From Daphnia carinata (taxonomy: Eukaryota; Arthropoda; Branchiopoda; Diplostraca; Daphniidae): DNA of 64,000 nt. This document shows, piece by piece, positions 1 through 64,000 of the stretch (its first letter is position 1; each line of letters begins with the position of its first letter). The stretch lies in contig NC_081335.1 in assembly GCF_022539665.2 (NCBI RefSeq), positions 930,001 to 994,000 of the forward strand. Reading direction: 5' to 3'. The translations under genes and the position numbers were made by a program. The notes below the pieces were generated by a model that had not been told where the DNA came from, ran no database searches, and saw only the letters and a program-made list of their open reading frames with translations.

Positions 1-3000
1 TTGGCACCTTGCCAACACTGTGTTCCAGGTCAGTGCTACCAGATAAATTTATTTTTTTGTCCTTTCTTTTTTTTTTTTTTTTTTTATATATATAAAGCCT
101 GTCGACACTAATGGAGATTCTGCTACTGATGTTGCAAGCTAGACAGAAAGTTGATCCGTGGAGGGCGGCTTCGTTACACAACACCATCATCAAAAGGCCA
201 GCGTTCGTGATGGTCTACGGGCATTTGCCGCCATTTCGACTGATTGTTCTCGATTGGAAACGACGTAAATGTACATTTTTTTTTTTTTTTTTCTGCTTCA
301 TACTTTTCAATTTGAAATGATGGTGGTTTACTGATAGCGCCGACAGCGTCTCTACTGTACGCCCGGAATTGATTGTTGGTGCAGAGCGTGCTTCCGATGC
401 AATAAAAAGTTTCGACAGTATCGTGAGCAGCGGGTTCATAGCTCACGCACCCCAATCAACGAACATCGATCGCCATTACAAAAGTCGATGAAAAAACCGT
501 CCAACGATAAAAGAAAAAATTGATGTCCATTCATTTCTAGCCGACCGTTACGTGTACATTGAAAAAAGAAGTTGACGAAAAGAACAAAAACAACTTTTTT
601 TTTTGTGTGTATGTTCATCCTTTACTTCAACCGATTGGTTCTTTAGCAGCCAGAACAAAAAGGTTCCTGGTTGGCGTCATCTTTGTAAAAAAAAAAAAAA
701 AAAAAAGGAATAATGAAGAAGCCGGACGAAAAGAAAAATGCTGGGGAAGCCAGTCGTTGGACAGAGTTGGATATATCGACCACACGAAAGCGAATTGGGG
801 CAATGTAAAACCGATTGAATGTCATTTTTGTGTTCAATGCAGAGCTTTTGACAATATGCAAAACGGTACGCTCGAATCGATTTTTTTTACATTGAAATTC
901 CACGCAAACAAAATGCGAATAAAAAATTTTTGTACCGACTTCAAGAATTCAGGATCCTTACAATTTACCGAGCGAATTCCATTTCCCCCAGCAATTTTTT
1001 TATTATTATTATGTAATCAAAGAACACGGGGGATCTGTTAAATCAAAATGACATTTATCCTTTTGAATATAAGCCTAGACGAACGAACCCAAAATATAGA
1101 TTAGCATTATCTAGATTATTACATTTCGTTGTCATCTAGTAGTCAGCCCGTAAAGCGAAATTGGCATTTTCCATAACGCTGGCATAGCAAATCACTTTGA
1201 CACAAAAATTCTTTCATTTTCTTTTGATTGATCAACGGCCAGCCCACTCAGGATAATATGGCATCATCCTTCAACATTAAAAAAACGGACTGTTATCTCT
1301 CGTCTATATCTAGGACGAATTGCGAAGTCAGCAACATCACGAAAAGATCAACCACCGCAGCGTGACAGCCAAAAAACTCGTTAGGATAAGGTCCTTCGAT
1401 GATAATAAAAACATCCCCCCCCCCCCCTAAAAAAAATAGAATACTCTCTATATATAGGGATAGAACGCTAGTATTCGGATTGACTGGCTACGGAAGCGGA
1501 TGAAAGTGGCAGCATAAATCCGCTTTATTGGTCGACTTTGAAACATCGATCGCGATACCCAAGGTCCCTGTGATGCTTGCACATCCTTGTGCCGGGAAAA
1601 CCCTCCCGCCGGTATAAAAAAACAAACAAAAAAACTCTGCCATCTAAATTGTCATCAGCGAGAAGAAGGAAAAGAGCCGAATACGACCACTTCCGTTAAG
1701 TACGGTGGCAAAGTTATAAAAAAAAAAAAAAAGCAGTGGAGCCCCAAAAAATCACAGAAACCTCATGATGCCAGTTTGGTATGATCGTTGACGACCTCCC
1801 AATCGACATCGAATTTTCTTAAGAGACGCGCTTCTGAAAAAGACGGGGACGTCAGACAATAAAAGATGAGACGATGCAACTGTTAACACTCTCTCGCACT
1901 TTACTCGACCCAAAGATTAGAAGAGGTAGATTAAAGTGAAAGTGGAGAGAATCCAAAAACTCGTGACGCGTCGATGATCATCGCCCAGATTTGGGTAGAG
2001 ACTCAACACGGGCAAACGAGACCCGCAAACGACGAAAACAAATTTTTTTGGCTTTGATCAAAGCCTTTCTTTTTTGCACTAGCAATACGTGTTTACGTGC
2101 CGCCCTTTGCAGAATATCATTAACTTTTCAGAGGGAAAGGATTTCTTTTTGTTTTTAATCGGTTGATGACAGTGTGGCCGTCCCTCCATTACGAAAAACG
2201 AAAATAAAAAAAGGAAAAAGCAGATGAGATGTCCAAAACGTATCACACGTTTTTTCTTTTCAGCAATGGTCTTCATTGAAAGCAGTTGATTGGTCGCGAG
2301 TGTCTGCAGTTGGAATAAGATTAGTAGACGCACCAAAAAGGTCAAACAAGTCCGCATTTTGCCTTCTTTTGGCGCGTGTACTGGAGAATTCGTTCGTACT
2401 CGTTGGCTGGATTCCATCGCAGGCTATCATCACCGACGCTGTCACTCAGATTGACTATAAGCTCCGTGCAATAGGACGCAGAGATTGAGGGTAAAAAAAA
2501 AAAAAAAAAAAATTCTGCTGTGATGCGCATTGTGTGTGGGTAGTGCAAAAAGCAATAAGAAAAATGATTGAAAGAGCCGGCAATTTTTTTTGTTCGATAT
2601 AAACAACTGAATCCTACGAGGCAAAATATCCTTTGAAGTTTTCCATGGAGGAATAACTGATGCGCGCACTGAAAAATATTCCGTTCGTGATGCGCAATGT
2701 CTATTCGACTATGTGAACTGATACTTTGTCTTATTCACGATCTTTAAAAACACAGTCCTACCTTAGAAGGCGCCAATGGTCGTTGACGATATGTTAGATG
2801 GGCTGTTTGGATATGCTGCGCTGGGACTTGTGCCGATCGACCGTCTTGTCAGAGATGAACAACCGAGTGCTGTATAGATTTCGCCGGGGAAGACGAAGGC
2901 AAGCCACAGGATCAAAAGGGAGCTGCGCGTCTGCGCTCCGCAGTCCCGAAAGATTCTGTGAAACAGCTGATAGAACAACATTTCAACATTAGGTAGGAAA

Positions 3001-3410
3001 TACATAGGCATCCACGTACTATACACATAATAATAATAAAAAAAAAAAAAAAGAAGACATATTTATTTTCTCTTTTACTGGCGTGCGGCTATTATTTCTT
3101 TTATGCTTCTTTCCTTCATATGTTTCTTATTTCTCCAAATCTATCGAAGAACGAGTTTGCTCGCAAGACTGACGTGGTAGCAAGCAAGGGACAATGCTTT
3201 TGTCGTTCTAGATGTAATGTGTGTGTACACTCAGAGAGCGCGAAGAATAAACACACAACATGTAGCGCGAAAATGAGACCCAAAAGAGAAATGTTTGTCC
3301 GCAAGTTCTTCTTTTCCCTTTCACGCCATAACTCCCGTCCGCAGAAACTAATGCTGTATATAACTACATAGTAATACAAAGAGGCTTTCGGATTTAAACC
3401 ATATGATAGC

Positions 3411-3428
3411 TGTGTGTGTGTGTGTGTT
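3411..3428. repeat. (TG)n microsatellite
   Basis: An uninterrupted TG dinucleotide tract, seen directly, with no coding context. Confidence 0.9.
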
Positions 3429-4050
3429 ATTATCACCGTAACCATATTCCATTTCTAGCGCGTACCCAACATCTCATATCCTCTACGTCAATATATAGCT
3501 CCTCCTTTTTCCCTCTTTGCCCAGCTGAATAAGACACCGGATTCAAAAGGATGCGACGCGGCGTATGTGGGACACAATCGAATAGAGTATTAAACTACAT
3601 GAAAGAATAACAAATATAAACAAAAAAAGAAAAGCGCAAAATATATTTACTACGTTAAGCGGAAACAAGAAAAAAACATGTTGTCTCCTATAAAGCAATA
3701 TCTTTTATCTACAAAAAAAAAAAAAAAAAAAAGAAGCGCGGTCTACAACTTTTCCCTTTTCAACATGTCGGAATCTTTCTATTGGATCATTTCCATTTCT
3801 CCTCATCCCACTCCATTCTTTATCGAGTTTTTTTCTTCCTCACTTGATGGAAAATGGAAAGAGAGAATGACATTTATAAAATACCAAGCGACAGAATCCT
3901 GACAAAATCTATTAAAAAAGTACGTACTCGTGGCACATGTTTGGCACTAACAGAGTCGGTCGGTATCAACTTAATATCCATCAAACATTTTTGTTTTTGT
4001 TTTTTTAAACCACTATTTGCAGTTAGAGAAAGTTTCTGTTTAGTACATCA

Positions 4051-4069
4051 CCCCCCCCCCCCCCCCCCC
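4051..4069. repeat. Poly-C run, 19 nt
   Basis: Nineteen consecutive C residues, seen directly. The run is unusually long for C/G in this otherwise A/T-run-rich DNA. Confidence 0.95.
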
Positions 4070-4861
4070 AATCTTTGTTGGCGAAGTGTGTCTACGTGGA
4101 GTGAAAACGAGTAGTCACGTTAGGTTTGCTTTAGTGCATTTCAAACTTTTTTTTAACAGCTCCTGTCTGGGAGCTTTCCTTGTCCGCGCAGCTCCCCGAA
4201 CTTTGATTCCTACCCTTCTTTCTTTTTTTCGCTCTCTATTCTCGCATCGATCCTAGAAATAAAAAATACTTTGGGCTCATTCTACTTTCTCTTTCATGAG
4301 TTCTACTATATCTGCACCGGATAATAATAAAAAAACGAGGCTTACGGAAGAAGATCAATGTGTAGAAAGGCAAAGAGATACAAAAATCAGAAAAAAGAAA
4401 AAGAAAACCAAACACGTAGTCAGCCCTACGAATCAACGTTCCTTGTTGATTTGCCACCCCGCCCCAAAAAATCGTGCTTAGCCTTTAAAGAAGCTGTCAG
4501 CGTAATGTCGATGAAGCTCAACATCAAGATGGACTCGTAATAATAAGTTAGCTAGTAAATCTGGTGACAGAATTCAGTAGGGGCGTTTCAGGAAGAATGT
4601 CCAGAACTGTAGAAAAGCCGCAAGCTGTTGAGCATTGTAAAAAGGAGAAAAAAAAAAAGGATTTGACTGCTGACATACGGACGGATCGATCATGAGATAT
4701 GCATGAAGATGCAAGATACAGACGTATAACACGCGTTCGATTTGCACGAAAAAAAAAAAAACCAAACACGAAGGCTATATAGTTTCAAGTTCTCTTCGAG
4801 ATCCTATTACGTTTAATATCACATTACGCTGCGTCAGTTTTGTAATCCGCATCGGTTGGGC

Positions 4862-4885
4862 AAAAAAAAAAAAAAAAAAAAAAAA
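4862..4885. repeat. Poly-A run, 24 nt
   Basis: One of the two longest homopolymer tracts in the window. It is followed by a short GA tract and no poly-adenylated gene copy is visible upstream, so there is no sign that it is a retrocopy tail. Confidence 0.9.
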
Positions 4886-7106
4886 GAGAGATCAACAGCC
4901 GGCTTCTAACAGTCGCGAGTCACGGGAACGCGAATTTTTTTTTTTTTTTCAACAAACCAACGAGAAATTTACCTGACAGATTGTCGCAATGTCCGCCGAC
5001 ACTAAAGCGCTAGTTGTTTTTGATCTACCGTCCGTCTATGCGACACTGCCGTTGTTGCTGTGGTCAACCGTTAGTCCGCACGAGGCTAAATAAAAAATCA
5101 AAGGATAGTCGAATCTGATGTCACCCAACAGTGAAGCAAGAAAACAGCCACCTTCGTCCTGCTTTCAACTCTATCTCTTCGTATTTCTTTCCGTAAAGTT
5201 CATAGCCGAGCAAAAACTCTTCCCCCTGTCGGCGGAATGATCCAGCTAACTCTCAGCCAAAGCTATATCCTGATCCGGCGCAGTCGTGATTGCCTCTCTT
5301 TTTTCCATTCCCCCCCTTTTTTTGACCTTCCTGTGGTTGGTTTTGGTAGCGATTAAGCCATCTGGCGGTCGAAAACGTAACTACCAACAAAATTTACAGC
5401 CGTAAATGCGCCCTTTTACAATTAGGATTAAGGCATGTTCAAACGTTTTCGTATTGGCTTCCCTTTGCACGAGAATTCTAGAATTGACTCTGGGACGAAC
5501 TGAAAAGGTTGACATGAATTTATATTTCCCAGTCGTTTCGTCGAAGCGCCATTGGCAGAAAACGTTCAACAGCTTGTAGGAAAAAAGAAAGAAAAGTAAC
5601 AAAAAAAAATGTTGCCCTACCTCTCTCAACAGAATGGCAGACACGTGGTTGTTCAAACCACGTAAAAATCAATACCAGACAGAAGTTTTCGATCCAAAAG
5701 TAAAAAAAAAAATGCACAATAAAATAGTTGGTTTCAGTAGCTAGAACGTATCTAATACAACGAAAACCACAAAAATCCAAATGCCACATAATGTAACAAA
5801 AATGTTTCTCTAAAAAATTGCCCTCGGCATTTTGGTATACACAAGATACAAATCGGTACACTAAAAAGTAAAAAAGATTTACCGAGAAGGATGTAGCGGC
5901 ATGGACACTGGTCACCAAGTGTATGGAAGAAAACGGCGGCCATTGGAGTCACAGGTTTGGGCCAGAATGATATGCGACACAAAACAAAGCTGGAAAGCAA
6001 TTGTACCAGGGAAATTGTCTATTCATGCCGAAGTTTAGTTCATCAAAGATCAGTTCACATTTTTTGTTCTTTTTTTTTTAACCATCTGTTTCTTTAACGT
6101 ACAAGTAAAAATGTAAGACGAGTACACAGTTGTGCTCTCTGGCTCTTGCCAACAAAAAGACTAAACTGACCTTATCCGTTTGTGTATGGGCTTGCATTGT
6201 TTCAGTGTCTACAAAGTGCGCGGCAAAACTAAAAACAATTAGATGTGCAACATTGCCTGATTGCAACATTGACTACAGTCAGTAGACATCGATAGATGTC
6301 ACGACTAGTACCATGTACATTACCCATCGGCCCCGAACGGGAACAATAACCACGGGTAAACACACAAAGGCAGGAAAATAAAGTGGAAGAATAGATGTGT
6401 GGGAAAGAAAAAGTGCAGCAAGGGACGTGAGGCCGTGAAAGCTACAGGGGGGGATATCTATTCTTCAATTGGCATCACGTTCCAAAGATGTCTGGAAAAT
6501 ATCTTTTCCCCAATCCTAAAAATCAATAAGCTACATTGAGATTGAATTTTTTCTGGCCCATATTCCTTGAAAAATATCTATATTTATGTAACATAGTACA
6601 GTTTCTTTGTTGTTCCTCCCTTTTTTTTTGTTGTTGTTGTTGTTATTTGGTATTGCAAACGTGAGTCGAATAGCTGCTGCAGCGATCGTTCGGGAATTGT
6701 ATAGAATAGAGCCTATTGCACCATAATAGAAAAAAGAGGAAAATAGCCTTGAGAAAAAAAAAACGTGCAATGGATCTGATGGCAACATACGGAATCCGCA
6801 CAAACGCGCTAATCAAATCGTCAACACGGAACAACATCAGCAGCTTCGGTCAGCGATTTTATTGCCATCTATATAACCTGTAAAAAAAAAATAAATAAAT
6901 CAAATAAATGAATAACTCTGGTGTTATATACCTATATACCTTATATGCCCTAGACATGATTCATTCATTATGTGGATCAAACGAAAAGCGAAACCCACTC
7001 CCCTGAAAACAAGGTACCATTTACGTAACGACCTAAATGTCAAGGGCAAGTTGAAGAGATGAAAGCTAATTACAATCAGCCCAACCCCTATTAACACACG
7101 ACTACA

Positions 7107-7131
7107 TGTGTGTGTGTGTGTGTGTGTGTGT
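7107..7131. repeat. (TG)n microsatellite
   Basis: About 12 TG units in a row, seen directly. Confidence 0.9.
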
Positions 7132-9819
7132 TCCTTAGATGGCAAAAAAATAAAATAAAATAAAAATGTGCGTGCGTCTACGGTACGGGTGTCTCCCCCT
7201 CACCCCCTTCACAACACACGGCAATCGACCCGACAAGAAAAGCGTCGTTATAATATTAGCAATGATGAAGCTCTGTCGTCGTCATCGGTCGCTGCTGGCA
7301 ACTCGCCGCCCGTCGTCATGGCTCTATGTAGTCGTTCGAGATACAATATTTTTCTTTGACATTTTCTTTTTTTTTTTTTTTTTTGTTTATTCCTATCATG
7401 CTGACTGCAATCTTTTCTCCTTTCCATCTATAAAAGCTGTCGGCACGATTCTGCGCCATATTTTCGATCAAAATCATCACATGATGAGATGGGGGGGGGG
7501 GGAGAATAAGAAATTGGAAGGCATGGGTTGTCAAGGATAGGGGGGGGCTTAATACGTTCCTCGTTTGCGTCCCTCTCTCTATCCTTTTTTTTTCTTACAC
7601 CATTGGCACCTTTCTAGTTCAATTGCGTTCGACCCGAATCATTTTTCTTTTGGCCGGCGGCTGAGTAAACAAGCGGGTCGTCTAAAAAGGGAAATCGACA
7701 AGACGAAGAAATCTCATTTTCCTTTCGCTCGTCGATCTGTCTGCGGATGTGGCGAATGTAAAAAAAAAAAAGCCTTCGCCAACTAGTAACGCACAAATCG
7801 AAAAAGCCTGAAAGAGAAATGCTTATTGCATCGGCCAGATATTCAATTTGCCATGGATATTTAATAAAACGAGGCTGGGACGACTGCAAAAATAGGCCCA
7901 CAAATTGCCAATAACACCAAGTAAAATCTTATTGGCGACGCCATTCACCATCACCTCCAACCACTATAAAGCATTGCAGGTTTGTTTTTGCAAGGCGGGG
8001 ATAGTTGAGAAAGAGACGAAGGTGAATTGTAAAAGTGTTATTGCTAAAGGTCGGTTCGCATCTTATCGACTCATCACAACATCAGATCAATAAAAGCCGA
8101 CACAAGAGCCACAGCGTCGCCGTGAGGGCGTCGGGACGTCGCAGGGATATATAATGAAGCGCGTAAAAGAGCATCATTTATATACGAAAAAATGGTTTGG
8201 GGGGGGGATTCAACGCGGTGCTGGTTGTCTATCTATACGAAGATGTTACATTGGCGATGCCACACAAAAAACACGGCTGGAAACAAATCGAAAAAAAAAA
8301 AAATAAGAAAAATGGGACAGTGAAAGCCACAAAAGCCATCAGCGATGATGTTGTCATCGTCGTTGATTTTTTTTTCCCTCTCCGTATTTTCTAAAAAAAA
8401 AAAAATGACGAGAAACTAGATTAGCCAGAGGCGGCCGTCATTGGGTAGGAGGCGCAAGTGTCAAACCAGCAACCCCCTCCCTTCCAAAAAAAAAAAAAAA
8501 CAAGAAAAAATAAAAATGCGACGTGAGAGTGACGGTGATTCCATCAACACGAAACTTCATCCGTTCAGACGTCCAATTAAATATCATTTCAATCTGTTCA
8601 TTTTCTTTTCACTCCAATCGAGTGCCGGTTAGAGTAAAAAACAAAAACAAGCAAATACGTTGAACACACACATACACACACAAAGTGCTGAAAACAATAA
8701 GGCATCATTGTTACGATTGCCCTTTAATAGTTTTCCGTTCTCTCTTTGGCAAAGATGCGCCACTTCTCCGGCAGCCTGTCTGTGTTATAACCGACGGGCG
8801 TTTGTTGGTTGAAAAATGATCGATCCCTCCCCCCCCCCTCCCGCTCGAGAGAAAATAGAAAAGGACAAGAACAGAAGATTGTAGGGGGGAACGGAGTGAA
8901 TTGAGAAGGAAAAGACCGAGCGCAGTATCTTTCTTCGTCGTCTACGTTTACATGTTTGCCAGGGCGCAGTCGACGCAGCATGAAGCCAAAAAAAAAAGAA
9001 GAGGGGGAGAACGTAGCGCGGCGTCGCCGTCCAAGAAGCTGCCTCCCTCTCTGTTCAAAGCAACGCAGGAGAACCCAAGCAATCTCCTCCCTCCCCTGGT
9101 CCCCGTGACGACGACACGACGAACGCCGGTCAACGGACATACTGACAGTAGCCGGAGCTCGATGCGGACGTACCGCGTCTGAGCTAGTGCTTTTTTCTAT
9201 CCAATTATTTATTAGGGGGTTATTTTTTTTTTCTTCTTTTTTGTTGAATATCGTAGCAGACGCGTGCGCGACCACCTGCGCCAAATTTCGCAACAACGAT
9301 ACGCGTTGACGTTAAAAAAGACACACGCGTTATCTACAACTGGCAAGAAAAAAGGAACAATACAAAATCTGGGTGTGCATTTCCTGCTTGTTTTGACGAC
9401 AGAGGAACGGATGAAACAGATGACAGTCCATCTCATTTGTTCTACCTGCCAAAGAAGAGAATTGTGGGGGTCTCTTCGAGACGCGTTTGTGCTGTTCACA
9501 TTCGGGGAAAAAAACAAACAAAAATCAGAGACAAGTTTCGTGCAAAGGCCGAGGTAAAGTTTGACTTTCGATCAGGCGATGTGCTTCTAGCAGCACAATC
9601 AATGCGAGAACTCGTATAACTTTGCCCGTGCTTGTTATCGTCGCAAAACGCGTGTACGCGCTCATCACCTACATTGCAGCAAAGAAGAGTAGTATTGAAC
9701 CTGCCACTAGTGGTGCGCACCCTAACTTGGCAAGCCCAACTCTCTCCGGAAAAAGTGAAAAAAGAAAACGACATGCCCTACGCCTTCACCTGAATCACTG
9801 ACGTTAGTATATACATCCG

Positions 9820-9841
9820 CACACACACACACACACACACC
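9820..9841. repeat. (CA)n microsatellite
   Basis: Eleven CA units in a row, seen directly. Confidence 0.9.
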
Positions 9842-10205
9842 AATCACGTAGAAAAAAAAAGTTCTTTGGCTTTGATAAAGTCATCGACCTTTGCTTCTAT
9901 TGTTGCTTTCCTTTTTTTTTTGGGGGGGGGGCTCTCTCACTTGTATAACTGCTCGTGCGTGTTGTTGTTATTATTCGATATAGTAGTTCCCCTTAGGGTT
10001 CATCTACTTTTGGGTTTGATGTAACCAAAAACGCGAGCGTCTATGCCCGCATTTGAATCTACATCCAACCGGGGTTCTTTTTCTTTTTTTTTTTTTTATT
10101 CCAGTCTCGTATAGAGTTTCTTTTCTTTCCGCATTGACTTGGCAACAAACCGACAAAAATAGAATACAAAAAAAAAAAAAAAGTTGTGGGAAATTGATTT
10201 ACAGA

Positions 10206-10329
10206 CGTGCCGATTCTTCGTGACGGGCGAGGTGCACGTCATTCGTTTGGGTACGGTCAACTTGGGCTCCTCATCTCGTCAATCTTCAATCTTTCTCTTC
10301 ATCATTCTCTCTTTCACCAAACCTACCGG
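10206..10329 (+). other. Exon-like segment with good splice sites, gene unknown
   Basis: A 124-nt GC-richer island is preceded by an acceptor-like TTTACAG and followed by a strong donor match (CCG|GTAAGTAC). One frame is open throughout and can be read as a mixed hydrophilic then hydrophobic peptide, but I recognise no family and see no partner exon nearby. It may be a 5' non-coding exon of a downstream gene, part of an unrecognised gene, or chance. Visible: the splice-like borders. Inferred: any exon role. Confidence 0.2.
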
Positions 10330-11355
10330 TAAGTACTTGAAACTTTTTCTCATTTTTATTTATTTTTTTTTTTCACGCCTTTCATTTGTTTTGTTTTTTT
10401 TTCTTTCTGATGGCGGGGGAGGAAGAGGGAAATGTTATTTTGTTTTAATGCCCTCCGGTGCTGAATCGAATCGAGTGCTAGATATTTGTTACGCTTGGAT
10501 TGATAGCGCAGCTCCTGCGAAACTCTGAGATTTTATACCTCTGTCCTCAGCATTATGCAACGAGCGCAATGCCCACTTTTGCACAACCCAGTTCTGTTCA
10601 ATTCGATCATCAACCGTTGGCGATTCAGAAAATCTTTTGTTTTCCCCAATCAAAATCTGCACGTGTGGCGATCGCTACATTCAAAATTCGCTTTTTTATG
10701 GCCAGTCACGAAATTCGAAACAAACGAGAAAAAAGAGATTTGAGAAAAGAGATTATTCATTACTTCTGATCACATTGAAAGCACAGGTCGTGTGTGTGTA
10801 CAATAAAAGCCTCGGTAACCGAGCCGATTAAAAAGAAAGCACAAAAAAAAAACTGCTGTTACGTAACCACGTTTTGCTCTTTCAAAACGTACTGCCTTGA
10901 ATGCGTACGTAATAACTGTCCCTGCTTTTTCTACAGTTGCCTTATTGTTTAACTCTTGATAAATAATGCTAAACGCTCGGGAAATGAAAGGCCTAAAGAG
11001 AAGAGCGCAAAAAAAAAGACAAAAAAAAAATTCATGAATAATGCAAGCCTTTATACTGTCTGCCCGTCTTTTCCGCCTACTCCAAGTCACGAAAGAGGCA
11101 CGCGTGACTTGCCATTACGAACGGCTGTTCTAAGAAACCCCCCCCCAGAAAAAATGAGGGGAAATAGTGTAAGACAGAGGCAGGCAGAAAAATGAAGGAA
11201 AAAAAAAGTGTAGGCATAAAGAAGATATAATAACAGACGTCTACGATTATAGGGGAGGACAGGAACTTTGTCAATGTATTGTCCCGCTAGAATGAACGCG
11301 CGTGTAAGAGAAAATTGAGATTACCTCGTTCACAATCAACGGCTGCAGAGAGACG

Positions 11356-11375
11356 GAGAGAGAGAGAGAGAGAGA
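11356..11375. repeat. (GA)n microsatellite
   Basis: Ten GA units, seen directly. Confidence 0.9.
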
Positions 11376-12867
11376 AACGTGAGAATTAATAAAGAGAAGG
11401 GACGAGTCACTGTGTACACCACCTATTTTAACAATTCAGGTGGGCGTTGTATTGTGTGTGTGTGTGTGCGCCGGCGGCAAGGTGAGAATAAGTGCAGCAA
11501 AGCAATCATCGAAGCCGAGCCACGGGTTTCTGCCCCGACGCGGACAAAGTGCCACGGGGGGTTATACGAGACGCTGTGCGGGATTGGCAAGAAATACGAC
11601 CGGAAACAATACCGAGACAAACAAACAATAACGTTCTGTTTGATCTTCCCAGCGATACGTAATTATAAATAGTCGAACGCAAGAAATAAAAGAGCAATAG
11701 CGATTCCCCTTGTTTGAGCTTGCGTCAATCTAAAAAATTCAAATGATTCGTTTGAAATCGAACGGAACAAAATCAATTTGAGAACGCATTGGGCAATCGG
11801 TGCGAACGACAACAAACAAACGGAGACAATGCGGGACATGAAATAAGGAAAAACAAAAATCACAAAGCCAAAGGGAAGGAAAGAAAAAGGTGATGATCTA
11901 GGTCAGGAATCCTTTCATGAAATGTTACCAAAAAAAAAACAACAAAACAAAATAAATAAATCAAGAGTACAACAAACAAAGTGAATAACAACAAAGCGCC
12001 ACATTTCAATAATAACTGAGAAGTTTTGTGGGGAGGGAAAAGTCGGCCGCGGGAAAAGCCAAACAATAAAACCTAATATCTATCTTGTGTGTAACAAAAG
12101 TGTGAGCAGTACGGATGAACAAGTCTCGTGACTTTACTTTTTATGACTGCCTCATGCACTGCGTCTCTTTCTATGTTTGCCCGCTTTTTCCCCCTTACCC
12201 GTGCGTGAAGTGAACATCGCGTTATTACTCCCGTGCATCTTCGCCGCACTCCCGCTCTCTCTGTCTTGCTGTCGGATCCCGCATTATTGTTTTTTTGTTT
12301 TTTTTCCGTCTGGCGTCCTGATAACGTGAGGACAAGAGTGGGTCTCTTGTTTTTTAAAAACTCATCTCCCGCTGCTCTCGGCGCTCGATCGAAAGTATAT
12401 ATTTTATGTAGGACAAAGTCCACTGATTTAAATTGCACCCGCTCTTATAAAGCTTTCATTGCGGGGGAAGAATGAAGTTGTGTCGCATGAGCCCACTTTT
12501 TACAACTTGGACAGGGAACTCACGGCCGCCCCCCCCCCTCCTTTAGACGATATTAGTTTTTACGATCGAATTTTTATCTGCCGAAAAGAATAGGTATGTC
12601 TAGACATAGCCTTTTTTTTTATTTATTTTTTTTTTTTTCAAAATAACATCTGCTGAGGACGTCGTAAAAATGAACGTCCTCATTTCAATTAACTGGTTAA
12701 TGAAACAGCCACGTGTTCTATCAATTTGAATATGAAACTCACGTTCCTGGTGTTAAGAAAAAAGAAAAACGTATTTTGTTCTTGGACTATGTTTGAAAAC
12801 ATGTCAATCGAACTTCCGTGTTCGTTCTTCTCTCGACAAAATTCATTTTCGAACTCGGTAATTGGTT

Positions 12868-12926
12868 TCTTGTCCTTTTGTCGAGTGTGTTTTTGTTCTT
12901 GTCCTTTTGTCGAGTGTGTTTTTGTT
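12868..12926. repeat. 29-bp direct tandem duplication
   Basis: A 29-bp unit beginning TCTTGTCCTTTTGTCGAGTG occurs twice head to tail, with a few bases of a third copy. The copies are essentially identical, suggesting a recent slippage or duplication. No gene is recognised around it. Confidence 0.85.
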
Positions 12927-14874
12927 CTTGTCACTTGCCTTTTTTTTTTCTTGGCCGTCCCTTGTATTAGAGCCCGTGACGAGCGCATGTGAGCAAGCGA
13001 CTGAAAATGAAGCCCCGCGTTTTACCAGTTCAATATCGAATTATAGAAGCTTCTCTGAGCTCATCATTACGTCCTTTTCAGTGCCAGTCTTTTTCTCTCT
13101 CGGGTCCCTTTTATCATCACTTTCTCTTGACTTTGGCCGTTTGTTCATCCGTCGCTTCCTTTATTGCTTTAAACTTCACAAAAGGTCGTCGGTTGCTCAG
13201 CCAACTCTCTCTCTCTCTTTCAATCCGTTTTAATTACCAACTAGCAGTGCCATATATTTATATAAATAAAAGGGGGGAGGGGGCAATAGGGGAAACTTAC
13301 GGCGTGTAAAAGCTTCTCCGTGTGCCAGTCGTCCCAAATGACGAAAGACGTATATGGATTTTTTTTTTTTTTTGTCGACATTACGTGCACACTCGCGAGT
13401 GCCGAAGTAGAGCTTTATTATATGGTAAATAGAAAGCTGATTTCCATGTTGAGTTTTGTGAAAAGAGTAGAGAAAAAAAAATAATGTTGAGAGAACGCAG
13501 AAAGGCTATTGGGACGAGGACAATGAAAAGCAAAAGTAGACGAGAGGTTTTATTATTTTTTTTTTTTTTTTGAGAAGCAAAAGTACATAGTCGGCAATAA
13601 GTCAATACGTAATCGAGGAATTCAAACGTGAAACAGAGCCCATCTCCTCGGGTTTTTATAGCACTTTGGATATGATATGGAATACGTCAGAAACGTCAAC
13701 TACTTGCTCGGCTGAGTATTTCCTCTTCTGTTTTTTTTTTATTTTGTCATTGCAATGGCCTTTCGTGTTCTGAACGCTATACCCAACATGACTATAGAGC
13801 AAACATGAATAGTCAATAACACCTAACAAAACTGCGATGGACACGCAAAAAGAAATTTCTAGCCAATGGCGGTTGCCTGAGAAATCGGAATGAAATAGAA
13901 AAACGGGCCAAACATCAACGGAAAACGAGGACATTTTTGCTTGCTCCAATCCTTACTTATATCCGCCACACAACAAATGATCCATCGGATCGATGTCGTG
14001 TGAACGTGAAACGGCCATTCCATTTGCCCAAGTTTGAACGAAGCTCGATTCAAAAAATGTTGTAAACATTCAGAATTGTTTCAAATGCATACTCTCTCTC
14101 TCTCGTCATTTTTTTTTTATTGATAAACTATCAACGTGTGGAACGTCTCGATGGCAATCATTCTATATGCACTTGATCCGGTTGGCTAGCCTCCCACTAG
14201 GACGCATTTCATTTATTTTGGGCTTTACATGGGTGGATAGCCTACATTATAAGAGTACACTCTAGAAGCCCTCCTTTTTGTTAAGCTAGTTTTTCCTGCA
14301 TCAAGTCTCTTGTTAACATGAAAGGCCACTTTTCAACTGGCCCTCCAACGATAAACAAATGCAAACAGCACAAGAGAAACACGAGACAAACTCTATCCCA
14401 GCCCCCCAAAAAAAAAGAAAAAGAGGAATAAGAGAGACAATCAACGACGACACAAAAAAAAAACTTGCGTGAAATGATGAAAGATTGTCTGTCTGTGTGT
14501 GTTGTACAGTACCGCACAGTGTGTGTGTATCGTGCGCGTTGATACTGCAGTACTGCTGCACACAACTATAAATGGGGGGGGGGGGGGCTACGCTATATCA
14601 TCTTGTATATAGACAGTTGTAATACAGAGAAGAAGTTTTTCGATGTTGAGAGCGAATCCAAGAAGCCAAACACAAAATAGATGTAGGAAAGAGTGTCGGG
14701 CGGTAGATTACTCAGCAAATGGTGAACGATGTCCCGCAGTGGCCCGCCGAGAAAACTTTGCTCTTTCGCCTTATTTTCCCCCGTATTCTTTCTTTTTTAT
14801 TTTGATTGCTGGCATTCCCAGCAGCCGCGACCTTTGTAATACAACTGGCCGTAGTTCTGCAAACACCACTCTTG

Positions 14875-14875
14875 C

Positions 14876-14907
<32 letters not shown>

Positions 14908-14908
14908 T
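14875..14908. repeat. (CT)n microsatellite with one interruption
   Basis: A CT/TC tract broken by a single G substitution, seen directly. Confidence 0.85.
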
Positions 14909-16514
14909 TTTCGTGATTTATTTTTTAATATTTAACACAAACGGAGAGGCGGCCAAATAAATGATTCAAATCCGGGCGTATATAGAGAACTACTTCGTCT
15001 GCCTCTAAATCCGGATTCAATGCCATCAAAGGGGTGGTGGCAAACTATTGGAGAGAGAGAGCTGGGCATATACAACATTTAGAACTGTATATAAAAAATG
15101 ATGTTTATGCCATCAACCCATTGGCAGTAGCCAGAGCGTTGATGTAATATTCAACTGCTGGTGCTCTGGTGGCCGGAATTGTTATTTCCATAGGATATCT
15201 ATTAACTTTTCTTTTTTTTTTTTTCAATCCACCGCCGGCGGAATCTGAGTAGAAAGCCAAGATTAAAAAAAAAAAATTGAAGAATCGATACCTGAACGCG
15301 TTTTTTTTTTTTAAATCTTCAGTAGACGTGTGTAGTAGAAACTTCCAATTGTGTGTCATATCAACACAGGCTGGTGTGCACAAGTGCGCAAAGAGGGAGA
15401 CTCAACATCTTCAACATTCACAACGTACAAAGCTGAGAATCAAATAGCCTCATCAACGGCAATAGAAAAAGGGGCGAGGCCATTTCCGTGAAAAGAAGAA
15501 AGAAGCTCAAAAAATTTCATTTAACATCAGTACAGTTATTTTCTACTTTAGATTATGGCCAACACATTTGCTCTTTTATCCCATCCCCAATCGTTCTCGT
15601 CACTCTGCGAAGGAGAGCAACAAGGTGATCGATACATCTTCAGGAAAGAGCTGCAACATCTACAGTCATCGATTGACGTCGTCTCTGTTGAGCGTGCCCA
15701 TCATTTTCTGTTTTTCACCGTTCACCCACGCCCAACGTATTTCGCTGTTAACGCGAAATGTTTGTGCGTTCGAAAATTGCGGGAAGCAACAGCTTCCCCA
15801 CACTGCGATTTTCCTTCACTTACATTAAACGAAAGCAAACATGGAAGATGGATTTCCCTTTGTGGTTATCGCCATCATTGGCATCGATCGTCAGCTCGGC
15901 GTGGGTGTGTGCCGTAGCATCTCATCCGGACTTTGATTGGATTATTGCCATTGTGTTGTCAGATGGCGGAGCGAAAATGTCCATCCTCTTTCGTACCGCC
16001 GGCCAGTTTCACAAGTTCTAAAGTCTCTTCTTGCCTCAGCGTTTTGCAATCCCCCGTAGAAACAAAAATATATATATTATCGACCTTCAAAAGAAATCGA
16101 TAACTGCGACCCGTCCATCCATCGGAATTCAAAAAGCAGCGAATAAGTAATATAGGGGTCCATAAGAAAAAAAGGGGATTTTTTTCATTCTTCCCATTTT
16201 TCTAGACGTCTATCCTAACATATCGCTATTTACTGCACGCCTTTCAGTGCGCACGCACACAATATTTTGATGACTTGGTCCTTTGCTGATAAGGTGGAAC
16301 GATTGCCTGTCCAGCTCTCCATCCTCTTCAACCGATGGATTGAGATGTATAGGGTTAGTCTATAGAGTGTAACGTATCGCCGTCGCCAAGTTTTGTGCGC
16401 AATCCCGCATCCGTCTGCGTGTGTGTGTCACACAATTCCACGCGACAATGGCGCATATCCCAGGATGTGCCTTTGTACAAGAATGGATCGGACGAAAAAC
16501 AATAATAAATCAGG

Positions 16515-16518
<4 letters not shown>

Positions 16519-16549
<31 letters not shown>
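16519..16549. repeat. (TA)n microsatellite
   Basis: About 15 TA units in a row, seen directly; a self-complementary tract likely to be length-polymorphic. Confidence 0.95.
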
Positions 16550-16552
<3 letters not shown>

Positions 16553-17422
16553 GAAAGTTCTATAAAGAGTTGCGTGCAAGACACGATGGGGGGGGGTAGA
16601 TCTAACCGGAACTTCTTGTGTGTGTGTTCTTGGCTCGGCTAACGAGGCAGAATGAAAGTATAGAAACGGGGAAAGAATAGGCCTATGTTATTAGAAGGAA
16701 AGGGGGGCTGGAAAAATGGGAGTATCCATTCCGATGGATATTTTGATAAAGAAAAAACAAAAAAAAAACGCATTGTGCAATCTGGTGCGATTAATAGCTA
16801 TTCTAAGACTGCGTGCAAGACACAAAAAACCAAACAAAAAAGTTGTACCCATTTCCAGTAAATCCTTTTGTCTGCCATTTGTCTCGGCTGCCGCTGCGTT
16901 TAATTTCCTTCATTTTTGTTCCGCTACAACCATCGTTATCCGAAAGGATTACTAACGAAAATCTAATGATGGGCCAAATCCCACGTCGTTTTCCCAAACA
17001 CTGAATCCCTCCCCACCGCATATTCAAAGAATAAATTTTACGTATCGAGACACACTCGATGAAAACGCGTGCCAACATTGATGATGATCCCCATGCAAGG
17101 TCGTCATGGCTGCGTAAAAAATAAACAAACTGTACAAGATCTGCGAAAAAAGGAAAAGGCCCAAATGGATGGAGCACACACAGACAAAGAAGAGGAAGAA
17201 ATTCACGACGAAAAAGGGAAAACGTGAGGGAGAAAGCTCATCCGAATTCGCATCGAGAATTGCACTAGAAAAAGGACGATCTAGAATGCAGTTATGATTA
17301 CGATTACTGTTTCCTCCCGAAGGCTTGATTTTGTTTCTGTTCACGGTTCTGTGCGCTTGGCTGAATCAGCAGACACAAAAGACGCGAAATGCATTGACCT
17401 TTTTTTGTTTGTTTTATTTTAC

Positions 17423-17446
17423 TTTTTTTTTTTTTTTTTTTTTTTT
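17423..17446. repeat. Poly-T run, 24 nt
   Basis: Twenty-four T residues in a row in a strongly T-rich stretch; no gene context. Confidence 0.9.
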
Positions 17447-19601
17447 CATGATTTTTCTTTTGAAGGCCAACACGTGCCGAGAAAAGATCGTCAAAAGTAG
17501 GGGCAGGGTAAGGAAAAAAAAAAGGGGGTAGGGGCGATTGCTTTTGCTGCTGCATGCTCTAACTTATTAAACCATGCAAATTGGGACAGGGGGGGGGTGG
17601 GTAAGGTAAAACGTTTTGTTTTTCGTTTTTCCTTTTTTTTTTTGTTTGACATTTGAATATTTTTCTCGTTTCAAATCGTTCGCCTCCCTCTGTAAGAAAA
17701 AGATCAGTTCAAGGTGAAAAACGCAGACGGAATTTACATATTTTTCGATTTACATGTTTTGCACCCAAGTGTTTTAGTTTCCTATTATAATGAGCTCCTT
17801 CTTTTTTTTTGCGTATAAAAACGTTTCCATTCCCGCTTTTTTTTTCCTCCTTTTTTTTTTCTTACAAAAGCTACAGAAATTTAAATATGAAAAACAAAAT
17901 CTATTTAAAATGGTATTTGAATACGAGAACTGAGACACAGTGTTGATTAGGAAAATAAGCAATTTTTATATTTTGATTAGCCATGTGAAACTGAGTAGCA
18001 AAACTTTATGTAGCTCACATTTTAGAAGACATCTCTTCTCACTCACAAATTAAGATAGCTAGATACAAAAAAATAAATATAACTTGAATGCCCATTTTAT
18101 TCCTTCGTGACTCAGACAGCTGGCTCATATTAGAAGATGACATTGATTTTGTATACACACATCACTCCATAAAAAAATTTAATTTGACTATAAAAAAAAA
18201 AAAAAAAAACAGACATTAAATGACTGATGATTTTATTTTTCAATCTCCTTCAGCCAGTCAAACTCTTTCGCCAATTTCCCGCGTGACACGGCCATAACGA
18301 CGCCGTTAAAAAAAGAAGACCCAATCGCCATTTGTGCCAAAAAAAAAGAGAGAAAAAAATGGAAACGTTTTCAAATTGGCCAGCGCCTTTCAATCGTTCG
18401 TGCGTGTCACATTTCTCTCTCTTATCCTCTTCTTCTATGTCCTCGGCCCGTTTTCCACGACCGGTCACGATGGCTACATACACAAACAGGGCGCGCGAGA
18501 AGTGGGCAAGGATTCTCAACTGCGAAGATCAGTCCAGGGACGAACAAGCGGCGGAAATGTACATCAATAAATCAAAGGACAGAAAAAAAGGAAAAAGAGA
18601 GAAGGAGTGTAACGTGATTCCGTGCGAGGCGAGTTTCACGAGGGCTGACAAGGCAATCAAGAAAAAGAGGGGAAAAAAACATAGGCAGATGGATACAGAG
18701 AAAGGCGGGAGAAGACACGATCCGAGGCGCCAATGTATTCGCACGACGCACACATAAACTACGCACGGAACGTCAAAAAAGCAATGGCCTGACACGCTAG
18801 GCTGATACTTAAAAAAAATAAAAGCATTTAAGTAAAAAGAAAATGTGTATTAATAATAATTAATAAATGCTAAATAATAATAAGAGGATACACAACATTC
18901 AGACAGTCATCCGACAAAGACAATATTAAAAGAAACTCAAGATGGAGCAGATTGGGAAACCCGTTGGACGTCAAGTCAAACAGCCGGCAGTTCTATATTC
19001 ATCAAAGAAAACAAAGCAAAAAAAAAAAAAAAGTAGATTAATTAATTTAAAAAAAAAGAAGTAAAAATGAATAAAAACCCGTCTTATGTTGTCACCTCGT
19101 AAAGCCTTACTAGACGCTATAACGGAAGCTTACGTTCCGGCCCGTTTTTTTTCCCTGTTCTGTTTCCCATTCGAAGCAACACATTCAATGTGTTGTTAGA
19201 GCCTCGTGTTTAGCATTGCGAGCAAGTTACGAAACCATTAACGAATAGACGATGCAGGAATACGCGTATGTACACAAACGACACAGTCATTAGGCCCCTC
19301 GAAATTTGACGTAATGGGACGAAACAACAAGTAGCCAAGGGCCCTTGTGCCACAGGGCCCTATCATCCAAAAGACATCTAATAGTTCCTGTATCCACATG
19401 AAACATAATAAAATTGGAGATGTAGACGTTGTGCCGTTGTTATTTACAAGATAGGCCAATCACACTTTCAATTCGGTCGTTAAAAACAAAAGGGAACCAT
19501 CACGCAACGTCGTGACAGACTCGCAAAAGAGGAAGATTATACAATTCTCGAGGGTCTGTTGGGGTAAAAGGACAACATGAACATTTGGTCATTTAAATTC
19601 G

Positions 19602-19626
19602 TAAGGTAAAAGAGCGAATTGGGACA
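19602..19626 (+). repeat. Left terminal inverted repeat (including outer TA)
   Basis: Perfect 25-nt match to the reverse complement of 26310-26334. The sequence just outside (TTAAATTCG) does not match the outside of the other end beyond the TA, so the boundary is sharp. Confidence 0.85.
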
Positions 19627-20194
19627 GCGTTTGGGCTAACAGCCTTTCTTATGGGGAATGCGTGTAAAGCCGATCTGCTAATTTCGGACAAAAACCCTAA
19701 TTCATTGGACATTTCTACTAATTCTGGACAGTCTTATTTTTAAAAACTAATTTATTCATTCGATTCAGTTTTTAATTCTGAATCGAATAGCTTAAGACAC
19801 CGAAGGGGGTGCAATAGAAAAATATTGCGAAATTTATGTTTCAACAACCAAAACAATGAGCTGTCAAAACGAGACTTCATTTTTCAGGCCTGGTAACTTG
19901 CAATTGAAATTCACCCCAAAAACATAAAATATGGATTTTTAAAATTGTATTAAACACTTCGCTCTTTAAGTAGCCAATAGGTTATAGGTTCCACGGTAAA
20001 AACGAAAAAATAAATGTGATTCAAATTTTCGAGAAAAAAGCATAAGCACTTCCCGTAAACACGCCGTAATGTCCGAAATTTTAAACCGAAAAAAATTGTT
20101 TTTAACTTGCCCTATCCTACCAAATATCGCCGTAAGAATGTTCGTCGACTGTTTCGTAACAATGCGTTAAAATTTGTTACTAACGTAGACATAT

Positions 20195-23100
20195 ACTATT
20201 CATTTAATTGCTGACTGATTTTAGTCTATTTTCCCATAAGTTCCCATGACGCTAAATCTGGACAGCAGACTATATTGATTTGTATAAGTTGTATACCAAA
20301 AATTACAAAACGTTCATAGCACAGTCATAAGGCTTTGGCGTGCAAGTTTGAAAGTCGGTGGTTCAACCCTACATAGTGACTGATTGTATTTCTTTGCTTA
20401 TATATTTCAGCTCACTCTTTTTAACCATACGAAATTTTTTTTTTCAAGAGAGATTGTTAATTCATTTTAATCATCCAAAGCTAACATTTTTCCAATTATT
20501 ATTACTTCCCTGGGTTCGCCTAAATTCCGGTTATAAATCAGAAACTTCATCACCTTAGCCAGCTTACAATATTCATCTAACCTGTGATTGCAATTTTCAT
20601 ATTTTTTACATAAGCTCCCATGGCACTAATTTGGGACATCAGACAATAAACTAAATAACGTTGGTAGGTTGTGTTTCTATTATCAATCAACAGTGGCTTA
20701 GTCGTACGGTGTTGGAACACCAACTCGAAGGTTGGTGGTTCAATACCAGTTGGGGCTCTTGTGCAAATGTTTTTTTATTACTTGTAATTTTTAATCTTAT
20801 TTTGTGAGATTTTATACAATCGCCAAAGACACTTTAAACAAACGCAATATCAACAAATCTTGGTATTAATAGATTCGTTTAAATGTTCTCCACAGGGCTG
20901 TTAAATATTTTATGAAAATCATATGACAATATTCATCTAACCAATGATTTAAATTCTTATATTTTTTACATAAGCCCCCGTGACGCTAATTTGGGACAGT
21001 AGACTACATACAAGTAGACATGTTATGCTTTTCAATAGTTTTATACTAACCATGGCATAATCGTAAGATGTTGAATTGCCAACCAAAAGGCTAATGGTTC
21101 TATACCGTATGGAAACTATACAACAACTTGTATTTTCTTATTTTTGAATTTTTTCGTATTTGATGAGATATTTTAAAATCAATAAGAACATCTTAAACTA
21201 AAGCAATATCATCAATACTGGTATAAATAGATTCGTTTAAGTTTCCTCTACATGGCTGTTAAATATTTTATGAAAATCATATGAAAATATTTATATAATG
21301 GGTGATTTTAATTCTTATATTTTTTACGTAAGCTCCCGTGACGCTAATTTGGGACAGCAGACTACATAAAAAAAGACATGTTAAGCATTTTAGTTATTTT
21401 CTGTGAACCATGGCAGAGTCGTAAGATGTTCGATTGCCACCGTTAAGGTTAGTGGTTCTATACAGTCAAGGCACTATTTGTAAGTTTCGTTTTCCCCATT
21501 TCCTCATTTTTCCCTTTTTTGTGAGATATTTTGAAATCACTAAAAATACCTCACACTACTACAATATCAATAATATTAGGATCAATAGATACGTTTAAGC
21601 TTTCTCTACATGGCTGTTAAATATTTTATGAAAATCATGTGAAAATATGCATCTAATCGGTATTTGCAATTTTTATGTTTTTCACATAAGGCCCCATGAC
21701 GCTAATTTGGGACAGCAGACTACAAACAAAACGACACGTTATGCTTTTTGATTATACTTGTTAACCGTGGCATAGTCGTAAGACGTTCGATTGCCACTCT
21801 GAAGGATAATGGTTCTATGCTGTCCACAAACTATTTTTAAGTTTCATTTTCCTCATTTTTCCTTTTTTTTGAGATATTTTAAAAGTCACTAACGATACAT
21901 CGCACTACAAAAATATCAATAATATTATAATCATTAGATACGTTTAAGTTTTCTCTACATGGCTGTTGAATATTTTATGAAAATCATGTGAAAATATGCA
22001 TCTAATTGGTAATTGCAATTTTTATATTTTTCCCATAAGGCCCCATGACGCTAATTTGGGACAGCAGACTACATACAAAAACACATGTTATACTTTTTAA
22101 TAATACTTTGTTAACCGTGGCATAGTCGTAAGACGTTCGATTGCGATTCCAAAGGTTAGTGGTTCGATACTGTCACGCACTATTTTTAAGTTTCGTTTTC
22201 CTAATTGCTCATTTTCCTTTTTTTGCGAGATTTTTTTAAAATCACTAAAGATACCTCACACCTCTACAATATCAATAATATTAGGATCAATAGATTCGTT
22301 TAAGTTTTCTCTACATGGCTATTGAATATTTTATAGAAATCATATGGAAATATCCATCTAATCGGTGATTGCAATTTTTATGTTGTTCACATAAGGCCCC
22401 ATGACGCTAATTTGGGACAGCAGACTACATACAAAAAGATATTTTATGCTTTTTAACTACATTTTGTTAACCATACCGTAGTCGTAAGACGTTCGGTTGC
22501 CACCCTGAAGCACAATGGTTCTATACTGGCAACACACTATTTTCAATTTTCGTCTTCCTCATTACCTTATTTTTCCTTTTTTTGTGAGATATTTTGAAAT
22601 CACTAAAGATATCTCACACTACTTCAATATCAATAAAATTAGGATCAATAGATTCGTTTAAGTTTTCTCTACAAGGCTGTTGAATATTTTATGAAAATCA
22701 TGTGAAAATATGCATCTAGTCGGTAATTGCAATTTTTATGTTTTCACATAAGCCCCCATGACGCTAATTTGGGACAGCAGACTACATACTAAATGACATG
22801 CTAGGCTTTTCTGTCAAGTTGTGTTAACCATGGCTTAGCTGTACGACGGTGGGTTACTGACATAAAGGTTGATGGATCTATACCGCATTGGCACCACATT
22901 TAATTTTTTTATTCTCGTTTTTGAAATTTTCCTATTTGGTGAGATATTTTTGAAATCACTAAGAACACCTTAAACTAAAGATATATCAATAATATTGGTG
23001 CCAATTGATTTGTTTTAGTTTTCTCTGCATGGCTGTTGAATATTTTGTGAAAATCATGTCACAATATTTATCTAATCAGTGATCGCAATTCTTATGTTTT

Positions 23101-24815
23101 TTACATAAGCTCCCATGACACTAATTTGGGACAGCAGACTACGTTTTAAGACACATGTTATGCTTTTCAAGATATTTTTATTCAGTATGGCATAATCGTA
23201 CGATGTTGGATTGCCAACATAAAGGCTGAAGGATCTATACTCTATGGGAACTATATATAAGTTTTTTTTTCTTTATTTTTGAATTTTTTGCCATTTGGTG
23301 AGATATTTTGAAATCACTTAGTACACCTTATACTAAAGCAATATCATCAATACTGGTATCAATAGATTCGTTTAAGTTTCCTTTACATGGCTGTTAAATA
23401 TTTTATGAAAATCATGTGAGAATACTTATCTAATGGCTGATTGTAATTCTTATCTATTTTCCATAAGCTCCCGTGACGCTAATTTGGGACAGCAGCCTAC
23501 ATACAGAAAGACATGTTATGCTTTTGAACTTCTTTGTGTGAACCATGGCATAGTCGTAAGACGTTCGATTGCCAGACCAAAAGGTTAATGGTTCTATACT
23601 GTCAAGTCATTGTTTTAAATTTTTTAATCCTCCTTTCCTCATTTTCCCCGTTCTTGTTAGATTTTTTAAAATTACTTAAGATACCTTACACCACTGCAAT
23701 ATCAACAATATTAGGATCGATTGATTCGTTTAAGTTTTCTCTACATGGCTATTGAATGTCATATGAAAATCATGTAAAAATATGCATCTAATCGATGATT
23801 GCAATTCTTATGTGTTTTACATAAGCTCCCGTGACGCTAATTTCGGACAGCAGACTACATACTAGATGACATATTATGCTTTTGAAAAATGTTTAATTCA
23901 AGATGGCATAGTCGTAAGACGTTGGATTGCTAACCAATAGGATCGTGGTTCTATACTGACCAGTCACTACTATTTCATTTTTTGAATTTTCCCATTTTTT
24001 GTGAGATATTTTTAAATCACTTAAGATACCTTACACTAACACAATATAAAAATATTAGGATCAATGGATTCGTTGAAGTTTTCTCTCCATGGTTGTCGAA
24101 TATTTTGTGAAAATCATGTTATAATATTCATCTAATCGGTGATTGCAAGTCTTGTGTTTTTTGCATAAGCTCCCATGACGCTAATTTGGGACAGCACACT
24201 ACATACTAAATGACTTATTATAGTTTTCTGTTACAATATGTCAAGGGTGGCATAGTCGTAAGACGTTGGATTGCCAACCTGAAGAATCATGGTTCAACTC
24301 CAGTTGTAGAAAATCAAAATTTACTTTTGCCTAAATTTTTCACTTTTTATCACATTTTGTGAGATTCTTTTAAATCTTCAATGACGCCTTGAGCTAACGC
24401 AATATCAACAAACACTGGTATCGATAGAATCGATAAGCTTTCCTCTACATGGCAGTTGAATTTATCATGAAAATCATGTGATAATATTAATCTAATTAGT
24501 CATTGCAATTCTTATGTTTTTTACATAAGCCCCCGTGACGCTAATTTGGGACAGCAGACTACATACTAAGTGACATATTATGCTTTTCAAAAAAATTTAT
24601 TAGCCATGGCGTAGTGGTAAGACGTTGGATTGCTAACACCAAATGGTATGGTTCTATACCGACAGTGCACAACATGCAAAGTTCAATTAAATCGATTTGC
24701 AATTTTTCCCTATGTGTGAGATATTTTGAAATCACTAAAGACATATTCAACTAACGCAATATCAACAAACATTGCGATTAATAGATTCATATAAATTTTC
24801 CCTACATGGCTGTTG
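20195..24815 (+). repeat. Tandem array of ~357-bp units, each with a tRNA-like segment
   Basis: The anchor TGACGCTAATTTGGGACAG (with small changes) recurs with its GACGC at 20248, 20622, 20982, 21340, 21698, 22047, 22403, 22760, 23117, 23475, 23833, 24177 and 24537, spacing 344-374 bp and averaging about 357. Other blocks recur in the same order: TCTACATGGCTGTT, TTTTATGAAAATCATGTG, CATCTAATCGGTGATTGCAA and ACATAAGCTCCC. About 60-70 bp after each anchor lies a tRNA-like stretch. A-box-like sequence (TGGCATAGTCGTAAGACG) starts near 20318, 20694, 21053, 21411, 21768, 22118, 22473, 22831, 23188, 23546, 23904, 24248 and 24607, and a B-box-like GGTTCtAtacC follows about 40 bp later. The units are diverged and the array is old. 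The best matches are at 24607 (TGGCGTAGTGG, a full A-box match) and 24289 (GGTTCAACTCC, one base off a B box). Confidence 0.85.
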
Positions 24816-25004
24816 TTGTTTTTCGTTGTTGTTTTACATCATTCTTGATTTTTTCACATTTCGTGCGATATTGTTGAATCGCAGTTTGTAAGAAAAATTG
24901 CAGAAAAAAGAAAACTCATTAAGAATTTTTTACTTCGTCACTATATGTTTACTGCTGTATGATAGTTTCCTAGCGTTCTGCAAAATAGCTATTCAGTTTT
25001 AACT

Positions 25005-25073
25005 TCTATCTGGCATTGAACTGCAGTCCTTATTATCATGAGTCTAATGCTTTACCTCTGAGCTACCAAACTT
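25005..25073 (-). other. tRNA-like sequence (Met-CAT-like), degenerate
   Basis: On the minus strand the sequence reads like the core of a tRNA: a perfect A box (TAGCTCAGAGG), an anticodon-loop-like CTCATGA with CAT at the anticodon position, and a B-box-like AGTTCAATGCC. The anticodon stem does not pair well and no clean acceptor stem is visible, so I read it as a tRNA-derived relic or SINE head in the right arm of the element, not as a working tRNA gene. Confidence 0.5.
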
Positions 25074-25232
25074 CTGATGATAAAACTTCTATTTATAAAT
25101 ACTATTTAAATGTTACCCCAAAATGCAGACAAAAATATTACTTTTTGGGGATTTTATTTGACATGATAGGCAGATATCGTCTATCGTCCCTATAAATACA
25201 TCGAATGTATTAATTAAACACAAGATTATATT

Positions 25233-25302
25233 TGAGCTGCTGAGAATTGAACCTCAGACCTCCGTCTCACCATCCAGGCATTCATCCACTGTGCCATGTC
25301 GT
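25233..25302 (-). other. Second tRNA-like sequence in the right arm, degenerate
   Basis: On the minus strand there is an A box TGGCACAGTGG, then a D-arm-like stretch, and then a B box GGTTCAATTCT with flanking TCTGA and TCAGC that could form part of a T arm. The anticodon loop lacks the expected U33 in the best alignment. It is probably tRNA-derived rather than a functional tRNA. Its orientation is opposite to that of the tRNA-like parts of the tandem units. Confidence 0.45.
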
Positions 25303-26309
25303 AAGATAAAATATGAAAATTACCGCCACCCCACGCCCTTCGAAAACAGTGTCCAGAATTAGCGCTTTCGCTTAAAGCACAATCAAATGGGACTATGACG
25401 AGAACAACAAAACAGTTTTTTTTTATTTTTACTTAAAACCAATGACTTATTAACAAATTTCTTCTACGACAAGTAAAAGGAACATGAAAAGCGTGAAAAA
25501 CCACTGAAATTTCTGAAAAAAACTACAAATAAACTTGTGTCCCAATAAGGGACAACAGTTTCCGAAAAATTTCTCGTTTAGTCACTGGTAAAATGAAATA
25601 AAAAATACGGAATTACCTTTAAAAATATAAAAAGTTTATTGGCTTTGAAGTTACGAAAAAAAAAGTGAAAGAATGTAAATTAATTTTTTAAAAAAGCTGC
25701 GTGGATGAACCCAGACTAGATTCTAAGTCCCTAAAGTATTTTTGCGTTATTTCTATGAAAATGATTCAAAAAACGGATAAATATCCTACATCAATCGATT
25801 TATTTTTGAATTCTGCGTCGATTGATGTAAAAATATTGAAAAAAAGTTTTTTTTTTTTTTTCGAAAATATCTGTGTCCTAAATTAGCGTCGGCTGTCCCA
25901 AATTAGCAGGAATGGGGGTTTTTTCTGGTTTGTAATATTAGAATAATACTAGCATTTAATGGGACAGACTTGTACTTAATCTGTAGAACTTAACTTGCTC
26001 TACTGTTTGATATAATTATTTAATGGGTTTCTTCAATTTTACCTTAGAAATTTCCTGTGCCGTCCAGGTGTCAGCTAACAAATCGTACGCTGTTTAGGTT
26101 TTTCGCCCGCAAGCAAAACGCACAGATTTCAATTACCGTTTTCTCGAATATTGTTATGTTTTAAATTTTGCCCTTTTGATAAATTGCGTAACCCCCCTTT
26201 TAGTTTATAATTCGCCTATAAGATGTCCCAATAGAACCCCTATCAGTATACCATTCGTGATGCGACGAAATGTATGTTTTTTGTCCCAAATTAGCAGGAA
26301 CCGGGCCTG

Positions 26310-26334
26310 TGTCCCAATTCGCTCTTTTACCTTA
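26310..26334 (-). repeat. Right terminal inverted repeat (including outer TA)
   Basis: Perfect reverse complement of 19602-19626. Immediately inside are further reversed copies of the GGGACA motif (TGTCCCAAATTAGCAGGAA at 26282 and again near 25894). Confidence 0.85.
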
Positions 26335-29300
26335 ATACCCAGACACGAACGGCTTCTTGTTATCTGCAATCACGACCACCGTATATCACGACTCAAATTG
26401 GCCCCGATTCAACATCCCCAAACTAGCTGTGGACTTTGTCGGAGCTCTTTGTTCGTTCACAAAACGTAAATGCGTCATTCAAAACTGTAAAAAAAAAAAC
26501 CTTTGCATACATTTTCACGTCAAAAAACAAAGTTGATGCCGAATTTTTGTGACCCCGTTACGTTTGAAAAAAACGTGCGACCGACTTTCCACAGAGTCAA
26601 TGTAAAGCAATAAAAAAAAATGTTGCCCAAGTTTTCTGTGCAATTAATGAAATCCCAAGTTGGGAGACAGCATTAGCTCGTCTAGTTTACTTTGCCAGCT
26701 CATGCATTTATAACACGGCATTCGTGCAAAACTCGAATGCAGCGTTGCAGCGTTCCGACCACATTCGAATTCAGACAAGTCTAGACAAATAGATTGGCAA
26801 GTGCGGCAGCGGTAGCTTGTGTGTACTTTGCCCGCATGGCTAAGTCCAGCACACAAACGATGTTGTTTTACCCCCAAAATCTTTTTGGTAGGATACCTTA
26901 CAAGCGATTCAACAAAAGAATAATGATGATGCTATTTTTCTCTATTGTTAGCATGAGCTACTCCGCTGATGCTTAGCCAGCTTTGCTGTCTTTAAATCTC
27001 GTGTTCTTTCTTTGTGGCAAAACCGCTGCAATAGAATTTTTTTTTGTTGCTGGCCATCGCATCCAATCACGTTAATATCACACAATAGTAAGACAGAGAT
27101 GGACTGAGGGATTCTATGTATAGGCCATACCTAATCAACTGGATGGAACGTTTGGCCATCCGAAGGACTCTGTTTCTAGCTTCTTATCCACTTTGGGTTG
27201 TGTGTGTGTGGCTTCGCTTTAAATGACAAATGAAAGGGAAACGAATTTACGACATTGTTCCGGCTACTCTCTGTTTGTTTAGTTGTTTTTTTTTCAAGCA
27301 ATAATTATTATTGCAACAATTTCAGAGGATAAATGTGTGCACAGCGACATGACCAAATCAAATGAGTGTATCGACGCGCAAGAACGTCGTTATTATCAAT
27401 TCGCATGAACTGCAGATTTCCTTGCATCGTGTACTACGTCCGGCTAATTCCCTGAAAGCTTTCACGTCTAATTATTGTCGTCGTTATATATACATATATA
27501 TATCCGTCATCATATCTCTTAAAAAAAAAAAAAAGAAAAAAAATATTATTCTTTTCCTTCAGCTGTGACCCCCCTTCGGCTGTTTTTTTTTTAATATATC
27601 AAAACAACTCGTGCTCTCCATTTCTCTTTCCCTTTCTTTTTTCTATTCTATTCGTATCGCAAAATGAGAAACGCGGCCGTTGAAGCATACATAACGTGAA
27701 ATAAGGGAGAAGCTCGACGGAGCGCGCTGAAGGTGATCCGATGGCATAGGTCCCATTTCTGTTTTAATATATAGCCCCTCCATGTTATATACAGAGAAGC
27801 ATTTTTTTTTTCTTATCCTTCGTTCTTATTTTTACCCTTTTTCTAAAGGCTCCCTTGAAAGGGTGGAGAAATAAATCAATAGAATAAAGATTGCTTCTCA
27901 TAACAAATGAATGTGGGGTTGGGAAAGAGGTATCGTAAATTACGCGAGTAATAAGTTGATTGTACGATGCTGGGTATTTTACTTGATTGTTGGCATAAGA
28001 AATCGAAAGGCTGCGGCTATATCGTAACGCCCAATTGGCCGTTCGAAAGTTCATCCCCCATCGAGCCATACGTACAGGGCATTATGCATGAATGGCCTTT
28101 ATTTTCTTATGGAATTGACATCATAGTGAAATAAGAACGGCTACAACGTGCATTACGTACGCGCAATACCCAGCGCATACAACTGAATTGAAGGTTTGTT
28201 TGATAAACTTTGGTTTTTTATCCGATTCAATCACAGAGTCTTTATCTTTCCATATATTAGCGGCATTTAGGAAAACGGAGACTGAAGTTAACAATTCGTA
28301 GAGCACGGTAACAAGGCTAGCCGAAACTCTAAGTGAGAAGCTACGTGGCCTCTCCGGTATAGCCGTTAGTTCATTACGTATTCCGAACGCGGGCAGTGGT
28401 TCAACGGATCTAACCGTAGGCCTTTTTTTTTCTTTTTTCTAGAAGATATTCGATTCCGTAGCATCTCACGCCGTTATAAATGGCTTAGCTCTACGAAGAA
28501 AAGATCTACAACGCGATATATTATTTCAGTTAGGCGACTTAAAACGTTCGCTTGCGTGCGGTCACTGTCGTTGAAGTAAACCTTTCAAATTGGAGCAGGG
28601 AAACAAAAAAGAAAACGAACTGCAACGACTGTGACTACTACACACGTAATCAAACGGATTTTCACACTCGTTGAATTTCAATTAGATTTTCCCACGCGCA
28701 GATTTTCAAGGGCAAGTAGAATGCGCTCGGAATTCACGATTTTTTCAAATGGAGGACGGAACAAAAAAAAAAAAAAAGGAGAAAAAAAAACATTTCATTG
28801 AAAATGCCTCATCCCTGTCGAGAGAGACGAAGACGGTGGCAACAGAAGTTTTGTGCGGAGTAAAGTTGGCCCTCGACAGAGTGAAAATCCCACGTCTCGT
28901 TACGCAGCGATGGATGCGTAAGAGATACACCCCGCGAGAGAAATAGCTGGCAAAGCGAAAGCAGACGGCTGGAGTCGGGTCCCGCGCCAATTAAACTCTG
29001 CACCGACGACTGTTCAAACTCGACGGAGATTTTCTTCTTTGAGAACAAAAAAAAAAAAAAGAATTGAGACAAGAAAGAAGATCTTTGCTCATAAATGCCT
29101 TTAGTTTCTTATTATTATTTTTTTTTTTTTCAAGCAGAATGGCAAAAGTCTTTTAGAGGTTTTCTCGATGATTCTTTGGAATTAAGTTTGAAAAGTCTGA
29201 CATCAGCTTTTCACCATTTTCTTACTCCTCCTCTATGCTGTCGTCGGCCGCGCCCACTTCGCAAGAGAAAATGGATTCAATCCGCCCCCCCATTCCATGA

Positions 29301-30576
29301 CCATCAACAAGCTGGCCAATATAATTCACACAGTTGCAGACAAAACCCATCCGCTTGCCTCTTCGAGATTTGTTACACACACACAACTCAACGTATAGAC
29401 TGTCAACCATATTGAGGCCCCATCTTAAACCATCCTCTTGTTTCAATCCGACTATATATATTCAAGAACCGTGTATTGATCTTCTCCTAACGCCCTCCAA
29501 CCCCCCCTATCATTAACACACAATGCGTACCTCTTACTGCACACTTCAAGTGTGAACCGGACAAGTTTATCAAGTAAAATGTTGATAGTCGTTTGCCACT
29601 TTGGCGAAGGAAAAAAAAAGGATAGGTCAATTGACTTTCAATTTCCAAACGGGAAATGGAGTTTGTGCTTCATTGACATTTCGATTTCCGCCAGCGATAG
29701 AAAGGCGTTGGCTTCCCTTCATTTCATTTTTTTTTGCAATCAGTTCAAAACTGGCAACGATGGAAGCCTAGAAAATCTTGTTACCGTTGTTCTTGAATCA
29801 CGTGCGAAAAGTTCGCTTTAAAAACCTGAACGATGACAAAGTGCTACGCCCGCGCATTGGATCCATGGGATCGGAGCCATTACCTTTTAAAAAGAAAGCA
29901 ATCTATGCATTAGCTTTGCGCATCCAATCAAACATGAAAGGTTCGCAAACGTAAGGGACGCGATTCAAAGTTCAAACGACAGAGCAAACAAAACATTGTT
30001 TACCGCTGCCACCGCGTTATTGTCTTTCGTGCATAGATTGTACAGTACAAATGTTGCACATATGCCATTTCTCTAAAATACAGCCGGCGCTTTGTACGGA
30101 CGCACCAGCTGTTCCAGTCGAGAGCGAAACGATGTTAAGAGTCCTCCTTATACGCCATCATCCCCACAAGCGGATGGCATAGCGAAAAAGGATGATTTAA
30201 AGCTGCTACTCGCAAAACTATAAGAATCCACACACGGCATATTGTGCGTGTTTATAGGAGTCTACCACTCGTGGGTTTCTCCCCTCCTTCTTTTTTGTGT
30301 GTAACGGGCTCGTTGGATCCGGATCATCTCGCTGATTTATCTCTAATCGCTTCCTATTGCCTCCGCTTTCTATCATCCCTTTTTTTCCGTATTCTTTCGT
30401 TTTTAGTTTTCTTCTTCCGCATCACTGCTGCCATCTCGTCTCTATTCGTTTCTTTTCTTTTTACCTTGTGATGTATCATTGATTCCATCCGGGATTCTTT
30501 TTTTTTCTTTAGCTCTCTCTTTTTTTTTTCTTTCTTTTATGATCGGCCAATTGTTTATTGGCTGTAGGCAACTACC
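26335..30576. other. Non-coding stretch upstream of the first GluCl gene
   Basis: I recognise no gene between the element and the first coding exon at 30577. Only short frames interrupted by poly-A/T tracts are present. The sequence just before the ATG (CTGTAG|GCAACTACC after a long pyrimidine stretch) could be a splice acceptor, so one or more 5' non-coding exons of the GluCl gene probably lie here or further left, but I cannot place them. Confidence 0.5.
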
Positions 30577-33500
30577 ATGGGAACAGCATCGTACCATCCA
30601 GTTTCTTCATCGCCTCCGCTTCTGCTCTGGATCATCATCCTCTTCCTGTCCTTGTCGACTGTGTAAGTATCAAAGAAACAGGAGGGGGGGGGGGGGGAAT
30701 TTTTTTTTTTTTTCTTTTCCTTCTTTTGCTGATCCCTTCTCGTTTTCCCATCCGGCCGCACGACGCACCGCGCGGAAACGACGAAGTTCTGATCAATAGC
30801 GAAGAAAGGAGGCCGATAGAAAAGAGTCCGGATCCCTCAGATTCGTTTCGTTGGAAAAACAGGATCTATATGAAAATAAATAGGATCAAGAAATCGCCAA
30901 TCTTCCGCAAAAGGGAACAACACAATCTGCAACTAGTCCTTTTTAGCAAAGATTCTTTTTTTTTATGACCAAAAGAAGAAGAAGAAAATCTCGTCAGGTG
31001 TTCGGCCCCGCCCCGCCTATGTGTTAGGCGGGTTAATGTGGCGTGTTCAATATCCATCTTCTGTCAATTTAAGCAAACGATTTTTTTTTTTTTCGGGACT
31101 AGTGCCAAAAAAAACAACGACCTAGAAATCGGTCAGCTCATTTGCAAGTGATATTTATTATTATTATTATTTTTTTTTTTAAGTATACGGAAAACATGAG
31201 AAACGTGGGCAAAAATGGGAAACGGAAATCCTTCAAAGAGGTTGAAATTTTTCTTTTTTTTTTTTTTCTTCAATGATGCGTCAAGACTATAAAGGCAGCC
31301 TCGGATCGATTGAAATCATCGATCTACTCAAATGCAAACAAGAAAACAGAAATGGCTTTTCATTCGCCGGAGGAAAACAACCGTTGAGCACTCACTCAAA
31401 TTTTCGAGATTAAAAAACAAGCCAAGAAAATGGATTGACTTGGCATAATGTTTTTGCCCAAAAAATATAACAGAATTATCCAATCTGAATGCTTGTCCCT
31501 CGCAAAAGAAAAAAAAAATTTTTATGATGGCACAACAAACGATTACATCGCGCCTAAAAGTCTAGTTGCATTTCACTTCGTCAGTTAAGGGAAGGCTCTC
31601 ACCAGTTGAAAGCCATCGTTGCAAATCGTAATTTCAAAGTTTTCGAGATCCCTTCAATCTATACTACAAGTCCCAAAACAAAGATTACATGCACGGGCTC
31701 CGTTTGACCCTTGGTCAGCTGTTCTTAGACGTCGAACTTTTGATCTTTTATTCGCACGATGTCTATGGAGCTAATGCATAAAACATAGACGAGCGCACTA
31801 TTTCTTTAACTTGCAAAAAAAAAATATACAGTATATACAGTATATATACGTAGCAACAGCAATAAGACTCCCCTTGCATGACAGAAAGCGTTTTGGGACG
31901 CTTGAAAGCAAAAGCTCGTCGGATTATTGATGGAGCTCGACAAGAAGAGTTTCTCTGCACAGCGCCTTGTGTGTATCGTTTTTTTGTTTTGTTGTGCCTT
32001 GGACAGCAAACTCCCGCCCGTTATAGTCAACGTTTATTGAGTCGATGGAGTTATTGATTCAAACGGCTACAAAACAGGAAGAGGACAGCGGGGACGAAAA
32101 GACATTTAGCGAGAACGGACAAAAGATTAGGCCGTCGTTCCATCGTCTTAGAAATTGCAAAAAAAATATCCTTTTTTTTTTTTTTTTGCTTGTGGAGGAA
32201 ATATAAATATATAAAAGGCATCCAGTTGACAAAGTAACACGCAAAAATTCACTCGACCCTGATCGAACAATCGAATCCATTTTGGATGAGTCTACCGTCC
32301 GCTCGATTCCGCACTCTCCCCCCATCGTCTTGGACAAGGCTTCATCCATCAGAGCGGCGGACCGGAAAACTTTGCGACTCTCATCGTCAAAAGCGCATTT
32401 AACGAGCGTTTGCCTCAACCCCATTTCCCTTTGCAATCCATAGAAAAAAAAGGGACCAACCGGAATTCTTCATGCAGCCTTGAATTGTTAAACATCGACC
32501 GTCAACCTTCGTCTTCCGTCACATCCTCTTGTCTGATGTCTAGCTATCGAAACCTCTTTTCCATCTTATTGAATATCATTGTCCTTCTTCGTGTAGCCCT
32601 TGCTGACTGCGCTTATCTTTATAATCATATTTTTTTTATTTTGAAAACAAAAAAATGGCGCAGGCTAAGCCAAGGCATGAAGAACAATCAGCAGCAGAAC
32701 ATCAACTTTCGCGAGAAGGAGAAGCAGATTTTGGACAGAATTCTGGGCACGCAGTATTACGACAGGCGGATTAGACCGGCCGGCGCTAATGGAACAGGTA
32801 ACACAAATCACTGCCTTTAATATCCAGTAATCAGTTAAGTACACGTCCCTGTTGATTGAAGATTCTATCCCTTTCTTTTTCTTTGCTGCGTGTGCGCGTG
32901 CATATATATTAAATCTAGACAATTAGCTCTGCATTGTAGATATGCAATGCTAAATATGGAACGCTCGAATAAGGAACAAAGGGTTGGCTTTCATCCGGAG
33001 ATTTTACAATGATTTCGATCCCATTCCGGACCGGGCATTCTTCCCGTCCGGAGCTTCGCTGATGAGAGGATTTTCGTGTTGTGCCAAAAAGCACGAAATT
33101 AAACCAGTCTAAAGAGAGGAATGACACTTAATATGCATCCAGTGGGCAAGCGGAGGCGGGGGGGGATCAAACACGTATAGAAAAACACGGATGTGTATGC
33201 TGATAAGTTCCATTTCACGTTTAGTTGTTTTATTATTTTCTCTTCAAACAATGAAGTCCTCTTCTCCCCCCCGTTCTTTTCAAAAACGCCTAGCTCAATT
33301 AGGCTTCCGCACGCGTGCGTCTTTGTCCAACGCGCTACCCTCTATAATGGCAAGCTTAGATGGATAAGACTTTCAACAGTTGCAGAGAAAAAAACAACCT
33401 ATTTTTTAAGTTGTTGGGGGTAATGTATACTCTGTATTTTAACTAGCAAAAAGAAAAAAAAAAAATCTTTAAAATACGGGAAAGCGTAGGGATGAGTCGA

Positions 33501-36500
33501 TCGATGTTTCCAGCTATGGCATTGCAAGGATCCAGATTTAGATTGCAAATCTCTGTCTTCATGTGTATATTATACGATGAACAAATTTCTGTTGGATGGC
33601 ACAAGTCGTTTTAAAAATACACAAAAAAATATATTAAGCTCAAGTACATATAGATCCCCACTCTACTCACGAATTGCATCAACAGATTAGAAAAAAAAAG
33701 AATAGTGAAAAGATTGGATGGGCGTGATTGATGATTAGTTGACTTCCATGAAATAGCATCTATATTTTATCTAGTGGAACATAAACGATCAACAACTGAT
33801 AAGGGTCATCAAACCATGTCTTTTATATGGGTGATAATATTCCTCTTTTCGGCCTTTCTAATTCAAAACTGTTTTCTCTGATGTCCGTTGTTATTTTGAA
33901 ACTTTGTAGAAGGACCGGCCGTTGTGGACGTCAACCTCATGTTCAGGAGTTTCCCCACCATCAGCGACAACAAAATGGTAATTGAAATCGACATAACTTT
34001 CAGCACTTCTCTCTTTTTTTTTTTATTTTTAAGATATTCCGACTGTGAGCTCTGATAGCGTGGCATAGACGGGCACAGTTGACTGTGGCCGTTCAATGAT
34101 TGCTCGTCCAGCCGTAACGAAAGAGATTGAAATCATGTCGATTGGAATAAAGTGGGAAATGAAAAAAAAAAGCTCTCAGCAGATGAGAAACAGTATTAAA
34201 AAAACAACCAACGAAAATAATGGCCAAAAATAGGTAGCATATCCAGTAGATGCGCAGCTCACGTTCGGTTGTCCAGGGATGAGGCAATCCAGGAGGAGTA
34301 ATATGAAAGGATAGGGTCCACAAACAGTGCGGAAGAAATGTTCGATTTACGATCCCATAGGCTCGTCGTGGGATTCTCACTGCCACAAGATAAACTATAT
34401 CGCAAAGGAATATATATATATGTAAAGGGAGAGGGAGGGGAAGTAGCCAACGCCCACCTTTTTTTTTTGTTGCGGCCTTTGGTACTCGAGAGAGAAGGAG
34501 AGAAGCGCGGAATATGAAAAGAGAAGAAAACTTGGCCACTCGACACATAACCTCTTGGCTTTTGTCTTTTTCCCTTTCGTCGGAACAGGATCACACATAG
34601 AAAGGGAATATAGTGACTCTATACTTTCTTTTATCTTTTCATCTTCTCTATTGTTTCACCACTCGGGCGATGATCAACAGAGAGGAGAGATATCAAAAGA
34701 ATTGAAAGACAGATGATGGAAGCCGACGGATGTCGAGAAATTTCAATCAAAAACGGCGAACCACATATCGTCTTCTCAATTTTGAGCTTTTGTCAAAAGT
34801 AAATTGAATAGCCGATCGAAAGCTACGAGCGTACAAAATGCCGATAGTCGATATTAACCGCAAAACTGAGTTTTAAAAATATATCTTGGTCGGAACAAAT
34901 AAAAAAAAATTCGAGAAATAAAAGATCAACAAGAAAGATCCTCTTACGGTGAAAAGGCAGTCAGCCTCGGCTGTAAATCGATAACGTGTTACCTTATAGT
35001 CGACTTGGAGGCATTGCAACGCTGAAATCAAATGTAATTTTTAGACTTGAGCTACAACGTTGCGTTCCTGATTGAACCATTTAACATTACTGCACATGTT
35101 CCGTGATTAGTTTTTAAGTTCCTTTAGATGTCTGACGATCAAGTTATCTAAAAATAATCAACATTTATTTTGTGTTGAACAAGCTCGCACGCGATGCAAT
35201 GTTCCATAACGTTCCATGCAAAAACAGTTGCCGAAAGGGATATTTTTTCTACTTGTTATCTCTATGTATATAGGCTTATGTTTGTTCGATGTTATTCCCG
35301 TCTTCATGGATGATTCCGTTCTCCCTGACCCTCCTTATCGGCATCTTGAAATAGAAACTTGAGCCATCCACATCCAATCTATCCCCGTCTATACAAACCT
35401 TCCTTTTTTTTTCTCTTTTGCTTCTTAATTCTTTTTTTTTCCCTCTTTTGTCCACAGGGTTAGAACTCCTTTGCCTATTGGGGGAGGGGATGGCTAGAAA
35501 AAAAAGAACTTAATGTTTACTCTGAGGATCGGGATCCCCTGGAACACGATGGCATCAGTATATGCCAACACAATTGAATAGGAGCTATAAATGCGCACGG
35601 AAAATAAAATAAAAAGGAGAAACATTTATTCTTGGTAGTATAACATTACGTTGTGGTCTTAAAGGAACACTTCATCTTCTTGCACGTCCCGTCCTTTTCC
35701 AATTCCGGCGTAGTGAGGAAGTGATACCGCCTGGTGAGAATGGGGCGAGACTACTCAGATTTCAGTCCGTCTTCTTTTTGTACGGATATATTCAAGAGAA
35801 ATTGAATGTGATAGGCAAGCAAAGGAGTTAGATGGAGCGGTCAGACAACGGTACGTTCGGCGATTAAGGATTTCGTGAACGAAGGCACAAGAACGGTGTG
35901 CATCTCACGGGAAATTCAAGCCCAGTCCTTTACCGGGATGTTGCATGTCGTTCCATGTTGTCGTCACTTTGGATTCAATTAGCGGAAGTAATTGTCAAGG
36001 CCGTCAGAATCATTTGACGGGCTCGTGACACACCGTGAAATTTCAACGGCGACAAACTTCTGAGAACAACAACCGATAATTCGATTCTAGTTCTTGTTTC
36101 GTTTTTTTTTTACAATGTCTTCTTATTTGAAGAATTTAAAGTCATTCCTACGAGTCCCTTCGAAGATTCTAGATGATGTTACAGAAATAGTTCTTGTTTG
36201 ATCACGTACGTACAAAGTCTTGGCCATTGCTAACAATATGAGGCAAGTGAGGCAAGTATATACTAAGAGACAAAGAAGAAGTATATTTCTTTTTGTGTTT
36301 CTCGCTCCCTACAGACCAGTTCTAACTTGAGCCAGGTCGTATATACGTTTCGGACGGCCGTGTGTCTTTTTTTTATAGCTCCGGGTATACGTGAAGATTG
36401 CCTCCATCTTGCTAGCCTTTGGCCATTGCGGTGATGTTTTAGAGAAAGAAAATAAAGCTCCATCATTCCTTTGTTGTTGCAAACCGTGCTGAATACCAAA

Positions 36501-39500
36501 GTGAGATAACCTACTTTTCGAACTGCTACTACTGTTATTTTCGTTTATCATTTTCTGTGTAAAAGTAAGTATTGGGAGTTTTGTGGTCAGCAACATCTTC
36601 TCACCACGTAAATTCGGTTTTTATTGTTCACCCCCGGTCATGGTCTCGTTTATCCTCCACTATAATTGGATTGCACTGTGTGGGCATTGCAGTTGTTGTG
36701 TGTACCGTGCGTGATGACCTCGGTCACATTTCTCAAAAAAAAAAAGGAGGGAACACGATGCTTCTTCATCTTCATGATTGCGTCCATGTTCAATGACCCT
36801 CATTCCCGCACGGTACTTATTTTCAACCTCTTCGACTTGGCGCTCTTTATTCGGAAATGTCACTAACGCACACACACACACACGCACTCCCTGGGAACTA
36901 ATAGAAGATGGACCTTATGGTTCTCCGAATGTTTGCCTTATACTCTACGTGTTTACTATTATTTTTTTTTCATGTCTCCTCTTTATCAAAATAAAAGAGA
37001 GACTGGTCTCCCCCCCATCGTTTTCTTTTTCAACTGTCCGATGCAGTCGCAAATCAGTGGGGACGAACGTAACCAAACGAAACTATATATCTTCGTGTTT
37101 GAACAAGCGCGGGTGCATACTTACTGGGCTTTCCATATCTTTTATCCAACGTCCATCACTCGCGTCTTTATACAGCAAAGAGGGGAGAGAGCTGCTCCTA
37201 TAGAAAATCTCTTATGTCGATGTACACACAAACAGTCTGTGCTTTTCATTTTGAAAAGGGGGGAAAGAAAAACATCCGAGTGGTTGGCGAGAGTTGGTGT
37301 TGATGAAAGATGACTGGGTTTTCTTGCCAACGTCATCCGTTCGTTGTTTACGTAAAGTTTGGCCAGACTGTTGCGAGGCTGCAGTTAGCCAAGTTCGATA
37401 TGGGTTACTCATATCGTAGCAACGGGAACCTTTTCAACCCCAACAGCCCCTTTAATTGCGAGTTGCATCTTCGCCTTAACGTGTCCAACATGAACTTTCG
37501 TTTTTAAATTTGTGTTTTATTTGTTTCTTTGTGATTTACAGGAATATAGTACGACCATTACCTTCAGAGAGGAATGGCTAGACGAACGACTCAAGTTCGA
37601 CGATTTCAGAGGTGAGCCTTACCTTTTGATGCCTTTTAAAATACAGGTTAATTTCCTTGCTAGGAGGCACTAGCCGTTGGGCGATGTTATTTGGTTATAA
37701 TTAACGCAGTGTGGCAGCGTTGGAAGCCCATTTTCAGTATAAACACAGCAGAGTGAGTGAGAAAGTTAACTGGAGGTGGAAGTTCACGATGGTAAACGTT
37801 GATTCAAAGAGTTGCTCTGTAGCTTTGCTCAACAATGGCGCAACAATTTGGAAGTTTGAATAACTTTGTTTGAAATATTCAAACGACCAAGTTCCCAAAG
37901 TCCCTTACAGTGGCCTCCTTTTTTCATGCATAGTTTATGGAACCGAGTGCAATCTAGAATCATGGTGGTGGTTTTGCCCTTTTCTGGGCTAAAACATTCT
38001 CCGACGTATGCATTCGCTTTTACATCTTCCATTTTACTGCATCTAGTTGGCATAACACCGTTTGAAAATGGAGGGGGGGGGGTATTCTTACGTCAACAAT
38101 CGGAACTCGACGCAACAGTGACTCTTTGTTGACAGAAAACTTCCCTAGTATTTTTATTTCACTCTGCAGCCATCTCTGACTTTGCATTTCCACTTGCTCG
38201 TGTTTTAAAAAAAGTTTGCCTTCCTTAACCTGCGAATGTATAATATTATTTCAATATTGCAGGTAAATTGAAGTACCTGACACTGACGGATCCGGATAAG
38301 GTTTGGATGCCCGATCTCTTCTTTTCCAACGAGCGAGAGGGACACTTTCATAACATCATCGTACCCAACGTCTACGTCCGCATCTTCCCCAACGGCAAAG
38401 TCCTCTACAGCATCAGGTAAGACTCGGCGAAACCACTTTCACTCAGCGAACCCATCAATTTTATTCAAGATTCTCTACGAGCCCTTTAAATTGAGTGCCT
38501 GTGCCATTGCCGACATCTTTCCCGCAAAAAGAAAAGCTTTTCTTTTTTCCCTCAAAGAAATTGGTTGAAAAGAAGAACTTTTTTTTTACTTAATGAATGA
38601 CAATGATTTCTGGTTTCTCTTTATGCAGGATTTCTTTGACGCTGTCGTGTCCAATGAACCTCAAGTTGTATCCACTCGATCGTCAAATGTGTTCTCTACT
38701 TATGATCTCTTGTGAGTGGGGTTCCTTCTTGATTACGTTGACAGTCGATCATAATCGATCTTCTTTCCATTTCCAGATGGTTGGACTACCGAAGACTTGG
38801 TTTTCCAATGGAGAAAAGGTGACCCTGTCCAAGTGGCCAAAAACATGCACTTGCCTCGTTTCATGCTCGAGCGATACGAGGCCGATTACTGCCACAGCGT
38901 CACCAATACAGGTACTATATCATAAACAAAACCCACGTATCGATTTGTGAATTTTTGATTTCAATATTTTCTGCTATATCCCCATATTGATTTTTTACCC
39001 CAGTGTTTTTTTTTTTTACATTTTATGTGCGAGGTAAAACGATTGTTTATATTGGCTCAGTGCCGGAGAAAGATAGTTCTTATGCTAAACCCTTCCGCAC
39101 AGACATTTTCGGATGCATTTGAATGGAAGCTTTTCGCGAGCATCAGTTCCTACGAATATGACTGGGCTCAAAATGGCCGAGTTTTTCTAGACGGACGATG
39201 GCAGACTGCCACAGTTGTGAGAAAGAAGTAAAAAAAAATAAAGGCAATAAGAGACAGATAAAAAAAGAAGGGGGGGGGCAGAGAAATTCTACAGGTTTTG
39301 ATGCCATTTAAAACGAATTCTTATATGTGTCGACATTATAAAACGCGGCGCTGTTTCACTGCTGATAAGAATTCGTTATTTTTAAGTGACAAATGTTGGG
39401 TTTCCATTTTACAAATAAAGGAAGCGACATGTGAAAGGGAATTCATAACTGTCTTCAACTCTTTGTTCGAAACAGAGATGAAGATGGCTATGGAAATCGA

Positions 39501-40918
39501 TTACCGTTAATAGTCATTGACGACAGCTCTGTTCGTTAACGAAGCGTTAGCAACCATGTAATTGGCTTATACAGGCATGTAAAACACGATTCCAATCGCT
39601 CTTGTTAACGCGACATTCAACTTTTTTCTTCCGGCAAGAGTTTCGGACCCTTCTTTTTGTGTGTGTATATCAATTAAGAAGCAATCTTATTTACCGAGAC
39701 GTGATTAGCTCATTCCGCGCTTGTGAAAACGAACTCATTAGTAAATCAATGAAAATGGAGCTTTGTTGGATGATTGCCAACTTGATAATCTTAACGATTT
39801 TCTTTATTTTATTTTACACAGGAGCGTATTCGTGCCTGAAAGTTAACTTGCTCTTCAAACGCGAGTTCTCCTACTACCTGATCCAGATTTACATTCCCTG
39901 CTGCATGTTAGTCATCGTCTCTTGGGTTTCATTCTGGCTCGACGCCAACGCCGTTCCAGCGCGCGTCTCTCTCGGTGTCACCACCCTACTGACCATGGCC
40001 ACTCAGACGACCGGTATCAACAACTCATTGCCACCCGTCTCCTACACCAAGGTATGCTCACCCAAGAACTTTGATTGCCAAACCGCCAAAGGCCATCCAG
40101 AAAGCAAAAGCAAGCTCTCTCGCGCACAAATAACAGAAGCCCATATACTATTCTATATAGATGTGTGCATCATAGTAAAGCATATCCAAGTTAATGATCC
40201 GTTTTTTCTTTCTTCAAAAATGGAATCACAGGCAATTGACGTTTGGACTGGTGTTTGTTTGACGTTCGTCTTCGGGGCGCTGCTCGAGTTCGCCCTAGTG
40301 AATTACGCCTCGCGATCAGACGCCCACCGAGAGAAATTGAAGAAACAGAGACGTCAATGGGAAATGGAGCGTGAAAGAGAACGTCAAGCGGCTTTCGAAG
40401 CAGCTGCTCAAGCACAAGCGCAAGTTAGCGACAATCGGTTAGACGATGGAATCACAACTTTTGCGTACATGGTATAGAGAAACCGTTCAAAATTCTTATC
40501 TAATATTCGTGAATCTGTAATTGTTTTTGAATTAGAAATCGCTGCCTCGTCTGAGAGGTGAATGTTCGATGGCACTAGACAAACGTTACGAGTTCCATTT
40601 GGCCGCAGGAAGCGGTCATCACCATTCCAGTTGTTGGAGATCGTGGATCTCTAAAGTAAGCGGAATTGCTGGCATTCCAAAGCTTCGTGTTCAGTCATTT
40701 AGTTGAATGGAATATTTAGTCATGTGGACGTATCGTTTTCCTGCCATTTACGTCACATGTGAATTTAATCTTCTTTTTTTTCTCTTTCCATCGAACAGTT
40801 TCCATCCCGCTCCAAGCGCATTGACGTCATGTCGCGCATCATCTTCCCTGTTGTCTTCGCTCTCTTCAACTTCGCTTACTGGGGGACGTACCTTTTCTTC
40901 GAAAACGAAGACGATTGA
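30577..40918 (+). CDS. GluCl: Glutamate-gated chloride channel, paralogue 1 (11 coding exons, 479 aa)
   Basis: Subunit of an inhibitory, pentameric, glutamate-opened chloride channel (Cys-loop family) in the plasma membrane of neurons or muscle. Coding exons: 30577-30662, 32664-32797, 33910-33977, 37542-37611, 38263-38416, 38629-38711, 38777-38911, 39822-40051, 40232-40471, 40536-40655, 40799-40918; all introns GT-AG, phases consistent, total 1440 nt. Signal peptide residues 1-32; [10 protein letters not shown] start of the ligand domain; N-glycosylation site Asn71; glutamate-binding arginines Arg86 and Arg105; Ser198-Tyr199; Cys loop Cys178-Cys192; second disulfide Cys237-Cys248 typical of GluCl and glycine receptors. 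M1 about 259-283; anion-selective PAR motif at 289-291 opening M2 (289-311); M3 321-343; M4 about 454-474. Start chosen because ATG in ACCATGG plus a strong GTAAGT donor gives the same 86-nt phase-2 first exon as paralogue 2. Family assignment is very secure; the first exon is inferred by splice logic. Confidence 0.93.
32536..32663 (+). other. Possible alternative N-terminus of GluCl paralogue 1
   Basis: An ATG at 32536 opens a frame that reads without splicing straight into coding exon 2 and starts with a signal-peptide-like [20 protein letters not shown]. It could be an alternative first exon from an internal promoter. However, the last 40 nt are T-rich and end in GGCGCAG, the same acceptor context as in paralogue 2, so this is more likely just intron 1 read through. 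Confidence 0.2.
36869..36883. repeat. (CA)n microsatellite in intron 3 of GluCl paralogue 1
   Basis: A short CA tract within the 3.6-kb third intron, seen directly. Confidence 0.85.
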
Positions 40919-43900
40919 AGATGCACTTTTGGCAAATTGTCAATTTCCCGGCCATTTATTTATTTATTTTTTTCGTTCACACGTTTGGCCGGAAAATGAG
41001 CCGTGAAAATGATCTAGAACGTGAAAATTGCGTCACTCACTCCCTTTCGATCGTGTTGGCAGTGAAAAATCTGCGAACCAAAAAGCCGTTCTTTTTATAT
41101 ATTTTATACATATACATAACGGGATACCAATTATAACAAATCAATTATATTAGTCGTTCACACCTGTAACGCACGCACACACTGATTGTCTTAGGGGGGG
41201 ATTCAGACAGCGCCGAGGTGTGTCCGCTCGTTTTGGGGGTCATCATGAACTTTTACCATTTTTGCTTTTTCGGCTCAACTTTTGCTCGCTCGCGCAACAG
41301 AATCGGTGAAAAAATCATGTCTATATGCTGTATGTAAAACGATGCTATTCGTAATCCATTTTTGGGTGTATGATTGTGTTTACTGCACCAAGTGAACCTT
41401 TTTTTAAATTTGAGTTCCATTCAAATATTTCGTGATTTTTATTCCATTCGACTGCAGGTGATGTCTGCCGCGTACCATACGTAGTCTGCTAACAGTCGGA
41501 TACATTCGTCTGCTGTGGCACGACTAAGTCTGGAATGGAAAACAGCACAAATTGCTATTTTTTATGGCCCACTGCTGAAATAGAATGAAAATCATGAAGT
41601 ATTTGATATCCATCCAATTCATTTTGTGCAATAAACACAAAAAATACACTGACGATTGTATTTCTGATTGCTCTGTCAACCGCCCGCAAACAAACCCCAT
41701 CAAACTGTAGACGACAAAACGTTCTGTCGTGTTTCTATCATCATGTGTTTGTCATTGAGTTCGTGATGGATAAAAGAACGTTACACTATGGTCTTAAGTC
41801 TTAACATCTTACAAGACAATTTAACATCAATGGTGATTTAATTTTTTCCAGTTTTTATGCATTTCTCAAGCCTGATTGCGTTTTTCGAAATTGATCGACA
41901 CCGAACTACGATGCCCAATACAGAACGCACCAAAACTATATAGCCTTTGAAGAAGGAACCGTTGTAAAAATGCAAATCAAGACACAAGAATTTAGCTCTC
42001 TATTTTCAATTGTTTTCGCAACGATGTTTTCGTAGTGTGCCGATTATACGTTTACTTAACCATCATTCGTAAATGTATAATCAGTTGAGGATGAACTTAA
42101 ATGATGAAATTTATTCATGAAGATATGAACATTCGACGAACTGGAATAGCTGGGATAAAAACCTTTTCTGTGCACTCTGTAAAAAACAACAAAACATTAA
42201 AAAATATATATAACAATAAAAATGTCTCAAAAAAGAAATGAACGTGAAACAAATGATGAATACATAAGAAAACATTCGCTGTTTGATTCGAATCTTTTAC
42301 TCTATTAGACATAATTCCATTTAATTTGTAAAATTGAACGACCATTAACAAGAAGAACAATCCTTGTACCATTTTTATTTAAATTCTAATGAACAAATAA
42401 TAAAGTCCCAAACTTGATCCAGCTTGAAATGAAGGTAAACGTAAGTCTACAGCTAGGAATGTCCTTCTGAATTATTTTCACGTCAAATTGTAACTGCTTA
42501 CCTGGGCATTCACCAGGTTTTGATACTGTATTGTAAATTTGAAATTCCTTGAACTAAAATGGGTAGCCACCTAACTGCAGTCGTAAGACATAACATTCTA
42601 TGTCGTTAACTTTTATTGCTTTTTGATGACCTTGATGGTTTGGATATCATTGTTCGCCCTTAAATTTGCGAACCATGCCTCTTCCCTAAAGTCCTGCCGA
42701 TTTGGGGGCGTTTTTTTGTTTCTTACCTTACCCCCTTTTCGAAGTTCTAAATGAAGGTCGTCGATTTTGGTACAGTTGGCAACAGTTCGTTGGATTGTGC
42801 AGACGCAAATTGCTTGCGCTCATTCCAGCAAATTCTGCAAACGAATGCCATCTACTGGATGATCGAGTCACAATATTGGTTTCAGAAATCCCCGTCTAGT
42901 GGTAGCACGCTGCGTAAAGCTGTTGAGAAAAAACGCGGGCTGGCTTTACGAGCAGAGTCGTAACAAAGTACAGCCGAACAAAAAAAAACATACACTGACA
43001 TACAAAAATATTGTGATTTGTTTGAAAAATCTGTACAAGTCGAGTGCCCGAAATCGTTTTTTTTTCGATGCCGATTTCGATTCGAAACTTTCGTGCCTCA
43101 CAGTGCAATAACAATAGAAATGGCAAACAAGAGAAGTCGTTGTGTTTGTCTTAACTATTTCTACCAACGGATGGGCAACTTTGTGACATAAAAAAAACTT
43201 GTCGTTATGATGATGGAGGAGAACGAGATTCGCATTGTTTCACGCTGTCTTTCGCCTCGGGAAGTTGTTACGGACAAAGGTAGGACATTCTTTAGTAATT
43301 TATGTATCCCTTGTCTTGCCTTGCCCGGGTAAAAGACGACGAAGTTCTCTTTAATTAGACTCATTGACCCTTCGATTGCCAATATGCCCAAGTTGAACGT
43401 AGCTTAACGGATACGATAGTAGCTGTCCCAGAGACAAGACATTACTTTTTTATTTTGTTTTATCTTCCAATGTTTTTGAGGCCGTTTCCTAAATTGCTTT
43501 GTCTACTTGCTCCAATAGAAATAAGATGGTTGACATTTTTTTTCCCCCCACCGTATGGCAATGACCGGATAAAGACGTGATGGTTTCGATATAATGTGAG
43601 AGGATTGCACTTCTTTTTTGTCCATGAAAGAAATAGACAATAACTGGAGGCTCTTTAAATCCGGGCTATTTCCGACATTTTCCACTTTAGCACAATGACA
43701 ATAGCTTCACATTTTTTTGTCCCCTTTTATCGCCCACGTGTCACCGATACGATCCCAAGACAGTAAGCTTATTCCACAAGATGAGGTCAGTTTTTCTTAC
43801 ACGACTGAAAGTAAGTGCATGTGAAATCACGAAAAAAAAAATGGGAGGAGGGGAGGGGGGGGGTAGTTCCAGAAGAAAGGAAAAATGTCGACATACTATA

Positions 43901-45780
43901 TTGTACATAATCGAAATTTAACTTTCGGTTAAATTATTTGGACATACACGAAGCAACAATTTTCTGTGGCATTGAAAAATTGATCGTAGCATTGAAACGC
44001 TTTTAGCCAACGCCCAGAATCTTTTCTCTTTTTTTTTTCTTGTTCGTCAAATGTTTCCTTTTCATACAAAGTTTGCCCACACCTATCGATCGGTACAAGA
44101 ATAGAAAAAGAAGCATTTTTTTTTTCCTTCGTGACTGCGTTGTGCGACAATCGTCGACGTTGAAGATTTCCCGTGAAAAAGCGAGAACTGAAACATTTTG
44201 CATTGGCTTTCATCTCTAGTGCCAGAAAACATCACATAGCCTGTCCTAATGAAATCCGAAAATGAGTTAAAGAACCTTCCAGGTCTTCCGCCAATTGGAC
44301 TCTGAGAAGCATATCACTTTGTTCGATAATAAATTTCCAGCCGAAAGCTAGAACGTAATCCTTTTTGGGATTGGTCCTGACCAGTTTCACCATATCCGAA
44401 GCCCCCGGAATAAAAAAAAAAGAAAAAAGCTTTTTTAGCGTAGGTGCAGTGAGTGTACATAAGTGCAGCAGGTGGCTTAAAAGCAACACGCAAAAAAAAA
44501 ATTGATGCCCAGGGAGAAAAAAGGCATCCGCTCCTGAGTGTTGCTCTCCGTCTCGTTGATTCTTGAAATAACCGGGGCATAAAAAGACAACCTGCGCGCG
44601 CAGTAAATACACAAAGGGGCTGAGGGAAAATTAAGAGAAATGTTGCCTCACTTTTATTGGGTTAATTTGATTCGGTTCTCTCAGTAAATCCGGGGGATGA
44701 CGATTGTTCTCTATTCAACGAATGCCTCGACATATACAGTTATCCTTCATAGTGATCTTTAGATGTAACGAACCGTCACTTGCTGCTTGTTTACGGTTCA
44801 TCCGCAACGTCTTTTCTGATTGCTTCAATATCCGTGTATTTTTCTTCTTTCTCCGCTTCATCGTACGCTCAAACCGACTGTTCTAACAAGCGTTTTTTTT
44901 ATATTTTTTTTTTTTTCAAAGAGATGCTGCGCAATATTTCCTCACGGTAAGGATAATTGTGTATGTACGATATACGCACTGGGATATGATTCTCGTGAGG
45001 ATGTCAAAGTGCTCTCTTTTTATCCGCTACGTTGACTTAGCCGACCCCCCTCGTAAACCAACAGTCTCATACACTATGGATATAGGTGAGGTGATCCATC
45101 AGATCAATACGCTTCCTAACCGGCAGAGGTTCTATTCGGTCATCCTGGGTTCTAGTTAGACAGAAGGTAACGCTCCCTGTAAAACGATAAAAAGCTTGGG
45201 GAAGGGAAACAACAAAAAAAATGTAGAAAATCTATAAAGGAAAAACAGGGTGGGCGTCCCGGGGTTCCGCATTGCGAGAACGATTCCGCACGCGGCTATT
45301 TTTGAACTGCGAAAATATTCACGGAGGCAAGCCGGGGATCTCTTTTTTTTTCACGCCTGGCTAACTAGAACCAGACATACAAACATTAATCAACAGGCGC
45401 GCAGAGCAGTTTTTGGGATATTCTACGTCTTACATTTCTCTCGAACGTCTTTTGTCTTCTCAAATGATTGTATATTTTGAGCGCGGCCAATGTTTGGTGT
45501 TTGCCAACCAACCTAATCGCATGTTTTAAGTGATTGAAAGCGTATTCAACTGCCAAAATGTTGGAAACATTCACGCTGCAATTGGCCTGGCCGACAGATG
45601 TTGACATTGGCAAGACCGCAGACGCGTTGAAAATAGGTTCATAAGCAGGAAAATTTTAAAAAATAAATACAAGTTCTGGACGGGAATATATTCGATTGTT
45701 GGGAGCTGTAGTCAAGGTAGGAAGGAGGCTGCGCTGCACTACCCCCAGTGCGTATCGTCTGCGAACGGAGGAGAAGGGTG
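40919..45780. other. 3' UTR of GluCl paralogue 1 and intergenic DNA
   Basis: The first part is presumably 3' UTR up to about 41650. After that I see no recognised gene. A 70-codon frame at 42751-42963 looks mildly protein-like but has no splice or homology support. Repeats here are limited to short homopolymers. Confidence 0.5.
41630..41635 (+). terminator. Candidate poly(A) signal of GluCl paralogue 1
   Basis: AATAAA about 710 nt after the stop codon at 40918, in A/T-rich DNA. It is the first clear canonical hexamer in a plausible position; another lies near 42398. The actual cleavage site is not visible from sequence. Confidence 0.4.
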
Positions 45781-45989
45781 GAGGCAACGAAGAGAGCGAC
45801 GTAAGATTCTAGCTGGTAGGATTTACCACAACGTCAGTTACACGGTCACGCTCGTAGAGACGACTCGCTTCCCTAGTCACGCTCCGATCCTTGGTCGTTT
45901 GATTTTTCTTTCCGTTGGCAGAGTTTCACGTCATTATCACACCCAAGTTCAACATTTGAATAAGACTACGAAAGTCTTGTCCGCCAAAG
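45781..45989 (+). promoter_or_regulatory. Candidate promoter and 5' non-coding exon of GluCl paralogue 2
   Basis: A GC-richer island contains an initiator-like GTCAGTTAC (A at about 45834), an AGACGAC motif about 23 nt downstream that resembles a downstream promoter element but is slightly off position, and a strong donor CCAAAG|GTAAGC with the exon end at 45989. The coding part of the downstream gene begins right after an acceptor-like ATTATGTTAG at 49921, so a 3.9-kb intron from this exon to 49922 would fit. This is inference; no TATA box is seen. Confidence 0.3.
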
Positions 45990-48900
45990 GTAAGCAAACG
46001 GTTAACCGAAGGCAAAGCTAACATTAGAACCTGAGCCTCGCAGCGTGTTGCAATGTTTTAGCGCTGCAAACATGCGAGATTGTGTTAGTTTTAAAGCTCG
46101 TCCTAATTGATTATTGAATAATTAAGGAATTAACCGAAGTAAAAAGCTTTCTCTTTTCCGCGCGTCGGTATTGCATAGTAGAGTGCGTTGAATTTTTAAA
46201 ACCACAGAAGGTAGAAATGAATCTACACGGCCACAACCTGCCAATCTTTTGGAGATCAACTTGTCAATGAGTCACATACGCCGGATATAAATGGAACGTG
46301 TTAAGAACATCCAAGTAGAAAACTAGTTTCGCGTGTCACGCAACTTTTTGTTTGATGGCTTTCCAACATTCATGTGAATGACCTATTTTCGCAGTGTATT
46401 TCGCTCTGGGCTCAAAACCAGGTGCAATCACATCGCATCTAATGAGTTCGGCTGAATTGTCATCGTCTGCACTTGAAAAGCATATCCCAAGGCTTTCGCA
46501 TTTCGATTGGCAGTTGTCGTTAGCTGTTGTCGACACACGACATGTTTTGCGTCTATTAATTAGACAACGAACGTAGCCAAGCAAAACTCACGTTGCGGCT
46601 CTTTAAATTGGATGTGATTCCCTGTAGCTATTATTTTGCCTCCGACTTGAAAATCTTAAGCCTATTGTCTTCGTTTTGCCTTCAGTGAATGGATTTTGGA
46701 TCCACGCCAGTCGAGACCCTCATGTTTCTATTGTTTCAAGTATGTGGGGTAAAAAGGAACAAAAAGAAGTAGCTAGCGGGTGACACACAGGCTCAGGTAT
46801 GGTAACATAGATAGCGTGCAACAGCCAAAAGAAACTGGGACATCTGAAATAGCGGGCAACATGTCAAAGCGTGATCTGCATCGCAGGATTCTCTCCCGAT
46901 ACAATCCATCTTACTTATGCTAATTTAATCAATTGAGCGGACAGTGTAGTGGAGGTGCATTCCAACTCGGCCGTTTCCTGACCAAGACATATTTCGACCA
47001 TCAGTTAAAGAGAGCGGAATCGCATGTCGTTATTGCCAATAGAAGAAAGGTAATGTCTACATCTTTGGTCACGCAAAGCTGGCATCTGTAATCAGGAATC
47101 TCTCAAAGTTGTTTTTAAATTTGCAATGGGGACAGAAGCTCACTTACCTTGTCCGCTATAGCTATGCAAAACGCCTACCTGTAGCTAAATCGTAATATTT
47201 CAAATACTTCCTTCGTGAATACGTCCGCAAAAGTCAGACCTCCGCGACAAATATTTAAACCGATGGGTTTGAATTTCTCGGGATTCAACCGTCATCGTTC
47301 AATTTGTCCTTCTCTCCCATTTGCACTCAACTTTCCCATCATCTTAATGCAGCATCATTCTTCTTTTGTCACTCTATACCACTAGTCGAGCCAATGCGAG
47401 TTGAGTAAAGGTTCGGTGCATGCTCGATGGATGGGCTGACAGACGGACAGGCTTTCCCACCGCTCGCTTAGATGAATTACAACGTTCAGGTTCTATGTAA
47501 AAGAATTGAAAATGATCGGTCGGTTTGCATGCCGAGATGGATCGTCTCTTGCCTCTCAGCTATATTTTATTTGTGCGTCTATATGCCAAGCAGGAATACA
47601 TCTTTTCGAACGGCCAGCTTTTCGTCATATCGTGCGTTTCTTTTTTAAAGAGAGAGGAATCCATCACAAGGTTATCTCTACCTCAATTTTACCGCGCTCG
47701 TAAAATGCCTCATGTTTTATGTAGGACGGGTCCCGACAGCAAAAACAACATCATACTAAAAAGTAGTTGCACGGTATTATTCGATGGTAAAGAAGAAGAA
47801 GAAAAAAAAAGCGGACGCTATAGACCAAACAAAATCACCGCTGTCGTTCCAGGTTTTTCTTTTTTCGAATGTATTGATTTGCCCGTTGAATAGTCTTTAT
47901 ATTACGAGAAAGAAAAAAAAACTTTGCCCTCCTTTTCGTCGTGATTTTTCTGCTGTATTTTCTTTTCTTATCCTTTTCTTTTCTTATTCATTTCCTTTCC
48001 CAGTAAACAAATCGAAAGCCTATACAGAGTAAAAATATATTCGAAGCTTGTTTTCCCTTTCGTTCCGCCTTTTTTTGAGGGGGATTATTTCCTGGAATCA
48101 CGTGACCGGTCGTTCCAAATTTCCTGGATTTTAAGGTACCAAAGATCAGACAAGCGCATTTTCCAAGTTTATTTTTTTAAGTTTCAAGCGTAGTTGCTTC
48201 TGTCGATACCCTCGTCTATTATAATCGACACTGACTGAACCTGTCGCGATATCACCCCCGCAGCCTAGCAATCGCGTTCTATTCGTTCCAGGTTTAAAAC
48301 AGCATGTCGCACTTTACGCGTAGGGGAAGACGCAATCGATTTCCTGTCTATTGCATTTCTCTCCAATACCAGTTGACTAATGAGCGCATACTCACGGGAA
48401 GTGACAAGTTATGCAACAACAACCCCAACCTTTAGACAGTAGCACCGATCAAATCGCTTGCTGGTGGAAATTTAAATAAATATTAAACAAAACCATCTTT
48501 CATTAAAATTTTCTGTGTTAATTGCCACACGTCCTCCGGACGTAATCTTAAACAGTTTCCGTTACAACGAGCCCGTGAAATCTTTAACTAGATTAAACCG
48601 GATGACAAACCAATTAGCGATGTAGCATTTTCGCAGATGTGAATAGCTGAAATGATGAACGGTGGTTACTAGAGCGAAAGAATTCAAAGACTCATCGGTA
48701 ATATTCGAATCGATTTGTGTATCAGTTTCTCCCCTCCACCTGTCCCACCTGCGCACAAACTTCGGCAGCATCTAAGCGATGTATACATTGGCCGAATCGA
48801 TTCGACAGCATTTATTGACTGCCACTCGAGAGACCATCTACATGAACTAGGAATACAAGGGCTTGTTACTCACACACACTAGCAATGTTTATTACACACG

Positions 48901-49921
48901 CATCCACAGTCGAGTGGTGTGATGGCGCAAGGTATGAAAACGAGCCGCTTGAATGGAGTGCACGAGCAAAATTGATCCTAGAATTCAATTAACGAATGTG
49001 AATTGTGGAGATGTGAGGTCGAAGAATAGACGCTGGTGGAGGAACTCTTAAGTTTTAATGAAGGCTTCACTAAAGTTGCTAGTCCTTTTTAGCCTGTCAC
49101 TAATGAATGAAAGAAAACGAAGCAAAGTTGGCTGTAGCTTTACCGGTGTTCCCACCATCAAACTTTACACTGCCATTTTTTTTTATTGTTTTTGTTTTCT
49201 TATTGAACATTTATTTTTGTATGTTTGATTCAATTTGACGTTGCTCTCTCTTTTATTTCTATTTCAAAGCGGAAACGGGTAAGAAAAGCGGTCAGAAGCC
49301 GCTTATGTACTTTACTCCGTTCGGGAAAAAAAAAGAAAATCTCCGAGTGCAGATTGCCGTGCGACTGATAGAAAAATAGAAGAATCGGTCTGACCCTGTT
49401 GAAGGCTGAGATGTTTGGTTAGGCCATACTCTTTTGACAGCAACTATATACATCGGAGATAGAAAAAAAAAATCTTCTTTTATTTTGTGTGCCCTTATGT
49501 AAGCCCGCAACGTTACCGTATTTCTCGGGACTTTGTCGGCTGCACGATGTTGTCGGTTCCAAGCGATTGCGTTGGTCGATTAGTAGCAGTCTGTCAGCTG
49601 AGGGGAGAAAAACGACTATCTAGTTACAGTAACTGACAAGTACCCCACGATCCTAGTTTAAGGTGCTATCCTTTTTCCCCTTCTTCTTTTTTTGGGGGGC
49701 CGAATGATTGGTGAGCTAACAAAATAAAAAGGAAACGTACAAGATGACTAGCACGTCAATATGTGAGTGTTAGTTCTGCACTGTCGATTTTGTATCCGAA
49801 ATTTTTAAAGTTAAAGATTATTTAAAACAAAGTGATGTGCAACGGCGCTAGGGTGCACAATCAAACGACGTGATTTCATTGACATTCTTATATCCTCGAT
49901 AACAAAGTTTTATTATGTTAG
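45990..49921 (+). other. Likely 5' intron or intergenic DNA before GluCl paralogue 2
   Basis: No recognisable gene; short frames only. It ends in TTATTATGTTAG directly before the ATG, which looks like a splice acceptor. If the exon ending at 45989 is real, this whole stretch is the first intron. Confidence 0.35.
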
Positions 49922-52900
49922 ATGCCGCCGGGTACCGGTGGAATGAAAAAGACGACCGGTCCTGTCTGGCTTTTCATCGTCTGTTTGACAATTGTACTGC
50001 CGATCGTGTAAGTGACATTTCCCCTTGCTTTTTAAAAAATGAATATATCAAATGGAAATGTTATGTCTGGTGATGGCCGTTATACGCCGTGTTATTGCTT
50101 TTCCGATCTATATTTCAGTCAGTCTGATCAAAATCCATGGTAACGCGGATGTGCCTCTGATATTTTTAGATTGACTTGTTCCAAAAGTGCATGGTTTATT
50201 GCTTCCTTAGAAAATCAAGCCCCCCACCCCTCCAAAAAAAGGGGTGGGGGACCTAATTTCAAAAGCGGTAATCTTCGGAGCTAAAGATATTGGATAGAAA
50301 GCCCCTTTATTTAGTAAATTGGATTAAAATGGGGAGGAGGTAGATCTGCTACGTAGGTTCTTCCATTTCATTACTTTTGAGAGCACTGGCAGAATTGTGA
50401 TTAAAATGATATAGCAATGAAACGTGGAGCTAGAAACCCATTCTATGTATAGATTTGTCGCCAGACGATCATTACGCATTTGTTCCCTTTTTTATTATTG
50501 AAATGAGATCTTTTCTTTCCGTTTTTTTTTATTCGTTTATGTGCGGCGCAGTTTGGCTCAAATTCCGCAGGCCAAGACCAATGTCCGTGAAAAGGAAAAG
50601 CAAATTCTGGACAAAATCCTACAACCGAACCTTTACGACAGGAGAATCCGTCCGTCGGGCGCAAACGGAACAGGTATGTAAATCAGACTCTCTCGGATTC
50701 TCTTTTTCCCCTTTGCACCCCCTCCCCTCTTTTTTTTTTTTTTTTTATGTCGAACATTGTATACTGATTGATCGCCTGTGAATGATTTCCAGAAACGAAA
50801 TGCGCATGTCTGCCACCTCTTTTTTCCCCCCGCTTTCTTCCCACTCCCGCAGTGGAACCGGGTACGAAACTACGTGCGTGCCTATAATCAATACTTTCTC
50901 AACGAAAATAGGAAAAAAAAAGCCCAAAGATCAACAGGCAGGCAACAGGCCTTTTTTGCTTCTGTTTGATTTTCGCTGTTAATGCCCTCATGTCAGTCAT
51001 ATTTCTTTTTGTTATTGCTATTAAAACAAGTTATGGTCATGTCGTTTCACCTGACTGCCATTCGGGTAAGCTGGACACATTATTTTTTCATTTAGCTGTC
51101 CGCTGAGGACGGGGCCGATGATTTGTAGTACAAAGTAGCTAATTCCCAAGTTTTATGTGAACAATAAAACTTTATTTTTTTTGTCGGTATATAGATGGAC
51201 CGACCATTGTCGTCATCAATTTGATGTTCCGCAGTTTCCCGACCATCAGCGACAACAAAATGGTACGTTTCATTCGCCAGAGATTGACTTTCGTTTCATG
51301 CATGGCCCAACTTGGGCAATTTTGTCAAGAAACAGCCGTGTGTAACATTACCTAGTTTTCGACATGATTAGCATGTTATTAGGATGGATATCACGAGTCA
51401 GAAGAGACACAATCGTTTGTTCCGAGATCGCTAACATGACGTAGCTAGGCAACATGTAAATATACAACCGTTTCAGAAAGATGACAGCAGTCATAATAAC
51501 AAAATAAACAAAAGAAGAACGGCCCCGATGGAAAAAAAAAGAAAGCATCCCCTTCCATTTTTGGATCGATACAGACAATAGGGACAAGAAAACAGGTCGC
51601 AACAAGAATATAGGTGTTTTTGTGTTTAAGAAGACAAAAGAATAGCGGCCTGTTTAGACAGGCCGTTGAAGCAGGCTCTAGAACAATATTGGGCCGATGT
51701 TTTTTAAAGTCAAACTAACAAGCTAAAAAAGAAAAGTGCTGTTATCTGCATTTTGTTTCGTTCGTGTCGTTCGCAGGAGTATTCAACGATTTTGACGTTC
51801 CGCGAAGAGTGGCTCGACGAGAGGCTGAAGTATAACGATTTCAACGGTCAGTACGTCCGCCGTGATCCTGTTGATATCGAAACTTTATTTTTTTTTATGT
51901 CTTTTCCTAGGGAAAATTAAATACCTTACGCTGACGGACCCCTACAAAGTTTGGATGCCCGACCTCTTCTTCTCCAATGAGCGCGAGGGACACTTCCACG
52001 ACATCATCGTTCCCAACGTTTACGTCCGCATCTTTCCCAACGGCGCGGTCCTCTACAGTATTCGGTGAGTATAGTTTCGTTTTTATTATGTGTTACCCTC
52101 ATGCAGCTTATAGAGCCTGAAAACTTTTCGAAATAACTCGGCTGTGATTGCTGTCACGTTCATACCGAGAATCCCGAGTTGTTGGCCGTTGTACCAATGG
52201 CTGACAGCTCCGTTTATTTATAGCTCATCAAATAGAGATCTCAGACTGAACAAAAAAAGGGGGGGGGAGGAAACTAGGCCCCAAAGTTTTGAGTTATAAA
52301 ATGCTTTACAAGTTGGGTATTAGAAATTTCATCAGCCGGTCGTGACAGGGTTGGTCGCCTTAGTGATTCGAAATGGAGTTTTTGCAAGCCGCATAAAAGG
52401 ATGTAATGCTCTGTGGAATAATTATCGAACGAGGGCAAGGCTAACAACTCCGAGGCTGAAAACAGAATTCTTAAAAATGTTGTTCATTTGCAGTTTCCTA
52501 CGAAAATCCAATGGCGATCAATTCAGTCTTGCTGTGAAGTCAGCATTAACATCAAACGTATTTACAGTCCCATTCCTATTCAATGTTCACGGTCTAAATT
52601 GAGTAGTGCTTTCATCATCCCATTAAGCTATGAATAGGGACCTTTACCTGCACAATACGATGGAAATGAGAGGCCAAACAAAAAACGGTGAATAAAATTA
52701 CGTGCATTATTTTTTGCGTTTCTATGTGGGCAGGCGACTTGATTTTATTTCATAAAGTACGTCTTTTTTTTTCATTTTCTCGGGCTTTAGTAGGGATCAG
52801 ATTTCATATCGTTTCAGAACGAAATTGGGCAACAAACCAGAGACAATCCCAGTTACGATCCGTTTTACCTAGCCTATCTTTGCGATTACGCGAGGAAAAT

Positions 52901-55349
52901 TTACGATACGCATTCAATAGCTACTTTAGGGGGAGAAAGAAAATGTGACCCAAATTGTCAGAACAGCCCAACTATAAAGCGTCTGCGCGTCATTCAATGT
53001 TCGCCCCTGTATTTCGGCATGTCAAACACGGATAAATTTGTTTTTTAAGGAATATAGATTTTACTGGAAGCGTTTGTAGAGAGAAAGGAGAGATACGATC
53101 TCGAGTATCTCTTTGCCAACAGCTCTATTTGTTATCGGCGAATGTTTCCTTTTCATATTGCCATCTCTCTATCTGTTGTTTCTTCCACAGAATTTCGCTG
53201 ACGTTATCGTGCCCGATGAATCTCAAGCTCTACCCGCTCGACCGTCAAACATGCACTCTCTCCATGATCAGCTGTGAGTATATATCAAATGCGCAGTCTT
53301 CAATTCAATGCCTCTCTGGTTTGTAGTACTACGCTGACGATATACTTTGAATTTCCATTAAAATGACATTCCCCCAAGTTAGACTTCTTGGAAGGGAATC
53401 GTTTTCGTACCAAATAAAACAATCTAAGGCTATTGTGCCATGGGCCAAGTAAAACAATTTTGTTTCGGTTACCACTGCAAGTACGAAATTTATTTTGAAT
53501 TGAAGTATATCTTGTAAGAGGTACGAAAGAGAAGAAAGCTTCTTTTGCCAGACACGAGCTCTAGTACAGTTACGTCATACTTGAAAATTGTGTTATGATT
53601 AAATTAGATGGATGGACTACCGAAGACCTGGTCTTCCAGTGGAAGCAGATTGATCCTGTTCAAGTGGCGAGAAACATGCATCTTCCTCGTTTCATCCTCG
53701 AGAAGTTCCAGACTGATTTATGCAACAGCATAACCAACACAGGTACAACGCATTCATAGATAACGAACCCTAAAAGGTCACAGCGACATGTTGCTCTGTC
53801 GGTTTCATTCGATGTAAATTCATTTGTGCTGAGCACATCTAGCAGCTCTTTGTCGTTCAGTAATTTATGCGTGAACTATACAATAGGCCGTAACGTGTTG
53901 TCGAAGTAATCGTATGCTAATCCATTCCATGTTGATTAAATTACCTTTTTTTGTGTGGCGTTGAAATCAAGTCTATAGAATAGAAAAAGAAAAATCTATA
54001 TCGTCACTAAACAAGACATGTGAAATCAAAAAGACAGCTGACGGAGGTTTCAACTAAAAGAAAAAAAAAGCGATCAATAAAATCCAGATGGGTTTGACAG
54101 TTGAATTTACTACACCAGACAGTAGTCGCCCAGCAAATGATTGAGCTGAATCTCATTTTTGTTTGGTGTTGGGAGATTGTAAATAAGACGATTTCAGAGT
54201 ACGTCGGTATCATGTATTAATTGGGTAGTCTGTTGCCTACAGGATAGTCAATAACGTCTCTCATAATAGGATGATGATACCGAGAATTTCTTTTGAATTT
54301 AACACGGCATATTTCGTGTTTTGATGCAGGCGAATACTCGTGTCTGAAAGTGAACCTGCTCTTCAAACGCGAGTTTTCCTACTACCTGATCCAGATCTAT
54401 ATCCCCTGCTGTATGCTGGTCATAGTCTCGTGGGTTTCATTTTGGCTGGATTCGAATGCCGTTCCGGCTCGAGTCTCACTCGGAGTCACCACTCTGCTGA
54501 CCATGGCCACTCAGACCACTGGCATCAATAACTCGCTCCCGCCCGTCTCATACACTAAAGTAATAACAAACTTATTACGTTTTTTGTCTAAAAAAGAAAT
54601 ATATCCTGGATTCATTTATAACATCGAATATATTAAAAACAAACACTTGCTTTGCTTCCGAAACAATAGGCCATCGACGTATGGACGGGTGTTTGCTTAA
54701 CATTCGTGTTTGGTGCTCTGCTAGAGTTCGCTCTGGTCAATTACGCGTCTCGTTCAGACGCTCACAGAGAGAAGCTCAAGAAACAAAGACGTCAATGGGA
54801 AATGGAGCGAGAACGGGACCAACAAGCGATGGTAATGGAGGCCGCTGCAGCTGCGGCCGTCGTGGAAAGCCGCATGGACGACGGCTCGACTACGTTTGCC
54901 ATGGTAACTTTTTTAGCCTTAACGAGTTAACGATAAAAAAATCCCATAGTTGCTTGTAGCAATAGGTCGACCTCCTTTGACGCTTGGTTTACATAGCAAC
55001 GTAATGACGACAACCTTTACAGCCTGCAATGGCTTTCTTTAGTTGTCGAGGCTCCCTTAATTATTTATTTTCTTCTTCTTTATAGAAGCCGTTGCCACGG
55101 TTGAGGAACGACGGTATTACGTTGGACAAGTCACGCCCTTTGCATTCGTCATATGATTTTCATCTCGGCATCCGGAGCTCTTCGGTGGGTAACAACTCCA
55201 ACTGTTGGCGATCATGGATCTCCAAATTTCCGTCGCGCTCCAAACGCATTGATGTCATTTCTCGCATTATCTTCCCTGTTATGTTCGCCCTTTTTAACCT
55301 GATCTACTGGTCCACCTACCTCTTTCGCGAAGGAAGCGAAGAAGAGTAG
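49922..55349 (+). CDS. GluCl: Glutamate-gated chloride channel, paralogue 2 (10 coding exons, 481 aa)
   Basis: Second GluCl subunit, 9 kb downstream of the first on the same strand. Coding exons: 49922-50007, 50552-50673, 51195-51262, 51777-51846, 51911-52064, 53191-53273, 53608-53742, 54330-54559, 54670-54903, 55086-55349; 1446 nt, GT-AG introns, phases 2,1,0,1,2,1,1,0,0. Signal peptide from [18 protein letters not shown] to about residue 31; ligand domain begins [10 protein letters not shown]; Asn67 glycosylation site; Cys loop Cys174-Cys188; second disulfide Cys233-Cys244; M2 begins at the PAR motif (285-287); M3 317-339 with the conserved Gly323 of the avermectin site; M3-M4 loop with an [11 protein letters not shown] charged helix and an Ala-rich run; short C-terminus REGSEEE as in insect GluCl. 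Splice positions match paralogue 1 exactly, but the last two exons are fused. Very secure family call; start supported by exon-1 length identity (86 nt) between paralogues. Confidence 0.95.
50221..50250 (+). repeat. Perfect C-rich/G-rich hairpin in intron 1 of GluCl paralogue 2
   Basis: CCCCCACCCC is followed by a 10-nt A-rich loop and then GGGGTGGGGG, its exact reverse complement. In the pre-mRNA this would be a very stable 10-bp stem; as DNA, the G-rich half is also G-quadruplex-prone. It lies about 210 nt after the exon-1 donor. No function is known. Confidence 0.8.
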
Positions 55350-56461
55350 AGATAATATTTTAAAAAGCGGAGCAATGGGATAAGAGAAACTGTATTTCTC
55401 GTGAGTCCCGTTCTCTTCCGTTGTTTTCACGACATTCGGTGATGTCGCGCTCAACCATTTTTGCCAAAGCCAAAGAGGTTGATTACAAAACAGGAAAACA
55501 AAAAGGTATTGACAACACTGCTCAGATTTTTGAATTTCTATGTGCTGTAATGACGCTTAATCGTCAACGTGCGTACCAAAAGAAATCTATTCGATTCAAA
55601 AAATTTTTTTTATAAATTCGTTACGATCTCGTGACAATCTTCCCCCACCCCCCAAAAAAAAACAGATTTATACAAATTGATAGATTTAAATCAGCCGTGT
55701 ATTCTTATAAGCGCCCTCATGAAAGTACATAACTTTAGAACTCTGTTCTATGTTCAACGTTTATATCGAATCATTTGGCTATTGTGTCCCCCGCGTTCCG
55801 GTGTCTCTCTCTCCCCCTTGCTACTTGATGATATTCATGAACCAAAAAAAAAAGAAAACAATATTCAATACACACAATGTATTCTCACTGGATGTAGAAA
55901 ACAACATCCATCAGATCTCGGATTGATTTACAGAGTCCCTGTAGCCTCGTTCCAAAGTTTTCAATGGATTTGCAACGGAATTCGTATCCGGTGCAAATAC
56001 TTCCCGTGGACGGAACACCAGAAGTGGCGTTGGGTCCAACCATTTCCATTTTTTTTTTTTTTTTGGCCATTGTCGAAAACAAGGTTTACTTTAACAATGT
56101 CTTCGATTTCCTTAGGGAGACGAATACCAGCAGTAAGAGTTTCTTGAGAAGTTCCAGTTGAATGTCTTCAATGTCGTAAAAGTCGTCGTCTTCGGAGCTA
56201 AAAGAAAAAACGATGCACTTAAGTGCTCGTACGTTTGTAAGCAGTGATTGTGGAGTTATTTTCATATTGTCGTTGGACAACTTTTCCCGGGATTGGCTTA
56301 ACTTGAAATTCTTGTTTGTTAGTTACATTCCCGACGCTGCATAAGCGAATCTTTGTTATGCTGCTGAAAGGGTTTGTAAACGGCAGAAGAAAGATTGCAA
56401 TTTTTACCTCAATAAGATTATGAATATTACTAATATTAATTATCAATCGTTACATTTTTAG

Positions 56462-56653
56462 TTCGTTGGGGATTTGACATTGACGAGAAATAAGACCTAC
56501 TGCAAATTTCATGTTAAATCTCTTAACTCCAAGGATCAAGACGACCTTCCATACGTGAACGTGAAGATTGAATCAATGCTGCATTGTTACACAACCAATT
56601 TTATGCTGCAAGTTTTCAAAAGCTCAGTGAGCATTCATTACGCAAGAAACTAA
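56462..56653 (+). CDS. Possible terminal exon of an unrecognised gene
   Basis: A 64-codon frame starts right after an acceptor-like TTACATTTTTAG, begins FVGDLTLTRNKTYC, ends at TAA and is followed 47 nt later by AATAAA (56700-56705). Composition is mixed and protein-like, and the opposite strand here is full of stops. I recognise no family and cannot define an upstream exon. An upstream open stretch after a TTTACAG near 55933 on the same strand is a candidate, but it runs into poly-T. Alternatively the AATAAA serves the GluCl gene and this is just 3' UTR. Confidence 0.22.
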   Translation, partial: FVGDLTLTRNKTYCKFHVKSLNSKDQDDLPYVNVKIESMLHCYTTNFMLQVFKSSVSIHYARN

Positions 56654-56699
56654 ACAATACAAAAATAATAAGTGCGCAAGACATAATCAGTTATGATAA

Positions 56700-56705
56700 A
56701 ATAAA
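56700..56705 (+). terminator. Candidate poly(A) signal
   Basis: AATAAA on the plus strand, 1.35 kb after the GluCl paralogue 2 stop and 47 nt after the stop of the exon candidate above. It could serve either. Confidence 0.3.
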
Positions 56706-58069
56706 GGGCTGGTTGCTGGGATTGCCACGTTACAAGTGACGCCCAGTTTTTGATGTCCTCGGTTCACTAATGAGGAAAACAACAAAGCGTTGGTAATCAT
56801 AAGTCAAAACATTCCTTTATGATAATAACTCTAATTGGAATTTCGGTCGTGTGAGGTTTAGCCAATGATATACATCGAACAATGTATTGTCATAATCAAA
56901 CCTCTTTCTCTCATTTCAAAATGGAAAGCAGCAATGTATATGTGTATACTACCCGTACAATAAGTCCGTTTCGATAACTGCTTACCTTTCATCCTTGAAC
57001 GTTCACTGTACTGACACAAACACCCCCGATGATAGTAACAGCTTCAAAGCTGCTTCTTCTAGTCATTGGATCACCTCAAGCTTAAACAGCCAGATAATTG
57101 AGAAACATGCACCACACAGACCATCGTTTCCAGTTCCTTCTTTTGCCATAATTGCCTTCAAAGTTTGGTCTCAACGGTGCAGACCTTTGTTGTCTCTCCA
57201 TGACAACATCTGCCTAATAGTTTTTCTTTTTTCTTCATCTACGTACTGCAGAGCCAAATGAAGTCAAACTTGAGTGGATTAGATGCTGATCTCGGTGACT
57301 CTCTGGTAACTTGGATGTTGCATGGCGGCCATCGCAGCTGACTAGATCCCAATCCAAATGTTCGTCTGGTTTCTGTAATCCGCGTTGAGTTGTCCTGCCT
57401 GACGTTTTCTTGACGTTCGGATTGTCTTTGTGTGTTCTTTTGCTTGGCTGACATTTATTTTTCAGAGTAACCTTACGCGTTCTGAGAAACCTCGCAATCC
57501 ATGTGAAAAGTCACATAACTGTTTCTTTCCTTCTGTTGCTAACTCAAATACAGTTTTTTTTTTTTAAGCAGAAGTTTTCCTTCCTGCCCCAACCTCCTCA
57601 ATTTCCCGGTGCCACGAAAGAAAAACTGAATAACGTAATGGGAAATATGGGGTGGGACGAGAAAGCTCATTTTGTTATTGCTTTTCCAGGTGAAGGACGC
57701 GTCGTAGGAGAGGTAGCAAAAAAGTGTTGCATTTGCAATGTGTTTTTCATCTCGTGCTGTACACGGATGTGAGTGTGCCAAACATTGGATGACGTTTAGA
57801 GAAATGAAATATGATGGAACATCGTTTATACAAGGTATTTTTTTGTGTTTTTACCAGTGTATTAACCAAGTATCCAAAATAGAAATCCGTTTGCTTTGCA
57901 ACCCGAAAATCTAGTCTAGCCCATAAAAATTTATAGCATTTAAAATTTAAAAAAAATCGTTGGTCAGAAGAAGAAGTTAAGTGCCTTGATTGGTCCGTTT
58001 CAGATCACTCAGTGATTGAAGAATCTTAGAGAAATCAGCAGGATGTTTGTGTCGTTTTTGCTTGTGGTA

Positions 58070-59013
58070 TTAGTTTTCGAATTCCATGTTCTGCGACTCC
58101 ATGTCTGAAGTCTCGCTCTCTAGTGAAGCTCTGAGGAAGTTCGTTTCGAGTACGTCCTCATTGAACACTTGCGTTGCCTCATTCGATTTTACGTCGGACT
58201 CTGATTTTTCGTTATCGCTCGTTTTGAAATTGAAGGGATTTTCGAAATTTAAACCGAATGCGAATTCGGAAGGTTTCTGTGCATGAGAATCGTGCGATGT
58301 CGAGTAGGGAGAACAATGTTTGCAGGGCTTTTCTTTGTAGTGTTCAGTGGTGGCCGGCCTGTAGGTGGGGACCACAGTAGGCCTGGGCTTGTAGGTCGGC
58401 ACAGGCTTGTAGGTAGGGACGGGCTTGTGGGTAGGCTTGTAGGTAGGATGGGGCATGTGGGTAGGCTTGTATGTAGGGTGGGGCATGTGGGTAGGCTTGT
58501 ATGTAGGGTGGGGCTTGTGGGTAGGCTTGTAGGTAGGGTAGGGGTTTTGGGTAGGCTTGTGGGTAGGGTAGGGCTTTTGGGTAGGCTTGTGGGTAGGGTA
58601 GGGCTTTTGGGTAGGCTTATAGGTAGGCCTGTGGGTAGGCTTGTAGATAGGCTTGTGGGTAGGCTTGTAGATAGGCTTGTGGGTAGGCCTGTAAGTAGGC
58701 TGGTAAGTAGGCTTGTAGGTCGGCTTGGGCTTGTAGGTAGGGACTACTGGAGGCCTGGGCTTCACAGTCGGAATGGGTTCCTCTGGGCCAGACTCTGCAA
58801 TGCTCACCAGGATGTCATACAAGATGTTGTCGTTACTATTGCTATTTTCGTTGATGTTGGTGTTTGTTTGTCCAGCTTGTACAGCACCCAAATTAACGAG
58901 TGCGACACACGCTAACAGTAAAGCAGCTGGAATCTTTAAAACGAAAGAAGAATGAAATTACTTACCTCAAATTTTGCAAAAAATGTAAAATTAAGTTGTA
59001 CCATAGATTTCAT
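58070..59013 (-). CDS. Secreted Asn-alternating protein with Pro-Thr-Tyr/His-Lys repeats (291 aa)
   Basis: Not a family I recognise. Exon 1 is 59002-59013 (MKSM) and exon 2 is 58070-58933, joined across a 68-nt intron (ATG|GTACAA ... TTTAAAG). The nearby GTAAGT would leave only a 32-nt intron, and no splicing runs into a stop. The join gives a clean signal peptide, MKSMIPAALLLACVALVN then LGAVQA, with likely cleavage before GQ (residue 25). Residues 28-40 alternate Asn (NTNINENSNSNDN) and are followed by a hydrophobic ILYDILVSIA. Residues about 59-200 are a degenerate repeat built from PTYKP, PTHKP and PTQKPYP. The C-terminal part holds one CKHC pair and an acidic, Ser-rich tail. The repeat resembles Pro/Tyr/Lys-rich structural or adhesive proteins such as mussel foot proteins in composition only. 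First gene of a three-gene minus-strand cluster. An extracellular structural role is inference. Confidence 0.75.
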
Positions 59014-59091
59014 TTTGCTTCGTCTTAAGCTGCTGCTTTGTAAGAGCGGAGGATGCTGGGAGTGGATTGTTTCAAACTCAATTCTTGGTCG

Positions 59092-59099
59092 TTTTTATA
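59092..59099 (-). promoter_or_regulatory. TATA box of the Pro/Thr/Tyr-repeat gene
   Basis: TATAAAAA on the minus strand, about 80 nt before the ATG at 59013. A start about 30 nt downstream of the box would give a 5' UTR of about 50 nt. Confidence 0.65.
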
Positions 59100-60382
59100 C
59101 CATGTGAACTGGCTAGGATATTTCCGCCTGGAGTAGTTTTAATAAGAAAATGAAAGGTCTTGTGTCAAAAAGGACGGTCTCATTAATTTCGAATAATTAA
59201 AAAGATCATTCCTTTACTTTAACAGATGCTCCCTTTTCCTATCAGCAGCCCTTTAGCTGTTGACATAAATAATTAGCTACGAACATGCATGAATTTATTT
59301 GCAGCTTTGAGTTTCCAGCAATGGGACCTTGACTTGTTCGTATTATTTATCAAAAGCAAGTTGAACGACGTACGTGACTGATACGCACAAACAATTAACC
59401 TCTGTTCTGAAGGATGACTTAAAGGTGATCTAGAAGGATAAATGTAATGATGGGGGCGAACCTTGACTAACGCATGGCATGAATTTCTATAATGGGGTGT
59501 TTAAGGCATTAGCAATTGTACACAAAACTATTTTTGGCGTTAAACTATTTTATTTCCTTATTGTTTTCACGGCTGGATGATGGTTGCTTCAAAGATATTG
59601 TCGTATATACGCTATATGTTTGGCGCACGCGGAGTCTGTAATTTGAGCGTATTATTTTAACAAGCAATCATTCAAACCCATGATCGAATATGGTGGAAAT
59701 GGAATGAATCAATTGCTATCGTTTGTTAATAAACTAACCATAATATCAGCCGTGTTTTTGCTAACGTCTCTTATGTTTTTTTTATTGCAGAAACAATTTC
59801 AAACGCCCATTCACATGACTGACGCTTCACGAACATTGAGGCGGATACGCATCTGTTAGATTCAGAAAGCTCATCCACTCAACCAAAGATGCTGAAAAAC
59901 AGCCGGAATCGGGGACGCTGTTGCAGTTGCATGAGCCATAATCGTAGCAAATCGGCTGATAGGTTTGCTGAATTCAAGGGACACTTGGATGAATGGATCG
60001 TGTGGACGAACTGCTCTCGTGATCAGGTAATTCTTTTGCCGAACTCAAATCTCCTAAGTGATCGAGCGGAATATCACCAGTAATGACAATAGTATCATCC
60101 TTTTGTGGAACCTTCTACAGTGTTACCACAATGGCGTTATCTCCGTTAAGCTTCATACGTTTATATCTCAAATTATCATTTCATTGTAATCGCAAAAGTT
60201 CATATAATCTGAATATATTTGTCTAGGTTCCAAAACCATAACAGAATCATGCCCATACAAAACATTATGGAAACAGGAAATCCATGACAATTTCATTAAA
60301 GAAGGAAGCTTTTTCAGGAATGTAGTTGCTCTTATTGTCGGTGCCAGAGGAGATGCAGCTAATAGCTAACAAAGCTATTAAG
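59100..60382. other. Intergenic DNA between the first two cluster genes
   Basis: No recognised gene. A plus-strand frame at 59889-60083 with several Cys and Arg residues is preceded at a distance by TTTTATTGCAG, but it has no family resemblance and no second exon; I do not call it. Confidence 0.45.
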
Positions 60383-61018
60383 TTAAACTGTGATGGGGGT
60401 TTTCTTGGTGAGTTTCCTTTGGTTTTTAAGAAACTGCTGGAGAGATGCGAATAGGGAGATGAAATCATCGTTGAAGTTTGTGTTGCTGTTGGAGTTGAAG
60501 TTCAAATTGCTAGAGCCCCTAACTGGATGAAGACTGCGTTCCATAACATCCGCACTTTTTTCGACCTTCACATTCTCAGCATCATCGACAGAAGCAGCAA
60601 CATCTTCCTGCTTTTTTTCAGTGGCTTTTAGGGATTTCGCAAGACGACCAGCTCCAATCTTTCTCCAAAAGCAAATGTCATCGTCTTCGTCACATGGATC
60701 TGAATCCTCGATGTTTAGATTGCTGATCAGTTCAGCAAAAGCTGAGCCAAAGACGAAGTTGGCGTTATCGTTCTCATTGGTATTGATGTTGATATTTCTA
60801 CTGGGTGATGAACGTGATGGCAATGAACGAGTTAACGGTTTTGCAGGAGCATTTGGTTTTACGGATTGCTGGGCACTAATAGACAATGCCATACAAACCA
60901 AGACAGCGATGGTTGCGAATGTCTTCCAGGTTTTGAAAGAACGACAAACAATATGTCAGAGTAAGTTCATTTATAATAAGTTTAATTTCAAATCATTTTT
61001 ACTTACCGAGAAATTCAT
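60383..61018 (-). CDS. Secreted Asn-alternating protein with two N-x-N modules (183 aa)
   Basis: Unrecognised family, clearly related in plan to its two neighbours. Exon 1 is 61007-61018 (MNFS), exon 2 60383-60922; 84-nt intron with donor TCG|GTAAGT and acceptor CTGGAAG, phase 0. The join produces the signal peptide MNFSTFATIAVLVCMALSIS, cut before QQ (residue 22). A basic Pro/Ser stretch is followed by module 1, alternating Asn at residues 47-59 (NININTNENDNAN) then FVFGSAFAELISNL. A middle acidic part contains CDEDDDIC. Module 2 near the C-terminus (143-155, NLNFNSNSNTNFN) is followed by DDFISLFASLQQFL and a basic tail. Two copies of the same Asn-plus-helix arrangement in one protein argue that it is a real domain. 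Function unknown; predicted secreted. Confidence 0.8.
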
Positions 61019-61092
61019 GTTGTTCGCTGTAGATGTGGAGTGTAGTGGATGAGGACGGAGAGTCTTCTGAATTGACACTGAATTGTGGAAGT

Positions 61093-61100
61093 CTTTTATA
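61093..61100 (-). promoter_or_regulatory. TATA box of the two-module gene
   Basis: TATAAAAG on the minus strand, about 75 nt before the ATG at 61018, in the same place as the TATA box of the neighbouring gene at 59092. Confidence 0.65.
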
Positions 61101-61958
61101 CTCATTACATGGCCATCATTCCTCTTTGAAGCATTTAGGAAAGTCATTTAATTTGAGGCCAAAGAAACCTTTTTGATTCATTTACCTTGCAGTTGAGTAT
61201 CTGAATCGATCCTCGTTTTTTAGTTAACGTTATTAATTAGCTCACGTTTCTTAAAGAAATTCGAAACCTTGGTTGGCTTTAGCTAGTGCTTAAGTTCAAA
61301 CCACCTAACGTCCAACTTGGGGTAACATAAAGTAATGATCACTCATAATCTAAAAATTTGCCCTTGTGGTTTTTGGCAATGCAGAAGCGATTTAACTTTC
61401 ATTTGTAATTATCAAGTTCCGATCATTCAATTTTCAATTGAATTACTATGAGAAGCTTTGAACGTGAAGTCTTACTCATTTGCGGATAAAAACATGCTTG
61501 TTCACAATATGGGTGCTAGAAATAATGACGATCATTATTTTGTGTTATCTTTTGGCGTTCAACTATTTTCATGTATAGCGCTTCCCTGTTTTGGAATTGG
61601 CGCATTTGCTTTATGTATAACAAGAGTATTGCCAATTTATGTGTTGTACTGTTCTGTCATAGGCAGCCTACTGAAGAGCGAATGAGCTGTATATGAAACG
61701 GAGGTTTGTTTCAAAACCATGGAACTTTGTGAAAATGGATGGTAAACATTTCAGTCTCTTAGAATAATTTCATATATATTTTTTAATAGAAATCGTTCGC
61801 GTCTACAAAACACAGAGAGCAGTTAAAAGAATAAATGGTGTCGCGCAAGCCGTAATACATAAAAATATTCGAGGGGTATTCCAAAAACGTAACAAGAGAT
61901 TTATCCATAGTCGAAGTCGCTGGAAATGCATAGTTTAATGTTTCTATTGTGTGCAGAT
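61101..61958. other. Intergenic DNA between the second and third cluster genes
   Basis: No gene recognised. A 75-codon plus-strand frame at 61458-61685 has hydrophobic stretches but no signal of being expressed; not called. An ATTAAA on the minus strand at 61934-61939, 20 nt after the stop of the third gene, may be its poly(A) signal. Confidence 0.45.
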
Positions 61959-62666
61959 TTAGGCTTCTGCGAGGGCCTTGAGGAGTTCCATTTTAGTAGC
62001 TTGTTTCTCCGGAGGCTCTGGTACTGCAAGACGAAGACCCCACGTATCCAAAGGGATTGGCGAAACGAGGGCGGGGACATCAGGTCCCTTGAAAGCATCC
62101 ACGGCAGCTTCAATGGCTTTTCTATCTTCATCGGCTGTTGAACCATCATCGTCGATTATACCAGGTTTTCTATTTTTTATAATATTGTCGTGAATGTAAT
62201 CGTGCAGAATATTGAAATCACCCTTATTAACAGCAGTAGGTTCCTTATTGCCATCCATCAAGTTGAAAGAGGGTGATAGTGAAAGAGTAGCTGGTGACTG
62301 GATTTGCCGCAGGTCCGTGATGTCATGAAGCTGAGGAAAGGGTGGAATATCAACAGGTCTAGAACGTTGCCCATTCTTGTGGATAATTTGCAATAGGTCC
62401 AAAATGTAGTTCAATAGTGAACTGATCAGGTAATTTGCATTTAAGTTTGCATTGTAGTTACTATTGTAATTTGTATTTATGTTCGTGTTAAAGGGCTTTG
62501 CCGCTGTGGAGCTCACGTTGATCAGCGTCAAAATGCAAGCAGCAACCTGAAACGCAGAATAGGATTGATTTAAACAAACATATATAAACCTCGGTTTATT
62601 TTGCTGAAACATTAAATTGTAAATTTTTCGAGGACTCACTAGTAAATTAATAGTAACGCTGGCCAT
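61959..62666 (-). CDS. Secreted Asn-alternating protein (204 aa)
   Basis: Third member of the minus-strand cluster; family not recognised. Exon 1 is 62640-62666 (MASVTINLL), exon 2 61959-62546; 93-nt intron, donor CTA|GTGAGT and acceptor GCGTTTCAG, phase 0. The join gives a signal peptide ending INVSSTAA, cut before KPF (about residue 26). Residues 29-47 alternate Asn (NTNINTNYNSNYNANLNAN) and run into the hydrophobic YLISSLLNYILDLLQII. The remaining 135 residues are mixed, with a DDDGSTADED acidic patch and a Pro-rich stretch near the end; no Cys after the signal peptide. An in-frame ATG 33 nt upstream lies only a few bases from the TATA box and so should be outside the mRNA, which decides the start. 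Confidence 0.8.
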   Translation of the reverse strand: MASVTINLLVSPRKIYNLMFQQNKPRFIYVCLNQSYSAFQVAACILTLINVSSTAAKPFNTNINTNYNSNYNANLNANYLISSLLNYILDLLQIIHKNGQRSRPVDIPPFPQLHDITDLRQIQSPATLSLSPSFNLMDGNKEPTAVNKGDFNILHDYIHDNIIKNRKPGIIDDDGSTADEDRKAIEAAVDAFKGPDVPALVSPIPLDTWGLRLAVPEPPEKQATKMELLKALAEA

Positions 62667-62702
62667 TTTTGAAATGGACAACAGCTCTGAAAATCGCATT
62701 TC

Positions 62703-62710
62703 CTTATATA
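62703..62710 (-). promoter_or_regulatory. TATA box of the third cluster gene
   Basis: TATATAAG on the minus strand, 37 nt before the chosen ATG, implying a very short 5' UTR (roughly 10-15 nt). Confidence 0.6.
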
Positions 62711-64000
62711 CCCAGAAAAGGTACAAAGAAATCGCTTCCAGTACTGTTTCCTACAATTAACGCGTATGATTTCTCGATTTAGGTGCTATTACCGTCACAA
62801 ATTGATTAAGTGGCCTTCAAAATAATCTTAATTTAACAGATGTGTTTTGTTCTGAGTGACCTTAGTTCGACTTTGAGTCACGCAACGAAATTGACCTTTA
62901 GTTTTTAGCTTCTCGTACATACCTAACAAAAGAAACAAAATAATAAGCAAATTCTCCTGTCCCTCGATGATTTGCTCTTTTTGCGTATGTCGTTAAAGCT
63001 GTTATCAGCCGGGATTTCACGTTCTAAACCCAAGGATTATGCAAGAGCTTTCAAAGTAATTTGCTGGACAAATGCCTTGCAATGTAAAATTATTAAAGGG
63101 CACTTAACTTCACAGTTTTTATCAGAAGCCGAGTGTGTAAATCGTTCATCGTCCTGATACTACTTCCATAAATTAGCCAGCAAATTAATTCACCGAAGTA
63201 GTTCCGTTTATTTACGGACAATACATTTTCTAGGTTATGATAGCAAAGCTTGTACAATTTCATGTATTGAAATAAACTGAAAGAAAAAAAACGAAAATGC
63301 ATACATGAGGTAATAAAGTAAACAAAGCGAAAGATCACTGAAGTCTTCGTGTATTATTCTTATATGTCCATACAAATATTCCACGTACAGTTTGCTATAT
63401 ATTTTTTTTGTCAAGTTAGCCGTTATTGAAATAAACCTAATTTATCAAAAAATAACTTTACCTGGCCATAAATACTACTGTTGCTACTACGCCTACCACA
63501 CTACTAACCGCCAAATCATATATAGTTATTGAGATTAATGATAATATTTAAAAAAAAAAAATTCGGGCTTATTTTGTCTGGCTTCAAATTTCTATCACAC
63601 CTAGTTGACAACGCTAGCGCGGCAGTATGCTACGGCGCAGAAAATAAAGCGTCGCTAACAGAACTTTCTTTTCTTTTCTTTTCAAACCGGCTGGGTTAGG
63701 GAGAAAACTAATTGCTGAATCGAAATCAGCGTTAAATTTTCATTATATTGTGTGAGTTTCATCCAATTTCGTGAGATTTCGTTTTTGGCCGATTTTGACA
63801 AAAGTGAGAAGGGTATAGCCTTCCTACTTTTTCAATTTTGGTTAAGTTCTAGATTTCGCTAAGAGTACATGATTTCGATGCAGAATTGAACGAGAATCAC
63901 GAATATGTGGGTGGTTTCTTCGTTGGGCTCATAGTTTTTTAATAAAACGTAAAAAACGGTAAAGTTGGGTTTAAAAAATAAGCCCGACAAAATATATAAG
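62711..64000. other. Right end of the window, no recognised gene
   Basis: A/T-rich DNA with short frames only. It contains the inverted-repeat pair at 63563 and 63975 and a small GAAGG-GTATAG-CCTTC hairpin near 63809-63824. Confidence 0.5.
63563..63987. repeat. Possible short inverted-repeat element (~425 bp)
   Basis: TCGGGCTTATTTT at 63563-63575 is repeated as its exact reverse complement at 63975-63987. A second, overlapping near-match (left TATTTTGTCTGGC against right GCCCGACAAAATA) extends the similarity. The DNA between them is not coding. It could be a MITE-like element, but no target duplication is clear and the window ends 13 nt later. Confidence 0.3.

Follow-up and report, generated by a model that had tools for sequence, protein, structure and literature searches.

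The stretch of DNA analyzed here, the window, is 64,000 nucleotides of Daphnia carinata sequence (contig NC_081335.1, positions 930,001 to 994,000), and its positions 19602–26334 are confirmed as one copy of a dispersed DNA transposon family. The copy is bounded by a perfect 25-bp inverted repeat, TA included (TAAGGTAAAAGAGCGAATTGGGACA and its complement), located at exactly 19602–19626 and 26310–26334; the terminal inverted repeat (TIR) itself reads GCGAATTGGGACA. No stop-to-stop frame of at least 110 aa was found within the window copy. Its main parts are as follows.

19602..19626, + strand: left TIR, TA + 23 bp; the same or nearly the same end stands in 17 other copies
~20077..24815, + strand: tandem array, 13 units of ~358 bp, the first unit diverged (TRF, motif positions, alignment of 12 of the 13 units)
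24810..24901, no strand: junction where the 3.2-kb transposase segment of a longer copy, L053a, has no counterpart (alignment of the window element to L053a)
26310..26334, − strand: right TIR; the last 100 bp match 32 genomic places

Copies, target site and recent spread

The initial annotation had proposed a genuine inverted-repeat element that makes a TA duplication and has spread recently, and the genome searched (108 Mb, 106 contigs) bears this out. The TIR 22-mer (pattern GGTAAAARMGCGAATTGGGACA, 0 mismatches) occurs 59 times, as against 0 for the reversed control, and 32 of the 59 sites form 16 convergent neighbor pairs less than 20 kb apart, among which the C93 pair is part of a duplicated block and two C7 pairs duplicate each other. 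Eighteen two-ended copies were compared, i.e., the window's and 17 fetched from the genome (L numbers). Their TIR is TA(A/G)GGTAAAAGAGCGAATTGGGACA or close to it, and their lengths range between 3.9 and 13.0 kb. All but one have TA at both edges (17 of 18); L043 has none on the left. By BLAST among the fetched loci the flanks are mutually unrelated, except for those of L041 and L051, both of which lie in members of one gene family. Five copies (the window's and L040–L043) are 1–14 substitutions apart over ~6.7 kb, with a single substitution between L042 and L043.

An empty site with one TA, which the initial annotation had proposed to look for in another strain, was found by way of a paralogue instead. 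L041 is an insertion in a multigene family, and its flanks, joined with one TA, give an uninterrupted reading frame; bases 4–302 of this query align with 299 bases of the paralogue (C9:3069020-3069318) at 86% identity and with no net indel. Judged from this alignment, the empty site of L041 is one by paralogy, not by allele. An allelic empty site was sought for the C70 copy, whose joined flanks match across the join only C70 itself. These copies show TA-type insertion and recent multiplication of the family. A chance inverted repeat, or a local inversion around an old satellite, has no supporting evidence that we could find and is practically refuted by the 59 exact ends genome-wide, the unrelated flanks, the TA edges, and the paralogous empty site.

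Please note that the number of matches is not the number of insertions. The first 100 bp of the element give 40 genomic matches (40 of the 59 candidates scored), beside the 32 of the last 100 bp, and we rejected counting all 40 left-end matches as independent insertions because shared outer flanks mark duplicated blocks. One duplicated outer flank, ending tata|TAGGG, is common to 11 of the 18 left ends fetched for flank comparison and to the C93 ends as well, and four C7 places with common flanks are a segmental duplication.

Transposase-bearing relatives and the superfamily

In three of the two-ended copies, transposase exons lie on the minus strand, past the array and before the right end: L050 (7.3 kb, having lost nearly all of its array), L051 (10.2 kb, including a foreign insert), and L053a (10.5 kb). 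HTH_Tnp_Tc5 (PF03221) scores 28.4 and 26.3 bits in L050 and L053a (Pfam cut-off 22.2), DDE_1 (PF03184) scores 78.9 and 87.4 bits in the same two copies (Pfam cut-off 22), and the DDE exon of L051 is 99% identical to that of L050. An open frame of 409 aa in L053a contains D195, D307, and D343, i.e., a DD35D triad with 35 residues between the second and third D, the residues being picked by eye within conserved blocks; this frame may contain an unspliced intron. The best named match of the transposase exon is in D. magna (83%), and a sequence comparison of the 409-aa frame with solved structures gave no meaningful relative.

The transposase in these relatives, which share the ends and the array, allows the superfamily to be identified as pogo. 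The pogo superfamily (IS630-Tc1-mariner; Tigger, Passer, pogo, Fot) shares with the copies here the TA duplication, a TIR of at most 40 bp, HTH_Tnp_Tc5 together with DDE_1, and DD35D (PMC7386202). As far as the accessible part of that survey goes, it reports elements of 1.2–5.2 kb, TA for most families, four TIR types, and DD29-56D (PMC7386202). At ~10.5 kb the family here is about twice that length, which is a descriptive range and not a definition, and its internal array of TIR-motif units has no mention in the same part of the survey (PMC7386202). PogoA1–A3 of Daphnia pulex are likewise pogo elements in the genus Daphnia; we compared them by description only, and the accessible part of that description carries no mention of arrays (PMC2884549). 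On sequence evidence, the family fits pogo in its domains, triad, TIR, and TA.

Alignment to L053a places the window copy within this family. Positions 1–5209 and 5300–6733 of the window element align to L053a 1–5226 and 9067–10498, the latter part being 79% identical; L053a 5842–9066 is left uncovered, so the window copy is without the 3.2-kb transposase segment, and the non-autonomous inverted-repeat transposon proposed by the initial annotation is what we find. L055 and L056 are also without this segment, and their right parts start at L053a 9011 and are 97% identical to L053a. The further suggestion of a new family without any transposase holds for the window copy but not for its relatives, in which the same ends and array accompany a pogo-type transposase.

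The transposase could in principle belong to a separate pogo element nested in the three copies, and L051 does hold a second, different pogo-like insert. We nevertheless consider this highly unlikely, as the transposase region runs collinearly into the family's right end in all three copies: L053a 5873–10498 is collinear with L050, and with L051 around one insert, through to the right TIR. Moreover, of the nine genomic places at least 68% identical to the DDE exon, three lie within two-ended copies and five more lie within ~15 kb of a family end, one of these (C70) outside the nearby element. We put at roughly 85% the reading in which the window copy belongs to a pogo-superfamily family of large elements (up to ~10.5 kb), has moved recently, and is non-autonomous. 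The pogo transposase of the relatives would mobilize it in trans.

An old array inherited by position

TRF reports a 358-bp array at 20800–24815 with 11.3 copies; defining the units by a conserved motif (a 22-mer, up to 6 mismatches) gives the 13 units listed above, whose motif sites start as follows.

20252, 20626, 20986, 21344, 21702, 22051, 22407, + strand: array motif sites (22-mer), by motif search
22764, 23121, 23479, 23837, 24181, 24541, + strand: array motif sites (22-mer), continued, by motif search

The window copy has 13 units, L039, L044, and L058 have 12, L055 has 14, L053a has 15, and shortened or interrupted copies have 2–12. The genome search with the element ends, which the initial annotation had suggested, thus did return several copies with the same ends and differing array lengths (2–15 units). 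L039 and L044 have one unit missing and an apparent u3/u4 hybrid, and the block u8–u10 is repeated in L053a; unequal exchange would be a simple explanation of such whole-unit differences between arrays. For most units of L039, L044, L058, L055, and L053a, the window unit of equal rank is by far the best match, while non-equivalent units are only ~0.6–0.9 alike (second-best matches). The array is old and inherited by position. L050 has lost it almost wholly and retains both ends and the transposase exons, so an element can persist without needing the array.

The initial annotation had also taken the element to be caught in building a satellite, and this part of it found no support. That the element now generates free satellite DNA, as Tetris did, seems improbable to us. 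It is true that the unit number varies (12–15 in the better-preserved copies, down to 2), that a duplicated block with the left end, the array, and one common outer flank recurs on C9, C32, C37, C54, and C93, and that six of the listed motif sites cluster at C7:280136-283210, where no exact TIR lies alongside and the nearest end found is 9–12 kb away. However, the units keep their order across copies; the genome has 171 exact motif sites, and of the 100 listed, 94 have an element end within 10 kb and five have one at 10.1–12.4 kb; and the C93 stretch, the one duplicated block fetched whole, mixes inverted and direct copies with retroelement-like fragments instead of forming a pure array. One of the motif sites listed (100 of 171) stands alone, at C5:6196721, and no long free satellite array was found among them. 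A whole-unit genome search gave 295 matches, about half of them listed.

Tetris of Drosophila virilis, a foldback element with TIR-220 repeats, sets the precedent for internal arrays and satellites: it too is an inverted-repeat element dispersed through its genome, and the number of its internal tandem repeats varies (PMC4079207). The accessible part of its description gives duplications of 8–10 bp, repeats within long TIRs, no coding capacity found, and free arrays of kilobase size (PMC4079207). In contrast, the family here has TA, a 25-bp TIR, an array on the left side only with one mirrored module on the right, transposase-bearing copies, and no free satellite among the motif sites listed (100 of 171).

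The TIR-like motif and the tRNA-like stretch

The array unit carries a 14-mer motif, GCTAATTTGGGACA, which is found with at most one mismatch in 12 of the 13 window units and in the same orientation as beside the left TIR; the copy in the first unit is more diverged. In the right part of the element the motif stands at four places in the opposite orientation, as the right TIR would have it. A tRNA-like stretch follows the motif in the units and also at one of the mirrored sites. The copies outside the array, and examples of the tRNA-like stretch, are as follows.

19677..19690, + strand: left subterminal motif copy (GCTAATTTCGGACA)
20316..20366, + strand: tRNA-like stretch in the first, diverged unit (score reached by 5 of 300 shuffles)
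20693..20741, + strand: example of a tRNA-like stretch after the motif (4 of 300 shuffles reach the unit's score)
25244..25300, − strand: tRNA-like stretch of the mirrored right-end module (0 of 300 shuffles; score 14–19 in 8 of 8 elements)
25350..25363, − strand: mirrored motif copy, two mismatches (TGTCCAGAATTAGC)
25874..25907, − strand: two further mirrored motif copies, 20 bp apart
26282..26295, − strand: mirrored motif copy adjoining the right TIR

The best match of the TIR to the unit lands on the motif in 13 of 13 units. In nine of these, at most 9 of 500 shuffles (preserving base composition only) are as good; in the other four, 37–275 of 500 are, which a gap and a mismatch in the TIR copy account for. 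Across 12 units, conservation is highest in the block around the motif (0.97–0.98 vs a mean of 0.81), and between subfamilies the motif is 2.9% diverged vs 7.8% for the rest of the unit, a comparison of 90 unit pairs that are not independent and one in which the motif value is biased downward because the units were found via the motif (up to 6 mismatches). The two 12-bp bins over the motif are 1.6% and 2.9% diverged and the other bins 3.0–13.4%; the motif window itself ranks 14 of 336, the 23-bp windows of lowest divergence starting 5–12 bases further upstream.

About 55 bp past the motif, the units have a likeness to tRNA in the motif's own reading direction. We compared them with 12 distinct tRNAs of the same genome, using 300 dinucleotide shuffles per unit, and found that the best tRNA match falls at unit place 235–305 in 12 of 12 units tested. 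The score is reached by at most 4 of 300 shuffles in six of the 12 units, by none for the consensus, and by 14–28 of 300 in five units; u07 is no better than its shuffles (229 of 300 reach the score), and u06 and u07 match the 3' half of tRNA only. Over the eight elements scored (of the 18), the score downstream of the motif exceeds that upstream at 58 of 67 plus-strand sites, with z > 3 at 29 of 67. The mirrored motif ~970 bp from the right end is likewise followed by a tRNA-like stretch (14–19 vs 6–9 upstream) in 8 of 8 elements, with z > 3 in six of the eight; in L051 this motif lies 4.0 kb from the end owing to that copy's insert. The motif ~430 bp from the right end (3.5 kb in L051) has no such stretch in 8 of 8 elements. 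These stretches look like tRNA-derived relics, collinear with tRNAs at a fixed unit place, as far as the alignments tell, and not significant in every unit. They contain putative A- and B-box-like parts.

Actual tRNA genes in the array were considered and rejected. ARAGORN and Rfam at the gathering threshold each gave 0 tRNA genes in the window, and the nine ARAGORN calls at 80% thresholds, vs 1–8 in 15 shuffles, are too weak alone. One unit scores 18.1 bits with the tRNA model, below 29, and in eight other loci the model gave no match at E 10 or better. A candidate tRNA-like stretch at 25025–25100 (− strand) is weak (11 of 300 shuffles) and is not claimed, and weak Rfam matches to DGCR5, 6A, mir-392, and mir-2329 were put down to chance.

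In pogo TIRs, a 12-bp transposase site was reportedly described by Wang et al. in 1999. The motif here is probably a transposase binding site or derived from one, and the array would then be an amplified end module, probably transposase-binding. The strongest competitor to this reading is that the array began as an ordinary tandem repeat, its monomer derived from a tRNA, that the transposon swallowed; the motif would then resemble the TIR by chance or through mere descent from an element end, and gene conversion rather than function would account for its conservation. The tolerated array loss in L050 speaks for it, as do the TIR match, which has a gap and lacks significance in 4 of 13 units, and much of the unit's first half, which is also fairly conserved, another 12-bp bin being only 3.0% diverged. 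On the other hand, the divergence minimum at the motif is sharp (both motif bins lie below all others), the TIR orientation of the motif is kept on both sides of the element, and all eight elements tested have a mirrored motif with its tRNA-like stretch at the right end; in addition, the units are not homogenized, which argues against strong conversion. On balance, we regard a swallowed repeat as unlikely, although it keeps some weight.

If the array is an amplified end module, unequal exchange would have expanded the motif and tRNA-like stretch of the left end into it. Judging by the mirrored module at the right end, the two together may once have been an ordinary end module. The array would now be carried along by transposition, the best-preserved copies spreading 12–15 such sites each. 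More sites could raise transposase capture, or may merely be tolerated; L050, nearly array-free, argues against a strict need for the array.

CENP-B is derived from a pogo/Tigger-like transposase, and the CENP-B box, which occurs in alpha satellite, resembles pogo TIRs, according to the accessible parts of two papers (PMC7325037, PMC6947457). The element here resembles CENP-B-box satellites in being a pogo-type element with a TIR-like motif in nearly every array monomer, a likeness of arrangement. What is new is that a TIR-like 14-mer stands in nearly every array unit of a pogo-type element, is mirrored at its right end, lies within the slowest-evolving part of the unit, and has a tRNA-like stretch ~55 bp on. 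Among the titles and openings of abstracts listed from the openly licensed literature, we found neither a pogo element with an internal array nor a tRNA-like array in a DNA transposon. To our knowledge, the route by which each satellite monomer acquires one TIR-like site has so far been inferred only indirectly. Here, a recently active pogo-type family already has nearly the arrangement of a CENP-B-box satellite inside the element, and a DNA transposon spreads a multi-kilobase tandem array by jumping, not by array growth. Because this arrangement and the transposase-bearing relatives are in the same genome, binding, excision, and array growth are directly testable. The boldest reading, which we offer tentatively and with more doubt than belief, is that selection acts on the array as a field of transposase-binding sites, which has inverted counterparts at the right end and is coupled to a Pol III box-like sequence. 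The element would then recruit its transposase (or a domesticated relative) to 12–15 sites and take ready CENP-B-box-like satellite monomers with it around the genome, and it might be a live intermediate for the proposed CENP-B-type satellite origin from pogo ends.

Apart from the element, a host protein of the window gave two relatives in all, in D. sinensis (63%) and D. magna (68%).

Duplicated blocks carrying element sequence

The flanks of one element copy are common to four places on contig C7 (258157, 512126, 758332-771075 and 2091962); these places are a segmental duplication. A block made up of the element's left end and array also recurs with a shared outer flank on C9 (0.16-0.56 Mb and 9.83 Mb), C32, C37, C54 and C93, with a spacing of 14-17 kb in places; these repeated blocks are perhaps heterochromatin. 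At C7:280136-283210, six of the listed exact sites of the TIR-like motif are grouped with no adjoining exact TIR; the group may be what is left of a truncated copy, or else a short array standing free of any element.

Inserts, ends and insertion sites of individual copies

Three copies, L048, L056 and L051, contain extra inserts: a Gypsy-like and a BEL/Pao-like retroelement, both recognized by eye from their reading frames, and a second pogo-like DDE_1 element in L051. In the copy L041, the TA-adjacent bases of the right end deviate from the usual TIR, and the left end of the copy L043 is without TA, both hinting at imprecise ends. L041 and L051 are both inserted in genes for YYTT/KAPEYY repeat proteins; these genes form a large family, with 147 genomic matches, on C9, C1, C101 and elsewhere.

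Other features of the genome and the window

A whole-genome search, in which 63 of 10460 candidates were scored, gave tandem tRNA-gene arrays:

C2:247413-266766, period ~1.13 kb
C6:4931301-4955748, period ~1.94 kb
C1:8861140-8878400, period ~1.91 kb

The window itself contains the following:

39551-40477, + strand, ligand-gated chloride-channel-like stretch (by eye)
54278-54700, + strand, ligand-gated chloride-channel-like stretch (by eye)
58070-58957, - strand, PTYKPTHKP-rich repeat protein

The two chloride-channel-like stretches are, by eye, near copies of one another. The PTYKPTHKP-rich protein coincides with short tandem repeats at 58386-58727.
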